Assembly (NCBI GenBank): GCA_024279915.1 | Contig: JAJRRB010000053.1 | Coordinates: 1 to 58,825, forward strand | Source of the DNA: Deltaproteobacteria bacterium | GTDB lineage: Bacteria; Desulfobacterota; Desulfuromonadia; Desulfuromonadales; BM103 | Length of the DNA: 58,825 nt | Direction: 5' to 3' | In this document: positions 1 through 58,825 of the stretch, piece after piece | How the letters are laid out: every line of letters starts with the position of its first letter | Numbering within the stretch: the first letter of the stretch is position 1 | Program-made: the position numbers and the translations under genes | Notes under the pieces: generated by a model | The model's input: only the letters and a program-made list of their open reading frames with translations | Told to the model about the DNA's origin: nothing | Databases searched by the model: none

Positions 1-87
1 AAGAGCGTCAGGATTTAAAAGGCTGACCAGTAGGACGAAGATCAGAAGAAGGGGTTGTCGGCAGATTTTTGTGAGACAGTTTTTCAT
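1..87 (-). CDS. N-terminal fragment of an exported or membrane protein
   Basis: An ATG at 87-85 opens a reading frame that runs off the left edge of the window. The 29 visible residues start MKNCLTKIC and continue with a leucine-rich hydrophobic stretch, which has the look of a signal peptide or first membrane segment. It lies 68 bases downstream of the Tam41-like gene on the same strand, so it probably belongs to the same operon. The Shine-Dalgarno is weak. The function cannot be told from this fragment. Confidence 0.5.
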   Translation of the reverse strand, partial: MKNCLTKICRQPLLLIFVLLVSLLNPDAL

Positions 88-155
88 AGGATACTGACAT
101 TTGATAAAGAAACATTTTTTCACGCAAAGGTGTTAACACTACCGACCGCTATCCT

Positions 156-1115
156 CTAGCGAAAAGCCCCGCGTCGGAACAAACGCCAAAAGATGATAAC
201 AAGGGCCAGAGGCGTAAAGCGTCTCAAAGCTGGGCTGACCTCGACACGAGCTCCGGAATGTCGCTCTATCTTCCAGAGGATGTAATCCACCCCACCTTTA
301 AAGGTAAAGAGCCCCTTCAGAAGGCGCAGGACGGAGAGGACCTTCCCTTGCAGAGTCCTTATGCGCCAGCCTGTGCTGCTTTTACGACGAGCCTGCGTGG
401 AGATCTGCACGCGATAGCTTGGGCCGGTTACACCTGCCTCGGCAGACACAGTAAAAGACATGTCAGCTAAGGCTGCGTCAGTTAACTTCTGATAGTATTC
501 GGGGTCGGCATCAAAGAGACGTGCTGCTTTGTCGGGTTGCTCTGTACGCAGCTCTGCACGATAACTGAGTGAAAGACCTTTGGCCCACAAATCACGAGCG
601 GTAAATGGTGATTCCAACTGAGGCAGTGTCCTGGTGATGAAGGTCATCACTGCGCAAGCCAAAGCCTCCTGGACCTGGTGGGTGACCAGCTGATCTTGTG
701 CATAGATGACGCCACACTTTTGAGAAAACCTTCCCCAGAGGTAAGAATGAAACCAATGCTCTGTCCCATTACGAAAGTCAGCGAGGGTGAGAACCGCGTA
801 CTTGGCTCGCAACACGTGCCCCTCAAAGGGGACTTCTAAATAGAAAACATTGGGTGGTAAGAGCTGATTGAAAAAGGCAAGAGTTCGCGTTTTGAAGGCT
901 GAACGGTAGTCATCAACCAAGAGATAAAAATCAGCGAGGCCCTCATGAACGTTGCCGGTTCGCAGGCAGGAGCCATAAAACAACACCGCACGAACAGAAT
1001 CACCATGACACGCACGGGCGGCTTCGACCAGAGCGCTGATGTCAGGCGACAGGTCTTGCCCTGGCTGCACCTGAAGCAGGTTTAAAAGCTTGTCTCTGTG
1101 GACATCTTCATTCAT
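156..1115 (-). CDS. Tam41-like nucleotidyltransferase (CDP-lipid synthase candidate)
   Basis: A 319-residue protein with the layout of Tam41/Mmp37, the mitochondrial-type CDP-diacylglycerol synthase that is unrelated to CdsA. An early FYGSCLR motif and a following ADFYLLVDD strand match the nucleotidyltransferase GS...D-x-D core (about residues 45-70). The block PNVFYLEV, then KYAVLTLADF, then YLWGRFSQK (about residues 88-135) matches the KYGV...Y-x-AGR-x-x-K signature of the family. There are no clear transmembrane segments, so it is probably a peripheral cytoplasmic enzyme using CTP and a phosphorylated lipid. It is the last complete gene of an operon with a lipid kinase and a CDP-alcohol phosphatidyltransferase, which fits making the CDP-lipid between them. 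Whether the lipid is phosphatidate or ceramide-1-phosphate is inference; the nearby ceramide genes favour the latter. It starts at ATG 1115 with only a weak ribosome site. Confidence 0.7.
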   Translation of the reverse strand: MNEDVHRDKLLNLLQVQPGQDLSPDISALVEAARACHGDSVRAVLFYGSCLRTGNVHEGLADFYLLVDDYRSAFKTRTLAFFNQLLPPNVFYLEVPFEGHVLRAKYAVLTLADFRNGTEHWFHSYLWGRFSQKCGVIYAQDQLVTHQVQEALACAVMTFITRTLPQLESPFTARDLWAKGLSLSYRAELRTEQPDKAARLFDADPEYYQKLTDAALADMSFTVSAEAGVTGPSYRVQISTQARRKSSTGWRIRTLQGKVLSVLRLLKGLFTFKGGVDYILWKIERHSGARVEVSPALRRFTPLALVIIFWRLFRRGAFR

Positions 1116-1134
1116 TGACCGTAGATACTCACCA

Positions 1135-2190
1135 TCAGCTTGGGCATAGGAACATGACGGGGTCAGTCGCCCTTATTGTAACAGTTTCCTGCTCTGCACT
1201 ATACAGCTCCCCATCAAGCGTAAAATCGCCATCCATTTCCAGTTGCACTTCGTGAACGTTATGACTGAAATAGCCGTTTTCCGGTGCCGCGTAGCGATTT
1301 TTTCGACCTCGAGCCAGAGAAGGCAGAGCCCGCAGCAGGCGTTTAGGCTCAGCACCGACAGCGGTATAGTGCAAGGGTCCGTCCTCTGTTCCCCAGTAAG
1401 GACGCATGCCGAGGAACAGTCGATCTAGAGTACTGACGAGAACAAAGAGATTCTTTCTCTCCTGCGGTGGTTGACCATTGAGGCTGGTCTTGGTCAACAG
1501 AGGCGGAACCTTGCGTTGATCCTTGCGTTGATCCTTGCATAGAATGGCCAGCATCATGCGAAGCAAAGTCAGGCCTGGCATCAGCTCGCCACGCCATCCC
1601 ATAGGGTTGACCCCACTGTGAAAAAGTTTGATGCCCCGACAGATAGCTCCAGCGCCAAAGAACATACCGAAAAGAGCAGATTGTTTAGAAGATTGCTGAA
1701 CCTGTAGAATCGGGCGTGGCAGCACAGCCAGACTCTTGTCTGTAGCTTTTGCCCAGCGCAAGATTCGTGATAGAGCAGATGTTGCAGAGCCTGGAACACC
1801 AACGTCCCGGGGAAGCATACTGGTGGTGCCAGCACATAGCAGAGCGAGCATTGGGGGCTTGGTAAAGATTTCACCGCGCCCAATGGCGGTTAACGTTGCA
1901 TGTGCAGTCCCATCTCCACCATTGATAACGACCAGTTCGACTCCGCTTCTGGCAAAATCCACCAAGGCTTCATTCATTCCTGCCGGAGTAAACTCTTCAC
2001 GGTGCAAAACGTCTGGCCACAGGGTTAAAATACTGCGAATCTCACTGAGGCCTTTTTTATTGCCACCTCTGCGCGGGTTGGTCAGCACCCCCACTTGCAA
2101 ACGCCTGCCATCCTCAAAGCTACACAGGCTATTCTCATAACCATTCAGGCCATTCTTATAGCAAGGCGGGGCAGATTCTGGTTTTTGCAC
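1135..2190 (-). CDS. Diacylglycerol-kinase-family lipid kinase (ceramide kinase candidate)
   Basis: A protein of about 351 residues with the DAGK catalytic domain. VGVLTNPRRGG begins the fold, and the nucleotide loop VVINGGDGT is followed by the substrate-side motif LLCAGTTSMLPRDVG. Family members phosphorylate diacylglycerol, sphingoid bases or, in Caulobacter (CpgB), ceramide. The neighbouring ceramide genes make ceramide kinase the best guess, but sequence alone does not fix the substrate. The start is uncertain. The frame stays open to 2334, but that would overlap the upstream gene by 137 bases, so a GTG at 2190 or TTG at 2220 just at the upstream stop is more likely; a GGAGAGG lies about 14 bases before the GTG. 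A 12-base tandem duplication gives a KDQRKDQRK stretch in the middle of the protein. Confidence 0.65.
   Translation of the reverse strand: MQKPESAPPCYKNGLNGYENSLCSFEDGRRLQVGVLTNPRRGGNKKGLSEIRSILTLWPDVLHREEFTPAGMNEALVDFARSGVELVVINGGDGTAHATLTAIGRGEIFTKPPMLALLCAGTTSMLPRDVGVPGSATSALSRILRWAKATDKSLAVLPRPILQVQQSSKQSALFGMFFGAGAICRGIKLFHSGVNPMGWRGELMPGLTLLRMMLAILCKDQRKDQRKVPPLLTKTSLNGQPPQERKNLFVLVSTLDRLFLGMRPYWGTEDGPLHYTAVGAEPKRLLRALPSLARGRKNRYAAPENGYFSHNVHEVQLEMDGDFTLDGELYSAEQETVTIRATDPVMFLCPS
1509..1538. repeat. 12-base tandem duplication within the lipid kinase gene
   Basis: The unit CCTTGCGTTGAT occurs twice head to tail, followed by half a third copy. It keeps the reading frame and repeats the residues KDQR in the kinase. 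It looks like a recent slippage or duplication event in a surface loop. Confidence 0.8.
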
Positions 2191-2197
2191 AGGGCCG

Positions 2198-3421
2198 CTA
2201 ATTTCCCTCTCCAGTATCAATGTCCGGTTTTTGACAAAACCATCTCTGATATACGGACAGCTGATCATTTGCAGGGTCAACATCCAGGAACCATGAACGC
2301 AAAGGGCCTGATTGTTTCTTAAACTGGAAACCACTTGCCAGGCGGTGGGTCAGGAACAAACTTGAAACAACTGTCCACATGCAGACTGCGAACAGGCCGA
2401 GGTCGGGACGTCCAAAGAGAAGACCGAGGGTGAAAAGGATCAGGTTGGGGTTGCGGCGCCCGGTGATCAGCCTGAAACAAGAGTCGATTGGTTGCCAGCA
2501 AAATATTCCAGAAGATTCGAGGTAGCGTATAAAAATTCCCTCACATACCCTACCGACAATATAGCCGACCACCGTTAACCAGAGGATCCATGACATTGAA
2601 ATGCCTGCGATCGTCGTATGCATTGTGTACAGGCTCAGACCCCAGGCAATATACCAAAGTGGCGGGAAGATCAGGTCAATACCATGATCAAAAATATTGC
2701 CGAAGGGACTGTAATTAATCGTGACTCTTGCCAGCTTGCCATCGACCGTGTCCAGAAAAGTCATTAACCAGGCAGAAACCAGTCCCCAGGCGTAAGCACC
2801 CACGTAGAACTGGTAGAGAGCCATAATCGACAAAACCAGACTCAAGCTCGTAACATGGTTCGGTACGATGCCGTTTCGAGCACATACACCGGTAACCCAT
2901 TGCGCTGGTACTGGCCAGAGCCATTTTGTAACCAGGTCAGTGACCCCTTTATAAGAGCCTGCGAAAAGACGTTTTTCCAAGCTCCGACGCTTTTCTTCAG
3001 TAATCGGCAGCAGGTATGGTGGGTCAATTTTACGTAATTTTTTTAGATAAACAGGAACCAGTGTTTCAGCAGACTCTCGACGTAAGCCTTCTGGGTAGTC
3101 GCCCGGGCTGTCATCACTGAGGAGGGACTCAATTGCATCGGCCATGTCGCCAGTGACATGGGCGGCGACTGGTTGTGGATCTTGAGCTGAGCTGGTTTCC
3201 AAAATGATACCAACCGTTTCAAGCATGTTGACGATAATGCGTTGATCGTAGAGGAAGTCGCTACGAAGAAGCAGAACGGTGTCTTCTTCAGCAACCGGCT
3301 GGGAGCTCTCTTGAATAGTGGAGATTCCCGCTTTATCGAGCATACGTTCAAGCCGCTCGCGGGAGGACAAACCCCATAATTGGACCTGGCTTTCTTGAAG
3401 GATTCTGGCGTATATTGCCAT
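2198..3421 (-). CDS. CDP-alcohol phosphatidyltransferase with degenerate N-terminal domain
   Basis: A 407-residue, two-part protein. The C-terminal half is a polytopic CDP-alcohol phosphatidyltransferase with the complete metal-binding signature DG-x2-AR-x8-G-x3-D-x3-D (about residues 224-246), which joins a CDP-activated lipid or alcohol to an alcohol or phosphate acceptor in the membrane. The first 125 residues (with VLLLRSDFLYD) resemble the nucleotidyltransferase half of bifunctional inositol-phosphate cytidylyltransferase/DIPP synthases. The usual nucleotide-binding G-rich start is absent, so this half is probably inactive. The linker YLKKLRKIDPPYLLP is typical of this subfamily. It is the first gene of the operon with the lipid kinase and the Tam41-like protein, and is divergent from a metallophosphoesterase. 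The likely role is the final step making a phosphodiester lipid; the acceptor is unknown. Confidence 0.75.
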   Translation of the reverse strand: MAIYARILQESQVQLWGLSSRERLERMLDKAGISTIQESSQPVAEEDTVLLLRSDFLYDQRIIVNMLETVGIILETSSAQDPQPVAAHVTGDMADAIESLLSDDSPGDYPEGLRRESAETLVPVYLKKLRKIDPPYLLPITEEKRRSLEKRLFAGSYKGVTDLVTKWLWPVPAQWVTGVCARNGIVPNHVTSLSLVLSIMALYQFYVGAYAWGLVSAWLMTFLDTVDGKLARVTINYSPFGNIFDHGIDLIFPPLWYIAWGLSLYTMHTTIAGISMSWILWLTVVGYIVGRVCEGIFIRYLESSGIFCWQPIDSCFRLITGRRNPNLILFTLGLLFGRPDLGLFAVCMWTVVSSLFLTHRLASGFQFKKQSGPLRSWFLDVDPANDQLSVYQRWFCQKPDIDTGEGN

Positions 3422-3487
3422 AGTTGTTAGCTCTTAGTTAAGGGTTTACATGAGGTTCATTGGCTTTGATTTTCATCCATACGATGA

Positions 3488-4510
3488 TTGCCTACAAAAG
3501 AATCATCGGTGGAAAAAACAAGGTCGTTACTATATACTCCCCGCATGGTGGATGTAAAGACAGAGGGTGAGGTAGAGACAAAGATAGAAACAGAGCCTTG
3601 CAGCTTTTCTCTGGCACATCTTGCCGACCTTCATCTGACTTCGTTAGATAGCATAAAGATCCCTCAATTATTCAACAAGCGCATACTGGGTTACTGCTCA
3701 TGGCGGCGCAAACGACGGATTGTTCATCGTCGTGAGATTATCGACTCTTTAGTTGAAGATTTACGCGTCACCTGCCCGGACCATATTACTGTTACCGGGG
3801 ACCTGACACATCTCGGTCTGCCTATGGAGTATGCGGAGGTTGCAAAATGGCTACCATCCCTCGGCGCTCCGAATCAGGTGACAATAATTCCCGGCAACCA
3901 TGACGCCTATGCAGGAAAAAGCTGGTTCAAGTCTTGCGCCATGTGGGCCCCCTACCTTGAGTCCGACATCGTTTTGGACACCCACAGAACAGCAGACTTT
4001 TTCCCCAGCTTGCGAATCCGAGGCCAGGTTGCTCTTATTGGCCTCAGCTCAGCCCGCCCCAGTCCACCTCTCTTTGCAACAGGTGCCCTTGGCCAGAAAC
4101 AGCTTGCAGCGTTGGACACTCTTTTAGAGACGACCGGCGATAAAGGTCTTTTGCGCATTGTTCTGATTCACCACCCACCTCTTCCAGGAATCGTCAACTG
4201 GCGCAAGTGTCTTACTGACAGCAAACCGTTTGCTGCTGTCATCGCTAAACGTGGTGCAGAGCTGGTGCTGCACGGTCATGCACACACTCCTTCTATTGCA
4301 GAGCTACAGACTCCTTCTGGCATGATCCCAGTCGTTGGGGCACCATCCGCGTCTGAATTGAACCAGCAGGCTGGACGTTCCGCCAAATACAATATTTACA
4401 GGTTGAGTAAAACTGGCAAGGCTTGGCAGCTGACGATGTCGATCAGGGGCTATTCAGAGGAACAGGGATGCTTCATTTCTGAATCAGAAAGAAGCCTTAA
4501 GTTGCCGTAG
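3488..4510 (+). CDS. Calcineurin-like metallophosphoesterase
   Basis: A protein of 320-340 residues with all metal-ligand motifs of the calcineurin-like phosphoesterases in order: LADLHL (D-x-H), TGDLTHLG (GD), PGNHDAY (GNHD), IHHPPLP and LHGHAHTPS (GH-x-H). The enzyme hydrolyses phosphomonoesters or phosphodiesters at a two-metal centre. No signal peptide is visible, so it is probably cytoplasmic. It is transcribed away from the CDP-alcohol phosphatidyltransferase, and could act on a phospholipid head-group or a nucleotide-linked intermediate, but its substrate is not shown. The start is uncertain: TTG at 3488 or ATG at 3545, neither with a strong ribosome site. Confidence 0.75.
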   Translation: MPTKESSVEKTRSLLYTPRMVDVKTEGEVETKIETEPCSFSLAHLADLHLTSLDSIKIPQLFNKRILGYCSWRRKRRIVHRREIIDSLVEDLRVTCPDHITVTGDLTHLGLPMEYAEVAKWLPSLGAPNQVTIIPGNHDAYAGKSWFKSCAMWAPYLESDIVLDTHRTADFFPSLRIRGQVALIGLSSARPSPPLFATGALGQKQLAALDTLLETTGDKGLLRIVLIHHPPLPGIVNWRKCLTDSKPFAAVIAKRGAELVLHGHAHTPSIAELQTPSGMIPVVGAPSASELNQQAGRSAKYNIYRLSKTGKAWQLTMSIRGYSEEQGCFISESERSLKLP

Positions 4511-4538
4511 ATATTTTAAGTCAAGCGGTTGGTAAGCT

Positions 4539-5606
4539 TTAGGGAACACGTAACAACAGCCACAGCGTCATCAAGACAATGATGGTGAGGGGCAGCAAAG
4601 TCGTAAATGCGGGGTGGAGGCCGAGAATCAACCCTGTGTAGCCGAGGGCCTGATCAAAATAGAAGTAAGATATCCCGATAATCGTCCCGAGAGTAAGCCG
4701 CCGTCCGGAACTGGCCTCGCGCGCTTTGCCGAACACGCAAGGCAGAGAGAAAAAAATCATCGCTCCCACCTTGAACGGCAGAGTCAGCTTTTGCCACAAA
4801 GAAAGGACGTACTGATCTGTGTCCTGCCCCCTCTTCTGCAGGATCTGGATATAGTGATACAGGGCAGTGATGGACAGCATGTCCGGTGTGACACTCAGGA
4901 CATCCACCTGTTTATTCTTGAGAAAAACATCCAGTGTCAGAGTGGGGAAATCCCGATCAATAATAGCCGAGTCTGCAAAAGTGATTTGCCGTACATCTCT
5001 GCAGACCCAGCTTCCATCAGAAGCAACTTCTGCATTGCGAGCGGTCACATAACTGGATGGCTTGCCTTCTTCATCGAATTCATAAACACTGAGGTCACCA
5101 AGCCCTTCACCGGGAGTTGAATAGCGCACGTTGATGAAACGGCCGTTGTCCCGGGTCCAGAACCCCCCTTCCGGGAGCAGGGTTCCTGAATCGGCAAGAG
5201 CAAGCTCACGATTGAGCCTGGCTTGCTGCTCCAGCTGCGGGACAACAAACTGGGCGAGGAACAGGACTCCCAGCATCAACACAACCCCAGCGCCGAGGAT
5301 CACCCTGGCGATACGAAACACGGAAACACCACAGGCTCTCATGGCGAGTAGTTCATCGCCGTTAGCCAGAGTCCCAAGGGCTACGATACTGCCCAGCAAG
5401 GAACTTACAGCGGCCAGATTTAGAATTCGGCCAGGCGTGGTGTACGCAATATACTTGAATGCATCGACAATCTGATAGCGACCCTCACCAATGTCATCAA
5501 GTTGACCGACCAGTTCCAGGATAGAGAACAAGGCTGTCATGATCAGGAAGACCAACAGCCAGCCCCACACCAACCGGGTTCCTATGTAACGGAATAATGT
5601 TTTCAT
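4539..5606 (-). CDS. lptG: LPS export ABC transporter permease LptG
   Basis: About 355 residues of the LptF/LptG (YjgP/YjgQ) family: an N-terminal group of membrane helices (MKTLFRYIGTRLVWGW onward), then the conserved cytoplasmic-face segment LANGDELLAMRACGVSVFRIA that contacts LptB. A periplasmic beta-jellyroll follows (about residues 125-260), and there are three C-terminal helices. With LptF, LptB and LptC it extracts lipopolysaccharide from the inner membrane. It lies directly downstream of lptF. The frame is open to 5657, but ATG 5606 preceded by AGGA fits the family's N-terminus better. Confidence 0.9.
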   Translation of the reverse strand: MKTLFRYIGTRLVWGWLLVFLIMTALFSILELVGQLDDIGEGRYQIVDAFKYIAYTTPGRILNLAAVSSLLGSIVALGTLANGDELLAMRACGVSVFRIARVILGAGVVLMLGVLFLAQFVVPQLEQQARLNRELALADSGTLLPEGGFWTRDNGRFINVRYSTPGEGLGDLSVYEFDEEGKPSSYVTARNAEVASDGSWVCRDVRQITFADSAIIDRDFPTLTLDVFLKNKQVDVLSVTPDMLSITALYHYIQILQKRGQDTDQYVLSLWQKLTLPFKVGAMIFFSLPCVFGKAREASSGRRLTLGTIIGISYFYFDQALGYTGLILGLHPAFTTLLPLTIIVLMTLWLLLRVP

Positions 5607-5657
5607 AATTCCTGTCATCCAGAGCTTCCGGATGGACACCAGCAACCAGTCAGGCAA

Positions 5658-6713
5658 TCAATGAACGGGACGCCTGAGCATGATGATCAAGAAAAGAGCC
5701 AACAGGATATGTGGCCACCAGATCCCTGGGAAAGAGCCGACCACCTCCTGTTCCACCCAGGTCTTCGCCACAACCGTCAAATTGTAATAAACGGCAAAGA
5801 CAACGACAGCCAGGAAAGTCTTCGAATATTGACCTTGACGCGGAGCCGTTCGACACAAAGGAACGGCAAGCAATCCTAGCAGGATGGATGAGAGGCCAGT
5901 GGAAAGTCGCCATTGGAATTCAGCTTTATCCTCCGGGGATGACGAGGCTGCCAGACTCATTGTCGAAGCGGCTTTACGTCGATAACCGATGGAAGTGATT
6001 TCCTTGGGCACGAGTGGTAACAGGAAGCTTTGAAACCGAAAGAACGTTGTCTTGCTACCGTCCTTCGCGACCTCATAATGATAACCATCTCTTAGGATAA
6101 TGACTTTCTTGGCGGTTTCGGGGTCAACTTCCAGCCAGGCCTGACTGGCACGGGTTATCTTCCGTTTGGTACCGGTATACTGCTGAATAAATACACCTTC
6201 AGCACGTTCCTGATTGTCATCTATACCCTCCAGGAACACCACCAGGTTGTTTTCGCCAACTTCGTGAAAACGCCCTGGTTTCAAACGTGAAAAATCAAAG
6301 TTTGCTTCAGCGTTCGCTTTCAACCAATAACTTTTTTCGTAAGCCCAGGGACGCACATACAGGGAGAGCCCGGCAACCAGAACAGCGACCAGCAAAGAGA
6401 CTTTAAAAGCAGCGGAAAGCAGGCTCCGCTCTCCAAGACCACAGGCCTCCATGGCGATGACTTCCGAATCAGCATGCATCCTTCCCAGAACCGTTATGAT
6501 CGAGAAAAAAAGCGTTATGGGGATCAGTACTTCGAGGGCGATTAAGATTTTGAGGGAGACAAGGGCCAGAACGGTGGTTCCCGTCATCAACCCATCTGCA
6601 GCATCAGGAAGATACCGAGTGGTAGAATAACCAGCAAAGATGATGACCAGGATTCCACAGATGGTCGTCAGTGGAGTCAGTATCTCGCGGTTCAGGTAAC
6701 GATTGATAAGCAA
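5658..6713 (-). CDS. lptF: LPS export ABC transporter permease LptF
   Basis: A 351-residue membrane protein of the LptF/LptG family, with an N-terminal helix bundle, the segment GRMHADSEVIAMEACGLG that couples to the LptB ATPase, a periplasmic jellyroll region (about residues 120-255) and C-terminal helices. It forms the permease heterodimer with LptG, which follows at once. The cytidylyltransferase gene ends 22 bases upstream, so the three genes look co-transcribed. Its placement beside ceramide genes rather than lptB/lptC/kdsD is notable. Confidence 0.9.
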   Translation of the reverse strand: MLINRYLNREILTPLTTICGILVIIFAGYSTTRYLPDAADGLMTGTTVLALVSLKILIALEVLIPITLFFSIITVLGRMHADSEVIAMEACGLGERSLLSAAFKVSLLVAVLVAGLSLYVRPWAYEKSYWLKANAEANFDFSRLKPGRFHEVGENNLVVFLEGIDDNQERAEGVFIQQYTGTKRKITRASQAWLEVDPETAKKVIILRDGYHYEVAKDGSKTTFFRFQSFLLPLVPKEITSIGYRRKAASTMSLAASSSPEDKAEFQWRLSTGLSSILLGLLAVPLCRTAPRQGQYSKTFLAVVVFAVYYNLTVVAKTWVEQEVVGSFPGIWWPHILLALFLIIMLRRPVH

Positions 6714-6734
6714 GTTAAATCCAGTTAAGGGTTT

Positions 6735-7178
6735 TTATCTTACTAAAGTCTCTGCATCATATATGGTCTGAAGTGTTGATTTCAATGATGTTGAAGAAAC
6801 ATGATTTGTATATTCGAAATACACTACCTTCACGTCATATCCAGCTAACTCAGATTCTACTTGAGTAAAGAGCTCTGAGCCCTTCCAGTCGCTACCAACA
6901 AACATAACGTCAAAATTAATTTCATGGTACGAAGCAATTTTATCTCTATGTTTCTGTGGCACAACCTCATCAACACATTTAAGCGCAGAAACAATTTCGA
7001 TTCTTTCATCAAACGGGATGATCGGCTTTTTGCCTTTATAGGTCTCCACCAACTCGTCGGTGCTGACTCCCACAATAAGCCGGTCACAGCCATTTTTTGC
7101 CTTTTGCAATAATCTGAGGTGTCCGATATGGAACAGATCAAACACCCCGGTTGTATAGCCAACAATCTCTTTTTTCAT
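6735..7178 (-). CDS. Glycerol-3-phosphate cytidylyltransferase-like nucleotidyltransferase
   Basis: A 147-residue single-domain nucleotidyltransferase of the TagD/RfaE-C type. The GVFDLFHIGHLRLL segment carries the HxGH motif, a lysine follows in YKGKKPIIPF-x-ER, and the family's second motif appears as SSTSLK (about residue 130). Members transfer CMP (TagD) or AMP (HldE) to a sugar- or polyol-phosphate. The VGSDWKG and Y-x-x-HVSSTSLK pattern is closest to the TagD/GCT group, so CDP-glycerol or a similar CDP-polyol is the likely product. It sits upstream of lptF in a ceramide locus and could supply an activated head-group, or serve the glycan genes. The substrate is inferred only. Confidence 0.7.
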   Translation of the reverse strand: MKKEIVGYTTGVFDLFHIGHLRLLQKAKNGCDRLIVGVSTDELVETYKGKKPIIPFDERIEIVSALKCVDEVVPQKHRDKIASYHEINFDVMFVGSDWKGSELFTQVESELAGYDVKVVYFEYTNHVSSTSLKSTLQTIYDAETLVR

Positions 7179-7315
7179 CTCAACAGCTCTCTTCTTTCAG
7201 CCAAAATTTTTTTTAAATCGAACCCTGACGAGAAGCTCAGGGAGGTTGGGCTGTTATAAATCACCACAAGGGGTGAATGCAAGCACAGCGGATGAGTGTC
7301 CCTCAGAGGAGACTC

Positions 7316-8131
7316 CTAGCGAGGGCCTTCCTGGTTTCTTTTTGCCAGGATTTCTTCAACCAGGAGCCAATCATCGACTTTGTCGACGTCAACCGCTGCT
7401 TCCGCAAAAGGCATCTCGACAACTCCTACCTTAAGATTCATCCTGTTTGACAATTGAGTCAGAGCGTACTCCAGGGTCAGTTGCCCAAGGAGGTAGCGCA
7501 ACACGGCCGACCAGCCCAGGACCTTCACGACCCGCAATGGCTTCTTGCGCTCACTCTCCACCTGGCACCAGAAGTCAGCGGCACGGCGAGCCTGCGGGGT
7601 CAGAAATGCAAAGAGATTGCAGCCACAGTAGCCACCATCTTTTAGTTTTGTGACCGTTCGCAAGGTGTTGGGGAAAGCGGGTGAAATCAAATCGTAGCTG
7701 GCCACCCCGGCCAGAACATCGCAGCCGCTTTTGCGCGCTTCAGCACAAAAATGATCGACCATCTCAGAACTCAGCAATGCATGGTCCGCAGTGGTCAGTA
7801 AAACCGGCACATCTTCCGGCAAAGATTGCAGGACAGTAAAGGCGCTAGAACTTGGCGTGGCTTTTGGAGCAACCCACTGGACCTTGCCTGAGTTGACCAG
7901 GTCATTGAGCTCGGCATTCTGTTCGACGGATTTTCTTGCTGGCCCACAGAGGATACGGTTAGCCACCTCACGAGCCTCTGCCAACGCGTCAAGTACACGC
8001 AAGACCATCGGCCTGCCAGCAACCGGCGTCAACGCTTTGCAACTCACTCCCGCAGCCTGCGCCACAGGATCGTTCAATTCACGGTCGCCAGCAAGGATGA
8101 CTACGGCAAACGGCTGGCCTGGCAATTTCAT
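7316..8131 (-). CDS. NTP transferase (MobA-like nucleotidyltransferase)
   Basis: A 271-residue protein with a MobA/GlmU-like Rossmann nucleotidyltransferase fold: N-terminal AVVILAGDRELND (a variant of the LAGG-x-G start), KALTPVAGRPMVLRVLDAL, LLTTADHALLS (the acidic metal site) and DVDKVDDW near the end. It probably makes a nucleotide-activated compound; the substrate is unknown. The gene starts at ATG 8131, only two bases after the upstream stop and preceded by AAGGAG, so it is translationally coupled to the ceramide-synthase candidate. The frame stays open to 8395 but that part only shadows the upstream gene. This tight pairing suggests a role in the ceramide pathway or its head-group. Confidence 0.65.
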   Translation of the reverse strand: MKLPGQPFAVVILAGDRELNDPVAQAAGVSCKALTPVAGRPMVLRVLDALAEAREVANRILCGPARKSVEQNAELNDLVNSGKVQWVAPKATPSSSAFTVLQSLPEDVPVLLTTADHALLSSEMVDHFCAEARKSGCDVLAGVASYDLISPAFPNTLRTVTKLKDGGYCGCNLFAFLTPQARRAADFWCQVESERKKPLRVVKVLGWSAVLRYLLGQLTLEYALTQLSNRMNLKVGVVEMPFAEAAVDVDKVDDWLLVEEILAKRNQEGPR

Positions 8132-8133
8132 TT

Positions 8134-9297
8134 TTAGCTGAGCTCCTTCTGGTAGATGCGATATCGTTTGTAACAAACACTGCCGACCGATTCGATAATT
8201 TTTCGTATGCCATGGTTCTGTTCCAGTATCCAGGACATATCGATCTCCTTCATGCCTTGTTTGCGCGCATTCACATGTAGAGGAGCTATCATCATCAGTG
8301 CCAGAGTCGCCCCCAGTCTGCTCCCCTGATAACGACGTCTGACTCCCATCAGGGGGATTCTTGCTGACTTGGCTCCAACGACTTTCAGGCGCCACAGGAG
8401 TTTCAGCCAGCCAAACGGGAGGAGCCGACCGTTCAAATCCTTGATCATCTCATTAATGTTTGGAAACATAACGATCATGGCGGCTGGTTCTCCATCGACT
8501 TCGGCAATTCTGACCGAGTCAGCGTCCACTAGCAGCTTAAGGTTTTTCCCCAAATCAGCGAATTCCGCCTGAGTAAAAGGAATAAATCCCCAGTTTTCAG
8601 ACCATGCATCTTCAAAAATGTCCCGAATTATTTCAAGGTCTTCCTCGAAACGGTCCCGGCGCATTGTGCGAATCTTGACCCGACCTGCAACCCGTTTGGC
8701 AAGAGCTTCTAAGTGCTGCGGAGGAGAAACCTCAGGATGCACCCGATAGGCGAGCAGGTCCTGCTCTTTGGCAAAGCCCTGTTCTTCAACACGCGGCCCA
8801 TAATAAGGCAGAGCATGACCCAGCATAATTGCCGGTGGGCTATCAAAGCCTTCTACCAGCAAACCGCACTCGTCGTTGACTGACAGGCTGAATGGGCCAC
8901 GAATTCGTCGCATTCCCTTCTGGCGTAGCCACTCTTCAGCTATCTCAAACAGGGCGTGGAATATCTCGGGGTTATCCTCGGCCTCCAGAAAACCAAAAAA
9001 ACCTGTTGCATCATGGTGATGCTGCAAATGGAGTTGATCGACCTGTGCGCTGATTCGTCCAACAACACGATCATCACGGCAGGCTATCCAGGCTTGAAAT
9101 TCAGCATGTTCAAAATAAGGATTTTTGGATGAAAGATGCTCTTTTCTCTCAAATATCAACGGAGGGACCCAACAGGGGTCTTTTGCATACAGTGACCATG
9201 GCAGTTCAATGAATTTTCTCATTAAACGGCTACCAGTAACAGCGATGATCCGTAATCTCCCTGCGTCTATCTTTTTACTTGCGACCCTGTTTTGCAC
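8134..9297 (-). CDS. GNAT-like N-acyltransferase, bacterial ceramide synthase (bCerS) candidate
   Basis: A 387-residue protein with two GNAT-like halves: an N-terminal block with DPCWVPPLIFERKEHL and RGPFSLSVNDECGLLVEGF, and a C-terminal block with MGVRRRYQGSRLGATLALMM, the acyl-CoA-binding-like R-x-x-G-x-G/A region. The motif set, including GHALPYYGPRVEEQGF, matches the large acyltransferase that in Caulobacter adds the second acyl chain to 3-ketosphinganine. It would use acyl chains activated by the divergent acyl-AMP ligase. It heads a - strand operon (with the NTP transferase and beyond), divergent from the ligase, carrier protein and serine palmitoyltransferase genes, which supports the call. 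The start is a GTG at 9297 without a good ribosome site; a start nearer residue 26 is possible. Confidence 0.7.
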   Translation of the reverse strand: MQNRVASKKIDAGRLRIIAVTGSRLMRKFIELPWSLYAKDPCWVPPLIFERKEHLSSKNPYFEHAEFQAWIACRDDRVVGRISAQVDQLHLQHHHDATGFFGFLEAEDNPEIFHALFEIAEEWLRQKGMRRIRGPFSLSVNDECGLLVEGFDSPPAIMLGHALPYYGPRVEEQGFAKEQDLLAYRVHPEVSPPQHLEALAKRVAGRVKIRTMRRDRFEEDLEIIRDIFEDAWSENWGFIPFTQAEFADLGKNLKLLVDADSVRIAEVDGEPAAMIVMFPNINEMIKDLNGRLLPFGWLKLLWRLKVVGAKSARIPLMGVRRRYQGSRLGATLALMMIAPLHVNARKQGMKEIDMSWILEQNHGIRKIIESVGSVCYKRYRIYQKELS

Positions 9298-9393
9298 TGC
9301 GACTCAGTTATCCATTGAAATAGGCTAGTTGTGTGCCAGAAAGAACTGACAAATTGAAGCATAGCTGATACTTCATTAGTATGTAAGAAATTT

Positions 9394-9562
9394 CTAGCAG
9401 CCTTTCGGACAATCAGGGCTGAAGCGAAAATTTGAATGTTTGAGGCCAGATTTTGGCTCATTTGAGAGTAATAGCCGTAGCTATTGGTCGAAAAGGAGCT
9501 GAAATATGGACCAAACAGACGAACTTGCAGCCAGTTTATTGATTGTCCGACAGGCTGCTAGC
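9394..9562. repeat. Long imperfect palindrome (dispersed extragenic element)
   Basis: The outer arms CTAGCAGCCT...CGGACAATCA and TGATTGTCCGA...AGGCTGCTAG are inverted copies. The inner arms GGCCAGATTTTGGCTC and GAGCTGAAATATGGACC also pair imperfectly, and the centre is AATAGC-CGTA-GCTATT near 9478. The whole 169-base segment is therefore one quasi-palindrome. It fills most of the gap between the divergent ceramide operons and carries no gene. It looks like a non-autonomous, MITE-like or REP-like element. Confidence 0.7.
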
Positions 9563-9634
9563 AAAGGAGGACGCACCCTGTGACATATTAGCCACACTAA
9601 ATTGAAAAAAATGCAACAATTACACATTTGTAAT

Positions 9635-9664
9635 TTGACAAATAGTGCCCTATTCCCCTACTCT
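9635..9664 (+). promoter_or_regulatory. Possible promoter for the acyl-AMP ligase operon
   Basis: A perfect -35 box TTGACA at 9635-9640 is followed after 18 bases by TACTCT, a weak -10 box. The ATG at 9714 is about 45 bases further on. If this promoter is used, a GTG start at 9645 is excluded. Confidence 0.3.
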
Positions 9665-9713
9665 ATCGATTGTTTCATATATTGGCATTAACATTGCTTT
9701 TGACACGGGTAAC

Positions 9714-11546
9714 ATGAATTTTCTAAATCCTACTTCGACAGAAAGCCACATCTCTCTTCGAACCGCTGATTTTTCTAACTTGGCAGAAGCACTTGATTAT
9801 GCTGCCAAAGGAATGAGTGGGTTCAATTTCTATGACGGGCGTGGAAAACTCCGCACGGTTCTCCCCTATTCAGTTCTACAGAAAGAAGCTCAGACTCTGG
9901 CAAAGCGTCTACTTGGCCTTAAGTTGGCAAGAGGATCGCGAGTTGCCATTGTCGCGGAAACCCACCCGGATTTTCCGCGTTTCTTTTTTGCTTGTCAATA
10001 TGCTGGCTATACCCCTGTTCCGTTACCTGCCTCAATCCACTTAGGTGGACAGAAAGCTTACGTTGAACAACTGCGCAGCTTGCTGGCGAAAAGTCAGGCA
10101 GACATTGCCGTTGCACCAGTAGAGTTCCTCCCCTTCCTTCAGGAAGCCACAAAAGGGCTGGAACTGAAACTTGTCGGCACACCTCAAGCATTTGATGAAC
10201 TCATAGAATCTTCTGTTGAACTAGCTCCACTACAAGCTGAAGAGACGGCCTATATCCAATACACTTCGGGGAGTACGCTTTTCCCAAGAGGCGTTATGGT
10301 GAGCGGAGCAGCTGTGATGCACAATCTTGCCGGTATCACCAGAGATGGATTGAAAATTCGTAGTGGTGACAGATGTGTCTCCTGGTTGCCCTACTACCAC
10401 GACATGGGGCTGGTCGGCTTTGTCCTGGCCCCCTTGGCTGCACAACTTTCGGTAGATTATCTGGCCACCCGTGATTTTGCCATGCGTCCTCGCCTGTGGC
10501 TGAGCTTGATGTCCGATAATAAAGGGACCATCTCTTTTGGCCCTCCCTTCGGCTATGAGCTCTGTACACGCAGAGTTCGTAGCGATGCCGAGCATTTTGA
10601 CCTCAGTCGCTGGCGTGTTGCTGGAGTTGGCGCAGAAACAATCCGTATTGAGATTCTGGAAGCCTTCACTGAGAAAATGGCCCCCTTTGGCTTTGACCGT
10701 AAAGCTTTTCTAGCCAGCTACGGCATGGCTGAGTGTTCCCTTGCCGTCAGCTTTAGCAAACTTGGACAGGGGGCGACTGTTGATGAAATCAACGCTGAAT
10801 GTTTGTCAGTCAGTCAAGAAGCTCTCCCTGTTGCTGATTTTTCTGAAGACGAGTTGAAAGGCATCCACACCAAAAAACTGGTGGATTGCGGTGTTCCGTT
10901 GCCTGGGCATAAGATTGTTGTGCGTGATGAGCACGGTCAGGCTCTGCCAGATCGAAAATGTGGCACTATTTATGTGCAAGGCCCAAGTGTGATGTGCGGT
11001 TACTTTGGTGACCCTGTTGCAACGGCCAAAGTTCTTTCTGCTGATGGATGGTTGAACACAGGTGACATCGGTTACCTTCATGATGGCAACCTGGTGATCA
11101 CCGGCCGTGAAAAAGATATGATCATTATCAACGGGCGCAACTTATGGCCTCAGGATCTTGAGTTCTATGCAGAGCAGCAACCTGAAATCAGGCCTGGCGA
11201 TGCTTCAGCAATCTCGGTTCCGTCAGCGGATGGCTCAGAAATGGCTGTCATGGTTGTCCAGTACCGAGAAACAAACGAAAGTAAACGATCTGAAATGTTA
11301 AACCGCCTTGCTCGAATTATTCGAGAGGAAGTGGGTATTAACTGCACCATTGAGCTTGTTCCCGCACATACCCTGCCCAGGACTTCTTCAGGAAAACTTT
11401 CCCGCGCTGGCACTCAACGCGATTATTTGCGTCGTCAAGAAGAGCAGAAAAAACTGAGTGTCAAATCTTTGTTTGAAGAACAGAATATGAGTGAGAACAA
11501 TTCTGATTTACGCCTTGCTGCCGTTGGACAAAGGTATGCACATTAA
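9714..11546 (+). CDS. Fatty acyl-AMP ligase / acyl-ACP synthetase of the sphingolipid locus
   Basis: A 610-residue adenylate-forming enzyme of the fatty-acyl-AMP ligase type. Its P-loop is QYTSGSTLFPRGVMVS, the variant with SGST and R found in acyl-AMP ligases rather than SGTTG-x-PK of acyl-CoA ligases. SWLPYYHDMGL, ASYGMAECS and NTGDIGYLHDG follow, and the hinge GREKDMIIINGRNLWPQDLE is clear. The C-terminus has the TSSGKLSRAGT lysine motif and a short extra tail. It would activate a fatty acid and load the carrier protein encoded next. The caulobacterial sphingolipid cluster has an equivalent enzyme. ATG 9714 is chosen because a TTGACA box lies upstream; the frame is open from GTG 9645. Confidence 0.8.
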   Translation: MNFLNPTSTESHISLRTADFSNLAEALDYAAKGMSGFNFYDGRGKLRTVLPYSVLQKEAQTLAKRLLGLKLARGSRVAIVAETHPDFPRFFFACQYAGYTPVPLPASIHLGGQKAYVEQLRSLLAKSQADIAVAPVEFLPFLQEATKGLELKLVGTPQAFDELIESSVELAPLQAEETAYIQYTSGSTLFPRGVMVSGAAVMHNLAGITRDGLKIRSGDRCVSWLPYYHDMGLVGFVLAPLAAQLSVDYLATRDFAMRPRLWLSLMSDNKGTISFGPPFGYELCTRRVRSDAEHFDLSRWRVAGVGAETIRIEILEAFTEKMAPFGFDRKAFLASYGMAECSLAVSFSKLGQGATVDEINAECLSVSQEALPVADFSEDELKGIHTKKLVDCGVPLPGHKIVVRDEHGQALPDRKCGTIYVQGPSVMCGYFGDPVATAKVLSADGWLNTGDIGYLHDGNLVITGREKDMIIINGRNLWPQDLEFYAEQQPEIRPGDASAISVPSADGSEMAVMVVQYRETNESKRSEMLNRLARIIREEVGINCTIELVPAHTLPRTSSGKLSRAGTQRDYLRRQEEQKKLSVKSLFEEQNMSENNSDLRLAAVGQRYAH

Positions 11547-11770
11547 GCTCGTCTCTTCAGCTCTCCTCAAATGAACTCAACTGTGGCAACTATTTTGTTT
11601 ACTGCACTCAATGTTGGTCTTAGCAAAGCGTAGAGTATCTCCATAGAGGCTGGACTGCGACAACCTCGCAGCTATCCGTATAATCGGCTAACCCCGCGGG
11701 TTTCATTTCAAGAAGAAATGGAACGTTTTTTTTATCAACAGCCCTATTCAACCTTTGGAGTTGAACAGCT

Positions 11771-12025
11771 ATGACAACCACCCAATATCATGATATCTTT
11801 AAGCAGGTCGAAGGCCTGCTGCTGCGATATGCCCCGCAACAAGTACCAATTCAGGATGACACAAATCTGATCAACGACCTGGGTTTTGACTCGTTAAAAG
11901 TGATGGACATGCTGAATGAGGTAGAAGATGTTTTCGACATCACCTACCCTTTAAACGACCTGGCGTCGCTCCATACAGTTAGAGACTTTGTCTTACAAAT
12001 TCAAAAGATAATAGAGAATAGTTAA
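11771..12025 (+). CDS. Acyl carrier protein of the sphingolipid locus
   Basis: An 84-residue acyl carrier protein. The phosphopantetheine site is Ser41 in LGFDSLKVMDM, in the usual place, followed by the acidic helix EVEDVFDI. It is distinct from the housekeeping AcpP type in sequence. Its stop codon overlaps the start of the serine palmitoyltransferase gene (TAATG), so the two are translationally coupled. This is the arrangement of AcpR-type carrier proteins that feed acyl chains to serine palmitoyltransferase. The 224 bases upstream hold only short hairpins and no gene. Confidence 0.85.
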   Translation: MTTTQYHDIFKQVEGLLLRYAPQQVPIQDDTNLINDLGFDSLKVMDMLNEVEDVFDITYPLNDLASLHTVRDFVLQIQKIIENS

Positions 12026-13212
12026 TGGGAATTCTAGATAAGCTTAATGCGATAGCAACAACCCGCCAGACATTGCTTCCCGAAGGGGTTGACCCTTTCA
12101 ATGTCGTCATCGAGAAGATTTATTCCTCCACAGAGGGCTCTATTGCCGGGCAAAAGGTTATACTGGCCGGCACCAATAACTACCTTGGGCTGACCTTTGA
12201 CCAGCAATGCATAGAAGCCGCCCAAGAGAGCCTCTCTAAAGAAGGGACGGGAACGACAGGGTCGCGTATGGCAAACGGCACTTTTTCAGGACATCGTGAC
12301 CTGGAACAAGAGCTGGCCCTTTTTTACGGCTGCAGTAATGCAATTGTCTTTTCGACCGGTTTCGTCACAAATCTTGGGATGATTTCCGCATTGACCGGAC
12401 CAGGCGACGTCATTGTTCTGGATGCAGACTCTCATGCAAGCATCTATGATGCCTGCAAGATGAGTGGCGCTGAAATGATCCGCTTCCGCCACAACAATAT
12501 GGTCGATCTGGAAAAAAAGCTTAAGCGCCTGGGGCCACGGACCGCAAAAACCCTGATCATTGTTGAAGGCATATACAGTATGTTGGGTGATTGTGCCCCG
12601 TTAGCAGAGGTTGCGGCCCTTAAGCAAAAATACGGTGCATGGGTGATGGTTGATGAGGCGCATTCTATGGGCGTTCTAGGCGACCATGGCCGTGGTATGG
12701 CAGAGGCTGCTGGTGTTGAACAAGAGGTTGATTTCATCGTCGGTACCTTCAGCAAAAGCCTCGGAGCTATTGGTGGCTACTGCGTCAGCAACCACCCGGA
12801 GTTGGATCTGGTGCGGTACGTCAGTCGCTCTTATGTTTTTACCGCGTCACCCTCACCTTCAACCATTGCATCTGTGCGACAAGCCTTGCGAGTCGTCCAG
12901 TCTAAACCGCAACTACGCACGAAACTCTGGGAAAATGCTGACCGGCTTTACCAGGGGCTCGAAAAGTTGGGCTTAGAGCTTGGCCCTGATCCTGGCCCGA
13001 TAGTCGCAATCCGTGTAGCAACCAGAGAAAAGGCATTGTTTGCCTGGAAATCGCTGTTGGATCAAGGTATCTATGTCAACCTGGTTTTTCCACCGGCTGC
13101 CCCGGCGGGTATGAGTCTTCTACGTTGCAGTATCAGTGCGGCCCATACAGCCGAACAAATTGATTATATACTGAAAGTTTTTTCCGAAATGCAAGACTCA
13201 TTTTCAAATTGA
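12025..13212 (+). CDS. spt: Serine palmitoyltransferase (PLP alpha-oxoamine synthase)
   Basis: A 395-residue PLP enzyme of the alpha-oxoamine synthase family, which condenses serine with a fatty acyl thioester to give 3-ketosphinganine. Visible: NNYLGLT near residue 51, GTGTTGSRM (75-82), the PLP-stacking His in DADSHASIYD, the PLP-aspartate motif VMVDEAHSMG (Asp210, His213) and the Schiff-base lysine K244 in GTFSKSLGAIGG. The relatives KBL, BioF and ALAS share the fold, so the serine specificity rests on the coupled carrier protein, the acyl-AMP ligase and the ceramide-synthase candidate around it. No membrane segment is present, as in soluble bacterial SPTs. Confidence 0.85.
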   Translation: MGILDKLNAIATTRQTLLPEGVDPFNVVIEKIYSSTEGSIAGQKVILAGTNNYLGLTFDQQCIEAAQESLSKEGTGTTGSRMANGTFSGHRDLEQELALFYGCSNAIVFSTGFVTNLGMISALTGPGDVIVLDADSHASIYDACKMSGAEMIRFRHNNMVDLEKKLKRLGPRTAKTLIIVEGIYSMLGDCAPLAEVAALKQKYGAWVMVDEAHSMGVLGDHGRGMAEAAGVEQEVDFIVGTFSKSLGAIGGYCVSNHPELDLVRYVSRSYVFTASPSPSTIASVRQALRVVQSKPQLRTKLWENADRLYQGLEKLGLELGPDPGPIVAIRVATREKALFAWKSLLDQGIYVNLVFPPAAPAGMSLLRCSISAAHTAEQIDYILKVFSEMQDSFSN

Positions 13213-13256
13213 AGCGCAGGTCGAGCAGAGCTAAGCCTGGCATAGGAAGTTCGTTC

Positions 13257-13931
13257 ATGATTAAATGTGTCGCCTTTGATTTCGATGGCACTCTGGTTGA
13301 TTCCAACGACATCAAAAGAGAAACTTTTTTTGAGATCGCTCACCCCTGGGATACTTCGGGTGAAGTTGTTGCTGAAGTCTATGAGCGCTGGCCACTGGCT
13401 GATCGTTATGAAAAAACCCGCAAGATAGCTGAAGGATTAATCAACAGAAAGCTGTTGCCGGAGGGTTCCTCTGTAGAGAGTTGGGGAGCACGTCTGGCGA
13501 GTGATTACACAACACTAGTGGAAAACACCATCACCAGCAGTGCAGAAATGCCTGGTGCGAGCCAGGCCCTCATGAACCTCTCAGAACTGGGTGTGCTGTT
13601 GTTCGTCAATTCAGCCACACCGATCGGGCCATTGCGGCGACTGCTGGAATTGCGTCACTGGGCGCACTTTTTTCGTGCCGTCTATGGTGCAGAAGCTTCT
13701 AAAGCCGACAACCTCAGGAGCATTGCTCTGGAAAGCGACGCAGCCATGAATGAAATCGTCCATGTCGGCGACCAACCCGACGACCTGCGGGGCGCAGAAC
13801 AGTGTAACTGCCACTTTGTCGCCATGGCGGCTGGCAACGTCGTTCCTGTAATCAGAAAGTCTCCCCTTCTTGTCGAAGATTTACGAGAACTGCCTACCCT
13901 GTTTAACAGGATATCCCAAGAGACTGCATGA
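13257..13931 (+). CDS. HAD-superfamily hydrolase (phosphatase)
   Basis: A 224-residue HAD hydrolase. Motif I is FDFDGTLVDS (Asp8, Asp10), motif II is the Ser/Thr in FVNSATP, a lysine lies in GAEASKADNL, and motif IV is HVGDQPDDLRGA. It has a cap of the phosphoglycolate-phosphatase type between motifs I and II. It sits 44 bases after the serine palmitoyltransferase gene in the same operon and might remove a phosphate from a pathway intermediate or head-group; its substrate is not shown. The ATG at 13257 is preceded by AGGAAG; the frame is open slightly further upstream. Confidence 0.75.
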   Translation: MIKCVAFDFDGTLVDSNDIKRETFFEIAHPWDTSGEVVAEVYERWPLADRYEKTRKIAEGLINRKLLPEGSSVESWGARLASDYTTLVENTITSSAEMPGASQALMNLSELGVLLFVNSATPIGPLRRLLELRHWAHFFRAVYGAEASKADNLRSIALESDAAMNEIVHVGDQPDDLRGAEQCNCHFVAMAAGNVVPVIRKSPLLVEDLRELPTLFNRISQETA

Positions 13932-13992
13932 TCAGTTGCTGTCAGATTAATAACTTTTTTCAAGCGTTCTAATAAAGGATAGATAAAATCAA

Positions 13993-14838
13993 ATGATACG
14001 ATATGAAGCTAAATCATGGCCCCCAAAACGTTATATCAAATTGTTTTATAAATATATTCTTGGGTTTAGGCAATGGTTGACACAGGATATTCATATTATT
14101 GATGGGCAGCATGACTATCGATTTCGCTGCGGAACCGTTCGCGTATACCGTCGTTACTTAAAACTTTTCTTAAAGGAACCTGGTACTGTCGATTGGATAA
14201 ATCAAAATGTCAAAGATGGGGATATTTTCTATGATATCGGAGCCAATGTTGGCGTTTACACCATATTTGCAGCCACCCGTACAGGAGATAAGGGCAAAGT
14301 ATATGCATTCGAACCCCATGGAGCCAACTTTGCCCGGTTGATTGACAATATTACGGCCAACGACCTTCAGCAAACTGTCTCTCCTGTCAACTTTGCACTG
14401 CACAACAAAGAGGGCTTTTTCCCTTTTCTTTACGAATCCAGTGCAGTGGGCACATCAAACAGCCAACTTACAGACAGCCGCGATGTAACCAAAGTTAAGA
14501 ATGCAGCACCAATTTGCGAACGGAAGTATGCGACCACCATTGACCATCTTATTGATGCGGGTGAAATCACCCCCCCCCATCACATCAAAATCGATGTGGA
14601 TGGTAATGAATTTCTCATCCTTGAAGGGATGAATCAGCTGCTGTCCAGTATACATCGCCCCATATCAATCCAGGTCGAAATGAATGACCCACATAAACCT
14701 CAGATCCTAGAGTTTTTGAAAAGTCACGGGTATTGTTTAGTACACAAGCATTTCACACGGGCGCAGTCTCGGAAAATCAAGGAAGGTAGCGAACCGGAAT
14801 CACTCGGCTACAATGCGATCTTTCGCCATGAGGGTTGA
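13993..14838 (+). CDS. FkbM-family methyltransferase
   Basis: A 281-residue SAM-dependent methyltransferase. The SAM-binding motif is FYDIGANVGVYTIFAA (about residues 78-93), followed by YAFEPHGANFARL and the FkbM signature HIKIDVDGNEFLILEGM near residue 198. Members O-methylate sugars or polyketides, and in glycan clusters usually surface sugars. The first 150 bases are more AT-rich than the neighbouring genes. It follows the HAD gene by about 60 bases on the same strand, and is convergent with a sulfotransferase gene, so it marks the border between the lipid and glycan genes. Confidence 0.8.
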   Translation: MIRYEAKSWPPKRYIKLFYKYILGFRQWLTQDIHIIDGQHDYRFRCGTVRVYRRYLKLFLKEPGTVDWINQNVKDGDIFYDIGANVGVYTIFAATRTGDKGKVYAFEPHGANFARLIDNITANDLQQTVSPVNFALHNKEGFFPFLYESSAVGTSNSQLTDSRDVTKVKNAAPICERKYATTIDHLIDAGEITPPHHIKIDVDGNEFLILEGMNQLLSSIHRPISIQVEMNDPHKPQILEFLKSHGYCLVHKHFTRAQSRKIKEGSEPESLGYNAIFRHEG

Positions 14839-14892
14839 ACCTCTTTGCAGGAATCCAAACATATTACTTCCTTTCCAGTCGTGGGCCCATCC

Positions 14893-15747
14893 TTATTTTT
14901 TCAGTTTTTGGAATACTGAATCGAAATAACGCAGCACCTTGTTTTTTCCCACCATGGAGGGCAAACGCTGCATGTAGATTGACGAGAACTCTGGTTCAAT
15001 GACCGGGTTGGGCTCTGGTTCCCAGTCATTACAGTCATAGCCAATGAGTTCCATATAAGGCAAAAAAGCCGGCTTAAAAAGATCCATATCCTCTTCGGTA
15101 AACCAGTGGCGCCAGTCTCCGGTGTCTTTTTTCCGGATAACTTTGGCTGTCCCGGACGCACTGGGGACGTTTGCCTCGGCCCGGACCTCGAATCCAAGAT
15201 ATTCATTAAGTACATCGAATTTCTGGGCCACCATATCCTCAAATGTAAACAGGATCCAATCACTCCCCAGACCTTTTACAAATCCACTCATTTCATGGTA
15301 GCGATGCTTTTCTTCATCAATGACCTCTGCGACAGTACGAGGGCTGTCATCGAACCCCGTGTAACGACAGATTTCAGAAAAAGGTATGGACAGGGGATCT
15401 TTTTCTTTTTTTAAAACCAGCTCGAGATGATTTTTAAATTGTTGCTTGCGCCCACCATACCCACCGTGCCATCTATATAACATTCGACTGACCGCTGCAT
15501 CACGAGGATCACGAGACATCCAGATTTTACGATCATAATGTTCCTTACTAAAGTGCTCCCTGAAAACCTCAAAGTTTTTACCTTTACGTTCATCGTAGGT
15601 ATGCTTGTACACAGCATTTTCATATTCGCCAATATGCTTGCCTGGGCGTCCTCCAGAAAAGGAACTACAGTTTGAAAGTCCTCCGGACACCTTATGAACC
15701 ATGACCGTGGTGCCGGTTTTTCCTGTTCCTAATATCACAATTTTCAT
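14893..15747 (-). CDS. Sulfotransferase-like protein
   Basis: A 284-residue protein with the P-loop-like PAPS 5'-phosphosulfate motif ILGTGKTGTT at the very N-terminus and the 3'-phosphate motif MSRDPRDAAVSRMLYRW near residue 80. This is the layout of PAPS-dependent sulfotransferases. It probably sulfates a surface sugar or lipid. The gene lies 11 bases downstream of a surface-carbohydrate gene in the same operon, supporting glycan decoration. The rest of the protein is divergent, so the family call is moderate. Confidence 0.65.
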   Translation of the reverse strand: MKIVILGTGKTGTTVMVHKVSGGLSNCSSFSGGRPGKHIGEYENAVYKHTYDERKGKNFEVFREHFSKEHYDRKIWMSRDPRDAAVSRMLYRWHGGYGGRKQQFKNHLELVLKKEKDPLSIPFSEICRYTGFDDSPRTVAEVIDEEKHRYHEMSGFVKGLGSDWILFTFEDMVAQKFDVLNEYLGFEVRAEANVPSASGTAKVIRKKDTGDWRHWFTEEDMDLFKPAFLPYMELIGYDCNDWEPEPNPVIEPEFSSIYMQRLPSMVGKNKVLRYFDSVFQKLKK

Positions 15748-15757
15748 CTATTAACTC

Positions 15758-17167
15758 CTACGACCGTATCAAAAAAATCTGATCCGATATTTGTTCTGCT
15801 TTCACCTGGCTGTTGTCACCGAGCACCCGTCGAATCTTATATGTTCGATTTATTAACTCTTGGAGCGAAATACCGGGATAACGATGACGATGAAACTCCG
15901 GCGGTGCATCTTTCACCGACAAATACTTGCGAACATATTTTAGCAGGCGTCGATAGTTTGCAAAACCTTTACCTAAAAGACGATCGCTCAATGGGGGGCA
16001 AGGCAGTTCCGGTTGATGTTTCATTTTTTTTTCTAAAACATCTACAATACGCTCACATGCCAACGGTCCATCTTGAGCTGCCAGGTAATGATTGACCAGC
16101 ACCTTCCGTTCAGCGCCATCAGCTGCACCAAGTTCTCCCCTGGTTATTTTTGTTAGAGTTTCCTGCAACTGATCAATATCGAAGCTCTGATGACTAATCA
16201 AATTGGGCAGCCGGTAAAACCCCATATCATATGTTTCATTGATCCGGGCACGGTAGGATATTGCCGGAACATTCATCATATAGGCTTCGACCCCTGTGGT
16301 GCAGCCGTTATGGATAACTACGTCGGTCGCCATTAGCCAGGGGACCACATTGCCTTTATTGGTGACCTTAACACGCTGGCAGTCTTTGGCAATGTCTATG
16401 TACACCTGCTGATTTTCCGTAGGGTGCGGCCGGATGATAATTGTATGGTCCGGATAATTCTGGTCAAGGATAGGAATCAACTCTTTAAAGGCATCAAGAA
16501 TGGCTTCTTTGTGATCACGCAGTCCTTCAGCAAACTTACGGTCCATGCCCACCCCCGCTTTACCAAATTGAGGTTCTTCACCCACATTGTTTGTTGGCTT
16601 AAATAGATTTTGGGCTGGGTAAAAGGCATTCACATGATTAAAGTTTGTATTTAACAGGATAAATTTGCCGTAGGTTTTTAGTATTTCTGCTGCTTCCGGT
16701 TCGTAGAAGGATCGCAACTCAGGTCGCAGCAAATCGCTGCGTGGATTACCGGTGACGTGAATCGGCATGTCCTCCGGGAGGTCGGGGTACTGGCGCCATA
16801 ATTCGGCATTGTCTTCACCCCAGGCAAACAGGTGCGAGTTGTACCGAATTGCGGTCGGCGACAGCCGACGAGAATAATAAGTTTCTGCTGGCAGGTGAAC
16901 CAACGCCTCTTCATCCCAGGTCAGTATTTCGTGCCCGATTTTCTGCATAATACGAAACATTTTGAGATTACGTTCCGTCATACTTTTGTTGAGATACAGG
17001 CTCCTTGGAAAAGACGAAATCCGAAAATCGATCTCGCGATGCGAACCGATAATAACCGAAAAACCCCGCTTTACTGCAATGCAGGCCAGCAGCAATTTGG
17101 GGTCAAGCTCCCGCACCTGGTTTTCTACCGGTATGATCAGGCACGCTTTCTGGTCTTTTATCCTCAC
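15758..17167 (-). CDS. Surface carbohydrate biosynthesis protein, copy 1 (putative transferase)
   Basis: A 469-residue protein of the 'surface carbohydrate biosynthesis protein' family found next to sialic-acid-like gene sets. It starts ACLIIPVENQVRELDPKLLLACIAVKRGF; later segments include LTWDEEAL, the motif TGNPRSDLLRPE and VVIHNGCTTGVEAYMMNVPAISYR. The last resembles the donor-binding part of CDP-glycerol-type and Kdo-type GT-B transferases. A role in transferring a CMP-linked ulosonic acid is inferred. It is a clear paralogue of the next gene upstream, with the two lying head to tail about 95 bases apart. Confidence 0.7.
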   Translation of the reverse strand: MRIKDQKACLIIPVENQVRELDPKLLLACIAVKRGFSVIIGSHREIDFRISSFPRSLYLNKSMTERNLKMFRIMQKIGHEILTWDEEALVHLPAETYYSRRLSPTAIRYNSHLFAWGEDNAELWRQYPDLPEDMPIHVTGNPRSDLLRPELRSFYEPEAAEILKTYGKFILLNTNFNHVNAFYPAQNLFKPTNNVGEEPQFGKAGVGMDRKFAEGLRDHKEAILDAFKELIPILDQNYPDHTIIIRPHPTENQQVYIDIAKDCQRVKVTNKGNVVPWLMATDVVIHNGCTTGVEAYMMNVPAISYRARINETYDMGFYRLPNLISHQSFDIDQLQETLTKITRGELGAADGAERKVLVNHYLAAQDGPLACERIVDVLEKKMKHQPELPCPPLSDRLLGKGFANYRRLLKYVRKYLSVKDAPPEFHRHRYPGISLQELINRTYKIRRVLGDNSQVKAEQISDQIFLIRS

Positions 17168-17261
17168 GAGAGGGATCCTTATTCTTTTACGAGGTCATTT
17201 CTCCGACAGTTTGTTGGGTCAGAGTTCGGCATCAAACTGCAGGCAGTCAGCAGCCTATTTT

Positions 17262-18665
17262 CTAAGGCCTTATCTGGAAGAGCACATCGCTGAGCTGCGT
17301 GACTTTTAGCGGGGTATTATCTTTGAGAATCTGTTGTATGCGTTCTATTTTCAATTTTATCGTATCTATGGGGATAGGCGGATAGCGATGGAGCTGGAAC
17401 TCCGGCCTATTCTGAGATCCGGGCATTTTTGTTTTTAACCATTTGCGCAGATGATATCTATCGGCAATAACCCTGCGCCGGAAACGATCCGCCATAGAAA
17501 GCCCGGGGTCGTCTTTTCCGTTGTTTGCCAAAGATTCGAGAACATCGACCATCCGCGAACACGACAACGGGCCTGACAGAGAAGCCATGTAATGATCTAC
17601 CAGTGCCTGGCGTTCTTCGACATCACTCGTCACCAGCTTTCCAGCTAAGATTTGATTCAGTACATCCTGTAGCTGGTCGAAGGTGAAACACTGATTGCTG
17701 ACCGCATTGGGTAAGCGGTAAAATCCGTCGTCAATTTTTTCGTTTATCGGCACCCGGTAACTGATTGATGGCACATCCATGACAAAAGCCTCGATGCCCG
17801 TGGTGCAACCATTGTGGATGACCGCCCGGGTGGCCAGTATCCAGGGCACAACATTGCCCTGATTGGTAACATGCACCCGTGAACATCGTGCGGCAATTTC
17901 CTTGTAAACATCATGTCGTTCCGTCGGATGAGGCCGAATGACTATGTTCAACTCAGGAAAGGCCTTTTCAAGCTTTGGGATCAGCTGCTGAAAAGTTTTA
18001 AATACAGCCTGCTTGTGAGTCCAGAGACATTCGGCGTACTCTCTGCTCATGCCCTTGGCGGCTCTGCCGAACTTAGCAGTTTCACCGGGGTTTTGAACCG
18101 GTTGAAACAAATTCAAGTCCGGACCAAAGGCATTGACGTGATTAAAGTTGGTATTAATCAGCACAAAATCGCCATAAGTGTCGCGCAAGGCCTGCACTTC
18201 ATCTTCGTAAAACGGTTGCATTTCAGAACGCAGCATGTCGAGGCGGGGGTTGCCAACGGCATGGATCGGCAAATTGTCCGGCAAATGGGGATACTGGTGC
18301 CAGAGTTCGATATTATCCTGGCCCCAGGCAAACAGTTGCGATACCTGTCGGATCGTTTCAGGATGCAGTCGGCGAGAGGAATAAGTCTCCGGCGGTAAAT
18401 GCACCAGGGCTTCTTCATCCCAGGTAACTATTTCATGATCAAATTTTTTGGCTATACGGAAGAATTTAAGACTGCGTTTTGTCATGCTTTTAGAGAGATA
18501 GACACTCTGTGGATACGAATCGATTCGTAACTCCAGTTCGCGCCGCGAGCCAATAACCGACGAGAACCCTCGCTGGGCCGCAATGCAGGCCAACAACAAC
18601 TTGGGATCGAGCTCCCGCACCTGGTTTTCTACCGGTATTAAAAGCAAACGCTCTTCTGTTGACAT
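17262..18665 (-). CDS. Surface carbohydrate biosynthesis protein, copy 2 (putative transferase)
   Basis: A 467-residue paralogue of the neighbouring gene. The N-terminal block LIPVENQVRELDPKLLLACIA is almost identical, and VTWDEEALVHLP, VGNPRLDMLRSE and AVIHNGCTTGIEAFVMDVPSISYR occupy matching positions. The copies differ most in the last 100 residues. Tandem duplication followed by divergence is evident, which would suit adding two residues in different linkages or to different acceptors. It lies 33 bases after the transketolase gene in the operon. The transferase function is inferred, not demonstrated. Confidence 0.7.
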   Translation of the reverse strand: MSTEERLLLIPVENQVRELDPKLLLACIAAQRGFSSVIGSRRELELRIDSYPQSVYLSKSMTKRSLKFFRIAKKFDHEIVTWDEEALVHLPPETYSSRRLHPETIRQVSQLFAWGQDNIELWHQYPHLPDNLPIHAVGNPRLDMLRSEMQPFYEDEVQALRDTYGDFVLINTNFNHVNAFGPDLNLFQPVQNPGETAKFGRAAKGMSREYAECLWTHKQAVFKTFQQLIPKLEKAFPELNIVIRPHPTERHDVYKEIAARCSRVHVTNQGNVVPWILATRAVIHNGCTTGIEAFVMDVPSISYRVPINEKIDDGFYRLPNAVSNQCFTFDQLQDVLNQILAGKLVTSDVEERQALVDHYMASLSGPLSCSRMVDVLESLANNGKDDPGLSMADRFRRRVIADRYHLRKWLKTKMPGSQNRPEFQLHRYPPIPIDTIKLKIERIQQILKDNTPLKVTQLSDVLFQIRP

Positions 18666-18697
18666 GGTCTTGCCCGTCCTCCGCGAAACTATTCTTA

Positions 18698-20626
18698 CTA
18701 CTGGCTGATTGCGTTGGCAATACGCTCTGCAAGGCTACTGCCGTCCAATTTATGGTACGCCAGTGCCTCCTGTGGGGTACCGCAGGCCGGATACTCATCG
18801 ATTGCAAATTTTGTCAGGCGTCGGGCTCTTAATTCAGGGGACGACATCAGCGCATTCAATAGAAGATCGCCAAGGCCTCCGTACCCGGAATGGTTGTCCA
18901 GGGCAAACATAAATTCGCAATCGGCACTGACCTCCTCCAACCAACTGAGATCAACCTCATTGAGCCATGGCAAGTTGACAACCTTCAGGGAAATATTTTG
19001 TTCACTCAGTATATCTGCGGCCGTCAGCGCTTCATTCATCATCACCGGACCGTAAGCAAACAGGATCGTATCCTTGCCTTCTTTGATGACGGTGCCACGA
19101 CCGAAAGAGAAGCTATAATCATCCGGCAGAGCGATGGTCCGGGGCGCAGGAGAAATTATCAGCCGAAGCATACAGTTTTGCTCTGCCTGGTCTACGCACC
19201 ACTGGAGTGCATGCTCGGTTTCAATGCCATTGCACGGCTCAATGATCGTGCAGTTAGGCAGTGCGCCGAGCAGAGAGATGTCACGCAGACTCTGATGGGA
19301 TTTTCCCGGGCCAGCCGGGATAAGCCCGGCATAATGACAAACATAGATAATTTTTGTTTTCTCGGTGGCATTACAGTAAATCTGCTCATTGGCACGGGAG
19401 GCCAGAAAAACCCCGAATGAATTGACGATTGGCAAAAAGCCATGCAAGGCGAGCCCACCGGCGGTAGACACCATGTCCTGCTCGGCAATGCCATTTTCGA
19501 TAAACCTGTCAGGGTAGGCCTTTTCAAAAGGACGTAAACCGCAGTCGGCCGAGAGGTCGGCATCCAGCACAATGACGTCTGTTCTTTGCGCGCCAATTTT
19601 CAACAGGGCCTCACCATAGGCGGTGACAACCTTTTCAGCGGTACCTTTTAGTGTGACTTGATTTCTTTCCCTGGTTGCCATGACCTGCGTTTTTATAGGC
19701 TCCATCTCCAGTTTTTCAAGTCGGGTATTTATGCGATTGACAATTTCGCAATAACCGGCTTCAAATGTGTCGTTATCCGGGGCTCCGGAATGCCAGGGAT
19801 ACAGTCCGTTGCCGTCCTGCAGGGCCTTGGGCCCCTCCATAAAAGAGACGCCCTTGCCTTTGATGGTGTCAGCTATCAATACCTTGGGCCGGTCTTCAAT
19901 CTTTTTGAGCCGGCTGAAGGCGTTCTCAAGTTCGGCAAAATCATGACCATTACAGGTTTCCGCATGCCAGCCGAACACTTCAAATTTTCTGGCCAGATCG
20001 CCTAAATCGATAATATCTTTAACGCATTTATCGGTCTGGATTTTATTAAAATCGACAATAGCGATGAGGTTGTTGACCTTTTGATAAACAGTGGTCTGTA
20101 ACGATTCCCAGATTTGACCTTCCTGGAGTTCGCCATCGCCGGTCATCACCATCACCCGCCCTTTGGCACCGCTCATTTTTTTAGCCAGGGACATGCCTTT
20201 GGCCTTTGATATGCCCATACCCAGCGATCCTGTATTGGCTTCCATTCCCGGGATGCTGACATCCGGGTGGCCGTGAGTACCGTTAAGCCGTCTTAAAAGC
20301 TGAAACCGCTCTTCTGAGAGTACTCCAAGAGAATGAAGAACAGCATAGTGCCCTGGCACATCATGACCTTTTGATGAAAAGTAAATATCACGGTCAGGGT
20401 GATCGACTCCCAGCTCAGCAATGTTCATCTCATAATGATAGAGATAGGTGACGATATCCAGGGAGCTGAAGCTCGACCCCAGATGACCGGAGCCGGCGCG
20501 CTTTACTGTAGCCAGGGTATTGGCACAGCACATGTCGGAGAGCAACGCCAACCGGGCATACTTATCGATATCTGCTTTCAGCACCCGCTGAAATTCAGTT
20601 TCTGTTATCAGTTCAATTTCTAACAT
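18698..20626 (-). CDS. Transketolase (glycan-cluster paralogue)
   Basis: A 642-residue full-length transketolase. It carries GSGHLGSSFSSLD near the N-terminus, the ThDP motif GDGELQEGQIWES...DFNKIQ (GDG-x~26-N), the second-domain catalytic region ENGIAEQDM and SFGVFLASRANEQIY. The enzyme moves a two-carbon ketol unit between sugar phosphates. Its place between a CMP-sugar synthetase and glycan genes argues for a dedicated job in making an unusual sugar rather than central metabolism. ATG 20626 is preceded by AGGAG, and overlaps nothing; the upstream gene ends 9 bases away. Confidence 0.85.
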   Translation of the reverse strand: MLEIELITETEFQRVLKADIDKYARLALLSDMCCANTLATVKRAGSGHLGSSFSSLDIVTYLYHYEMNIAELGVDHPDRDIYFSSKGHDVPGHYAVLHSLGVLSEERFQLLRRLNGTHGHPDVSIPGMEANTGSLGMGISKAKGMSLAKKMSGAKGRVMVMTGDGELQEGQIWESLQTTVYQKVNNLIAIVDFNKIQTDKCVKDIIDLGDLARKFEVFGWHAETCNGHDFAELENAFSRLKKIEDRPKVLIADTIKGKGVSFMEGPKALQDGNGLYPWHSGAPDNDTFEAGYCEIVNRINTRLEKLEMEPIKTQVMATRERNQVTLKGTAEKVVTAYGEALLKIGAQRTDVIVLDADLSADCGLRPFEKAYPDRFIENGIAEQDMVSTAGGLALHGFLPIVNSFGVFLASRANEQIYCNATEKTKIIYVCHYAGLIPAGPGKSHQSLRDISLLGALPNCTIIEPCNGIETEHALQWCVDQAEQNCMLRLIISPAPRTIALPDDYSFSFGRGTVIKEGKDTILFAYGPVMMNEALTAADILSEQNISLKVVNLPWLNEVDLSWLEEVSADCEFMFALDNHSGYGGLGDLLLNALMSSPELRARRLTKFAIDEYPACGTPQEALAYHKLDGSSLAERIANAISQ

Positions 20627-20634
20627 AATTTTGA

Positions 20635-21399
20635 TCACTCCTGAATCTTGTATGAGGATTGAGAGATGGAAGTTAATTTCACCTGATCTGTTCTGACAAG
20701 ATGCTCGGCGAGATCCCAATCGTAATTACTGTTGACATCAAATCCTTCAAATTCTTTTGTCATAAAAGGCATCACCACATTCCCGGCAATGGTTTTTTCT
20801 TCAAAAACAACATGAGTTCTGGCAATTTCCAGGCTGGCGTTTTGTACATAGACTTCAGGCAGCGACGGGTATTGACTACTGTGCCAGGGCTGTTCAGCGG
20901 GTCCCATTGGTAAAAGCGGCATCATGCGGTTGTCGCGCACGATCCACATCTTGCCGGGGTGCTGCTGACATTTTTCCACCGCCCGCAGTGAATCAACCCC
21001 TTCTTGTGCCAGAAATTCCTGCCATGCCCGTCGGATTGTCTCTGGCAGTCGAAACGGACTGGTCGGTCGCAGGATGCTGAAACAATCATAGTCCTGTCCA
21101 TTGTTACGCAACTGGTTAAGCGTATACTCAACCCATTCAATATCCGGAGAGATGTCGCTGGCAATTTTCGCCGGGCGGAAAAAGGGGACTTCGGCACCGT
21201 AATGTCTGGCAATATCGGCATAGAGTTCAGAGTCAGTCGAGACAATAACCTTCTCAAATATCTTGCTCTGTTGAGCCGCCGCGATGCTGTACGCAATCAG
21301 CGGGTGCCCTGCCAGAAGGCGGATATTTTTGTCCGGCACGCGTTTGGAACCGGATCGTGCCGGGATCAACGCAACAACCGCATTTTGCTTCTCAGACAT
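20635..21399 (-). CDS. CMP-ulosonic acid synthetase (acylneuraminate cytidylyltransferase family)
   Basis: A 254-residue cytidylyltransferase of the NeuA/KdsB type. VALIPARSGSKRVPDKN is the CTP-binding start, followed by VIVSTDSELYADIA, LRPTSPFR and, near the end, GFDVNSNYDWDLAEHL with the metal-binding aspartate. It activates a 2-keto-3-deoxy sugar acid as its CMP derivative. The NeuB-type synthase three genes upstream in the operon would supply the acid, and the tandem surface-carbohydrate proteins downstream would consume the product. The exact sugar is unknown. ATG 21399 is chosen over GTG 21411. Confidence 0.85.
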   Translation of the reverse strand: MSEKQNAVVALIPARSGSKRVPDKNIRLLAGHPLIAYSIAAAQQSKIFEKVIVSTDSELYADIARHYGAEVPFFRPAKIASDISPDIEWVEYTLNQLRNNGQDYDCFSILRPTSPFRLPETIRRAWQEFLAQEGVDSLRAVEKCQQHPGKMWIVRDNRMMPLLPMGPAEQPWHSSQYPSLPEVYVQNASLEIARTHVVFEEKTIAGNVVMPFMTKEFEGFDVNSNYDWDLAEHLVRTDQVKLTSISQSSYKIQE

Positions 21400-21447
21400 A
21401 CATATACCCACTTAAGGTTGATACGAAAAGAAAAAATCAATATAGAT

Positions 21448-22920
21448 CTATAGCAATTCCGGATTTATATTAATGAAAATATCTCTTATATCGGAATACA
21501 CATCCAAGGCTTCTGTGCCGGGCTCACGCCACCCGTTACCGGACTGTTTCAGGCCACCAAAAGGCATGTGCGGTTCACTGCCATAGGTTCCGGCATTGAC
21601 CACCGCCACCCCGGCCTGAACTTTCTGTGTAAATTCTGTGGCACGGTGGATGCTGCGGGTGTGAATGCATGACGTCAGTCCGTATGGGGAATCATTGGCC
21701 ATCTGCAGCGCTTCGGCGAAATCGTTAACTCTATACAGACATGCGATGGGCCCGAAAAGTTCGGTGGTCGATATCTGGCTGTGGGGGTCGGCATTCTCAA
21801 TCAGAGTCGGCGCCATGTAGAAACCCCCGGCATGGGAATCGTCCGTCAACCGTTCGCCACCGGCCAAAATTGTCGCACCCTCGTTCCGGGTCTGCTCAAT
21901 GGAGGTCAGCATGTTGTTCAGCTGTTTTTCATTGATCACCGGGCCGAAGTCGTCATCATCAGCCGGGCCGAGTTTCAGCTTGCTGATACCAGCCAGCAAC
22001 ATGTCACAAAACTGGTCATAAACGCTGTCGAAAATTATAATGCGACTGGCCGACGCACAACGCTGGCCAGCATTGCTGAATGCCGAGAGCAACACCCACT
22101 TGGCCGCGTTATCCAAATCTGCATCGTCGCAGACCACCAACGGATTCTTGCCACCCAGCTCTAGAGACACTTTTGCCAGCCTTTGGCCGGCAACAGATGC
22201 AATCTGGCGCCCAACTGCCGTGGAACCCGTGAAGCTGACGACATCCACGCCCGGGTCGGCGACCAGAGGTCCGCCAGCTTCCCGACCGTAACCTTGAATA
22301 ATATTTAAAACTCCCGGCGGCAGACCGGCTTCGTGAGCAATCTTGCCGAAATACCAGGCTGTGGCAGGTGTATCTTCGGCAGCTTTGAGTACCGCCGCGT
22401 TACCGCACAGCAAGGCCGGGAACACTTTCCAGGCCACATTGGCAATTGGTGTGTTGGCAGCAATGATCAATCCAGCGACACCCAGCGGCTGCCGGACGGT
22501 CATATTATATTTATTGGACACCGCACTGGTTGTAGTGCGGCCATAGAATCGTCGGCCCTCACCCGCCATCAATTCCCCTTGGGCGATGGCACCGCCAACT
22601 TCACCGAGCGCGGCAGAAACAGACATCCCGGTTTCCGCCGCCACAATGGCCGCGATTTCCTCACGCTTATTGCGCATGGCTAAAGTGATATCGTGTAGAA
22701 TGTCACCACGCTGGACAGGCGTAATATCAGCCCAGGCGGCCTGAGCCTTTCTGGCCGCCTGAATGGCTGTCGTTACATCTTTTTCTTTTGAGCGGACAAC
22801 TTGACACAATTTTTGGCCGTCGTGCGGGGACAATTTATCAAAAGTTAGCCCCGAAACCGCAGCACACTCTTCTCCGTTGATCCAGTTGGGAATAGTGTCG
22901 GAGATGATTTTTGGATTCAT
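21448..22920 (-). CDS. Aldehyde dehydrogenase (NAD(P)+-dependent)
   Basis: A 490-residue aldehyde dehydrogenase. It shows ANTPIANVAWKVFPALLCGN, the cofactor loop FTGSTAVGRQI, the general base in SLELGGKNPLVV, the catalytic cysteine in GQRCASASR and ELFGPIACLYRV. It would oxidise an aldehyde to the acid (or an activated acid). It lies inside the glycan operon between the CMP-ulosonate synthetase and the SDR genes, an uncommon partner for a NeuB gene. This suggests it acts on a sugar-derived aldehyde intermediate; that is inference. Confidence 0.85.
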   Translation of the reverse strand: MNPKIISDTIPNWINGEECAAVSGLTFDKLSPHDGQKLCQVVRSKEKDVTTAIQAARKAQAAWADITPVQRGDILHDITLAMRNKREEIAAIVAAETGMSVSAALGEVGGAIAQGELMAGEGRRFYGRTTTSAVSNKYNMTVRQPLGVAGLIIAANTPIANVAWKVFPALLCGNAAVLKAAEDTPATAWYFGKIAHEAGLPPGVLNIIQGYGREAGGPLVADPGVDVVSFTGSTAVGRQIASVAGQRLAKVSLELGGKNPLVVCDDADLDNAAKWVLLSAFSNAGQRCASASRIIIFDSVYDQFCDMLLAGISKLKLGPADDDDFGPVINEKQLNNMLTSIEQTRNEGATILAGGERLTDDSHAGGFYMAPTLIENADPHSQISTTELFGPIACLYRVNDFAEALQMANDSPYGLTSCIHTRSIHRATEFTQKVQAGVAVVNAGTYGSEPHMPFGGLKQSGNGWREPGTEALDVYSDIRDIFININPELL

Positions 22921-22993
22921 TTCAGTTCCGTTTATATGTATTTATGTTTGGTTAAATAATGATTAGAGACAACAAGGAAAGAGTCATACCAAA

Positions 22994-23806
22994 TCACCAG
23001 GCAGTGAAACCTCCGTCCACCAGGAGTTCAGTACCAGTCACATAGACTGATGCCTGTGAAGCAAGAAAAAGCAGCGGTCCGTGAAGATCCTCAGCGGTAG
23101 CCATTCTACCCATGGGAACACGATTACAAAATTTGCGTTTAAACTCCTCGTCCTGCCCTCCTAGCACACCGCCCGGGGACAGGGCATTCACCCGAACCCC
23201 ATGAGGGGCCCCATGCGTAGCCAGGTATCGGGTCAGGTTGACCACTGCTGCCTTTGAAGCTCCGTAGGCAGGCGGCTTGAGGAAAGGCAGATCCCCCGGG
23301 ATGTGATCGTAAAAACGCTCATCAGGTGAAACGCTAGCGTACAGTGACCCAATGTTAATAATCGAGCCACGACCGGCGTCTGCCATGCAGGAGCCAAAGA
23401 CCTGAGCTACGAGGAAAAGACCCAATGTATTGACCTCAAAGATATCACGGTTCTCCTCAAACGGGATGTCTTCGATGCGATAGCCTTTGGACGAACTGGC
23501 CGGTGGCCGATCGATCCCGGCATTGTTCACCAGTATGGTGGGGACCCCAAAAGTGGCGAGACAATGACTGCACACGACTTCCAGTGATTTGCGATCCTTG
23601 ACATCAGTGCGATCAAGCTTTAAGCGAGTTTCATCAAAACGCGTTTGAAGTTTTCTGAAATTTTCCGAAACCTTCACATCCGCAAGATCAAGCGCGAAAA
23701 CCGAAGCCCCTGCATTAAGCAGAGCTTCAATCCAGATCGAGCCTAATTTTCCCAAGGCCCCCGTTACAACAGCAACGTCAGCCTCTAAACTGAACAAATT
23801 TTTCAC
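22994..23806 (-). CDS. Short-chain dehydrogenase/reductase
   Basis: A 270-residue SDR with the cofactor loop VVTGALGKLGSIW (TG-x3-G-x-G), the segment LVNNAGI, a serine in NIGSLYAS and the catalytic YGASK, plus GTELLVDGGFTAW at the C-terminus. Asp in FALDLAD after beta-2 suggests NAD+. Its stop overlaps the NeuB-like gene's end by four bases on the same strand arrangement (the NeuB gene is upstream), so both are one transcription unit. It resembles SDRs found beside NeuB genes in legionaminate and related clusters. A role as the missing ketoceramide reductase is possible but unsupported. Confidence 0.8.
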   Translation of the reverse strand: MKNLFSLEADVAVVTGALGKLGSIWIEALLNAGASVFALDLADVKVSENFRKLQTRFDETRLKLDRTDVKDRKSLEVVCSHCLATFGVPTILVNNAGIDRPPASSSKGYRIEDIPFEENRDIFEVNTLGLFLVAQVFGSCMADAGRGSIINIGSLYASVSPDERFYDHIPGDLPFLKPPAYGASKAAVVNLTRYLATHGAPHGVRVNALSPGGVLGGQDEEFKRKFCNRVPMGRMATAEDLHGPLLFLASQASVYVTGTELLVDGGFTAW

Positions 23807-24879
23807 GATACCGTCTCTGCCAAGGACTCGGACCCATTTAAAGCTTTGAAGGTGATGTCATCATCTTCTTTCATTGCTTCACGGGTTACTCGCCCGATGA
23901 CTTTATCGATTTCATAAGGCGGCAGAGCGTCTCCCGGCGACTTGATGGCGAGATCTTCGCGTTGGATTGTATAGCCGGCGGGCAAATCACGAGCAGCCAC
24001 AAGTTTTTTACCCATTTTGATGATGGGAGCTACCTCGCTTTCATAAGTCTGCTTGACACCATTACCGATGGCGACCTGGACCCGCTCTAAATCGCGAACC
24101 ATCTTACGGAAACCAGTGGGTTCCAGTGAAAAAGCATGATCCGTGCCTTTCAAGGTGTGGTTCAAGGTAAAGTGTTTTTCAACCAACCTTGCTCCTAACA
24201 TATACGCTGCGAGTGCCATGGCAATACCGTTGTCATGGGAAGACAGCCCTATGGTGGTATTGGCAAATCTTTCGCGGAAAGTGGAAATTACTGACAAATT
24301 CAACTCCTCGAAATCAGCTGGGTACCCTGCCGTGCACTGTAATATACACAGCTGCTGATTAATCGGCATGATGGCGTCATAGGCTCTATTGACATCTTCC
24401 ATCGTGCCCCCACCAGTGCTGATGATCATCGGTTTTTGAAACTTGGCGACATGAGTGAGCAGAGGAATATTCTTCAGGTCACCGGAAGCCATCTTGAAGG
24501 CCGGCATATCGAGGTCTTCCAGAAAATCCGCGCTGGAAAAATCAAAAGCGGTGGCAAACATCGTAATTCCGATTTCAGCGGCGTAAGCCTTTAGCTCCTT
24601 AAATTCTGCTTCGCCAAACTCCAGAAACTCCCTGTGCTCACCATAAGTTGCACCATAGCTGTTGGAGTTGTCATAGGCCCTGTTGTATCCGGCGGCGGTA
24701 AACAATTCGCGATTATTGCGTTTCTGAAGTTTTACTGCATCCGCGCCGCATTCTTTGGCGACTTTGAACATCTCTTTGGCAGTTTCAAGTTTTCCTTGAT
24801 GGTTATGTCCGATTTCAGCAATAACATAGCAATTGCCATCATCTTGAATGACTTTGCCATCGATTGTAAGTTTACGCAT
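23803..24879 (-). CDS. neuB: NeuB-family ulosonic acid synthase (N-acetylneuraminate synthase-like)
   Basis: A 358-residue protein with a TIM-barrel PEP-dependent synthase domain: VIAEIGHNHQG, DAVKLQKR, FKMASGDLKN, ISTGGGTMEDV, LQCTAGYPAD, GLSSHDNG and the metal and PEP site EKHFTLNHTLKGTDHAFSL. A C-terminal antifreeze-like SAF domain (KLVAARDLPAGYTI onward, about residues 290-350) caps the active site. It condenses phosphoenolpyruvate with a sugar to give a 2-keto-3-deoxy acid. It is the first gene of the glycan operon, with AAGGAGG six bases before its ATG. No UDP-GlcNAc epimerase or aminotransferase gene accompanies it, so the acceptor sugar may be unusual. Confidence 0.85.
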   Translation of the reverse strand: MRKLTIDGKVIQDDGNCYVIAEIGHNHQGKLETAKEMFKVAKECGADAVKLQKRNNRELFTAAGYNRAYDNSNSYGATYGEHREFLEFGEAEFKELKAYAAEIGITMFATAFDFSSADFLEDLDMPAFKMASGDLKNIPLLTHVAKFQKPMIISTGGGTMEDVNRAYDAIMPINQQLCILQCTAGYPADFEELNLSVISTFRERFANTTIGLSSHDNGIAMALAAYMLGARLVEKHFTLNHTLKGTDHAFSLEPTGFRKMVRDLERVQVAIGNGVKQTYESEVAPIIKMGKKLVAARDLPAGYTIQREDLAIKSPGDALPPYEIDKVIGRVTREAMKEDDDITFKALNGSESLAETVS

Positions 24880-25318
24880 TTTTCCTCCTTGGGGCCGCTT
24901 CTATTTTTGATACAAAATTTCCGATTTGTTGTGCAATCGCTGCAATAAGACCCCAGAGACGCGAAACCAGAACAGCTTGCGTCTTCTTTAGGTCCACCGC
25001 CTAGAAAAACAAAATCCTCTTTGCCGCAGTAAAACCGGGGAGATAGAGTGGTCGTGTGAGCGACAAACTATCATCTGAAGAGGTGGGGCGATTATGGCAT
25101 AGGGTGTTATTCCTTTCCAGCACAAATTCAAGGCTCCTCCTGGAGGTCTCGCAAGCGGAGCCGGGATTGTACTGCAGGGGGTTGTGCTTTCCAAAGAGTA
25201 ATGGAAATGTTATCTTGATTTGATATGTATCAATCCACAATTAGACTCAGAAAGATCGAGAATGACAGCCTGTCGGTCTATCAATGAACTGGCTTCTAGA
25301 GAGAGCAAATAATCCAAA
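24880..25318. other. 439-base gap between divergent operons, with a nested stem-loop
   Basis: No convincing gene is seen. A nested inverted repeat lies at 25119-25188: the outer arms AGCACAA and TTGTGCT enclose GGCTCC and GGAGCC, with a further CCTCC/GGAGG pairing inside. It could be an RNA leader for the ABC exporter or a non-coding RNA; I recognise no known family. The rest should contain the promoters of the divergent NeuB and ABC operons, but none stands out. Confidence 0.35.
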
Positions 25319-27079
25319 ATGCACCTGATGATCAAATTCGCCCGTAATTATCCTGGGCAGACTCTGATGACGCTACTTGCCCTGATCCTGGCTGGAGTAG
25401 TCGAAGGCTTGGGCCTCACCGCCCTGTTACCCCTGCTACAGAAAGCTATCAATCTCCCTGCGCCTCATGCTGCTGACCCATCATCAAACTCAGATATTGG
25501 CACTTCCATAAATTCTACTTTAGCGTTCTTCGGCATTCCCTCAACAGTTGGATCACTGTTGACTGTCATCATGGTCGGGGTGCTTTTACGAAGTTTGCTG
25601 ATTCTGCTTGCCGACCGCAAGGTTGGCTATACGGTTGCTCACGTGGCCACCGACCTTCGTCTGGCACTGCTTCGGGCTCTTTTGTCAACCCGCTGGGGGC
25701 ATTTCCTCGACCAGCAAGTCGGCAGTATGGTAAATGCCACAGGAACCGAAGTAATGCGCGCCTCGTCCGCCTACCTCCAAGCAGCAACTGCTGTCGCCAT
25801 GGCGATTCAGGCCTTTGCATATTTCACTGTAGCCTTGCTGGTCTCCTGGAAGGTAACTTTGGTCTTTATGACTGCAGCCTCTCTGATCCTGCTCCTGCTT
25901 TATAGCCTGGTCAGCAAAGCCAAACGCGCAGGCAGAAAACAGACCCGCCTGTTGCAGTCTCTGCTTGCGCGACTCTCTGACAATCTGCAATCACTTAAGG
26001 CATTCAAGGCTATGGGTCGGGAAAACATGGCTGATGAATTGCTTTCTAAAGACACCTGGAAGTTGAATAAGGCATTGCGTAGACAGGTTTTCAGTAAAGC
26101 AGCCCTGCGTGGCATCCAGGAGCCCCTGATGTCCCTTCTGGTGATCGTCGGCCTCTATACGATGCTGGTTTATCTGAAGATGGACCTGCCCAAGGTCATG
26201 GTCCTGGTCTTCCTTATGTCACGCATGTTGACGCAGGCAGGAAAGGTTCAGCGCAGGTACCAGATGATGGCAATCTGCGAAAGCGCTTACTGGTCGCTCC
26301 AGGAAAAGATCGATAATGCTCAACTGCAGCAGGAACCCACGGGCGGAGAAGTCACAGCAACCTTGGCGCGCGGGATTGTCCTTGACCGGGTTGATTTTGG
26401 TTATAGTGACCACATGATTCTGACAAATGTCTCGCTTGAGATTCCCTGTCGAACATTCACTTCCTTCATCGGCCCTTCTGGCGCCGGGAAAACAACCCTT
26501 ATTGACTTGATAATTGGATTGTTCCAGCCCGTGAAAGGAGAGGTCCTGATAGACGGGAGCCCACTTCCAGAGATCAATATGCAGAGTTGGCGCCGCATGA
26601 TAGGATATGTCCCTCAAGACTCTATCTTGCTGCATGACACTGTTCTCACAAATGTGACGCTGGGTGAACCTTCTTTCACTATCGAAGACGCGCAACAGGC
26701 CCTGAGGGCGGCCGGGGCATGGGACTTCGTGTGTGAAATGTCTGAAGGCATTCATACGATCGTAGGCGAACGCGGTGCAAAGCTCTCGGGTGGTCAGCGG
26801 CAGCGTATAGCGATTGCCAGGGCGCTGGTCAACCAACCACAACTGTTGATTCTTGATGAAGCAACCAGTGCCCTCGACCCGGATACGGAGGCATCAATTT
26901 GTCAAACCTTAAGGGAACTCAGTGGACAATTGACCATCCTGGCGATCAGCCACCAGACAGCCCTGGTCGACGTAGCCGACCGGGTTTTCCAAGTTTCAGG
27001 CGGGAGTGTCTCACAAATTTCCGCTCAGAAGGAAGGGCAAGAGGCCCTGCAAGCTTTATCTCAGACTGGCAACGTATAA
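25319..27079 (+). CDS. MsbA-like ABC exporter (fused permease and ATPase)
   Basis: A 586-residue half-transporter. Residues 1-310 form a six-helix membrane domain, beginning with LMTLLALILAGVVEGLGLTALLPLL. Residues 345-570 are the ATPase: Walker A GPSGAGKTTL, Q-loop GYVPQDS, signature LSGGQRQRIAIARAL, Walker B LLILDEATSALD and the H-loop in AISHQT. Homodimers of this type flip lipids or lipid-linked sugars from the inner to the outer leaflet. It stands at the end of the lipid and glycan region and is followed immediately by a TPR protein in the same operon. The cargo may be the ceramide lipid or the glycan precursor. Confidence 0.85.
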   Translation: MHLMIKFARNYPGQTLMTLLALILAGVVEGLGLTALLPLLQKAINLPAPHAADPSSNSDIGTSINSTLAFFGIPSTVGSLLTVIMVGVLLRSLLILLADRKVGYTVAHVATDLRLALLRALLSTRWGHFLDQQVGSMVNATGTEVMRASSAYLQAATAVAMAIQAFAYFTVALLVSWKVTLVFMTAASLILLLLYSLVSKAKRAGRKQTRLLQSLLARLSDNLQSLKAFKAMGRENMADELLSKDTWKLNKALRRQVFSKAALRGIQEPLMSLLVIVGLYTMLVYLKMDLPKVMVLVFLMSRMLTQAGKVQRRYQMMAICESAYWSLQEKIDNAQLQQEPTGGEVTATLARGIVLDRVDFGYSDHMILTNVSLEIPCRTFTSFIGPSGAGKTTLIDLIIGLFQPVKGEVLIDGSPLPEINMQSWRRMIGYVPQDSILLHDTVLTNVTLGEPSFTIEDAQQALRAAGAWDFVCEMSEGIHTIVGERGAKLSGGQRQRIAIARALVNQPQLLILDEATSALDPDTEASICQTLRELSGQLTILAISHQTALVDVADRVFQVSGGSVSQISAQKEGQEALQALSQTGNV

Positions 27080-27094
27080 GTGGAGCCATCTAAG

Positions 27095-27892
27095 ATGAAA
27101 ACTCTCCATCAAGTAGTTACCGTCACTTTAATTGTTGGCTTTTGGGCTCTTCTGACAGCCGGTGGCCCGCTCAATCAAGAGGTTGAAGAGAGTAACCAGA
27201 AGATTGAAGGAAGCACAGTCGTCCTTGAAAAGGTTGATGAGCTCCTGAACCACGGAGAGAATCAGCAAGCATGGGAGATTTTACAGGAACTTCCTGAGGA
27301 TGATCCGGATCCTGCAGAGAGACTCTGGCGCATGGCTCGCACGCAGTACGAGATGGGACAAGTGTCTGATAAAAAGAATGCGAAGCCATTTAAATCAGCA
27401 GAAAAATATGCCCGTGCCGCCATAAAAAGTGATCCCAACAGTAGTGAAAGCTATAAATGGCTAGCAATCGCTCTGGGAGCGCAATCGAAGTACTCTAGCA
27501 CGAAAGAACAAGTTCGACAGTCAGGTGAAATCAAGGAAAATATAGAGAAAGCAATTGAACTAAACCCTGATGATGATATTGCCTATCTCGTGCTAAGCCG
27601 CTGGCATTATAAGGTATCTGCCCTGAGCGGGATCGCTAGAACTTTTGCAAAAGTCCTCTATGGCGGTGTTCCAAAAGCTTCCCTTAAAAAAGCGGAAGAC
27701 TTTTTATGGCAAGCCATTAAAATTCATGACCGGGTTGCCCACCGCTATAATCTTGCCAAAGTTTACAAACGCATGGATCGACACGAGGAAGCAATGGAGC
27801 AGTTGAGTCTGACTCTGCTCCTCCCGGTGACTTTCCCCGAAGAAGCTGAGGACAAGGAAAAGGCCAAAAGAAAACAGAAGAGTTGGAAATAG
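27095..27892 (+). CDS. TPR protein resembling the RMDN/PTPIP51 family
   Basis: A 265-residue protein with an N-terminal hydrophobic segment (TLIVGFWALLTAGGPL) that is a signal anchor or signal peptide, then alpha-helical TPR-like repeats from about residue 40 on. The block YKWLAIALGAQSKY, then IKENIEKAIELNPDD, then LSRWHYKVSALSGIAR and FAKVLYGGVPKASLKKAEDF matches the order and spacing of the RMDN (regulator of microtubule dynamics) family, whose human member RMDN3/PTPIP51 binds and moves phospholipids through its TPR domain. It follows the ABC exporter by 15 bases, so it may be a periplasmic lipid-binding partner. ATG 27095 has GGAG nine bases upstream. The family call is by motif reading only. 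Confidence 0.65.
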   Translation: MKTLHQVVTVTLIVGFWALLTAGGPLNQEVEESNQKIEGSTVVLEKVDELLNHGENQQAWEILQELPEDDPDPAERLWRMARTQYEMGQVSDKKNAKPFKSAEKYARAAIKSDPNSSESYKWLAIALGAQSKYSSTKEQVRQSGEIKENIEKAIELNPDDDIAYLVLSRWHYKVSALSGIARTFAKVLYGGVPKASLKKAEDFLWQAIKIHDRVAHRYNLAKVYKRMDRHEEAMEQLSLTLLLPVTFPEEAEDKEKAKRKQKSWK

Positions 27893-27936
27893 TTGTTTTC
27901 AAAACAGCAGTGCGCACTCATAAAGCAATCCGAATA

Positions 27937-30078
27937 TCAACCGATACTGGCCAACTCCAGCCGACCTCCCCAACGTTCTTTGAGAACAGCTTGTACCTCT
28001 TTAGACTCCCTGAATTCAGAGCTTTCTGCATAGGCAAAGGCATCTTGGCGGGCTTCTTCAAGGAGCCGTCCGTCACGCAGGATGTTGGCGACACGGAAGT
28101 CTGGCATGCCGCTCTGGCGAGTACCGAGAAATTCTCCTGGGCCACGTATTTCCAAATCGGCTTCAGCAATTTTAAAGCCATCGGTTGTCGAGCGCATAAC
28201 TTCAAGTCGTTTCTTGCCATCTTCGCTGCACTTGTATGATTTCAGCAAGATACAGACACTGTTTGCTTCACCTCGGCCAACCCTGCCACGCAACTGGTGA
28301 AGCTGCGCGAGACCAAAACGCTCGGCATGCTCAACCAGCATAACCGTGGCATTTGGCACATCGATACCGACTTCTATGACAGTGGTTGCGACCAGAATGT
28401 CGATTTCACGGTTTTTAAAGCAGGCCATAATCTCTTCTTTTTCTGCAGGCTTCATACGCCCGTGCAACAGGCCAAGCTTTGCCTCTGTAAAGACTTCATT
28501 CTTGAGCTTTTCGGCGCCCTCGGTTGCTGCCAGTAAATCACTTTTTTCAGACTCTTCAACCAGAGGATAAACAATGTATGCCTGATTGCCCTTTTCAATC
28601 TCCTGGCGCAATCGACTGTAAGCCCTGCCCCTCTGTGCCTCTGAAGCAACGACTGTCTCAACCGGTGTCCGTCCAGGCGGCATCTCATCGATCACCGACA
28701 GGTCAAGATCACCATAAACTGTCAACGACAAAGTTCGTGGTATGGGCGTAGCGGTCATGACCAGAATATGCGGGTGGGTTCCCTTCCCTCTGAGCACAGC
28801 TCGCTGGCGAACACCGAAACGGTGCTGTTCATCAATAATACCGAGACCAAGCTTCTGGAACTCCACGCCTTCCTGCAACACCGCGTGGGTGCCGACAACC
28901 AGGTTGATCCGCCCTGCCTTGAGTCCTTCCAGAGCTTCCCGTTTCTCAGCCGCTGGCATCTTGCCGCGCAACAGAGCCACTTTCAAGCCAAGCTGATCAA
29001 GCCAGTCATGAAACTGCAAGTAGTGTTGCTCGGCCAGAATTTCTGTCGGTGCGACAATGGCGACCTGTGTATCATTCTCAATGGCAACCAGAGCGGCCAT
29101 CATGGCGACAATGGTCTTACCGCAGCCGACATCGCCCTGAATCAGGCGGTTCATGGGGTGCGGCGACATCAGGTCCTGTTTGATTTCACCAAGAACTCGT
29201 CGTTGGGCGTTAGTCAATCGGTATGGCAGCAGGCCAGCGAGTGGTTTGGTGTATTTGTGGGTCACGTTAAAGGGTATCCCCTCCTCCAGTACAACTCCAC
29301 GCCGTTTGAGAGCAAGACCCAGCTCAAGAAAAAAGAATTCGTCATAAACCAGCGAACGGAGCGCGATGGTGTGATTGTTGTCGAGTTGCTCCATCCTGGT
29401 ATCGTTGGAGGGCCAGTGAACCTGTTGCAACGCATCGGCCAGAGGGAGTAGTTGATGTTTTTTGATCAGAGAATCCGGCAAATGAGACGGTACATAGCGG
29501 GCAAAGAGATCGACGGCCTGCTTCCATATCTTGCGGGCAGCGTGCTGAGTCAGGCCCTCTGTGAGAGGATAAACTGGCAGGATGCGGCCAAAAGCCATGG
29601 GATCAGAGCTTTTATAGTCGGCAAGAGATTGGCCGGGGGCGAGGAATTCGGCGTCAGGATGGTGGATTTCCCGCGTTGCCCCGTAGCGTTTCACCTCACC
29701 GGTACAAACCGCACGCTGTCCGACAACGAAACGCTTTGCAATCCAGTCCTTGCGATAGTGGAACCATTTGAGCACAACCTGCCCTGTGCCGTCGCTAACG
29801 ACAGCCTCAAAAAGTTTGCGGCGACTGCGCGATGTCGTTGCTTCTCCACTGGCCAGAATCTCTCCTGAGAAGACTTCATGCACTCCGTCACGAAGTTGAT
29901 CTATCTTTCTGAATTCTCGACGATCTTCATAACGATGAGGTAGGTGATAGAGGAGGTCCTCTATCGTATGGATGTCAAGTTTGGCGAGTTTTTCGGCGAG
30001 ACGTGGCCCAACCCCCTTGAGATGAACAACAGGGGTGGACAGCTGTTGACGAGATTGGTCTGTGGACGCCTTGGTCAT
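27937..30078 (-). CDS. recG: ATP-dependent DNA helicase RecG
   Basis: A 713-residue RecG. It has an N-terminal helix-hairpin-helix and OB wedge region (VVHLKGVGPRLAEKL; later SGEILASGEATTSR), Walker A in QGDVGCGKT, the DEQH box in IDEQHRFGVRQR, MTATPIPRTL, and the C-terminal motifs ATTVIEVGIDVPNATVM and QLRGRVGRG. It remodels stalled replication forks and recombination intermediates. It is convergent with the TPR gene, 44 bases apart, with no obvious terminator. ATG 30078 is chosen for the GGAG nearby; the frame is open to 30123. Confidence 0.92.
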   Translation of the reverse strand: MTKASTDQSRQQLSTPVVHLKGVGPRLAEKLAKLDIHTIEDLLYHLPHRYEDRREFRKIDQLRDGVHEVFSGEILASGEATTSRSRRKLFEAVVSDGTGQVVLKWFHYRKDWIAKRFVVGQRAVCTGEVKRYGATREIHHPDAEFLAPGQSLADYKSSDPMAFGRILPVYPLTEGLTQHAARKIWKQAVDLFARYVPSHLPDSLIKKHQLLPLADALQQVHWPSNDTRMEQLDNNHTIALRSLVYDEFFFLELGLALKRRGVVLEEGIPFNVTHKYTKPLAGLLPYRLTNAQRRVLGEIKQDLMSPHPMNRLIQGDVGCGKTIVAMMAALVAIENDTQVAIVAPTEILAEQHYLQFHDWLDQLGLKVALLRGKMPAAEKREALEGLKAGRINLVVGTHAVLQEGVEFQKLGLGIIDEQHRFGVRQRAVLRGKGTHPHILVMTATPIPRTLSLTVYGDLDLSVIDEMPPGRTPVETVVASEAQRGRAYSRLRQEIEKGNQAYIVYPLVEESEKSDLLAATEGAEKLKNEVFTEAKLGLLHGRMKPAEKEEIMACFKNREIDILVATTVIEVGIDVPNATVMLVEHAERFGLAQLHQLRGRVGRGEANSVCILLKSYKCSEDGKKRLEVMRSTTDGFKIAEADLEIRGPGEFLGTRQSGMPDFRVANILRDGRLLEEARQDAFAYAESSEFRESKEVQAVLKERWGGRLELASIG

Positions 30079-30133
30079 CTCCCCTGCTCCAGGAGTCTGG
30101 CTGGCTATTCTAGTACCATGCAAACCCTAACCT

Positions 30134-30252
30134 GTCGCATCTTGCTGGTTATTTGGCGCGCTAGCTACGTTGCGACTACAGTTGCATAGCTATGGCTATG
30201 GAACTGTAATCACGCCTTGCTAGCACACCAAATCCCGTCGCAATATTGCGAC
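30134..30252. repeat. Imperfect palindrome between recG and the DUF1858 gene
   Basis: The arms ATTTGGCGCGCTAGC and GCTAGCACACCAAAT, then CTACAGTTGCATAGC and GCTATGGAACTGTAAT, fold around a centre near 30192. A short perfect palindrome GTCGCAATATTGCGAC closes the right end, with a copy of its half (GTCGCAT) at the left end. No gene is present. It looks like a dispersed extragenic palindromic element. Confidence 0.65.
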
Positions 30253-30272
30253 ATTTTAAAGTGTACAAGGTA

Positions 30273-30470
30273 CTAATCGAAGATTGCGTTCAAGGCGGTT
30301 AGAAGATCTTCAACATCAAGACCGTGAGCCGTAGCTCCCTGCTCCAGCGTCTCATGCTGAGCACCCATGCAACCAACGCAGCCGAGGTTGAAAGAGCCGA
30401 GAACTTTAACAACTTCAGGACTCTTGCTCATAACCTCGTGGAAAGTCATATCTTTAGTAATTGTAGCCAT
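30273..30470 (-). CDS. DUF1858 redox-disulfide protein
   Basis: A 65-residue protein that is a single DUF1858 domain ('hybrid-cluster-protein-associated redox disulfide'). It reads TFHEVMSKSPEVVKVLGSFNLGCVGCMGAQHETLEQ with the C-x-x-C pair in GCVGCMG and a HGLDVEDLLTALN C-terminus. Members are thought to hold a redox-active disulfide or bind a metal. It lies just downstream of greA, 15 bases away, in the same direction. A hybrid cluster protein gene is in this window but 23 kb off. Confidence 0.85.
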   Translation of the reverse strand: MATITKDMTFHEVMSKSPEVVKVLGSFNLGCVGCMGAQHETLEQGATAHGLDVEDLLTALNAIFD

Positions 30471-30484
30471 TGGGGTCTCTCCTG

Positions 30485-30961
30485 TTATACGTACTCAATA
30501 TCGATAATTTCGTAAACACGTGTACCTGACGGCACTTTGATATGAACTTCATCGTCTGCGCTACGACCGATCAAGGCTTTGGCAACGGGGCTATTGATCG
30601 AGATCAGCCCTATTTTGAGATCGGCTTCGTCTTGACCGACAATGCGATAAGTCACTTCACTTTCCGATTCAACATCAAACAACTTGACGGTGGCACCAAA
30701 CACAACTTTATCTGTATCCATTTCAGTGGGATCGATAACTTGCGCACGTGCCATCTTGCCATTGATCTCGGAGATACGACCTTCGATAAAACCCTGATTG
30801 TTCTTGGCGGCGTCATACTCGGCATTTTCCGAGAGATCACCGTGATCACGGGCCTCAGAAATATCCTGGATAACCCTCGGACGCTCAACCCGAATCAGGT
30901 GCTTCAACTCTTCCTGAAGTCTTCGGTGTCCTTCCGGTGTCATTGGTACGGTTTCTGACAT
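30485..30961 (-). CDS. greA: Transcription elongation factor GreA
   Basis: A 158-residue GreA: an N-terminal coiled coil starting [19 protein letters not shown], with the acidic tip in [20 protein letters not shown] that enters the RNA polymerase channel, and a C-terminal FKBP-like domain ([31 protein letters not shown]). It stimulates cleavage of backtracked transcripts. It follows the terminator of the pyr operon by about 80 bases and so has its own promoter; the DUF1858 gene lies downstream. Confidence 0.95.
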
Positions 30962-31035
30962 AACGCTTTCTTCCTTAGCTTATTAATAAAATTGTCCGGG
31001 CAGGAAAAACCCACCCGAACATAAGTATATTTATA

Positions 31036-31066
31036 TAATAAAAAACGGGTAGTGAGCTACCCGTTT
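31036..31066 (-). terminator. Rho-independent terminator of the pyr operon
   Basis: A perfect 10-base-pair hairpin, AAACGGGTAG with CTACCCGTTT around a four-base loop, is followed on the - strand by a T-run. The carB stop codon TAG lies inside the stem. Confidence 0.85.
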
Positions 31067-34000
31067 GAAGGATAATACTCTTGTATCGGCGTAACGTCAA
31101 GGCTTTCCCGCTGCAAGGCCAGGATACCATCTGCTGCGGCCTGGATTCCAGCCACGGTTGTGAAGTAGGCGACGTTGTGCATTAGCGCCGAACGGCGGAT
31201 GGAAAATGAGTCGATAATCGTTTGCGTGCCGAAGGTGGTATTAAAAACCAGAGAGATCTGATTGTTCTTGATCGCATCGACACAATGCGGGCGCCCTTCC
31301 TTAACTTTATTGATCGGAATCGCCTCAATACCGTAGGCACGCAGAAAAGACGCTGTACCGCTGGTAGCCACGATGTTGAAGCCAGCATCACGCAACTTGC
31401 GCACCGGCTCAACGACTGCCGTCTTATCTTCTTCCTTAACGCTGACAAAAACCTGGCCAGAGGTCGGTAAGCGCACATTCGCACCGAGTTGGGCCTTGGC
31501 AAAAGCTTTACCGAACTCGAAATCGATCCCCATAACCTCGCCGGTCGACTTCATCTCCGGGCCAAGCAGGCTATCGACGCCGGGGAACTTGGTAAACGGG
31601 AAAACTGATTCTTTGATCGAGATATGTTCCGGGATAATTTCCTTGTCAATACCAAGCTCTTTAAGCGTTTTACCGGCCATGATACGTGCGGCAATCTTGG
31701 CCAGTGGCCGACCTGTCGCTTTGGAGACAAAAGGTGAGGTACGACTGGCGCGTGGATTGACTTCAATCAGGTAAATCTCGTCATTCTTGACGGCGAACTG
31801 GATATTCATCAAGCCACAGACGCCTAGTTCCAGAGCCAGCGCGACAGTCTGACGACGAATCTCATCAACCACAGGCTTTTTCAACGAATATGGAGGCAGC
31901 ACACAGGCCGAGTCGCCGGAATGGATACCTGCCTCTTCAATATGCTGCATGATTCCGCCGATAACGACCTGTTTGCGGTCCGAAAGGGCATCTACATCGA
32001 CTTCGATGGCCTGGTCGAGGAATTTATCAATCAGAATCGGATGGTCAGGTGAAGCCTCTACGGCGTACTTCATGTAGTTGCGTAATTGGTTCAGATCATA
32101 AACGATCTCCATGGCCCGGCCACCAAGCACATAGCTTGGGCGCACCACAACCGGATAACCGATAGATTCGGCAATTTTTTCCGATTCGGGAATGGAACGG
32201 GCAATCCCGTTCTCCGGTTGTTTCAGCCCGAGTTTGTGGAGAAGCTTCTGGAAACGTTCCCGATCTTCAGCACGGTCAATGGCATCAGGGGTCGTGCCGA
32301 TAATTGGTACACCAGCCTTTTCCAAGGCAATCGCCAGTTTGAGTGGAGTTTGCCCGCCGAACTGGACGATAACCCCATCTGGCTGCTCAACATGCACGAT
32401 TTCGAGCACATCTTCAAAAGTCAATGGTTCGAAATAGAGGCGATCAGAAGTGTCGTAATCGGTCGAGACAGTCTCTGGGTTACAGTTGACCATAATGGTC
32501 TCATAGCCATCTTCAGCGAGGGCAAAGACACCATGTACACAGCAGTAATCAAATTCAATCCCTTGGCCAATACGGTTTGGTCCGCCGCCAAGAATGATGA
32601 TTTTTTGGCGATCAGACGGGGCTGCTTCGCATTCTTCTTCATAAGTTGAGTAGAGGTACGGTGTATAAGCTTCAAACTCTGCACCACAGGTATCGACCCG
32701 CTTGTAGACCGGACGGATATCGAGACGATGTCTCAGTTCACGGACCTTGTCCTCGTTGACGTCCCAAAGTCGTGCCAGGCGCAGATCAGCGAAGCCCATT
32801 TGTTTCGCTTCACGTAGTAATGAACGAAAGACTTCGCCTTCCGGTTGCTCCAGAAGAGTTGTGGCCTTAACCAGACGATCCTCCATTGCCACGATCTTGG
32901 CAATACTGTACAGAAACCAGCGGTCGATATAAGTCAGTGCAAAGATTTAGTCAATGGATATGCCCGCTCTCATTGCATCAGCGACGTACCAGATTCGCTC
33001 ACAGTTCGGGATTCTGAGCTTCTCTTGTAACTCACTCAGCTCAGACTCTTCAAGCTTTCTCCGGTTCTCAGCTGATTCATCAAAATAGCGGCTCTCAAAA
33101 CCGCATGAGCCGATCTCAAGAGACCGCATCGCTTTCTGCAGACTTTCCTTAAAAGTCCTCCCGATTGACATGGCCTCACCAACTGATTTCATCTGGGTCG
33201 TCAAGGTGGCATCAGCCTGGGGGAATTTCTCAAAAGTGAAACGCGGCATCTTAGTGACCACATAGTCGATGGTTGGCTCAAAAGAGGCGTAGGTCTCGCG
33301 CGTGATGTCATTAGGGATTTCATCAAGCGTATAGCCAACAGAGAGTTTGGCCGCGATTTTGGCGATGGGGAAACCGGTTGCTTTGGAGGCCAGAGCAGAA
33401 GAACGTGACACACGTGGATTCATTTCAATGACCACCATACGGCCGTCATCTGGATTGATACCAAACTGAATATTTGACCCACCGGTTTCCACGCCGATTT
33501 CGCGAATAATACGAATCGAAGCATCACGCAGCAGTTGGTACTCTTTATCGGTCAGCGTCTGCGCCGGGGCGACGGTGATCGAATCACCAGTGTGCACACC
33601 CATCGGATCGAGGTTTTCAATCGAACAGATGATGACCACGTTGTCTGCGGTGTCACGCATAACCTCAAGTTCGAACTCTTTCCAGCCAATCACCGATTCT
33701 TCGACCAGAACCTCATCGGTCGGCGAAGCGTCAAGGCCGGTCAGAATGATCTGTTCGTATTCCTCCATATTGTAGGCAATACCGCCACCTGTACCACCGA
33801 GGGTGAACGATGGCCGGATGATCACCGGAAACCCAATCCGCTCGACAATCTCCATCGCCTCCTTGCGACTGTGAGCAAGGCCGGATTCCGGCACAGCAAT
33901 ACCAATGTTCTCCATCGCCGCTTTGAACAGAGTGCGATCCTCAGCTTTCTCAATAGCAGGCAGTTTGGCACCGATCAACTCAACGCCGTACTTGTCGAGT

Positions 34001-34320
34001 GTACCGTCCTTGGCGACGGCCACAGCACAGTTCAGAGCTGTCTGACCACCGAGAGTCGGCAAGAGTGCATCTGGCCGTTCCTTCTCAATGATGCGTGTCA
34101 GCGTCTCTGGATTCACCGGCTCAATATAGGTACGGTGAGCAAAGTCTGGATCTGTCATGATCGTCGCAGGATTGGAGTTGAGCAGGACGACTTCAAAGCC
34201 CTCCTCTTTCAACGCCTTGCAAGCCGGAGTGCCGGAATAATCAAACTCGCATGCCTGACCGATGACAATCGGGCCAGCACCGATGATGAGGATTTTTTTG
34301 ATATCAGTTCTTTTTGGCAT
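31057..34320 (-). pseudogene. carB: carB, carbamoyl-phosphate synthase large subunit, interrupted by an in-frame TAA
   Basis: The full reading frame of 1,087 codons covers the whole large subunit, but codon 458 (32949-32947) is TAA. Just before it is [16 protein letters not shown]; just after, in the same frame, comes [15 protein letters not shown], exactly the family sequence, where Glu normally sits at the stop. The N-terminal half (32947-34320) has the first ATP-grasp ([27 protein letters not shown]). The C-terminal half (31057-32892 from the next ATG) has the second ATP-grasp and the allosteric domain. A single base change GAA to TAA explains it. The gene may be inactive, read through, restarted, or wrongly sequenced. 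No ribosome site precedes ATG 32892. Part of pyrR-pyrB-pyrC-carA-carB. Confidence 0.85.
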
Positions 34321-34385
34321 TAATAAATCCGTTACTGGTTGTTGAGGGGCAAGGGCTGATAGAACCAGCCCACAGCCTTCAGTTG

Positions 34386-35513
34386 CTAGTTACTGCCTTT
34401 ATGCTTTTCCATCAACTCGATGAATTCACCGAACAAGTAGTTGGCATCATGAGGACCAGGTGAAGCTTCGGGATGATACTGCACCGAAAATGCCGGAAGA
34501 GTCTTATGCTGCAAGCCCTCTACCGTATTGTCATTAAGGTTGATGTGGGTGATGACAGCATCCTCCTGCAAAGAGTCTGCATCAACAGCGAAGCCGTGGT
34601 TCTGAGAGGTGATCTCGACATTATGCCCTTCCCCACGACGAACCGGCTGGTTGCCGCCACGATGACCAAACTTCAATTTATAGGTCTTGCCACCCAGAGC
34701 GATAGAAAGTAACTGATGACCAAGACAAATACCAAAGAGTGGTACCTTGCCGAGTAACTTGCGAATATTCTCCTGTGCATAAGTAATAGGCTCAGGGTCA
34801 CCTGGGCCATTACTCAGGAAAACTCCATCCGGTTGCATTGCCAGCACCTCCTCAGCGGGGGTATTTGCTGGTACGACTGTGACTGCACAGCCTTTACTGA
34901 CCAGATTGCGCAGGATATTGCGTTTGATACCGAAATCGTAAGCAACCACTTTAGAGCTGGTTGGGCCTTGTATCTGTTTGTAACCGTCGGCAAGGTCCCA
35001 GGTCGTCTCATTCCACTCGTAGCTTTTCTCACAAGTAACGTCCTGAACCAGGTCCTGACCAACGATAGACGGCGCAGCCTGAGCTTTTGCTACCAGGCTA
35101 TCGGCATCCAGGTCTATGGTCGAGATAATACCGGTCTGAGCACCCTTGTCACGAATATGACGAACCAGGGCACGGGTGTCGATTCCGGCAAGCCCGATAA
35201 TGTTGTTTTTCTTCAGATACGCGTCAAGCGACATTTCGGAGCGCCAGGTGCTCGGGATATCACACGCTTCCTTGACAATACAACCAGACAGATGTGGCCG
35301 CGAAGATTCAACGTCTTCGCTATTAATGCCGTAGTTGCCGATCAGCGGATAGGTCATCGTCACGATCTCGCCACGATAGGACGGATCGGTCAGGATCTCC
35401 TGGTAACCGTACATACTTGTATTAAAAACGACCTCACCGGAAACTTCACCGGAGGCGCCGAAGGACTGGCCGTAAAAGATCCTGCCATCGGCCAGGGCCA
35501 ATACTGCTTTCAT
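34386..35513 (-). CDS. carA: Carbamoyl-phosphate synthase small (glutaminase) subunit
   Basis: A 375-residue CarA with the N-terminal CPSase small-chain domain ([17 protein letters not shown]) and a C-terminal class I glutamine amidotransferase. The catalytic cysteine is in [12 protein letters not shown] and the His/Glu pair in [12 protein letters not shown]. It releases ammonia from glutamine for CarB. ATG 35513 overlaps the pyrC stop and has GAGAGG six bases upstream, so translation is coupled to pyrC. It lies 65 bases before carB. Confidence 0.95.
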
Positions 35514-35515
35514 AT

Positions 35516-36793
35516 TCAACCTCTCTTATATGCGATTTTGCCAGCAACGATGGTGCAGACTGCCGCACCCTTCATCTGCCAGCCATCAAACGGAGTGTTC
35601 TTGCTTTTACTCGCCAGCTTTTGTGCTTCAACGGTCCATTCGAGATTCGGGTCGATGACTGTGATATCAGCGGCTCCGCCTACTTCCAGTTGGCCCACAG
35701 GTAGCCCCAGAGACTCAGCAGGGCCGCAGGTCAGAAGAGCAACCGCCTTCGGCAGGTCGATGACCCCTTCTTCAACAAGCTTTAAGGTCAGCGGCAGAGC
35801 TGTTTCCAGTCCGACAATGCCGTTCATGGCAATGCTGAACTCCACGTTCTTCTCATCAATATGGTGAGGAGCATGATCTGTGGCAATCGCGTCAACAGTG
35901 CCGTCTGCGATTCCCTGGCGCACAGCTTCTCTATCCTCTTCACTGCGCAACGGTGGATTCATCTTGGCATTGGTGTTGTATCCACGTACCGCGTCATCAG
36001 TCAAGGTGAAGTGATGGGGAGCCGCCTCACAGGTGACATTCACACCACGTTTTTTCGCCTGCCGAACGATATCAATCGAACCTTTGGTGGAGACATGAGC
36101 CACATGCAGGTGAGCGCCGGTAAATTCAGCAAGCATCACCTCTCTGGCTGTGGCAGAGTCCTCAGAAACCCAGGGAATCCCCTTGAGACCGAGTTCTGTG
36201 GAGACCGGGCCTTCGTTCATGACTCCAGAGCCGACCAAGTCAAGGTCCTCGGCATGCGAGGTGATTGTCAGGCCAAAAGGTTTGGCATATTCCATTGCTC
36301 GGCGCATCAGTTGTGGATTGCTGACTGGCTTGCCGTCATCGGAAACAGCATAAACGCCTAGCGCCCTCAACTCACCCATTTCTGTCAATGATTCGCCGTC
36401 AAGACCTTTTGTAATACTGGCAATTGGGAAAACCCGACAGTGCCCTTCATCTGCCGCTTTTTTCAGAATATAGCTGGTCACAGTCTGGCTGTCATTGACC
36501 GGATCAGTATTTGGCATGCAAGCAACTGCGGTAAAGCCACCAGTAACCGCCGACAACGTCCCGGAAGCAATATCTTCTTTGTACTCAAGGCCGGGATCGC
36601 GCAGATGGACATGAATATCAACTAGGCCGGGAGTAACCACCTTGCCGGAAGCATCAATCACCTCGGTGCCCTTGCTATCCAGCTTTTTGCCAATTGCGGT
36701 AATTTTGCCCTTTTCGATCAGGACATCACAGATATCGTCAAGTTTTTGTGCCGGGCTGATGACCCGCCCGCCCTTAATCAGAATTTTCGCCAT
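35516..36793 (-). CDS. pyrC: Dihydroorotase
   Basis: A 425-residue dihydroorotase of the amidohydrolase family, type with metal site [14 protein letters not shown] (about residues 60-73), the carboxylated-lysine/His region, [13 protein letters not shown] and IATDHAPHH. Cyclises carbamoyl-aspartate to dihydroorotate in pyrimidine synthesis. Lies 30 bases after pyrB, overlapping carA downstream. Confidence 0.95.
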
Positions 36794-36823
36794 GATTTCA
36801 CCTGTTCCTTATTATTAAAGTGC

Positions 36824-37762
36824 CTACTTGGTTTGCATTGATTCGACGCCACTGACCAGATAAAGCAGCGCCATGCGTACAGCAACACCATTTTCAACCT
36901 GGTCGAGGATGACATTCTGCACGCCGTCAGCAACTACGGAAGAAATCTCCACGCCGCGATTCATTGGCCCGGGATGCATAACGATGGCATCAGGCTTGGC
37001 CAGCAACAAGTTCGTTGGATTGAGACCGTAAAAACGGGCATATTCCCGTAGACTCGGTATCATAATGTTGCTCTGCCGCTCCATCTGAATGCGTAGCATC
37101 ATAACCACGTCGGCATCCTTGATAGCTTCCCGCATGTCGGTACAGACCTCAACATTACCGAGACGCTCGATACCGATCGGCAACATGGTTCCGGGGCCAC
37201 AGAGGCGCACCCTGGCACCCATCTTTGACAAAGCATAAATATTGGAGCGCACTACGCGGCTGTGGGCAATGTCACCAACAATCGCGACTTCCAGCCCTTC
37301 TATGCTGCCCTTATGCTCGCGCATCGTCATCAGATCCAGCAGTGCCTGGCTGGGATGCTCATGAGTACCGTCGCCAGCGTTAATGACCGAGCAGCCAACC
37401 CGCTCTGCCAGATAGTGTGGTGAGCCGGAGTGGCCATGTCGAATAACAATGATATCCGGAGACATTGCTTCAATATTTTTGGCCGTATCCTCCAGAGTCT
37501 CCCCCTTAACGACGGACGAGGTCGAACCGGAGATATTGACCGTGTCGGCAGACAAGCGTTTACCGGCGATCTCAAATGAGAGTCGGGTACGGGTGCTGGC
37601 TTCGAAGAATGCGTTGATAATAGTTTTACCACGCAGCGTCGGCACCTTCTTAATCTCTCTGGAGTTGACTTCCTTGAAGGCGTCAGCCGTATCAAGGATC
37701 AACTTGATGTCCTCTTTTGCCAGCTGTTCAATGCCGAGAATATGTTTGTGCGTAAATGACAT
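36824..37762 (-). CDS. pyrB: Aspartate carbamoyltransferase catalytic subunit
   Basis: A 312-residue catalytic chain. The carbamoyl-phosphate loop is [12 protein letters not shown], followed by [24 protein letters not shown] and [12 protein letters not shown]. It condenses carbamoyl phosphate with aspartate. It lies 18 bases after pyrR and 30 before pyrC. No pyrI regulatory subunit is present, in line with control by PyrR attenuation. Confidence 0.95.
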
Positions 37763-37780
37763 GCCTTTCCTCCATGACGG

Positions 37781-38317
37781 TTATGGCTTGACCAGTTTTA
37801 CTTCAACCGGGTTCTGATTTTCATCGAAGACAACAACAACGTCCTCTTCACGGGCTGTCGGCACGTTGCGGCCCACATAATCCGAGCGAATCGGCAGCTC
37901 ACGGTGACCACGATCGATCAGTACAGCAAGTTGGATTGTGCTCGGACGGCCAAAATCCATCAAGGCATCCATCGCCGAGCGAATTGTTCTGCCGGTATAG
38001 AGAACATCATCAACGAGGACAACATGTTTCCCATCAAGCGGGAACGGAATTTCAGTCTTGCCGATCGGCTTGCTGCCACGTGCCGCTAGGTCGTCGCGAT
38101 ACATGGTTATGTCAACCGCACCAAGCGGCACTTCAATCTCTTCAATTTTATTGATACGCGATTGGAGAAGGCTCGCCAGATGATCACCACCGGTGCGAAT
38201 CCCAATCAGAGCAAGATCCACACAGCCCTTGTTGTATTCCAGGATTTCGTGTGCAACCCTGGTGATGGCGCGGTCTATGCCCGCCTTGTCCAATATTATT
38301 GTTTCCGCTTTGGCCAT
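37781..38317 (-). CDS. pyrR: PyrR bifunctional regulator / uracil phosphoribosyltransferase
   Basis: A 178-residue PyrR. The PRPP-binding motif is [18 protein letters not shown], and the N-terminal region [18 protein letters not shown] and the dimer-loop [11 protein letters not shown] are typical. When charged with UMP it binds the leader RNA and promotes termination before the pyr genes; it also has uracil phosphoribosyltransferase activity. It is the first gene of the operon, and its binding hairpin and terminator are directly upstream. Confidence 0.93.
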
Positions 38318-38360
38318 TTTCTTCCTCCCCTTGTACTTAGGACAAAAATGAATTCAGGAC

Positions 38361-38392
38361 AAAAAAATACCTTTCCGCAGAGTACGAAAAGG
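38361..38392 (-). terminator. pyr operon attenuator terminator
   Basis: On the - strand the hairpin CCTTTTC-loop-GGAAAGG (38392-38370) is followed by TATTTTTTTG. It lies between the PyrR-binding hairpin and the pyrR start, where an attenuator belongs. Confidence 0.8.
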
Positions 38393-38440
38393 CACAGGTC
38401 TTATTGTGGGTATTTATGTAAGTCATTTTGAGCCACCCTT

Positions 38441-38460
38441 GCCGACCTCTCTGGATCGGC
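38441..38460 (-). promoter_or_regulatory. PyrR-binding hairpin in the pyr leader
   Basis: On the - strand GCC and GGC arms close a loop reading GATCCAGAGAGGTC, which fits the PyrR loop consensus ARUCCNGNGAGGYU. It starts about 28 bases after the likely transcription start. PyrR bound with UMP here would favour the downstream terminator. Confidence 0.85.
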
Positions 38461-38494
38461 TTAAAAGGAGACGTTTTATCGTCAAATTTTCAGC

Positions 38495-38523
38495 AATATA
38501 TCAAGGGGAAAATAGTGAGTCAA
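38495..38523 (-). promoter_or_regulatory. Promoter of the pyrR-pyrB-pyrC-carA-carB operon
   Basis: A near-perfect sigma-70 promoter: -35 TTGACT at 38523-38518, a 17-base spacer, and -10 TATATT at 38500-38495. Transcription would begin near 38488, placing the PyrR-binding hairpin at the start of the leader. Confidence 0.75.
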
Positions 38524-38619
38524 CAAAAACAAGCGGCTTATTATTCAAAGGGCTAATTTAGAAATAAAGAATGGTATGAAGAAGCCTCCTGGAGAGCCCC
38601 AGGAACTATAGCTTGGACA

Positions 38620-40293
38620 CTATACAAGCAGGATCAGACTCCCCGCCACCGTCAGAAAGATGTTGGCAAAAGCGTATGCGCCGGTATAGCCGAGGGATGG
38701 TATGGTGCTCTTGGCCTCTTTATTGACAATACTTAGACAAGCACCGCTGGTCATCGCTCCGGTTATTGCGCCAAGCAGCAGTACGGGATTGATCTTTAGA
38801 ACTTTACGGCCAAAATAGTAGCTGAAGAGAACGGGAATGACGGTGGTCAATATTCCTGCCACAATCAGGGATGGGCCGGATTTTTCCAGAGCAGCGACAA
38901 TGCCATGACCGGCCTTAAGGCCGATAGCAGTCATGAAGAAGAGCATGCCCAGTTCCATCAACACGTAACGTGCAGCGCTTGGCATACGCCCGAAGGTTGG
39001 GTGGATTGAACGTAGAAAGCCAATCACCAGGCCGACAGATAACAGACCGCCAGCGGCGCCCAACCCAACATCAACGCCCATAACGTTGATCGTATAGCTA
39101 CCAATCAGGATGCCGGCAGCAATACCAAGGGCAAAAGTTAACAGGTCGGTTTCATCGATATTACGTTCGGCGTGACCGAAAGACTTCTGCATCCGCTCGA
39201 TACTGACACTAGGTCCAGTAACATCAAGAACGTCACCACGTAGCAATACCACATGGGGATCAAGTGGCACGGCAATACCCAGACGTTTTACGCTGGAGAG
39301 AACACAGCCATACTTCTGAACAATACTTTGACGCGAGACGCTCAACCCCGTAGCCTTCTTCCGGGTGAGGACAATCTGACATGATTCAGTACCGGCATCC
39401 AGTAAGTCAGGGTCTATAATTTCCGGGCCAAGCCTCTCTGCTCCCATGATTAACTTGTCCTGAGCACCGACAAAGGAGGCTTTGTCTCCGAGTTGCAGGA
39501 CTGTGTCGACGTCAATCGGGATGAATTCTTCACCCCGTTTGAGCTTGTGCATCGTCACAGATCCGGTGCCGGCTTTCAGAAATTCTCCCAGGGAAATGCC
39601 AACAAACTCTTCTTTTGTCACCAGAAATGCTCGGGTGACGATCTTGCCGAGGCCTGCCATCTGATTGCTGTTCGACGCCATGTCTTCGCCGGCCAGGGCT
39701 TTAGCTTCCTCAACCAGATCGACCTTGGTCAGCTTAGGAATCAGGCGAATCAGCAGAATCAGTCCGATCAGGCCGAAGAGGTAGGTAATTGCATAACCGG
39801 TCATGATGTTGTTCAACATCATCTCTTTGGAGAACCCGTCCGGGGGGAGAATGATGCCAGAGCGGATGGCATCTTCGGCGGCAGCTAACGTTGGAGTTGT
39901 CGTCAGAGCCCCAGCCAGGATACCAGCAGAAGAGCCAGGATCAAGAGCAAAAAACTGTGCGGTTACCGACGCAACGGCAAAGCCACTGGATGCCACAACC
40001 AAGGCGAGGACAAAATAGCGTAAACCATCTTTCATCAGGACAGAGAAGAAACGCGGTCCGGCCTGCAAACCAACTGAGTAGATAAACATCATGAAACCGA
40101 TACTTTGCACCGGCAGATTCTCACCATACCCATAATGACCAAAAACCAAACCAACAAACAGCACTCCTGCGACCGAACCAAACTCGAAGCCCTTGAACTT
40201 GATTTTGCCGATCATGAAGCCGAAACCAAGCACCAAGAAGAAGAGTAATGCCTGATTCTCATGCAGTAATGTGGTGACATAATTAAGAAACAT
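38620..40293 (-). CDS. AspT/YidE-type membrane transporter
   Basis: A 557-residue protein with two membrane blocks: about residues 10-190, containing FGFMIGKIKFKGFEFGSVAG and GALTTTPTLAAAEDA, and about 375-557, containing GAITGAMTSGACLSIV. Between them lie two TrkA-C/RCK_C domains (about residues 205-370). This is the layout of the aspartate:alanine exchanger family (YidE/YbjL/AspT). The substrate is unknown. It has its own unit just upstream of the pyr promoter, and shares its direction. ATG 40293 is taken; a GTG lies at 40305. Confidence 0.8.
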   Translation of the reverse strand: MFLNYVTTLLHENQALLFFLVLGFGFMIGKIKFKGFEFGSVAGVLFVGLVFGHYGYGENLPVQSIGFMMFIYSVGLQAGPRFFSVLMKDGLRYFVLALVVASSGFAVASVTAQFFALDPGSSAGILAGALTTTPTLAAAEDAIRSGIILPPDGFSKEMMLNNIMTGYAITYLFGLIGLILLIRLIPKLTKVDLVEEAKALAGEDMASNSNQMAGLGKIVTRAFLVTKEEFVGISLGEFLKAGTGSVTMHKLKRGEEFIPIDVDTVLQLGDKASFVGAQDKLIMGAERLGPEIIDPDLLDAGTESCQIVLTRKKATGLSVSRQSIVQKYGCVLSSVKRLGIAVPLDPHVVLLRGDVLDVTGPSVSIERMQKSFGHAERNIDETDLLTFALGIAAGILIGSYTINVMGVDVGLGAAGGLLSVGLVIGFLRSIHPTFGRMPSAARYVLMELGMLFFMTAIGLKAGHGIVAALEKSGPSLIVAGILTTVIPVLFSYYFGRKVLKINPVLLLGAITGAMTSGACLSIVNKEAKSTIPSLGYTGAYAFANIFLTVAGSLILLV

Positions 40294-40428
40294 AGGATAT
40301 CTCACAAAATACTAAGTAGCTTGGATTGTAATTGATAGGTGATGAAATGCAAGAGGCGCCCTCAAAATTGAGATGCGCCACTTGTTTACAATTAACTATG
40401 TCACGACGTCAGTTACGCCACTTCTGAA

Positions 40429-41088
40429 TCAGTCGATCATGCGCCCAATACGGCTCCAGCGCGGTGAAAATTTTTCACTGTCCCAGGACCAGTATTTGAT
40501 AAATGCTTTACCCTTGATCGCCGTGCGGTCGACAAATCTCCAGAAGCGACTATCGTAGGAACGATCACGGTTGTCACCCATAACGAAATAATTGTCCTGT
40601 GGCACTGTAATCAGAGGCATGTTGTCGCGTGGACCAGCAGTCATGTTTCCGTCTTTGTAGACGGCCTCAGGGGTCAGGTAACGTTCACCATTGACGTAAA
40701 CGTTTTTGTTGCGAATTTCGATCTTATCACCAGGCACACCGATGACTCTCTTGATAAAATCACGACGCTTGAAATAAGACTTGTCCTTATCTTCCGGGAA
40801 TTCAAAAACAATGATGTCGCCACGCTCCGGATCGCGTATTGACAGGATCGGTTCATCACTGAATGGTACCTGAAGGCCATAGATAAACTTGCTTACTAAC
40901 AAATGGTCCCCAATCAACAAAGTATCTTCCATCGAACCGGACGGAATCTTGAATGCCTGTATCACGAATGTGCGTATGATCAAGGCCAGGATTGCCGCAA
41001 CAATCAACGCTTCTCCCCAATCGCGTAACTGCGACTTTTTGGGTTTGGCTTGTTCGTCTGCAACCTTGTCTTTCGAGAAGAACTTCAT
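40429..41088 (-). CDS. lepB: Signal peptidase I
   Basis: A 219-residue type I leader peptidase. One N-terminal membrane helix (ALIVAAILALIIRTFVI) is followed by the catalytic serine in IPSGSMEDTL, a lysine general base in KRRDFIKRVIGVPGDK, and the conserved GDNRDRSYDSR box. It removes signal peptides at the outer face of the inner membrane. The gene begins three bases after the lepA stop, so lepA-lepB form an operon, as in many Proteobacteria. Confidence 0.95.
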   Translation of the reverse strand: MKFFSKDKVADEQAKPKKSQLRDWGEALIVAAILALIIRTFVIQAFKIPSGSMEDTLLIGDHLLVSKFIYGLQVPFSDEPILSIRDPERGDIIVFEFPEDKDKSYFKRRDFIKRVIGVPGDKIEIRNKNVYVNGERYLTPEAVYKDGNMTAGPRDNMPLITVPQDNYFVMGDNRDRSYDSRFWRFVDRTAIKGKAFIKYWSWDSEKFSPRWSRIGRMID

Positions 41089-41091
41089 TAC

Positions 41092-42894
41092 TTACTTTTC
41101 CTTGACTTTCAGTATAGCGAGAAATGCTTCCTGGGGCAGTTCCACGTTGCCGACCTGCTTCATACGCTTCTTGCCTTCCTTCTGCTTTTCGAGCAGCTTG
41201 CGTTTACGTGATATGTCTCCGCCATAACACTTTGCCGTGACATCTTTACGTAAAGCTTTAACTGTTTCTCGGGCGATAACCTTGTTTCCTATGGCTGCCT
41301 GGATTGCCACTTCAAACTGCTGACGAGGGATAAACTCCTTCATTTTCGAAACCAGGTCACGACCACGATATTGAGCTTTGTCGCGATGCACAATCAAAGA
41401 GAGCGCATCGACGAGTTCACCGTTGATGAGGATGTTGAGACGGACCAGTTCACTCGGACGGTAGTCGAGATGCTCATAATCAAGAGAGGCATAGCCACGT
41501 GACAGGCTCTTGAGACGATCAAAAAAATCGAGGACTATTTCGTTGAGTGGTAGTTCATAGATAACCATGACGCGATTAGCGGTGAGATACTTGATCTCAC
41601 GCTGCATACCACGTTTCTCTTCGCAAAGAGCCAACACAGCACCGACAAACTCATTGGGCACGTGCACTGAAGAAAGGATGAAAGGTTCCTCAATCTTCTC
41701 TATATTCTGAACATCGGGAAGTTTATTGGCACTATCAACATTGATCACTTCGCCTTTTAAGGTGGTGACTCGATAAACAACAGTTGGTGCGGTCGTAATC
41801 AGGTCAACGCCGAATTCCCGCTCCAGACGCTCCTGGATGATCTCCATATGCAGCAGGCCAAGGAAACCACAACGGAAACCGAAGCCGAGCGCCATTGAGT
41901 TCTCCGGTTCAAAAGAGAATGAACTGTCGTTGAGACGCAGCTTTTCCATAGCGTCACGCAAGTCCTCATAATCACCTGAGTCGATCGGGTAGAGACCGGA
42001 GAAGACCATCGGTTTGACTTCCTTAAAGCCGGGAAGCGCTTGTTCTGCCGGTCTGCGGACGTGAGTAATGGTATCTCCGACCTTGGCATCCTGAATCACC
42101 TTGATGCTGGCGGTTATAAAACCAACTTCTCCTGCGGTCAGTTCATTCACCGCCATCGTGTGCGGAGCAAAAACACCGACCTTCAGGACCTCATGTTCTG
42201 TGCGGCTGGCCATCAGGCGGATCTTGTCACCTTTTTTTATCGAACCGTCAATCACACGCACAAGAACAATAACGCCCTGGTAAGGGTCGTACCATGAATC
42301 AAAGATCAGAGCCTTGAGGGGTCCATCAGCATCACCCTGAGGTGCCGGAATTTTCTGGACAATAGCCTCGAGGATCTCATCAATACCGATGCCTGACTTG
42401 GCACTGGCAGCCACAGCGTCACTGGCATCGAGGCCGATAATCTCTTCAATCTCAGCGCGAACCCTCTCCGGATCTGCGCTGGGCAGGTCAATTTTGTTCA
42501 AAACCGGAAAAACTTCCAACTCCTCGTCGATAGCCAGATATACATTAGCCAGAGTCTGTGCTTCGACCCCCTGGGCGGCATCAACGACCAACAAGGCTCC
42601 CTCACAAGCAGAAAGAGAACGACTGACTTCATAAGTGAAGTCAACATGGCCCGGGGTATCAATCAGGTTGAGAATATATTCCTGGCCATCGACTGCGGTA
42701 TAATTCAGACGCACGGCCTGAGCTTTAATGGTGATACCGCGCTCACGTTCGAGATCCATTTTATCGAGAAACTGGTTCGTTTTTTCACGGTCAGAAAGTG
42801 CACCAGTGACTTCAAGCAGGCGGTCAGCCAGCGTCGATTTACCATGGTCGATATGAGCAATAATGGAAAAGTTGCGAATTTGTGACTGTTTCAT
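41092..42894 (-). CDS. lepA: Elongation factor 4 (LepA)
   Basis: A 600-residue translational GTPase. G1 is [15 protein letters not shown]3 DTPGHVDF, G4 [10 protein letters not shown], and the C-terminal LepA-specific domain ends [14 protein letters not shown] with [17 protein letters not shown]. It acts on the ribosome to back-translocate or assist initiation. It is followed at once by lepB. Confidence 0.97.
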
Positions 42895-42947
42895 AGATTA
42901 GAAGACATATTCCTCGCAGCCAAGGTTTAGATCTGCGGATAGTTAGT

Positions 42948-43121
42948 GTCCATCCGGAAACTCCAGATGGCACAGGTGCCGTTTTCGATTTGGAAGCGAG
43001 CAATTTTTCGCAAGGTCAAGGAAACCAAGTATTTGAGCGGAGGCGTAGCACTTTACGCCGCACAATCAAATGTGCAGATTGACGCAGAGATTGCGGAAAA
43101 GGGCCGTTTCCGGACGAAAAC
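42948..43121. repeat. Imperfect palindromic element between lepA and the acyl-CoA ligase
   Basis: The ends GTCCATCCGGAAAC and GTTTCCGGACGAAAAC are inverted. Inner arms TTTTTCGCAAGGTCAA and TTGACGCAGAGATTGC pair imperfectly, and a hairpin GGCGTA-GCACT-TTACGCC sits near the centre. Short direct repeats GTTAG lie at both ends. No gene is present in the 430-base gap. It appears to be a mobile extragenic palindrome of the type dispersed in this bacterial group. Confidence 0.65.
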
Positions 43122-43324
43122 CAGTTAGCGAACGGATATAACTCTGAAGAACAATGAAAAATATCGGAATCTTGACGTTTTGTAAAGAAGCAAAAGATCG
43201 TAAATGTTTTTTTGCAGGTCTCTTTAAAGAACAGTCGTCAGGCTTTGTTCTTGCTTTGCAGGCAAGCGCCTGTTTAAGATGAGTAGAATATAGTTGCAAG
43301 CATATTAACTGTGGAGAATGATTG

Positions 43325-45211
43325 ATGTCACTCATTATAGAGATGTTGCAGAAAAGCTGTCACAAACAACCAAAGAAAACGGCACTACGTCAAAAAGTGT
43401 CTGGTCGTTGGTCCGAGTACAATTACGAGCGGATATGGCAAACATCTGATCATATAGCTGCTGGCCTGTCTGAGTGGGGCCTTAAGGCCGGTGAACGTGC
43501 TGCCCTGCTGGCCCCCTCTTCTCCAGACTGGGTGATGGCTTACTTCGGTGTTCTTAAAAGTAATGCCATTGCCGTACCGATTGATAAGGACCTTAAGCAG
43601 GCAGAACTTCGTCACATCCTTAAGGACTGTGGTGCCCGAGTGCTCTTTACTGAGCATGCGTTTCTCGAAATAATTCTCGACATTGCCGAGAGCTTGCCAT
43701 CCCTTGAAAAAATTGTCTTTTTGAATTATGTTCCAGCACAGGATGGCTCGCTTTCACCTCGGGCTGAAAATGCACTGTCGTCATTGGTCAATGAATGGCA
43801 CCTACTCAGTCATCAATACCAAATCAGTAAAGCTGACGCAGAAAAATTTGAGAATCTGGCCAAAGGTTTCCAGCAGCTGATCGTACCTGAAACAGTCAAG
43901 CCAGGAGAGGAAAAGAAAAGTTTCTTTTCACGCCTGTTACACACACGCAACAAGGAGATACCACTCTTCAGCGTGGAATCACTAACCGATTTCCAGAAAA
44001 CGCTGCCTCCTCCCCTGTTGCAAGGTGAATCGTACGACCCTGCAGTCATCCTCTATACATCAGGAACGACTGGCCGATCCAAGGGGGCCATGTTGAGTCA
44101 TGCGAACATCATCAGCAATGTCCGTGCGGCGGCAGATCTTTTTGAACTTGACGCCAGCATGCACACCCTTTCCTTTCTGCCTATTAACCATGTCTTTGAG
44201 TTGGTTGCTGGTATCATCCTGCCACTCTCGGTGGGAGGGGCTGTTTCCTTTGCAGAGAGCCTGCGAAAGCTTGGTGACAACCTCGGCGAAGTTAAACCAA
44301 ATTTTCTACTTGGTGTTCCGGCAGTTTTCCGTTTACTTGTCGATCGTATGTCGCGCAAGATCGAAAGCCAGAAGTTGTCGCAAGCGCTTTTCAACTTTGC
44401 CCCAACCCGGTCGATTGTCACCAAGAAAATCCGCGCAGCCTTTGGAGGCAATCCTGTGTTTATCAGCGGTGGAGCGGCTCTCGACCCGGTCATCGCATCC
44501 AGGCTCATGGATCTTGGTCTCAACGTCTATCAGGGCTACGGCATTACAGAAACCTCACCGGTCATTGCAGTGGAGACTCCCAAGGTAAACCGATTAGGTA
44601 CAGTTGGCAGACCAATGCCAGGGGTCGAGGTTAAAATCCATGAGCCGAACGCTGAAGGTGTTGGTGAAATATGGGCAAAGGGGCCGAATATAATGCTCGG
44701 CTACTACAACAACCAGGAAGCCACTAACGAAGCGATTACAGATGGCTGGTATCATACCGGCGATCTGGGTCGTATCGAAGAAGATGGATATCTGGCAATC
44801 TGCGGACGGGTCAAAAATCTGATTGTTACGGCAAACGGCAAGAATGTTTACCCGGAGGAAGTAGAAAACGAAGTATCAAACAGTCCTTTCATTGCAGAAA
44901 TCATGGTTTACGGTCACAAGGTTGACAATACCTCTGAAGAAGTTTATGCCATGATCTACCCTGACCAGGATGCACTTGATGCTTATGCGTCAGAAGCTGG
45001 TTCAGCTCCTTTTGGCACCCAGGAAATAGAGAGACTTATTCGCAAAGAGATCTCAGAACGCGGCAAGAATTTGGCTGACTACAAAAGGATTAAGAGATTC
45101 ACTCTGCGTGATATTGAATTCCCCAAACCACGACACGTAAAATCAAACGCTTTGTTGTGGAGGCGGACATTGATGCGGAAGCCTAACTTGCTTTGTGGGA
45201 GCATTACTTAG
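43325..45211 (+). CDS. Long-chain acyl-CoA ligase (FadD-like) with frameshifted C-terminus
   Basis: A 628-residue adenylate-forming acyl-CoA ligase. The P-loop is LYTSGTTGRSKGAMLSH, the later motifs are GYGITETSPV and TGDLGRIEEDG, and the hinge GRVKNLIVTANGKNVYPEE is intact. An insertion of about 60 residues after residue 180 is typical of long-chain ligases. The end is unusual: the frame finishes with RHVKSNALLWRR and so on. The +1 frame reads TTTRKIKRFVVEADIDAEA and stops at 45184-45186, the expected end. A missing A in the run CCCCAAACC at about 45121-45129 would explain it. ATG 43325 follows GGAG. Confidence 0.8.
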   Translation: MSLIIEMLQKSCHKQPKKTALRQKVSGRWSEYNYERIWQTSDHIAAGLSEWGLKAGERAALLAPSSPDWVMAYFGVLKSNAIAVPIDKDLKQAELRHILKDCGARVLFTEHAFLEIILDIAESLPSLEKIVFLNYVPAQDGSLSPRAENALSSLVNEWHLLSHQYQISKADAEKFENLAKGFQQLIVPETVKPGEEKKSFFSRLLHTRNKEIPLFSVESLTDFQKTLPPPLLQGESYDPAVILYTSGTTGRSKGAMLSHANIISNVRAAADLFELDASMHTLSFLPINHVFELVAGIILPLSVGGAVSFAESLRKLGDNLGEVKPNFLLGVPAVFRLLVDRMSRKIESQKLSQALFNFAPTRSIVTKKIRAAFGGNPVFISGGAALDPVIASRLMDLGLNVYQGYGITETSPVIAVETPKVNRLGTVGRPMPGVEVKIHEPNAEGVGEIWAKGPNIMLGYYNNQEATNEAITDGWYHTGDLGRIEEDGYLAICGRVKNLIVTANGKNVYPEEVENEVSNSPFIAEIMVYGHKVDNTSEEVYAMIYPDQDALDAYASEAGSAPFGTQEIERLIRKEISERGKNLADYKRIKRFTLRDIEFPKPRHVKSNALLWRRTLMRKPNLLCGSIT

Positions 45212-45416
45212 TTCTGAAGTTATTATTTTGATTTCTGGATAAATGCTGGTAATATGAAGAGGTTATGCGTTTTTTGTGCATTTTTCGCCGCCATCAGTTT
45301 GACATGGTGTCAGCAATGATCAGAACAAACAGATCCAAATGGACTGTGCGTTTTACTTTTTTTGGGCGATTGAAAGTTGCACAACAATAAGTCCCACCGG
45401 GGAATTTGGAGGAGTA

Positions 45417-45617
45417 ATGGCAGAAGGCACAGTGAAGTGGTTTAACGATGCAAAGGGTTTTGGTTTTATCGAGCAGGACAATGGACCAGACGTGTTTGTT
45501 CACTTTTCAGAGATTCAGGGAGACGGTTTCAAATCTCTCGCTGAAGGAGATCGGGTAACTTTTGATGTTACCGAAGGGCAGAAAGGCCCTCAGTCATCGA
45601 ATGTATGTAAAGTTTGA
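45417..45617 (+). CDS. cspA: Cold-shock protein
   Basis: A 66-residue cold-shock domain protein. RNP1 is KGFGFIEQ and RNP2 is VFVHFSEI, in [18 protein letters not shown]. It binds single-stranded RNA and DNA. GGAGGAGTA precedes the ATG at 45417. A 200-base stretch without a gene lies upstream, which fits the long 5' leaders common in csp genes. A strong terminator follows. Confidence 0.95.
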
Positions 45618-45643
45618 GTTAAATTTACACTGCTTTAGTAAAA

Positions 45644-45675
45644 ACACCCTGCGGGTATCCGCAGGGTGTTTTTTT
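45644..45675 (+). terminator. Rho-independent terminator of the cold-shock gene
   Basis: A perfect hairpin ACACCCTGCGG-GTAT-CCGCAGGGTGT is followed by a T-run. It works in the + direction and, with an A-run on the other side, perhaps also for the convergent rhodanese remnant. Confidence 0.9.
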
Positions 45676-45689
45676 GTGATTTAAGCAAC

Positions 45690-46113
45690 TTATATGGCTT
45701 GTTTGACAGGACGACCGTCTAATACCCATTGTTGCAATCCACCATCAACAACAACGACGTTTTTAAATCCTTTGCCAATCAGGTAACGTGCTGCTGTAGG
45801 TGCTCTCTGCCCCTTTAGACAAATAACAACAATCTGTTGGCTTGGATCCAGCGCAGATATCTGGACGCTCTTCACGATCAACTTTTATAGAAATGTAATT
45901 CTGGTTGAGAAGTTCGGCGACCTCTTCGTCTTCGAAGCATTCGTGGGCCATAACATGACACCAGTGACAGGTCGAATAGCCGACAGAGAGAAAAATCAGC
46001 TTGTTTTCACTACTGGCACGTTCAAAAGCTGAGTCCGACCATGGATACCAGTCAACGGAATTGTCGATGTGCTGCAGAAGATATGGACTGTTTTCTGTAT
46101 GAAGATGATTCAT
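45690..46113 (-). pseudogene. Remnant: DUF255 N-terminus fused out of frame to a rhodanese C-terminus
   Basis: ATG 46113 opens [20 protein letters not shown] and continues to [21 protein letters not shown] and VDREERPDI, the N-terminal thioredoxin-like part of the DUF255/YyaL (spermatogenesis-associated 20) family, normally about 600-700 residues. After Ile86 (45856) homology stops and the frame changes. In another frame the sequence [23 protein letters not shown] to the stop at 45690 is the C-terminal half of a rhodanese with the C-x-x-G-x-R active site. A deletion of about 550 residues of the first gene and half of the second is the simplest history. Both parts are probably dead. Confidence 0.8.
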
Positions 46114-46164
46114 GGGATAAAAGTGCTTGGAAATACTACTTTCAGATGGTGTCAGTTGCGATGA

Positions 46165-46482
46165 CTAGCCTTTCTTCACCGATCGTCCTGACTGACGCCA
46201 TTGGCTCATATGCCCGTTCAGTAATTCAAGATTTTTGTAACCTTTCCATTTGAGCATGGCCTTGGCAAACTGCGCACGAGGCCCATGTTCGCAAATGAGG
46301 ACCAACAGATCTTCCTTGTTATTGGAGGCGGTTCGCGCTGTCTTCAGGAAACTGACCAAAGGCGCATGAATGGCCCCACAAATATGGCCCGACTTGAATT
46401 CAAAGCCACTGCGAACATCCAGGACAACCGGAACTTGACCGGTCTTGATGAGTTTTTCTAGCTCCTCAGCTGTCACAACCAC
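46165..46482 (-). CDS. Rhodanese-like domain protein
   Basis: A 105-residue single rhodanese domain: VPVVLDVRSGFEFKSGHICGAIHAPL, active-site cysteine in LICEHGPRAQFA, and the C-terminal LLNGHMSQWRQSG. It would carry sulfur or act in thiol redox. The start overlaps the rbgA end by 17 bases. The remnant of a second rhodanese follows. Confidence 0.85.
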   Translation of the reverse strand: MVVTAEELEKLIKTGQVPVVLDVRSGFEFKSGHICGAIHAPLVSFLKTARTASNNKEDLLVLICEHGPRAQFAKAMLKWKGYKNLELLNGHMSQWRQSGRSVKKG

Positions 46483-47326
46483 CCTCTTTTTCTAAGTCCA
46501 TTCCGGGTGTTTCCAGGCTGACCCTGCCGATCAGCCCGGATCGCAACTCACGCAGAAGCAGTTCTGACGCTCGCTGTAGGTCAACGTTGCCCCCGGCAAT
46601 CAGGCAGCCACGTTTACGACCAATCTGCTCAATCAGTAAAGAGGCACTTTCCGGCATATCAGCGAGTTTATAACGAGCAGCAAGTGGTCCACTGTAATGG
46701 TTCATTAGATATTCCGCGGCAAAAAGAGCGACCTCCACATAATCCATGCCGCCCTCGCCTATCGCACCGCTGGCCGCTAATCGGTAAGCGCCCTTCTGAT
46801 TGCGAATGTCAGGCCAGAGCAAACCGGGCGTATCGGCGAGGTGAATACCGTTGCGCAGATCAATCTGTTGTGGACAGGTCGTTATCGCCGGCTTATCGCC
46901 AACCCTGGCCATTTTTTTACCAGCCAGAGTATTGATCAGAGTCGACTTGCCTACATTGGGGATACCAACAACCATTGCCCGTAAAGTTTTTCCGGGTACG
47001 CCGCGATGGGGCATCAAACGACGACAAAGTTTAGGAATCTGGCCCACTGCTGAGCGCTTATTTGCTTCAATCGGGATGGCTTTAACACCCTCCATCTGAT
47101 CGAAATACTCAACCCATAAGTCGGTCACGCCAGGGTCAGCGAGATCGCTTTTGTTCAGGACTTTGATACAGGGTTTATTGCCACGCAGCTTTTCCAGCAT
47201 CGGGTTGGCACTGGAGGCTGGCAGACGTGCATCAAGGACTTCGATGACCAGGTCGATCTTCGGCATCACTTCGGCAATCTGCCGTTTAGCTTTTGCCATG
47301 TGCCCTGGATACCATTCAATCTTCAT
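46466..47326 (-). CDS. rbgA: Ribosome biogenesis GTPase YlqF/RbgA
   Basis: A 286-residue circularly permuted GTPase. The start is WYPGHMAKAKRQI, then DARLPASSAN, G4 LNKSDLAD, G1 GIPNVGKSTLINTL and G3 DTPGLLWP, in permuted order as expected. It helps assembly of the large ribosomal subunit. It stands alone with the rhodanese downstream. Confidence 0.92.
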   Translation of the reverse strand: MKIEWYPGHMAKAKRQIAEVMPKIDLVIEVLDARLPASSANPMLEKLRGNKPCIKVLNKSDLADPGVTDLWVEYFDQMEGVKAIPIEANKRSAVGQIPKLCRRLMPHRGVPGKTLRAMVVGIPNVGKSTLINTLAGKKMARVGDKPAITTCPQQIDLRNGIHLADTPGLLWPDIRNQKGAYRLAASGAIGEGGMDYVEVALFAAEYLMNHYSGPLAARYKLADMPESASLLIEQIGRKRGCLIAGGNVDLQRASELLLRELRSGLIGRVSLETPGMDLEKEGGCDS

Positions 47327-47409
47327 GTACTACATTCCTCATTGCGGGCCAATCCACGTAAACAGAGAACGGGAGACTGGCTGTTAGACGTTTTAAAATA
47401 CACGCGAAG

Positions 47410-47901
47410 TTAATATGATTTACGGAAAATCGTTTTATGACACTTCGGGCAAGGCGGAATCCGGGTTGTTTTGGTCATATGCATTTCAGCTTCACACTCT
47501 TTGCAGGTTAATGTACCCGGACTTGTGATCTCACCCGTTTTAAATTCCAGAGATTTTTCCGATTTCTCAGCAAGCTCTGTGAGTGTTTCAGCAGCACTTG
47601 TGAGGATTCGTGTAAAAGCACTCTGCACCCCAGCAGCTACACGCTGCGGTTCTACAGCTTTTACGACAGCATCTTTGGCCTTGTTGGCGTTCTCTTTCAA
47701 ATCTCTTCGGACATATTCACCAAGCTTGTCTGCTTGCTCTCGCGAGAAATCGCCTGCGGTAGAAAGTTCCTCTTTAGCCTTTTTGAGCGCCTCGTCAAAG
47801 GTTTTCTTTCCCTCCTCCAGAAGATCCGCGGTACGAGAGGCCAATTTTTCATAAAGGCCGACTTCTCCCTGTTCTTCTCTTTTGTCATTCTGATCGGTCA
47901 T
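47410..47901 (-). CDS. Zinc-ribbon protein (DUF1451-like)
   Basis: A 163-residue protein. Residues 15-120 are charged helix (KTFDEALKKAKEEL and so on), probably coiled. The C-terminus has a zinc ribbon, CKECEAEMHMTKTTRIPPCPKCHKTIF, with two C-x2-C pairs. This is the DUF1451 type, function unknown. It has its own unit. Confidence 0.75.
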   Translation of the reverse strand: MTDQNDKREEQGEVGLYEKLASRTADLLEEGKKTFDEALKKAKEELSTAGDFSREQADKLGEYVRRDLKENANKAKDAVVKAVEPQRVAAGVQSAFTRILTSAAETLTELAEKSEKSLEFKTGEITSPGTLTCKECEAEMHMTKTTRIPPCPKCHKTIFRKSY

Positions 47902-48133
47902 AGCATCTCTCCCATATTAAAGTAGTTTTCAACAAGTAGGTGCATAGAGACTACCACAAAGGGTGGTTCTTGATGTTCAAGGAAATACAAAATTTCAGAA
48001 TTTGCTGTAAAACGGAGAAGACACAAAAGCAGCACACCGATTGACGGACGGAGAAACAATTGAACAAACCTTCAGGACGTGAGAAAATGGTGTGTTTTAT
48101 AAACTATAAACGGATGAAAAGATGGAGGTAGAG

Positions 48134-48664
48134 ATGCATAAGCGATACATCATGACCGCCTTTGGCAAAGACAGGCCTGGCATCGTTGCCGATGTGACAG
48201 AGGTTTTGTATGAGAACGACTGTAACCTTGAAGATACATCCATGTCGATGTTGTCCGATGAGTTCACCATCAACCTACTCTTTTCATCTAATAACGACAA
48301 CATCGAAGCAACCCTGCTTGAGAAATGCAATAATCTGGAGCAGCAGAAAAACATCTCTGCCTTTATTCGGCCTCTTAAAGAGCGTAGCCAGATAAGCCAG
48401 GAAGAGTTTTCTACTTGTACCTTGCACGTTGAGGGGATGGACCAGGCAGGGATTGTTTTCAAAATCAGTCAGTTTCTCTCTAACAATTCATTCAATATCG
48501 TTGATTTGAAATCAACGGTGAAGGTAACTCCGGAGAGTGGAACAGCTCTTTATCTGATGGATATTCACATTCAGGTCCCTGAATCTACTTCGACAAAAAC
48601 CTTCGGAGAGGGCTTGAACCTTGTCGCTGAAGAGCTTAATGTCGAAATTACTGTTACCTATTAA
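48134..48664 (+). CDS. Double ACT-domain regulator (GcvR-like)
   Basis: A 176-residue protein with two ACT domains: MTAFGKDRPGIVADVTEVLYENDCNLEDT (about residues 6-35) and LHVEGMDQAGIVFKISQFLSNNSFNIVDLKS (about 95-125). The layout is like GcvR, the glycine-cleavage regulator. The gcv genes are not in this window, so the role is unproved; amino-acid-binding regulation is likely. ATG 48134 has GGAGG five bases upstream; an ATG at 48122 is less likely. A terminator follows. Confidence 0.8.
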   Translation: MHKRYIMTAFGKDRPGIVADVTEVLYENDCNLEDTSMSMLSDEFTINLLFSSNNDNIEATLLEKCNNLEQQKNISAFIRPLKERSQISQEEFSTCTLHVEGMDQAGIVFKISQFLSNNSFNIVDLKSTVKVTPESGTALYLMDIHIQVPESTSTKTFGEGLNLVAEELNVEITVTY

Positions 48665-48681
48665 CAAGTCACCATCATTCA

Positions 48682-48716
48682 CAGGGCCTGGCTTACGTCG
48701 CCGGGCCCTGTTTTTA
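48682..48716 (+). terminator. Rho-independent terminator after the ACT-domain gene
   Basis: The hairpin CAGGGCCTGG and CCGGGCCCTG around a ten-base loop is followed by TTTTTA. Confidence 0.85.
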
Positions 48717-48814
48717 ATCATTACTGTTGCAGCCCGGCAAAGTCATATTTCTTTGGTAGAATGCTTTAGTGACCTCTGTTACAGACCTTGTATCGCAACG
48801 GGTGAGGTAATGCC

Positions 48815-49183
48815 ATGCACAAGGATAATGTGCTGAACGTATTGCAACAGTCAGCTGAAAAACATTCACGTTTTTTGCAGGCATGGAAGCGTGGGGTGAT
48901 TTTCCTTGGGCCACATTTTTTTGGCCCAGGAACCCCGGAATCCGCAACATGTAAGGAGGATTTACGGCCACTGCAGGATGTCGTTGATGCTGCGTTCGAA
49001 GATGAAAGTGAAGGAGAAGAGCAGTTCCTTGCGGCGATGGTCAGTTTTTATGACCCTGCCTGGGGTGAAGAGTTAGCCAGTCGCATTGAGTGTCACAAAT
49101 CACTCTGTGGGCTAACTTTTGATCTCGATCATGAATGCACCGAGGTCGTCTGCGAGCTGCTTGCAAATTTCGAAGGTTGGTAA
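48815..49183 (+). CDS. Hypothetical protein
   Basis: A 122-residue soluble acidic protein that I do not recognise. It contains three cysteines near the C-terminus (ECHKSLCGLTFDLDHECTEVVCELL gives C-x4-C-x9-C-x4-C), which could bind metal. It has no signal peptide. It is a separate unit after a terminator, with a weak ribosome site (GGGTGAGGTA). Coding potential is supported by size and lack of competing frames, but not by homology. Confidence 0.55.
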   Translation: MHKDNVLNVLQQSAEKHSRFLQAWKRGVIFLGPHFFGPGTPESATCKEDLRPLQDVVDAAFEDESEGEEQFLAAMVSFYDPAWGEELASRIECHKSLCGLTFDLDHECTEVVCELLANFEGW

Positions 49184-49303
49184 CAGACGCGAACCAACAA
49201 ACATAACCAAGCTTGCACAGTTACAACGCACAGCAACCCTCTCCACCGTTCACAATGACTCAATGACGTGATTAATACCCATCCGGCGCTGCCTTGCAGA
49301 CAC

Positions 49304-49660
49304 TTAAGCCTCACCTTCCATTGCAAAAGTTCCGTGTAGTTCATTCCGCTTGCGGCGGTACGGAGCTCCACACAACAAGATTACATGAGCGGCGCGGTAG
49401 TGCTCAATTTCTGAGCCAAGCTTGCGGAACTTCATTTTCACAAACCACATAGCAGAAGCCCACAGTAGAGCGACAAGCCATACCCACAAGGCAAAAAGAA
49501 CTTTCACACCTGCGAACATAAGAAGCCCGAGAGAGACAAGACCGCCGAAAACATATGGCAGCACATAGTAACAAAAGAGCCCAAGAGCAACTCCAAAAAG
49601 CGGCAAAAACACAGCAAAAAGCAGAAAAGCACTGACGACACTTAATAGAAAAACTTCCAT
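49304..49660 (-). CDS. Small membrane protein under a GEMM-like leader
   Basis: A 118-residue protein with three to four hydrophobic segments (FLLSVVSAFLLFAVFLPLFGVA; FCYYVLPYVFGGLVSLGLLMF; VLFALWVWLVALLWASAMWFV) and a basic, cytoplasmic tail (KMKFRKLG; YRRKRNEL). I do not recognise the family. GGAAGGAG precedes the ATG at 49660. The leader holds a likely riboswitch, so the protein may respond to a cyclic dinucleotide; its job is unknown. Confidence 0.65.
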   Translation of the reverse strand: MEVFLLSVVSAFLLFAVFLPLFGVALGLFCYYVLPYVFGGLVSLGLLMFAGVKVLFALWVWLVALLWASAMWFVKMKFRKLGSEIEHYRAAHVILLCGAPYRRKRNELHGTFAMEGEA

Positions 49661-49683
49661 ATTCTTCTCCTTCCCATTTCATT

Positions 49684-49803
49684 CTCCCGGCTAAGACAAT
49701 CAAAGCCGGGGCCAATTTTATGGCAACCCGGCTGTCCGAGGAGGTTTTTGAGGGCGGATCCGTAGTTTTCCGCGCCTACCTTACGATAGGGATGGCTTTC
49801 ACA
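49684..49803 (-). promoter_or_regulatory. GEMM-like (cyclic-dinucleotide) riboswitch candidate with expression platform
   Basis: On the - strand the 3' part reads GGACAGCCGGGTTGCC (at about 49737-49722), matching the GEMM-I ending GGTAGCCGGGTTACC. Upstream, CCATCCC...GGTAGGCGC, AAAACTACGGATCC resembles GG-x-CGCAAAGC-x-ACGG-x-CC of GEMM. The pairing of the P1 5' strand (GTGAAAGCC rather than GGCAAACC) is weak. Downstream two hairpins exclude each other: AGCCGGGTTGCCA/TGGCCCCGGCT (49733-49704) and CCCCGGCT/AGCCGGGAG (49711-49684). This is what an expression platform should look like. It ends about 24 bases before the membrane-protein ATG. Confidence 0.55.
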
Positions 49804-50012
49804 TTATTTAATACTCTTATAAGATAGTTTCACAATGTCAACGGTCAAGATAAATTAATTTTCTGCAATCTAAGTACAGCAGTGCTGTCAACAATTCAAA
49901 GGAAATACATTTGCAGCAAATAATGCTTTCTACGGGGTGAAAAAGAATAAAAAGCCGTTATACTCTATTCGAAGCAACGTTGCTCGTAACGCCAACCCCT
50001 CACAAGGAGGTT

Positions 50013-50108
50013 ATGCCTATCGAAAAAAAGCCTGATCATTATATAAGTTTTCAAACGAACCGGCGCTTTATTGTGCCGGAAGAACCCGTGATTAGGGTGA
50101 GAAGATAG
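50013..50108 (+). CDS. 31-codon small ORF
   Basis: ATG 50013 with AAGGAGG two bases upstream (spacing short) encodes 31 residues, starting MPIEKKPDHYISFQ, basic, without a membrane segment. A -10 box TATACT lies at 49959-49964 and a terminator follows at 50116-50145, so it sits in a transcription unit of about 175 bases of its own. It could be a small protein or part of a small RNA. No family recognised. Confidence 0.4.
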   Translation: MPIEKKPDHYISFQTNRRFIVPEEPVIRVRR

Positions 50109-50115
50109 GTAAATC

Positions 50116-50145
50116 AAAGACCTGCGCAACAAGTGGCAGGTCTTT
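50116..50145. terminator. Bidirectional terminator between the small ORF and rubrerythrin gene
   Basis: A perfect hairpin AAAGACCTGC and GCAGGTCTTT around a ten-base loop. It lies after the small ORF on the + strand and after the rubrerythrin gene on the - strand, so it may serve both. Confidence 0.7.
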
Positions 50146-50191
50146 CATTGTTTCATTGATACAAACAGTCACTACAGAGCAGCTATCAGAA

Positions 50192-50683
50192 TCAATCCTC
50201 GGCATAGTTAACACGACGTTCTTTCAGAATTTTCGCATGTCTGGCTTCCTCACCGGCCAACCAGGAAAAAGCCTCCTTGCCATCCTCTGTTTGTGCAAGC
50301 TCACTAGCTCTGGAAAAATATTCTGCGAACTTCTCTTCAGCCTCGATCGCCATATCCAGCGCTTGAATATCTGCAGAATCTGATTTTAGAATCGACTCCA
50401 GGCGCTCAGCATCAGGGAAAATCTTTGTGGCGTTAAACTGGCTTAGATACGGTAAAAATTCCTCCTCACAATCAGCAAAAACACCCTCTTGATAGTTGGC
50501 CTCCAACTGATTCAAGCGCCGGAGATGCTCAACTTCATCCTGGGCAAGCAAGGAGAAGAGCTCTTTCAATAATGGAGCGGATGCCTGCTCAGCCATAACA
50601 GAGTAAAAACGATGGCCATTCTTTTCAACTTCTTTTGCAGCCAGAATAACTTCCAGGCCACTGAAATACTTGGTACCACTCAT
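50192..50683 (-). CDS. Rubrerythrin-type ferritin-like protein
   Basis: A 163-residue four-helix ferritin-like protein. The di-iron ligands fall in AAKEVEKNGHRFYSVM, AQDEVEHLRRL, AIEAEEKFAEYF and GEEARHAKIL, that is, two E and E-x-x-H sets. The C-terminal rubredoxin domain of classical rubrerythrins is absent. It probably reduces peroxide or handles iron in an anaerobe. Starts at ATG 50683 in its own unit. Confidence 0.85.
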   Translation of the reverse strand: MSGTKYFSGLEVILAAKEVEKNGHRFYSVMAEQASAPLLKELFSLLAQDEVEHLRRLNQLEANYQEGVFADCEEEFLPYLSQFNATKIFPDAERLESILKSDSADIQALDMAIEAEEKFAEYFSRASELAQTEDGKEAFSWLAGEEARHAKILKERRVNYAED

Positions 50684-50734
50684 AAGAACTTATCCTCTCT
50701 GTAGAAAACATCCTTGTCGTCCAAGGATTGATGG

Positions 50735-53145
50735 TCAATTACCAAACAGCTTCTGTAGCGAATCCTGCAACAGCTTACGCGCCGAATCCTCTGCAGGAGC
50801 AGTCTCTTCTTCCTGTTGTTCAGTCCCCTGTCCTGGCTCGGATCGTTTGAAAAGTTTGTCGATTTGACGACTTAACTCGTTGGTCAATGCCTTTGCTGCC
50901 TGTTTTTTCACCCCCTTGGGATCCAGGCCGAAGCTTGGTGAAGAAATGTCTCCTTTGACCAATAACGGCATCTGGGTCCAACCATCCTTATCTGCAAGAT
51001 AGCTTGAGACAGCACCTTTTTTATCCAACCGTGCAGACAATTCAGGACTCAGACGCGTATCAAGGCCTAAATTTAGAGAGCCGTCCAGGCCGATAGTACC
51101 CTTCGGGAAAAGTTTGAGCGTTTTACTGAGTAACTGACTGTCCATAATGACTTTACCATCCACGACCTTGAACTGACTATTAAAGTTATCAAACGGGATA
51201 TCAGTCAGTTCGGGGAGATGCAAAAAGGAACTCAAGCCATTTACCAAACCCGGGCTGACCAGGCGTCCATCCACAACCAGCAGATTCCCGGCACCAGAAA
51301 GATTACGACTGAGGGTCTGCCACTCTGTTCCTCGTCCATCAAGAGCAAAGGTCAGATCCAGGGCTCCCAGGAGGCTACCAGCGGCCTTCGGTGCAAATAC
51401 CGTCAACAACGGGTCGACCTGTATGCTTTTCATTCTTAGATTAGCAGAATATGCCAAGCCCTTTTGCCCAAGTCAACACGTGCGTTGTTATTAAAGGATC
51501 CACCAGCAACCTGCCCATCCATTTGGGCAAGTTTGAAAATATTGTCTTTGAGCTCATATTGGGCGATGAAGTCATTAATGACCAGCTCTTTCCATAAGGC
51601 CTCAGTCACAGTTATCGTCCCCTTGGCGTGTAATGGGATGTCAAAAGGCCCCACCTCCTCTGATACTTCCTCCTCTACATCCTCTTCACTCTGATCCGTC
51701 ACCACCATTGATCCGGCACTGCCAACAAGAAGCGGTTCTAACAGGAAACGTTCTGATGAGATATCGGCAGTGACCGTAATCAGATCGGAAAAAAGATGAT
51801 TGGCATCAAAGTAGATATCGGCATGGTTGTCGCCAAGCCTCAACTGTAAGCCTTCTGATGACATTTTATCGCCAGCGAGAAGCAGCTGTCCTGAGAATGC
51901 GGGGCGCTGTCCACCAACAGTGGCCTGGACATCTTCCAGATCAATCGTTGCTGACTTCAGGAGACCCTTAGCTTCATCCATATTGCCAGACACGGTTGCC
52001 TCAATCGAAAGCGATCCGGCTGGATCCAGTGAGCCGACATCACCGAGCAACCCTGAAGGAACAGCATCAATTGCTTGTCGGATTTGCAGTTCCGGGACTG
52101 TAACTGCCAAATCAAGAGCGAGAGCACTCAGCAAGCCGCTGACCTTTCCTGTGGTGTTGACCTTAATAGTGTTGTAATCAAACCCTAATTGGCGGATATG
52201 CAACGTCTCTTGATTCAAAACGAACAACACATCGTAACCAATGCCCAGTTGGGCATTTTCCAGCGGCGCATCAGGCATTGCATCGAGAAGAAAATCAATG
52301 TCTGTAAAGGACAGGCTTCCTTTGAGTCCGATTTCATCAGGAGTTCCGGAAACCGTCGACTCGAGGTTCACCTTCAAGCCACCCATTTCACCAGGCAGAA
52401 CATCCTGCAAATATGGCTTAAAAGCAACAGCATCCAGATCCTGCAGTTCAACCTTAAAATTTACGGCCAGAGGCAGAAGGCTGACATGACCATCGAGTGA
52501 CAGTTGGTCACCGTTGAATTGACACTGCACAGACAAGGGGATTTCTCCTGTAGAAGAGATACCTTTCGCTGCTATTTGCAGGGAGGAAATTTCATAACGA
52601 TAGGGTGCCTCGTCATTAAGGGTATGATCAAGAAAGGTTAAATGTCCATCCTGTAGCAGAAGGTTTGAGACCAGAAGGCTGAGTGGGATACTGTCCTGCT
52701 CATTCGAGGGGTTTGAACCTGCAGAGGGGTCCGATGGACTTGATTCATTGTCAGACGGATTCAAGAGGTCACTGAAATTGAACTGTCCATCTTTGAAACG
52801 TACGACCCTGATACTCGGCCTCTCAAGCCGGACTTCATCGATAACGACCTTCATCACCAATAGTGGTAATAATTGATATTTGAGCCGAACCAGATCAGTC
52901 GACACAAAAACATCGTTGCCGTCCTCTTCATAGACTGTCAATCCGTGAATTTCAATCCCCGAGAAAAGACTGATCTCTATATTCCCCAGATCAATCTTGC
53001 GATTAAGATTCTCTTCAGCGAGGGGCAGAAGTGTTTCCTTTACCCGTTCCGGGGTGATCAATACATTAGCCAGCACAACCAAGGCGACGACCAGGGCAAC
53101 CAGGAGGATTACGACAACCGAGAAAATTTTTGTCCACTTCTTCAT
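50735..53145 (-). pseudogene. AsmA-family protein gene split by a one-base shift in an A-run
   Basis: The N-terminal part (51436-53145, 569 codons) starts MKKWTKIFSVVVILLVALVV, a membrane anchor, followed by ITPERVKETLLPLAEENLNRKIDLGNIE, typical of AsmA. The other part (50735-51457) carries the AsmA C-terminal region, with LDLTFALDGRGTEWQTLSRNLSGAGNLLVVDG. At 51475-51465 the - strand reads GGCAAAAGGGCTTGG. Adding one A restores GKKGLAYSANLRM, joining the two halves exactly. The intact protein would be about 800 residues, anchored in the inner membrane with its bulk in the periplasm, of the bridge-like group linked to lipid transport and outer-membrane assembly. The shift may be real or a sequencing slip. 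Confidence 0.8.
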
Positions 53146-53205
53146 AGTAACAGCTCCGACCAGACCTGATGCATAAGGTGAGCACTGGTCATAAAAAACT
53201 TATCC

Positions 53206-53688
53206 TCAAGGTGTTAATGGGTCTTCCATTTCATTCATCGCGAGGACGGCTTGCCATTCTTCAATAGTGACAGGTTGTACTGACAAGCGATTGCCCTTGC
53301 GTAACACTCCCATTCCAGAGAGCAGAGGATGCTGACGCAACGCGTCTCGGCTCAAGGGATGAGGAAGGTGGCATAAATACTGGACATCGACCATAAACCA
53401 ACGGGGCTGATTGTCTGTGGCTTTCGGGTCAAAATGCTTCTCTCTGGGATCAAGTGCCGTGTGATCCGGGTAACCATCACAAACGACTCTGGCCAAACCA
53501 ACGATTGAAGGTTCCGGGCAGTTGCTGTGGTAGAAGAGGACACCATCGCCAACCTTGATGGTGTCACGCAAAAGATTACGCGCCTGATAGTTGCGCACCC
53601 CGTCCCAATGCTCCGTCATATTCGGCATCTGTTTCAGCTCATCGAGAGAGAAGCAAGAAGGTTCAGACTTCATTAGCCAGTAGTTCAT
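53206..53688 (-). CDS. EVE-domain protein
   Basis: A 160-residue EVE (PUA-like) domain protein of the thymocyte-nuclear-protein-1 group. It starts NYWLMKSEPSCFSLDEL, followed by WDGVRNYQARNLLRD, GDGVLFYHSNC and VGLARVV. These domains bind modified bases in DNA or RNA. It lies 60 bases after asmA on the same strand, upstream in the transcription order. Confidence 0.85.
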   Translation of the reverse strand: MNYWLMKSEPSCFSLDELKQMPNMTEHWDGVRNYQARNLLRDTIKVGDGVLFYHSNCPEPSIVGLARVVCDGYPDHTALDPREKHFDPKATDNQPRWFMVDVQYLCHLPHPLSRDALRQHPLLSGMGVLRKGNRLSVQPVTIEEWQAVLAMNEMEDPLTP

Positions 53689-53755
53689 GGACGACTCCGG
53701 AGCCAGATGCTGGATATTCTTAATCAGTCCTCAGCCTCACATTTTTTTAATTTTC

Positions 53756-53769
53756 TTGACCTCTGTCAA
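53756..53769 (+). promoter_or_regulatory. HcpR-type operator of the hcp promoter
   Basis: The inverted repeat TTGAC-CTCT-GTCAA fits the HcpR box (TTGAC-N4-GTCAA). A -10-like TACATT lies at 53793-53798, so the operator centre is about 42 bases before the likely start, the class II activator position of the FNR/CRP family. Confidence 0.6.
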
Positions 53770-53946
53770 ATCCAAGGAAGCATGCAAAAGCGTACATTCG
53801 CATCAACGCTACGAATTGTGATTCAACGATAGCAAATCATAGCACTAAATTTGAGAGACAATACCCAAAAACCTGATAGAGTGTAAAAGTTTTGAACCAA
53901 CTGAATCAAAACAATTAACTCAACCACACGAATGGAGGAAAAAACC

Positions 53947-55569
53947 ATGTCTATGTTTTGTTACCAGTGCGAGCAAGCGTCCAAAGGTAGCGGTTGTACT
54001 GTTGTTGGTGTCTGTGGCAAACAACCTGATGTAGCAGCTCTGCAGGACCTTCTTGTTTACACGATGAAGGGCATTGCTTTCTGGGCCGACAAAGCCCGTG
54101 CAAATGGTGTTAAAGATCAGGAAATCGATCGCTTTATGATCGATGGTCTCTTCACAACTGTGACCAATGTAGACTTCGACCCTGAAGCCATTGCCAAATT
54201 CGTTACAGAAGCTGTGCGCCTGCGCGGCAAAGCCAAGCAACTTGCTGGCAACTATGATGGCGATGTTCCGGCAGCAGCTCAGGACTGGGATTTACCCGCC
54301 ACCTTGGAAGAACAAGTCAAACTGGGTGAACTTCATGGCGTCAAGGATTTCAACGTTGATGCTGACATCCACTCGGTGCGCGAACTCATTACTTACGGTA
54401 TCAAAGGCTACGCTGCTTATGCCGACCATGCACGCACCCTCGGTAAAGAGTCGGATGAAGTCTATGCTTTTACCCACCAAGCGCTGGCCGCTCAACTTGA
54501 TGACAGCCTCGACCTAACGGCTAATGTTGGCATCGCACTTGAAGCTGGTCGTATCAACTACGTCACCATGGAACTGCTCAACCAGGCTCATGTTGAAGCT
54601 TACGGCCACCCTGTCCCAACTCCAGTGCAGCTTGGTACCAAGGCCGGCAAAGGAATTCTGGTTTCCGGTCATGACCTCAAGTTCCTTGAAGAGCTTCTCA
54701 AGCAAACTGAGGGAACTGGTGTCAATATCTACACTCATGGCGAGATGCTGCCAGCTCACGGCTATCCCGGCTTAAAGAAGTATTCCCATCTGGTTGCCAA
54801 CTACGGCGGTGCCTGGCAAGACCAGCACAAGGAATTTGCCGCATTCCCCGGAGCAATCATTTTCAACACCAACTGTATCCAGAAGCCTTCAGAAAGCTAT
54901 ACAGATCGTCTCTTCACCTGGGGCCTGGTGCAGTGGCCTGGCGTCAAGCACATGGAAGGTTGGGATTTCTCTGAAGTGATCGCAAAAGCCAAAGAGTGTG
55001 GCAACCTTGAAGAGAACCCAGGCAAGGAAATTCTTACCGGATTTGGCCACAATGCCATTCTTGGCGTAGCTGACAAAATCATTGCCGCCGTCAAGAGCGG
55101 TGACATCAAACACTTCTTCCTGGTCGGCGGCTGCGACGGTGCCAAACCAGGGCGTAACTACTTTACCGACTTTGCCGTACAGGCACCAAAAGACACAGTC
55201 ATTATGACTCTTGCTTGCGGTAAGTATCGTTTCAACAAACTTGACTTTGGTGATATCGGCGGCATCCCGCGTCTACTCGATGTCGGCCAGTGCAACGATG
55301 CTTACAGCGCCATTCAGGTTGCCGTTGCTCTGGCAGATGCCTTCGAATGTGGTGTCAACGACCTGCCTCTTTCCATGATAATCTCATGGTATGAGCAGAA
55401 GGCTGTAGCGATTTTGCTGACCCTGCTCCACCTGGGTATCAAGAACATCAAACTCGGTCCGACACTGCCGGCTTTCGTTACGCCGAACGTACTCAACTTC
55501 CTGGTTGAGAACTACAATATCGCCCCGATCAAAACAGCAGAAGAGGACCTCAAAGAGATGCTCGGCTAA
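53947..55569 (+). CDS. hcp: Hybrid cluster protein (hydroxylamine reductase)
   Basis: A 540-residue Hcp. The N-terminal cysteines C5, C8, C17 and C23 (CYQCEQASKGSGCTVVGVC) bind the proximal cluster. The hybrid-cluster ligands follow later, including NTNCIQKP, GGCDGAKPGRNYFTDFA and LACGKYRFNKLDFG. It reduces nitric oxide (or hydroxylamine) during nitrosative stress. ATG 53947 has GGAGG eight bases upstream; an ATG at 53932 is less likely. It is controlled by the HcpR-like operator upstream and ends at a strong terminator. Confidence 0.95.
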   Translation: MSMFCYQCEQASKGSGCTVVGVCGKQPDVAALQDLLVYTMKGIAFWADKARANGVKDQEIDRFMIDGLFTTVTNVDFDPEAIAKFVTEAVRLRGKAKQLAGNYDGDVPAAAQDWDLPATLEEQVKLGELHGVKDFNVDADIHSVRELITYGIKGYAAYADHARTLGKESDEVYAFTHQALAAQLDDSLDLTANVGIALEAGRINYVTMELLNQAHVEAYGHPVPTPVQLGTKAGKGILVSGHDLKFLEELLKQTEGTGVNIYTHGEMLPAHGYPGLKKYSHLVANYGGAWQDQHKEFAAFPGAIIFNTNCIQKPSESYTDRLFTWGLVQWPGVKHMEGWDFSEVIAKAKECGNLEENPGKEILTGFGHNAILGVADKIIAAVKSGDIKHFFLVGGCDGAKPGRNYFTDFAVQAPKDTVIMTLACGKYRFNKLDFGDIGGIPRLLDVGQCNDAYSAIQVAVALADAFECGVNDLPLSMIISWYEQKAVAILLTLLHLGIKNIKLGPTLPAFVTPNVLNFLVENYNIAPIKTAEEDLKEMLG

Positions 55570-55587
55570 GAAATGGTCACTACATCA

Positions 55588-55626
55588 ACAAGGGACGGCT
55601 CTCAAACGAGTCGTCCCTTGTTTGTT
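55588..55626 (+). terminator. Rho-independent terminator of hcp
   Basis: Long near-perfect hairpin CAAGGGACGGCTC and GAGTCGTCCCTTG around a six-base loop, followed by TTTGTTTC. Confidence 0.88.
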
Positions 55627-55726
55627 TCTGCTCTCACACTCCTTACATATTTCAAGCCTGATATTCTTCTTGCTTAAATCGTATAATTCGAATATATTGC
55701 CTAATAATGAATTTAAGGGGTTGATC

Positions 55727-55897
55727 ATGCCATTATTCGAATGCCATTGCGAGCCATGCGACAAAACATTTGAAAAGATATCCAAGGTGCAGGAAGAGAC
55801 AGCACCCTGCCCTGATTGTGGCCAAGATGCATTTAAGGCTGTTTCTCTCTTTGCTCCCAGCAGCTGCGCGGCCCCAAGTGGGTCAGGCTTTGGCTGA
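55727..55897 (+). CDS. FmdB-family zinc-ribbon protein
   Basis: A 56-residue FmdB-type zinc ribbon, PLFECHCEPCDKTFEKISK with pairs C-x2-C and CPDCGQDA, and a Ser/Gly-rich tail. It is a putative regulatory protein of unknown target. ATG 55727 has AAGGGG seven bases upstream. It follows the hcp terminator, so it has its own promoter (an AT-rich stretch at 55675-55700). Confidence 0.75.
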   Translation: MPLFECHCEPCDKTFEKISKVQEETAPCPDCGQDAFKAVSLFAPSSCAAPSGSGFG

Positions 55898-56086
55898 CGA
55901 GCTTAATCTTTGAGCGCGTGACGCTCTGAAATAAAGGAAAACAAGAATGGCGCAACCAAGGGTTTAATCCTTTGTAGCGCTGTTATTGTTTAAACCAGAC
56001 ACCGACCACGTTAGCAAACACGCCTTGCTACAGAAAGGATGCTATAATCTGCTTAAAGCCAACATCATCCGATTATCGGAGGCACT

Positions 56087-56281
56087 ATGCCAGAAACTGT
56101 AAAAACCGAGTGTAAAGATCCTGCAGGACATTGGTTACATCTCTGCCAATTGAGGAAAGATGGAAGGAAAGAGGAATTAATGGACCTTATGAAAGATCCT
56201 GGCCATACCTGTCACAATTGCAACGCTGTCGCTAAACATGCTGAGAATCTATGCAACCCAAGTCCATTTCTCAAAATATGA
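56087..56281 (+). CDS. Small cysteine-rich protein
   Basis: A 64-residue protein, not recognised. Cysteines at C9, C20, C42, C45 and C56, with a C-x2-C in HTCHNCNAV and further H and C in AKHAENLCNP, suggest a metal site. GGAGG lies four bases before the ATG, and upstream is a possible -10 (TATAAT, 56043-56048). It lies near hcp and fmdB, so it may be redox-related. Confidence 0.6.
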   Translation: MPETVKTECKDPAGHWLHLCQLRKDGRKEELMDLMKDPGHTCHNCNAVAKHAENLCNPSPFLKI

Positions 56282-56373
56282 TATTTATTGACAGAATAAC
56301 TCTGTTCACAGAGTAAAATTAACGTAGTCAGCTCCTGACTTGGGATTTGTCATTAGTCAATAGCTGGCCCTGT

Positions 56374-57579
56374 TTAGACACGTTCATGGGCTGAGGCAAA
56401 TCGACGATCAAAGGCGACAAACAGACCTCCAATAAAAACACAGATGCCTGCGAGCATTAAGGGTAAGAAAAACCCCTGTTGGATATCTGCCAAGATACCA
56501 GCAAGAACAGGTCCAAGCATCTGGCCAATGCCAAAGCTCGCCGTAAGGACTGCTGCTGCGCGTCGCCCATCGTTGGGTAGACGAAGATTCCCCTCAGCCA
56601 GAGTCATGGCAACAATTCCCATAAAGGTCCCACCGAAGGAAACAGCGACAAACAGAACTTCAATAATTGAGTCGGCATACATGCTGACAAAAATACCAAC
56701 ACCCTGAAAGGCGTAGGCAATCAGGAGAGTTCGTTTGTTGCCAATTCGCCGAGCAACGTAAGGCCAGAAAATAGTCGATGGCACGGCTGCAAGTCCGACA
56801 GCGACCCAACTGTAGGGAGCAAAAGCTGCCAGACCTGGTGTGGCGGCAATAATCGTGACAATAAAGGTGGCTGTGACAATGTAACCGAGGCCTTCAAAAA
56901 AATAGGCAACGGAAAGCATTCGGAGGTTAAGTAACCCACTCTTTTGGGTTGATGTGTCTATAGTAATTGGCTGAACCAGGTCCCGTCTTCTGCCAATAGC
57001 AATTCCGATGACCGCAAGCACTGTCGCAAGGGCTCCAGCCCCGATCCAGGTACCACTCCATCCCCAGACTTTATCCAACGGTGGAACAATAAGGCCACTG
57101 AGTGCGATACCGATGCCAACGCCACCATACAAGGCTCCGACCCAGTGTGTATAGCCACGCCGAGCGAGAGCTTCGGTCACTTCGGCTGAGATGATGATAA
57201 ACAGTATGGCACTTGCGACTCCGCCGCTAAAGCGCATCACCCCCCACCAAAGGGCCGAGACCGTAAGACCCATAAACAGAGTGGTTGCGAGACTCAGCAG
57301 CAAAGAGCTTATAGCCACCATTCGAGAAAGAAGAAGTTTAGGAGAGAGCGAACAGGCTATCGCTCCAATCAGATAGCCAAGGTAATTCAAACCTGCCAGC
57401 CATCCGGCAACGGTATTGCTCATGGCAAGATCACGCTGCATTAACGGCAGGATCGGCGTAAACACAAAACGACCAATCCCCATGGCGACCACCAAACCAA
57501 GCATGCCGCCGATCAATATTTTAAGAGCTTCCCGATCACGTTGCGGCAATGTGTAGTTTGTTTTTTTCTCTCTATTCAT
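56374..57579 (-). CDS. MFS transporter, YbfB/YjiJ type
   Basis: A 401-residue, 12-helix MFS protein of the YbfB/YjiJ family. It starts with the first helix LIGGMLGLVVAMGIGRFVFTPILPLM and the motif WLAGLNYLGYLIGA, with SFGIGQMLGPVLAG in the C-terminal half. The substrate is unknown. It is a single gene with the preceding FeS unit upstream in its direction. Confidence 0.8.
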   Translation of the reverse strand: MNREKKTNYTLPQRDREALKILIGGMLGLVVAMGIGRFVFTPILPLMQRDLAMSNTVAGWLAGLNYLGYLIGAIACSLSPKLLLSRMVAISSLLLSLATTLFMGLTVSALWWGVMRFSGGVASAILFIIISAEVTEALARRGYTHWVGALYGGVGIGIALSGLIVPPLDKVWGWSGTWIGAGALATVLAVIGIAIGRRRDLVQPITIDTSTQKSGLLNLRMLSVAYFFEGLGYIVTATFIVTIIAATPGLAAFAPYSWVAVGLAAVPSTIFWPYVARRIGNKRTLLIAYAFQGVGIFVSMYADSIIEVLFVAVSFGGTFMGIVAMTLAEGNLRLPNDGRRAAAVLTASFGIGQMLGPVLAGILADIQQGFFLPLMLAGICVFIGGLFVAFDRRFASAHERV

Positions 57580-57711
57580 AGTCGGCTAAAATACCGTTAA
57601 GTTGAGTCTTCCCAGAAAAGACAGTCCATTTATCAAAACATGTGAACGAATGGTCCTTCACGGAGACCCGTTATGGTTCGACCACTTGAGGAGGGTTCCT
57701 AAAGTAAATAA

Positions 57712-58701
57712 TTATTTTATTTCCCCGTAACGTTTTACTAACTCTTCTGCTACCGCCATCATGCCGATCCCGGTCGGGCAAGCGCGGTCACAACGCCCAC
57801 AGGCAACACAACCAAGCTCTCCCCAGCGCTCAACGTCTGCAACTAGCTTATGGTGAATCCGGCGTCGGGTGCGCAAAGCTTCGGTACCAAGTGGGTTATG
57901 CCCGCTGGCTTCGCGCATAAAGGCATCAAGCTGATAGGAATCCCAGACCCGACTGCGTTCTGTACCATTTTCACTGGTTCGGTCCTGCATGCCAAAGCAA
58001 TTACAGGTTGGACAAGCCAGGTTGCATCCGCTACAGAGAATACAGCGATCAGCAATCTCCACCCAGAACTGGTCCGGCACCTTGTCATCCGTAAGTAATT
58101 GACTTGCCTTCTGCAGGAGATCCTGATGTCCAGAGTTGCTCTCACTGAATTTGCGTAATGCAACCATCCTTTCAGGGTCACCATCAGGAAAATCGAGCAA
58201 CAACCGCTCCCCGGCAACGGAATGTCCTAAAGCCATCCAGCCTCCCCTGATCGCAATCATTTCGATATCACAATCACCCACAGATAACGGTAAAAAGCTG
58301 TTATCCGGGCCAGCCGCGCCGGTCAAACCAATCAACAAAGCACCACTTCGATTGCGCAGATAAGCGTCATCTACTGGCGCTGCCAGGAAGAAGCGATCGA
58401 GAAAAGTGACCCCAGCCAGATCTGCTCTGTTCAGCCCAAACAGTGCCAGTGGCTTTTCCGCCTGCACTGGCACAGAAACTGTCCCAGAAGTATCTATAGT
58501 CAGCAGTCTTTCTATCTGAGGGAAAAAGTAGGTGGTCGGTTTACGATGTAGTACGGCACCCGACAAAGAGATTGCACCGTCCCTGTAGGGAGCCAGCTGT
58601 CGGGTGCCATCGGCCAGCTGTTTTGGGACTTTAAGCCGATATTCGACCGCCAGTTTATCCAGTAGCTGTTCGAGTGCTGGTCGATCTAACTGTGTCAGCA
58701 T
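57712..58701 (-). CDS. FeS electron-transfer subunit with two 4Fe-4S motifs
   Basis: A 329-residue protein. The N-terminal part (1-215) resembles the sulfhydrogenase/anaerobic sulfite reductase beta-type domain. Two ferredoxin-like motifs follow: CILCSGCNLACPTCNCFG (C-x2-C-x2-C-x3-CP) and CVACGRCDRACPTGIG. Its start overlaps the end of a molybdopterin oxidoreductase gene by seven bases. It would carry electrons between that enzyme and a partner. No membrane segments. Confidence 0.75.
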   Translation of the reverse strand: MLTQLDRPALEQLLDKLAVEYRLKVPKQLADGTRQLAPYRDGAISLSGAVLHRKPTTYFFPQIERLLTIDTSGTVSVPVQAEKPLALFGLNRADLAGVTFLDRFFLAAPVDDAYLRNRSGALLIGLTGAAGPDNSFLPLSVGDCDIEMIAIRGGWMALGHSVAGERLLLDFPDGDPERMVALRKFSESNSGHQDLLQKASQLLTDDKVPDQFWVEIADRCILCSGCNLACPTCNCFGMQDRTSENGTERSRVWDSYQLDAFMREASGHNPLGTEALRTRRRIHHKLVADVERWGELGCVACGRCDRACPTGIGMMAVAEELVKRYGEIK

Positions 58702-58825
58702 GGCTCGACCATCACTGCACAGACCTTGAACTCAGGAATGCCCGACTCTGGGTCAAGGACGTTATTGGTGAGAACATTAGCGGCCCCTTCAGCAAAATGG
58801 AAAGGGATAAAAACCTGTCCAGGCG
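58695..58825 (-). CDS. C-terminal fragment of a molybdopterin oxidoreductase (formate dehydrogenase alpha-like)
   Basis: The frame runs in from the right edge and ends at TGA 58697-58695. Its last residues, GQVFIPFHFAEGAANVLTN and DPESGIPEFKVCAVMVE, match the C-terminal cap of formate-dehydrogenase-type molybdopterin enzymes. The remainder lies outside this window. The seven-base overlap with the FeS gene shows translational coupling. Confidence 0.75.
   Translation of the reverse strand, partial: PGQVFIPFHFAEGAANVLTNNVLDPESGIPEFKVCAVMVEPC

Follow-up and report, generated by a model that had tools for sequence, protein, structure and literature searches.

Between positions 156 and 13212 of the window, by which we mean the whole 58,825-nucleotide contig JAJRRB010000053.1 (GCA_024279915.1) of a Deltaproteobacteria bacterium placed in Desulfuromonadales, lies a block of genes that, judged from sequence, we read as the Desulfuromonadales-type counterpart of the Caulobacter cpg region for anionic phosphosphingolipids; to this explanation as a whole, comprising a core and an add-on, we assign a probability of roughly two in three. 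A lipid kinase and a Tam41-like nucleotidyltransferase look like the core, and the neighboring CDP-alcohol transferase looks like an add-on that supplies a CDP-activated unit, with CDP-ceramide as a plausible intermediate. Because CpgD is missing, the locus is filed as a variant of the cpg locus rather than as a maker of CPG2.

The lipid kinase, Tam41-like protein and CDP-alcohol transferase do lie in one operon adjoining ceramide genes, as the first-pass annotation described. All three genes are on the minus strand and free of internal stops: the Tam41-like nucleotidyltransferase (156-1115; PF09139, E=2.5e-7, 30.8 bits), counterpart of CpgC/CC_1161; a DAGK_cat lipid kinase (1135-2334; PF00781, E=3.9e-11), counterpart of CpgB/CC_1160; and a CDP-alcohol phosphotransferase with an extra N-terminal domain (2198-3421; PF01066, E=5e-11), counterpart of CpgA/CC_1159. 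The first and last of these align with their relatives over nearly their full length, and the kinase only from about residue 80 onward, so translation probably begins at 2190 or at 2100/2094. The ceramide genes span 8134-13212 and encode the bacterial ceramide synthase CerS (8134-9297, minus strand; CC_1154-like, 46-48% identical to Diaphorobacter and Roseomonas counterparts); the acyl-ACP synthetase AasR (9645-11546, plus strand; 785 bits to the fatty acyl-AMP ligase model, cut-off 600); an acyl carrier protein, AcpR by position (11771-12025, plus strand; PF00550, 41.8 bits); and serine palmitoyltransferase, Spt (12025-13212, plus strand; NCBIfam NF047599, 627 bits, cut-off 500). No CerR was found within the window; the relative L122 has CerR beside AcpR.

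Further members of the block, which had gone unmentioned in the first-pass annotation's finding and prove important, are a CC_1158-like metallophosphoesterase (3488-4510, plus strand; PF00149, E=9e-13; 43% identity to a Roseomonas cpg-locus gene); a pair of LptF/LptG-family permeases, LptG (4539-5657, minus strand; PF03739, 239 bits) and LptF (5658-6713, minus strand; 220 bits); a TagD-like cytidylyltransferase (6735-7178, minus strand; PF01467, E=4e-19); and an NTP_transf_3 nucleotidyltransferase, CC_1153-like by position (7316-8131, minus strand, longest frame beginning at 8395; PF12804, E=8e-13), that is 36-47% identical to four cpg-locus counterparts.

The CpgA-type transferase is 41-43% identical to four alpha/beta/gamma counterparts and contains D-x2-DG-x2-AR-x8-G-x3-D-x3-D (alignment A2), which we take to be the CDP-alcohol phosphotransferase motif. 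In that alignment it stands in a subfamily of its own, sharing its catalytic core with AF2299-type enzymes, DIPP synthase and choline/ethanolamine phosphotransferases, although scores against these are weak (E 2.5e-6 to 0.02), as is its N-terminal similarity to AF2299. Enzymes of the CDP-alcohol transferase family displace CMP. We compared 50 genomes with a Tam41-like gene, choosing some that have a transferase next to it and some that do not, which makes a 25:25 split in itself meaningless; a CpgA-type transferase was not found at E<=1e-100 in 25 of them, weaker hits in three (G395, G397 and G407; 1e-11 to 5e-15) being taken as other family members. Every one of the 50 encodes PF01066 proteins, from 1 to 8 per genome. 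The transferase occurs with CpgD in 21 genomes and with the TagD-like gene in 4 (the window's included), that is, always alongside an enzyme that would make a CDP-activated head group (25/25); CpgD occurs alone in 1, and 24 of the 25 genomes lacking CpgA also lack CpgD, 14 of those 24 having Spt. Supported branches of a quick tree yielded three independent pairs for testing CpgA against CpgD, two in agreement and none opposed, an underpowered comparison (sign test, p 0.5).

The best hit to CpgD in the window's own genome reaches 93 bits (3e-26) and has different neighbors, compared with 319-424 bits in the 22 CpgD genomes. Its slot before lptF is occupied by the TagD-like gene in the window and in L025, L027, L028 and L031, inside the lpt block and 21 bases before LptF. 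Searching the 49 other genomes gave orthologues (83-88%) in 3, and across all 50 the gene is confined to genomes that have CpgA and no CpgD. The window's clade may have swapped CpgD for this enzyme, with a change of head-group unit. The protein shares family and size with TagD, glycerol-3-phosphate cytidylyltransferase (PDB 1COZ, E=1e-17), but falls short of the NCBIfam TagD equivalog cut-off (91.1 against 165.4 bits) and so is named TagD-like only; rfaE domain II scores 92.5 bits, likewise under its cut-off, and the best PDB score, as a two-domain sum, belongs to ethanolamine-phosphate cytidylyltransferase. It is unlikely that the gene serves surface polysaccharide synthesis and stands here by chance: both annotated relatives whose surroundings were examined (62% and 48% identity) do sit in polysaccharide loci, beside LicD and CDP-glycerol glycerophosphotransferase genes, and polysaccharide-type genes are also present at 14893-24879 of the window, but neither its recurrent position in the lpt block nor its restriction to genomes with CpgA and without CpgD fits such an origin.

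The AF2 model of the 319-residue Tam41-like protein (pLDDT 82, pTM 0.81) is predicted to have the nucleotidyltransferase plus winged-helix fold of Tam41, a fold described in excerpts of PMC7018664. Its best five PDB fold matches (Foldseek) are all Tam41 (E 4e-11 to 8e-9), and the fold is shared with Tam41 CDP-diacylglycerol synthase (6IG2, 6IG4; bacterial 7ECD) over 273-296 alignment columns, at 16-18% identity and an rmsd of 5.0-7.1 A. The sequence profile matches the same three structures, the match being weaker (9e-7) and 7ECD unlisted when a larger alignment is used. Conserved KY and RF positions are held in common; the GSG loop of Tam41 seems, in a weak alignment, to be GSC. By profile the protein belongs to the Tam41 family, its PF09139 score exceeding the cut-off of 24 bits. 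At E<=0.001 that profile picks up 12 of 395 genomes, fewer than half of the 28 in which alignment A1 finds relatives at E<=1e-20. It matches nothing in 14 control genomes, Caulobacter among them, so that our connection to Caulobacter depends on the gene order given in the literature and on relatives that carry annotation.

Among 80 loci fetched, of 392 relatives, 75 have kinase and Tam41-like gene in the same locus, a pairing that is not chance. The Tam41-like gene also follows Spt across the window's phylum, being present in 17 of 18 Spt-containing genomes and in 11 of 377 without Spt, where only the best few candidates per genome were scored. Spt or CerS is present in 45 of the 50 genomes compared (CerS at E<=1e-100 in 39), and the remaining 5 have the Tam41-like gene and neither; L035, L037, L050 and L099 contain N runs, mostly 100 long, which makes absence of Spt there weak evidence. 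CdsA is present in 48 of the 50. The pattern that the first-pass annotation set against a CDP-ceramide role, homologues in CdsA-lacking genomes and not with ceramide genes, is thus the reverse of what these counts, which share ancestry, display. We also considered the Tam41-like protein as a stand-in for CdsA and rejected this on the same 48 genomes; that trait does not define the family, so membership is unaffected.

A CDP-diacylglycerol synthase of the usual kind, with phosphatidate as its substrate, would suit the Tam41 fold and profile match, and Firmicutes Tam41 is reported in excerpts of PMC11646218 to make CDP-diacylglycerol. We nevertheless regard this as improbable for the window protein, which stands in a ceramide context and beside CdsA rather than in its place: the gene tracks Spt, it travels with a lipid kinase that acylation-derived phosphatidate does not need, and deletion of CC_1161 in Caulobacter abolishes both CPG and CPG2 (PMC11324152, in excerpt).

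The reactions that we infer for the cpg-type locus run as follows. AasR, AcpR, Spt and CerS would make the ceramide backbone, which the kinase would convert to ceramide-1-phosphate. The Tam41-like protein, as a proposed CTP:ceramide-1-phosphate cytidylyltransferase, would combine this with CTP to give CDP-ceramide, a step that we put at somewhat better than even odds. An enzyme outside the trio, or a housekeeping CDP-alcohol transferase, would swap CMP for the first head-group unit; we identified no conserved, dedicated CMP-displacing partner for this step. The CpgA-type transferase would act later, extending the head group by one more unit drawn from a CDP-activated donor, which in most species looked at would be CDP-glycerate made by CpgD. 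Since the TagD-like gene replaces CpgD here, the added unit is probably glycerol-like (from CDP-glycerol), or else comes as CDP-glycerate from an unrelated enzyme. The LptF/LptG pair probably moves the lipid to the outer membrane. Counting against this scheme, excerpts of PMC11334938 associate Desulfobacterota with 1-deoxyceramides, in which the C1 hydroxyl required by a kinase is absent.

Equally improbable as a plain CDP-diacylglycerol synthase is a Tam41-like protein that uses ceramide-1-phosphate to form some other product, for example by joining it to a nucleotide-activated glycerate from NTP_transf_3. The missing CMP-displacing partner would suit this, but Tam41 residues and fold indicate CMP transfer from CTP, and excerpts of PMC11324152 describe CC_1153 as required for CPG2 and not for CPG, its mutant also accumulating ceramide. 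Of the 24 loci that have neither CpgA nor CpgD, 12 keep the NTP_transf_3 (CC_1153) counterpart near kinase and Tam41-like gene, which favors the other-product reading and which the CDP-ceramide scheme leaves unexplained.

The step order first proposed for the trio survives in part: kinase and Tam41-like protein acting consecutively on ceramide is supported by Spt tracking and CdsA coexistence, and the transferase as consumer of CDP-ceramide is disfavored. That all three catalyze consecutive steps is the least probable reading, for all the trio's adjacency in the window and in Roseomonas and the CMP displacement typical of the transferase's family, given the transferase's absence at E<=1e-100 from 25 of the 50 genomes compared, nearly all of them also without CpgD and many with Spt, its unfailing company with CpgD or the TagD-like gene, and the making of CPG without CC_1159 in Caulobacter, cited below.

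The conversion of ceramide-1-phosphate to ceramide phosphoglycerate is a step still open in the literature, as far as excerpts convey, and the mechanism of CpgC is given as unidentified in those of a 2025 paper and a 2026 preprint. Our comparison parts two jobs that gene order had blurred, the core of kinase and Tam41-like protein and the add-on of transferase with CpgD or TagD-like enzyme; it points to the enzyme in which to test for CDP-ceramide, and organisms seemingly without the add-on offer clean backgrounds. The swap to a TagD-like enzyme predicts a different head group in the window's bacterial group, for which our literature search, from partial texts, returned no phosphosphingolipid. 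CDP-ceramide is not a new idea: searches for that name and its spelling variants returned nothing under those names, and NDP-activated ceramide via CC_1161 is already proposed in excerpts of PMC11324152. Literature searches pairing Tam41 with ceramide, or with bacteria, returned no paper on the locus, going by titles and the starts of abstracts. If CDP-ceramide is real, the route could mirror the CDP-diacylglycerol pathway, with a core spread over Desulfobacterota, Nitrospirota and Proteobacteria and interchangeable modules for CDP-activated units, the TagD-like swap leading to a ceramide phosphoglycerol-type lipid, perhaps with a sialic-acid-like cap from the NeuB cluster that neighbors the locus; we hold this joint picture tentatively. 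A search for nonulosonic acid with sphingolipid returned mostly papers on animal and human glycolipids.

Whether the caulobacterial cpg genes are direct counterparts, a point that the first-pass annotation left unchecked, can be answered in the affirmative through annotated Roseomonas relatives and PMC11324152 (in excerpt). Kinase and Tam41-like protein were compared with proteins of Roseomonas, Pseudomonas, Diaphorobacter and Qipengyuania rather than Caulobacter's own. Roseomonas plasmids carry phosphoesterase, CDP-alcohol transferase, kinase and Tam41-like gene in the same order as the window, with LptF/LptG, CerS, NTP, Spt and CpgD genes nearby; identities to plasmid relatives are 26-51%, except for one phosphoesterase (Pseudomonas, 25%), and the Roseomonas HIT gene is absent from the ten ORFs of the window block run against Pfam. 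Genetics and biochemistry are published for CC_1160/CpgB, CC_1161, CC_1159 and CpgD (excerpts of PMC11324152, PMC12275187 and PMC10331486), CC_1159 being dispensable in Caulobacter for the first product, CPG (PMC11324152). The head-group products in Caulobacter are CPG and CPG2 according to these excerpts, whereas the window locus is known here from its genes. Caulobacter CC_1168-CC_1152, as excerpted, and the window have in common the ceramide genes, a ceramide kinase, a CpgC with CDP-diacylglycerol synthase domain, CpgA, the phosphoesterase, the nucleotidyltransferase adjoining CerS and the LptF/LptG pair; the window differs in having no CerR within it and, in place of a CpgD match, the TagD-like gene.

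Between positions 156 and 3421, three minus-strand genes encode a CDP-alcohol transferase (PF01066), a lipid kinase (DAGK_cat) and a Tam41-like protein (PF09139; 30.8 bits, cut-off 24), Pfam matches that confirm the trio named in the first-pass annotation. Upstream of the trio lie genes for a metallophosphoesterase, LptG, LptF, a TagD-like cytidylyltransferase, an NTP_transf_3 protein and CerS, and beyond CerS, on the plus strand, AasR, AcpR and Spt; CerR was not found within the window. Base 1 of the contig is the window start, just beyond the end of the Tam41-like gene. A scan yielded 392 Tam41-like relatives, the best 80 of which were retained as loci (many short); among these 80 the closest named relatives are Desulfuromonadales.

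A structure model of the Tam41-like protein built from 54 sequences (mean pLDDT 82, pTM 0.81) has Tam41 as all five of its top PDB matches (E 4e-11 to 8e-9), with TM-scores of 0.50 to 0.64, rmsd of 5.0-7.1 A and 16-18% identity. A 12-relative profile matches 6IG2 and 6IG4 at 1e-10 and the bacterial 7ECD at 5e-6; the 54-sequence profile matches 6IG2 and 6IG4 more weakly (9e-7), and 7ECD is not among the matches listed for it. Invariant positions in the 54-sequence alignment include Y47-G48-S49, D62, K105, R129-F130 and Y185, and the KY and RF of Tam41 align with K105-Y106 and R129-F130. Because of the modeled fold, profile matches and conserved residues, cytidylyl transfer onto a lipid phosphate is the likely activity; the fold does not specify the lipid. 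CDP-DAG is the product of a Firmicutes Tam41, according to the available text of PMC11646218. Elsewhere the pairing of kinase and Tam41-like protein may serve another lipid: in three loci (L015, L016, L018) a separate Tam41-like subfamily, ~31% identical to the window protein, is encoded next to a single DAGK-type kinase or a pair of them, and no clear ceramide gene is in view.

Across 395 genomes of the phylum, Tam41-like genes (E<=1e-20) occur in 28 and Spt (E<=1e-130) in 18, with both in 17; the Tam41-like gene is thus present in 17 of 18 Spt-positive versus 11 of 377 Spt-negative genomes (Fisher p 1e-21, uncorrected for shared ancestry). Another sample of 50 genomes was picked for carrying a Tam41-like gene, and 48 of these have CdsA. 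Tracking of Spt together with retention of CdsA therefore argues against the pattern, Tam41-like genes accompanying missing CdsA and not ceramide genes, that the first-pass annotation had named as fatal to the CDP-ceramide idea. Among the 11 Spt-negative carriers, the Spt-like gene of G056 and G360 is diverged (37% and 32%) and has CerS nearby; the drafts G001 and G356 have several genes of the cpg (Caulobacter phosphosphingolipid) set; in G011, G049 and G085 a different Tam41-like subfamily adjoins a single kinase or two, and no clear ceramide gene is in view; in G018, G174 and G135 both kinase and Tam41-like genes are found, with no Spt in view; and G031 has a solitary Tam41-like gene. In the 50 carriers, true Spt (E<=1e-160) was found in 37, plus one incomplete at a contig end, CerS (E<=1e-100) in 39, and one or the other in 45; the five genomes in which neither was found do not fit the scheme. 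One Tam41-like clade (L039, L048, L050, L052, L053; support 97) has the kinase but no Spt was found, which draft gaps may explain; L050 and L053 keep CerS (60-61%) nonetheless.

The genes appear to separate into a core (kinase and Tam41-like) and an add-on, the CDP-alcohol transferase with a maker of its CDP-activated donor. Among the best 80 of 392 relatives, 75 loci contain the kinase and 44 the transferase, and 13 contain LptF, LptG and the kinase but lack the transferase. In whole genomes (our own plus 49, picked with and without an adjacent transferase), the CpgA-type transferase (E<=1e-100) occurs in 25 of 50 and CpgD, the CDP-glycerate maker (E<=1e-90), in 22: both in 21, transferase without CpgD in 4, neither in 24, and CpgD without transferase only in L047, whose contig is broken beside the kinase. 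In all 24 genomes lacking both, the retrieved locus of the Tam41-like gene also contains the kinase, and 14 of these genomes have Spt; weaker transferase matches in three (1e-11 to 5e-15) were counted as other family members. On the Tam41-like tree the transferase state changes at least 8 times and the CpgD-or-TagD state at least 7, but supported branches supply only three independent pairs, of which two agree and none opposes (p 0.5). Five loci (L051, L056, L064, L065, L115) have two CpgA-type copies around the Tam41-like gene, perhaps for longer head-group chains.

The four genomes with transferase and no CpgD (the window's, L025, L027, L028) are exactly the four of 50 with the TagD-like gene (83-100% identity); all other TagD-like matches reach at most 49% identity and 71 bits. 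Full CpgD was seen in 22 of the best 80 loci (partial matches in L080 and L089 left out), with LptF next among the genes looked for, and the TagD-like gene occupies that place before LptF in the window, L025, L027, L028 and L031; some genomes, e.g. L060 and L102, have CpgD elsewhere. Since the four genomes form a single clade on the Tam41-like tree, the swap is counted once. TagD-like relatives of 62% and 48% identity adjoin LicD and CDP-glycerol glycerophosphotransferase genes, so the enzyme likely makes CDP-glycerol or a similar donor; NCBIfam is undecided.

We propose that the kinase would form ceramide-1-phosphate, which the Tam41-like enzyme would activate to CDP-ceramide; some further enzyme would attach the first head-group unit, and the CpgA-type transferase would add another out of a CDP-activated head group, supplied in the window's clade by the TagD-like enzyme. 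The first two steps had been put forward in the first-pass annotation and survive as a proposal, whereas its third, consumption of CDP-ceramide by the CDP-alcohol transferase, is disfavored. Caulobacter genetics, as described in the available text of PMC11324152, fit this order: ceramide phosphoglycerate (CPG) requires CC_1160 and CC_1161, and the later product CPG2 requires CC_1159, CC_1153 and CC_1152, with CC_1158 contributing. Activated ceramide is itself already in print, the same text suggesting that CC_1161 may form NDP-activated ceramide; the available portions of PMC12275187 and PMC13228409 still give the mechanism of CpgC (CC_1161) as unidentified. What is new here is the core/add-on split, the TagD-like swap and the counterpart status of the window genes. 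The NTP_transf_3 gene does not fit the scheme: 12 of the 24 loci lacking CpgA and CpgD keep it, although CC_1153 is described as a gene for CPG2, with a mutant that also accumulates ceramide (PMC11324152, available text). Desulfobacterota are also linked to 1-deoxyceramides in the portion available of PMC11334938, which counts against the scheme because these could not take phosphate at C1.

Positions 13209-24879 hold a sialic-acid-like (nonulosonate) gene set: a HAD phosphatase directly after Spt, a weak sulfotransferase match, two TIGR04396 surface-carbohydrate proteins, and transketolase-like, PseF/NeuA-like, ALDH, SDR and NeuB genes. One possibility is a phosphosphingolipid that carries a nonulosonate cap. 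In the genome of L028, CerR-AcpR-Spt (L122) is followed by NeuB (89%) and SDR (80%); in L074 the sulfotransferase-to-NeuB genes (65-88%) directly follow the Tam41-like gene, even though identity across the cpg genes of that locus is only 38-54%; and other NeuB/HAD/NeuA/TIGR04396 sets lie near the Tam41-like genes of L061 and L119. An MsbA-like ABC transporter (25319-27079) is a possible sphingolipid flippase, as proposed for CC_1166 in the available text of PMC11324152; its relatives near cpg/Spt genes, for example in L036, L051, L061 and L105, are 47-57% identical to it.

IncP-type plasmids bear much of the ceramide and cpg sets in Pseudomonas sp. JS425 (pPNP1, L105; no CerS annotated, an IS5 element within the stretch) and Diaphorobacter sp. 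JS3051 (pDCB2, L107; no Spt annotated in the stretch examined). Annotated plasmid relatives served to bridge the distance between the window and Caulobacter. On two Roseomonas plasmids the phosphoesterase, CDP-alcohol transferase, kinase and Tam41-like genes are ordered as in the window, near Spt, ACP, a CerS-like protein, LptF/LptG and a CpgD-like gene. Identities to plasmid relatives are 31-40% for the Tam41-like protein (five), 26-33% for the kinase (five), 41-43% for the transferase (four, excluding a second Diaphorobacter copy at 35%), 36-47% for the NTP protein (four), 46-48% for CerS (two) and 51% for Spt (one). In the portions available of PMC11324152 and PMC12275187, Caulobacter CC_1168-CC_1152 comprises CC_1161 with a CDP-DAG synthase domain, the ceramide kinase CC_1160, the CDP-alcohol transferase CC_1159, the phosphoesterase CC_1158, LptF2/LptG2, CerS (CC_1154), CC_1153 and CpgD (CC_1152), the same kinds of genes as in the window. 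Given the order and identities shared with the plasmid relatives, the window genes are counterparts of the cpg genes so published, a point that the first-pass annotation had left unchecked.
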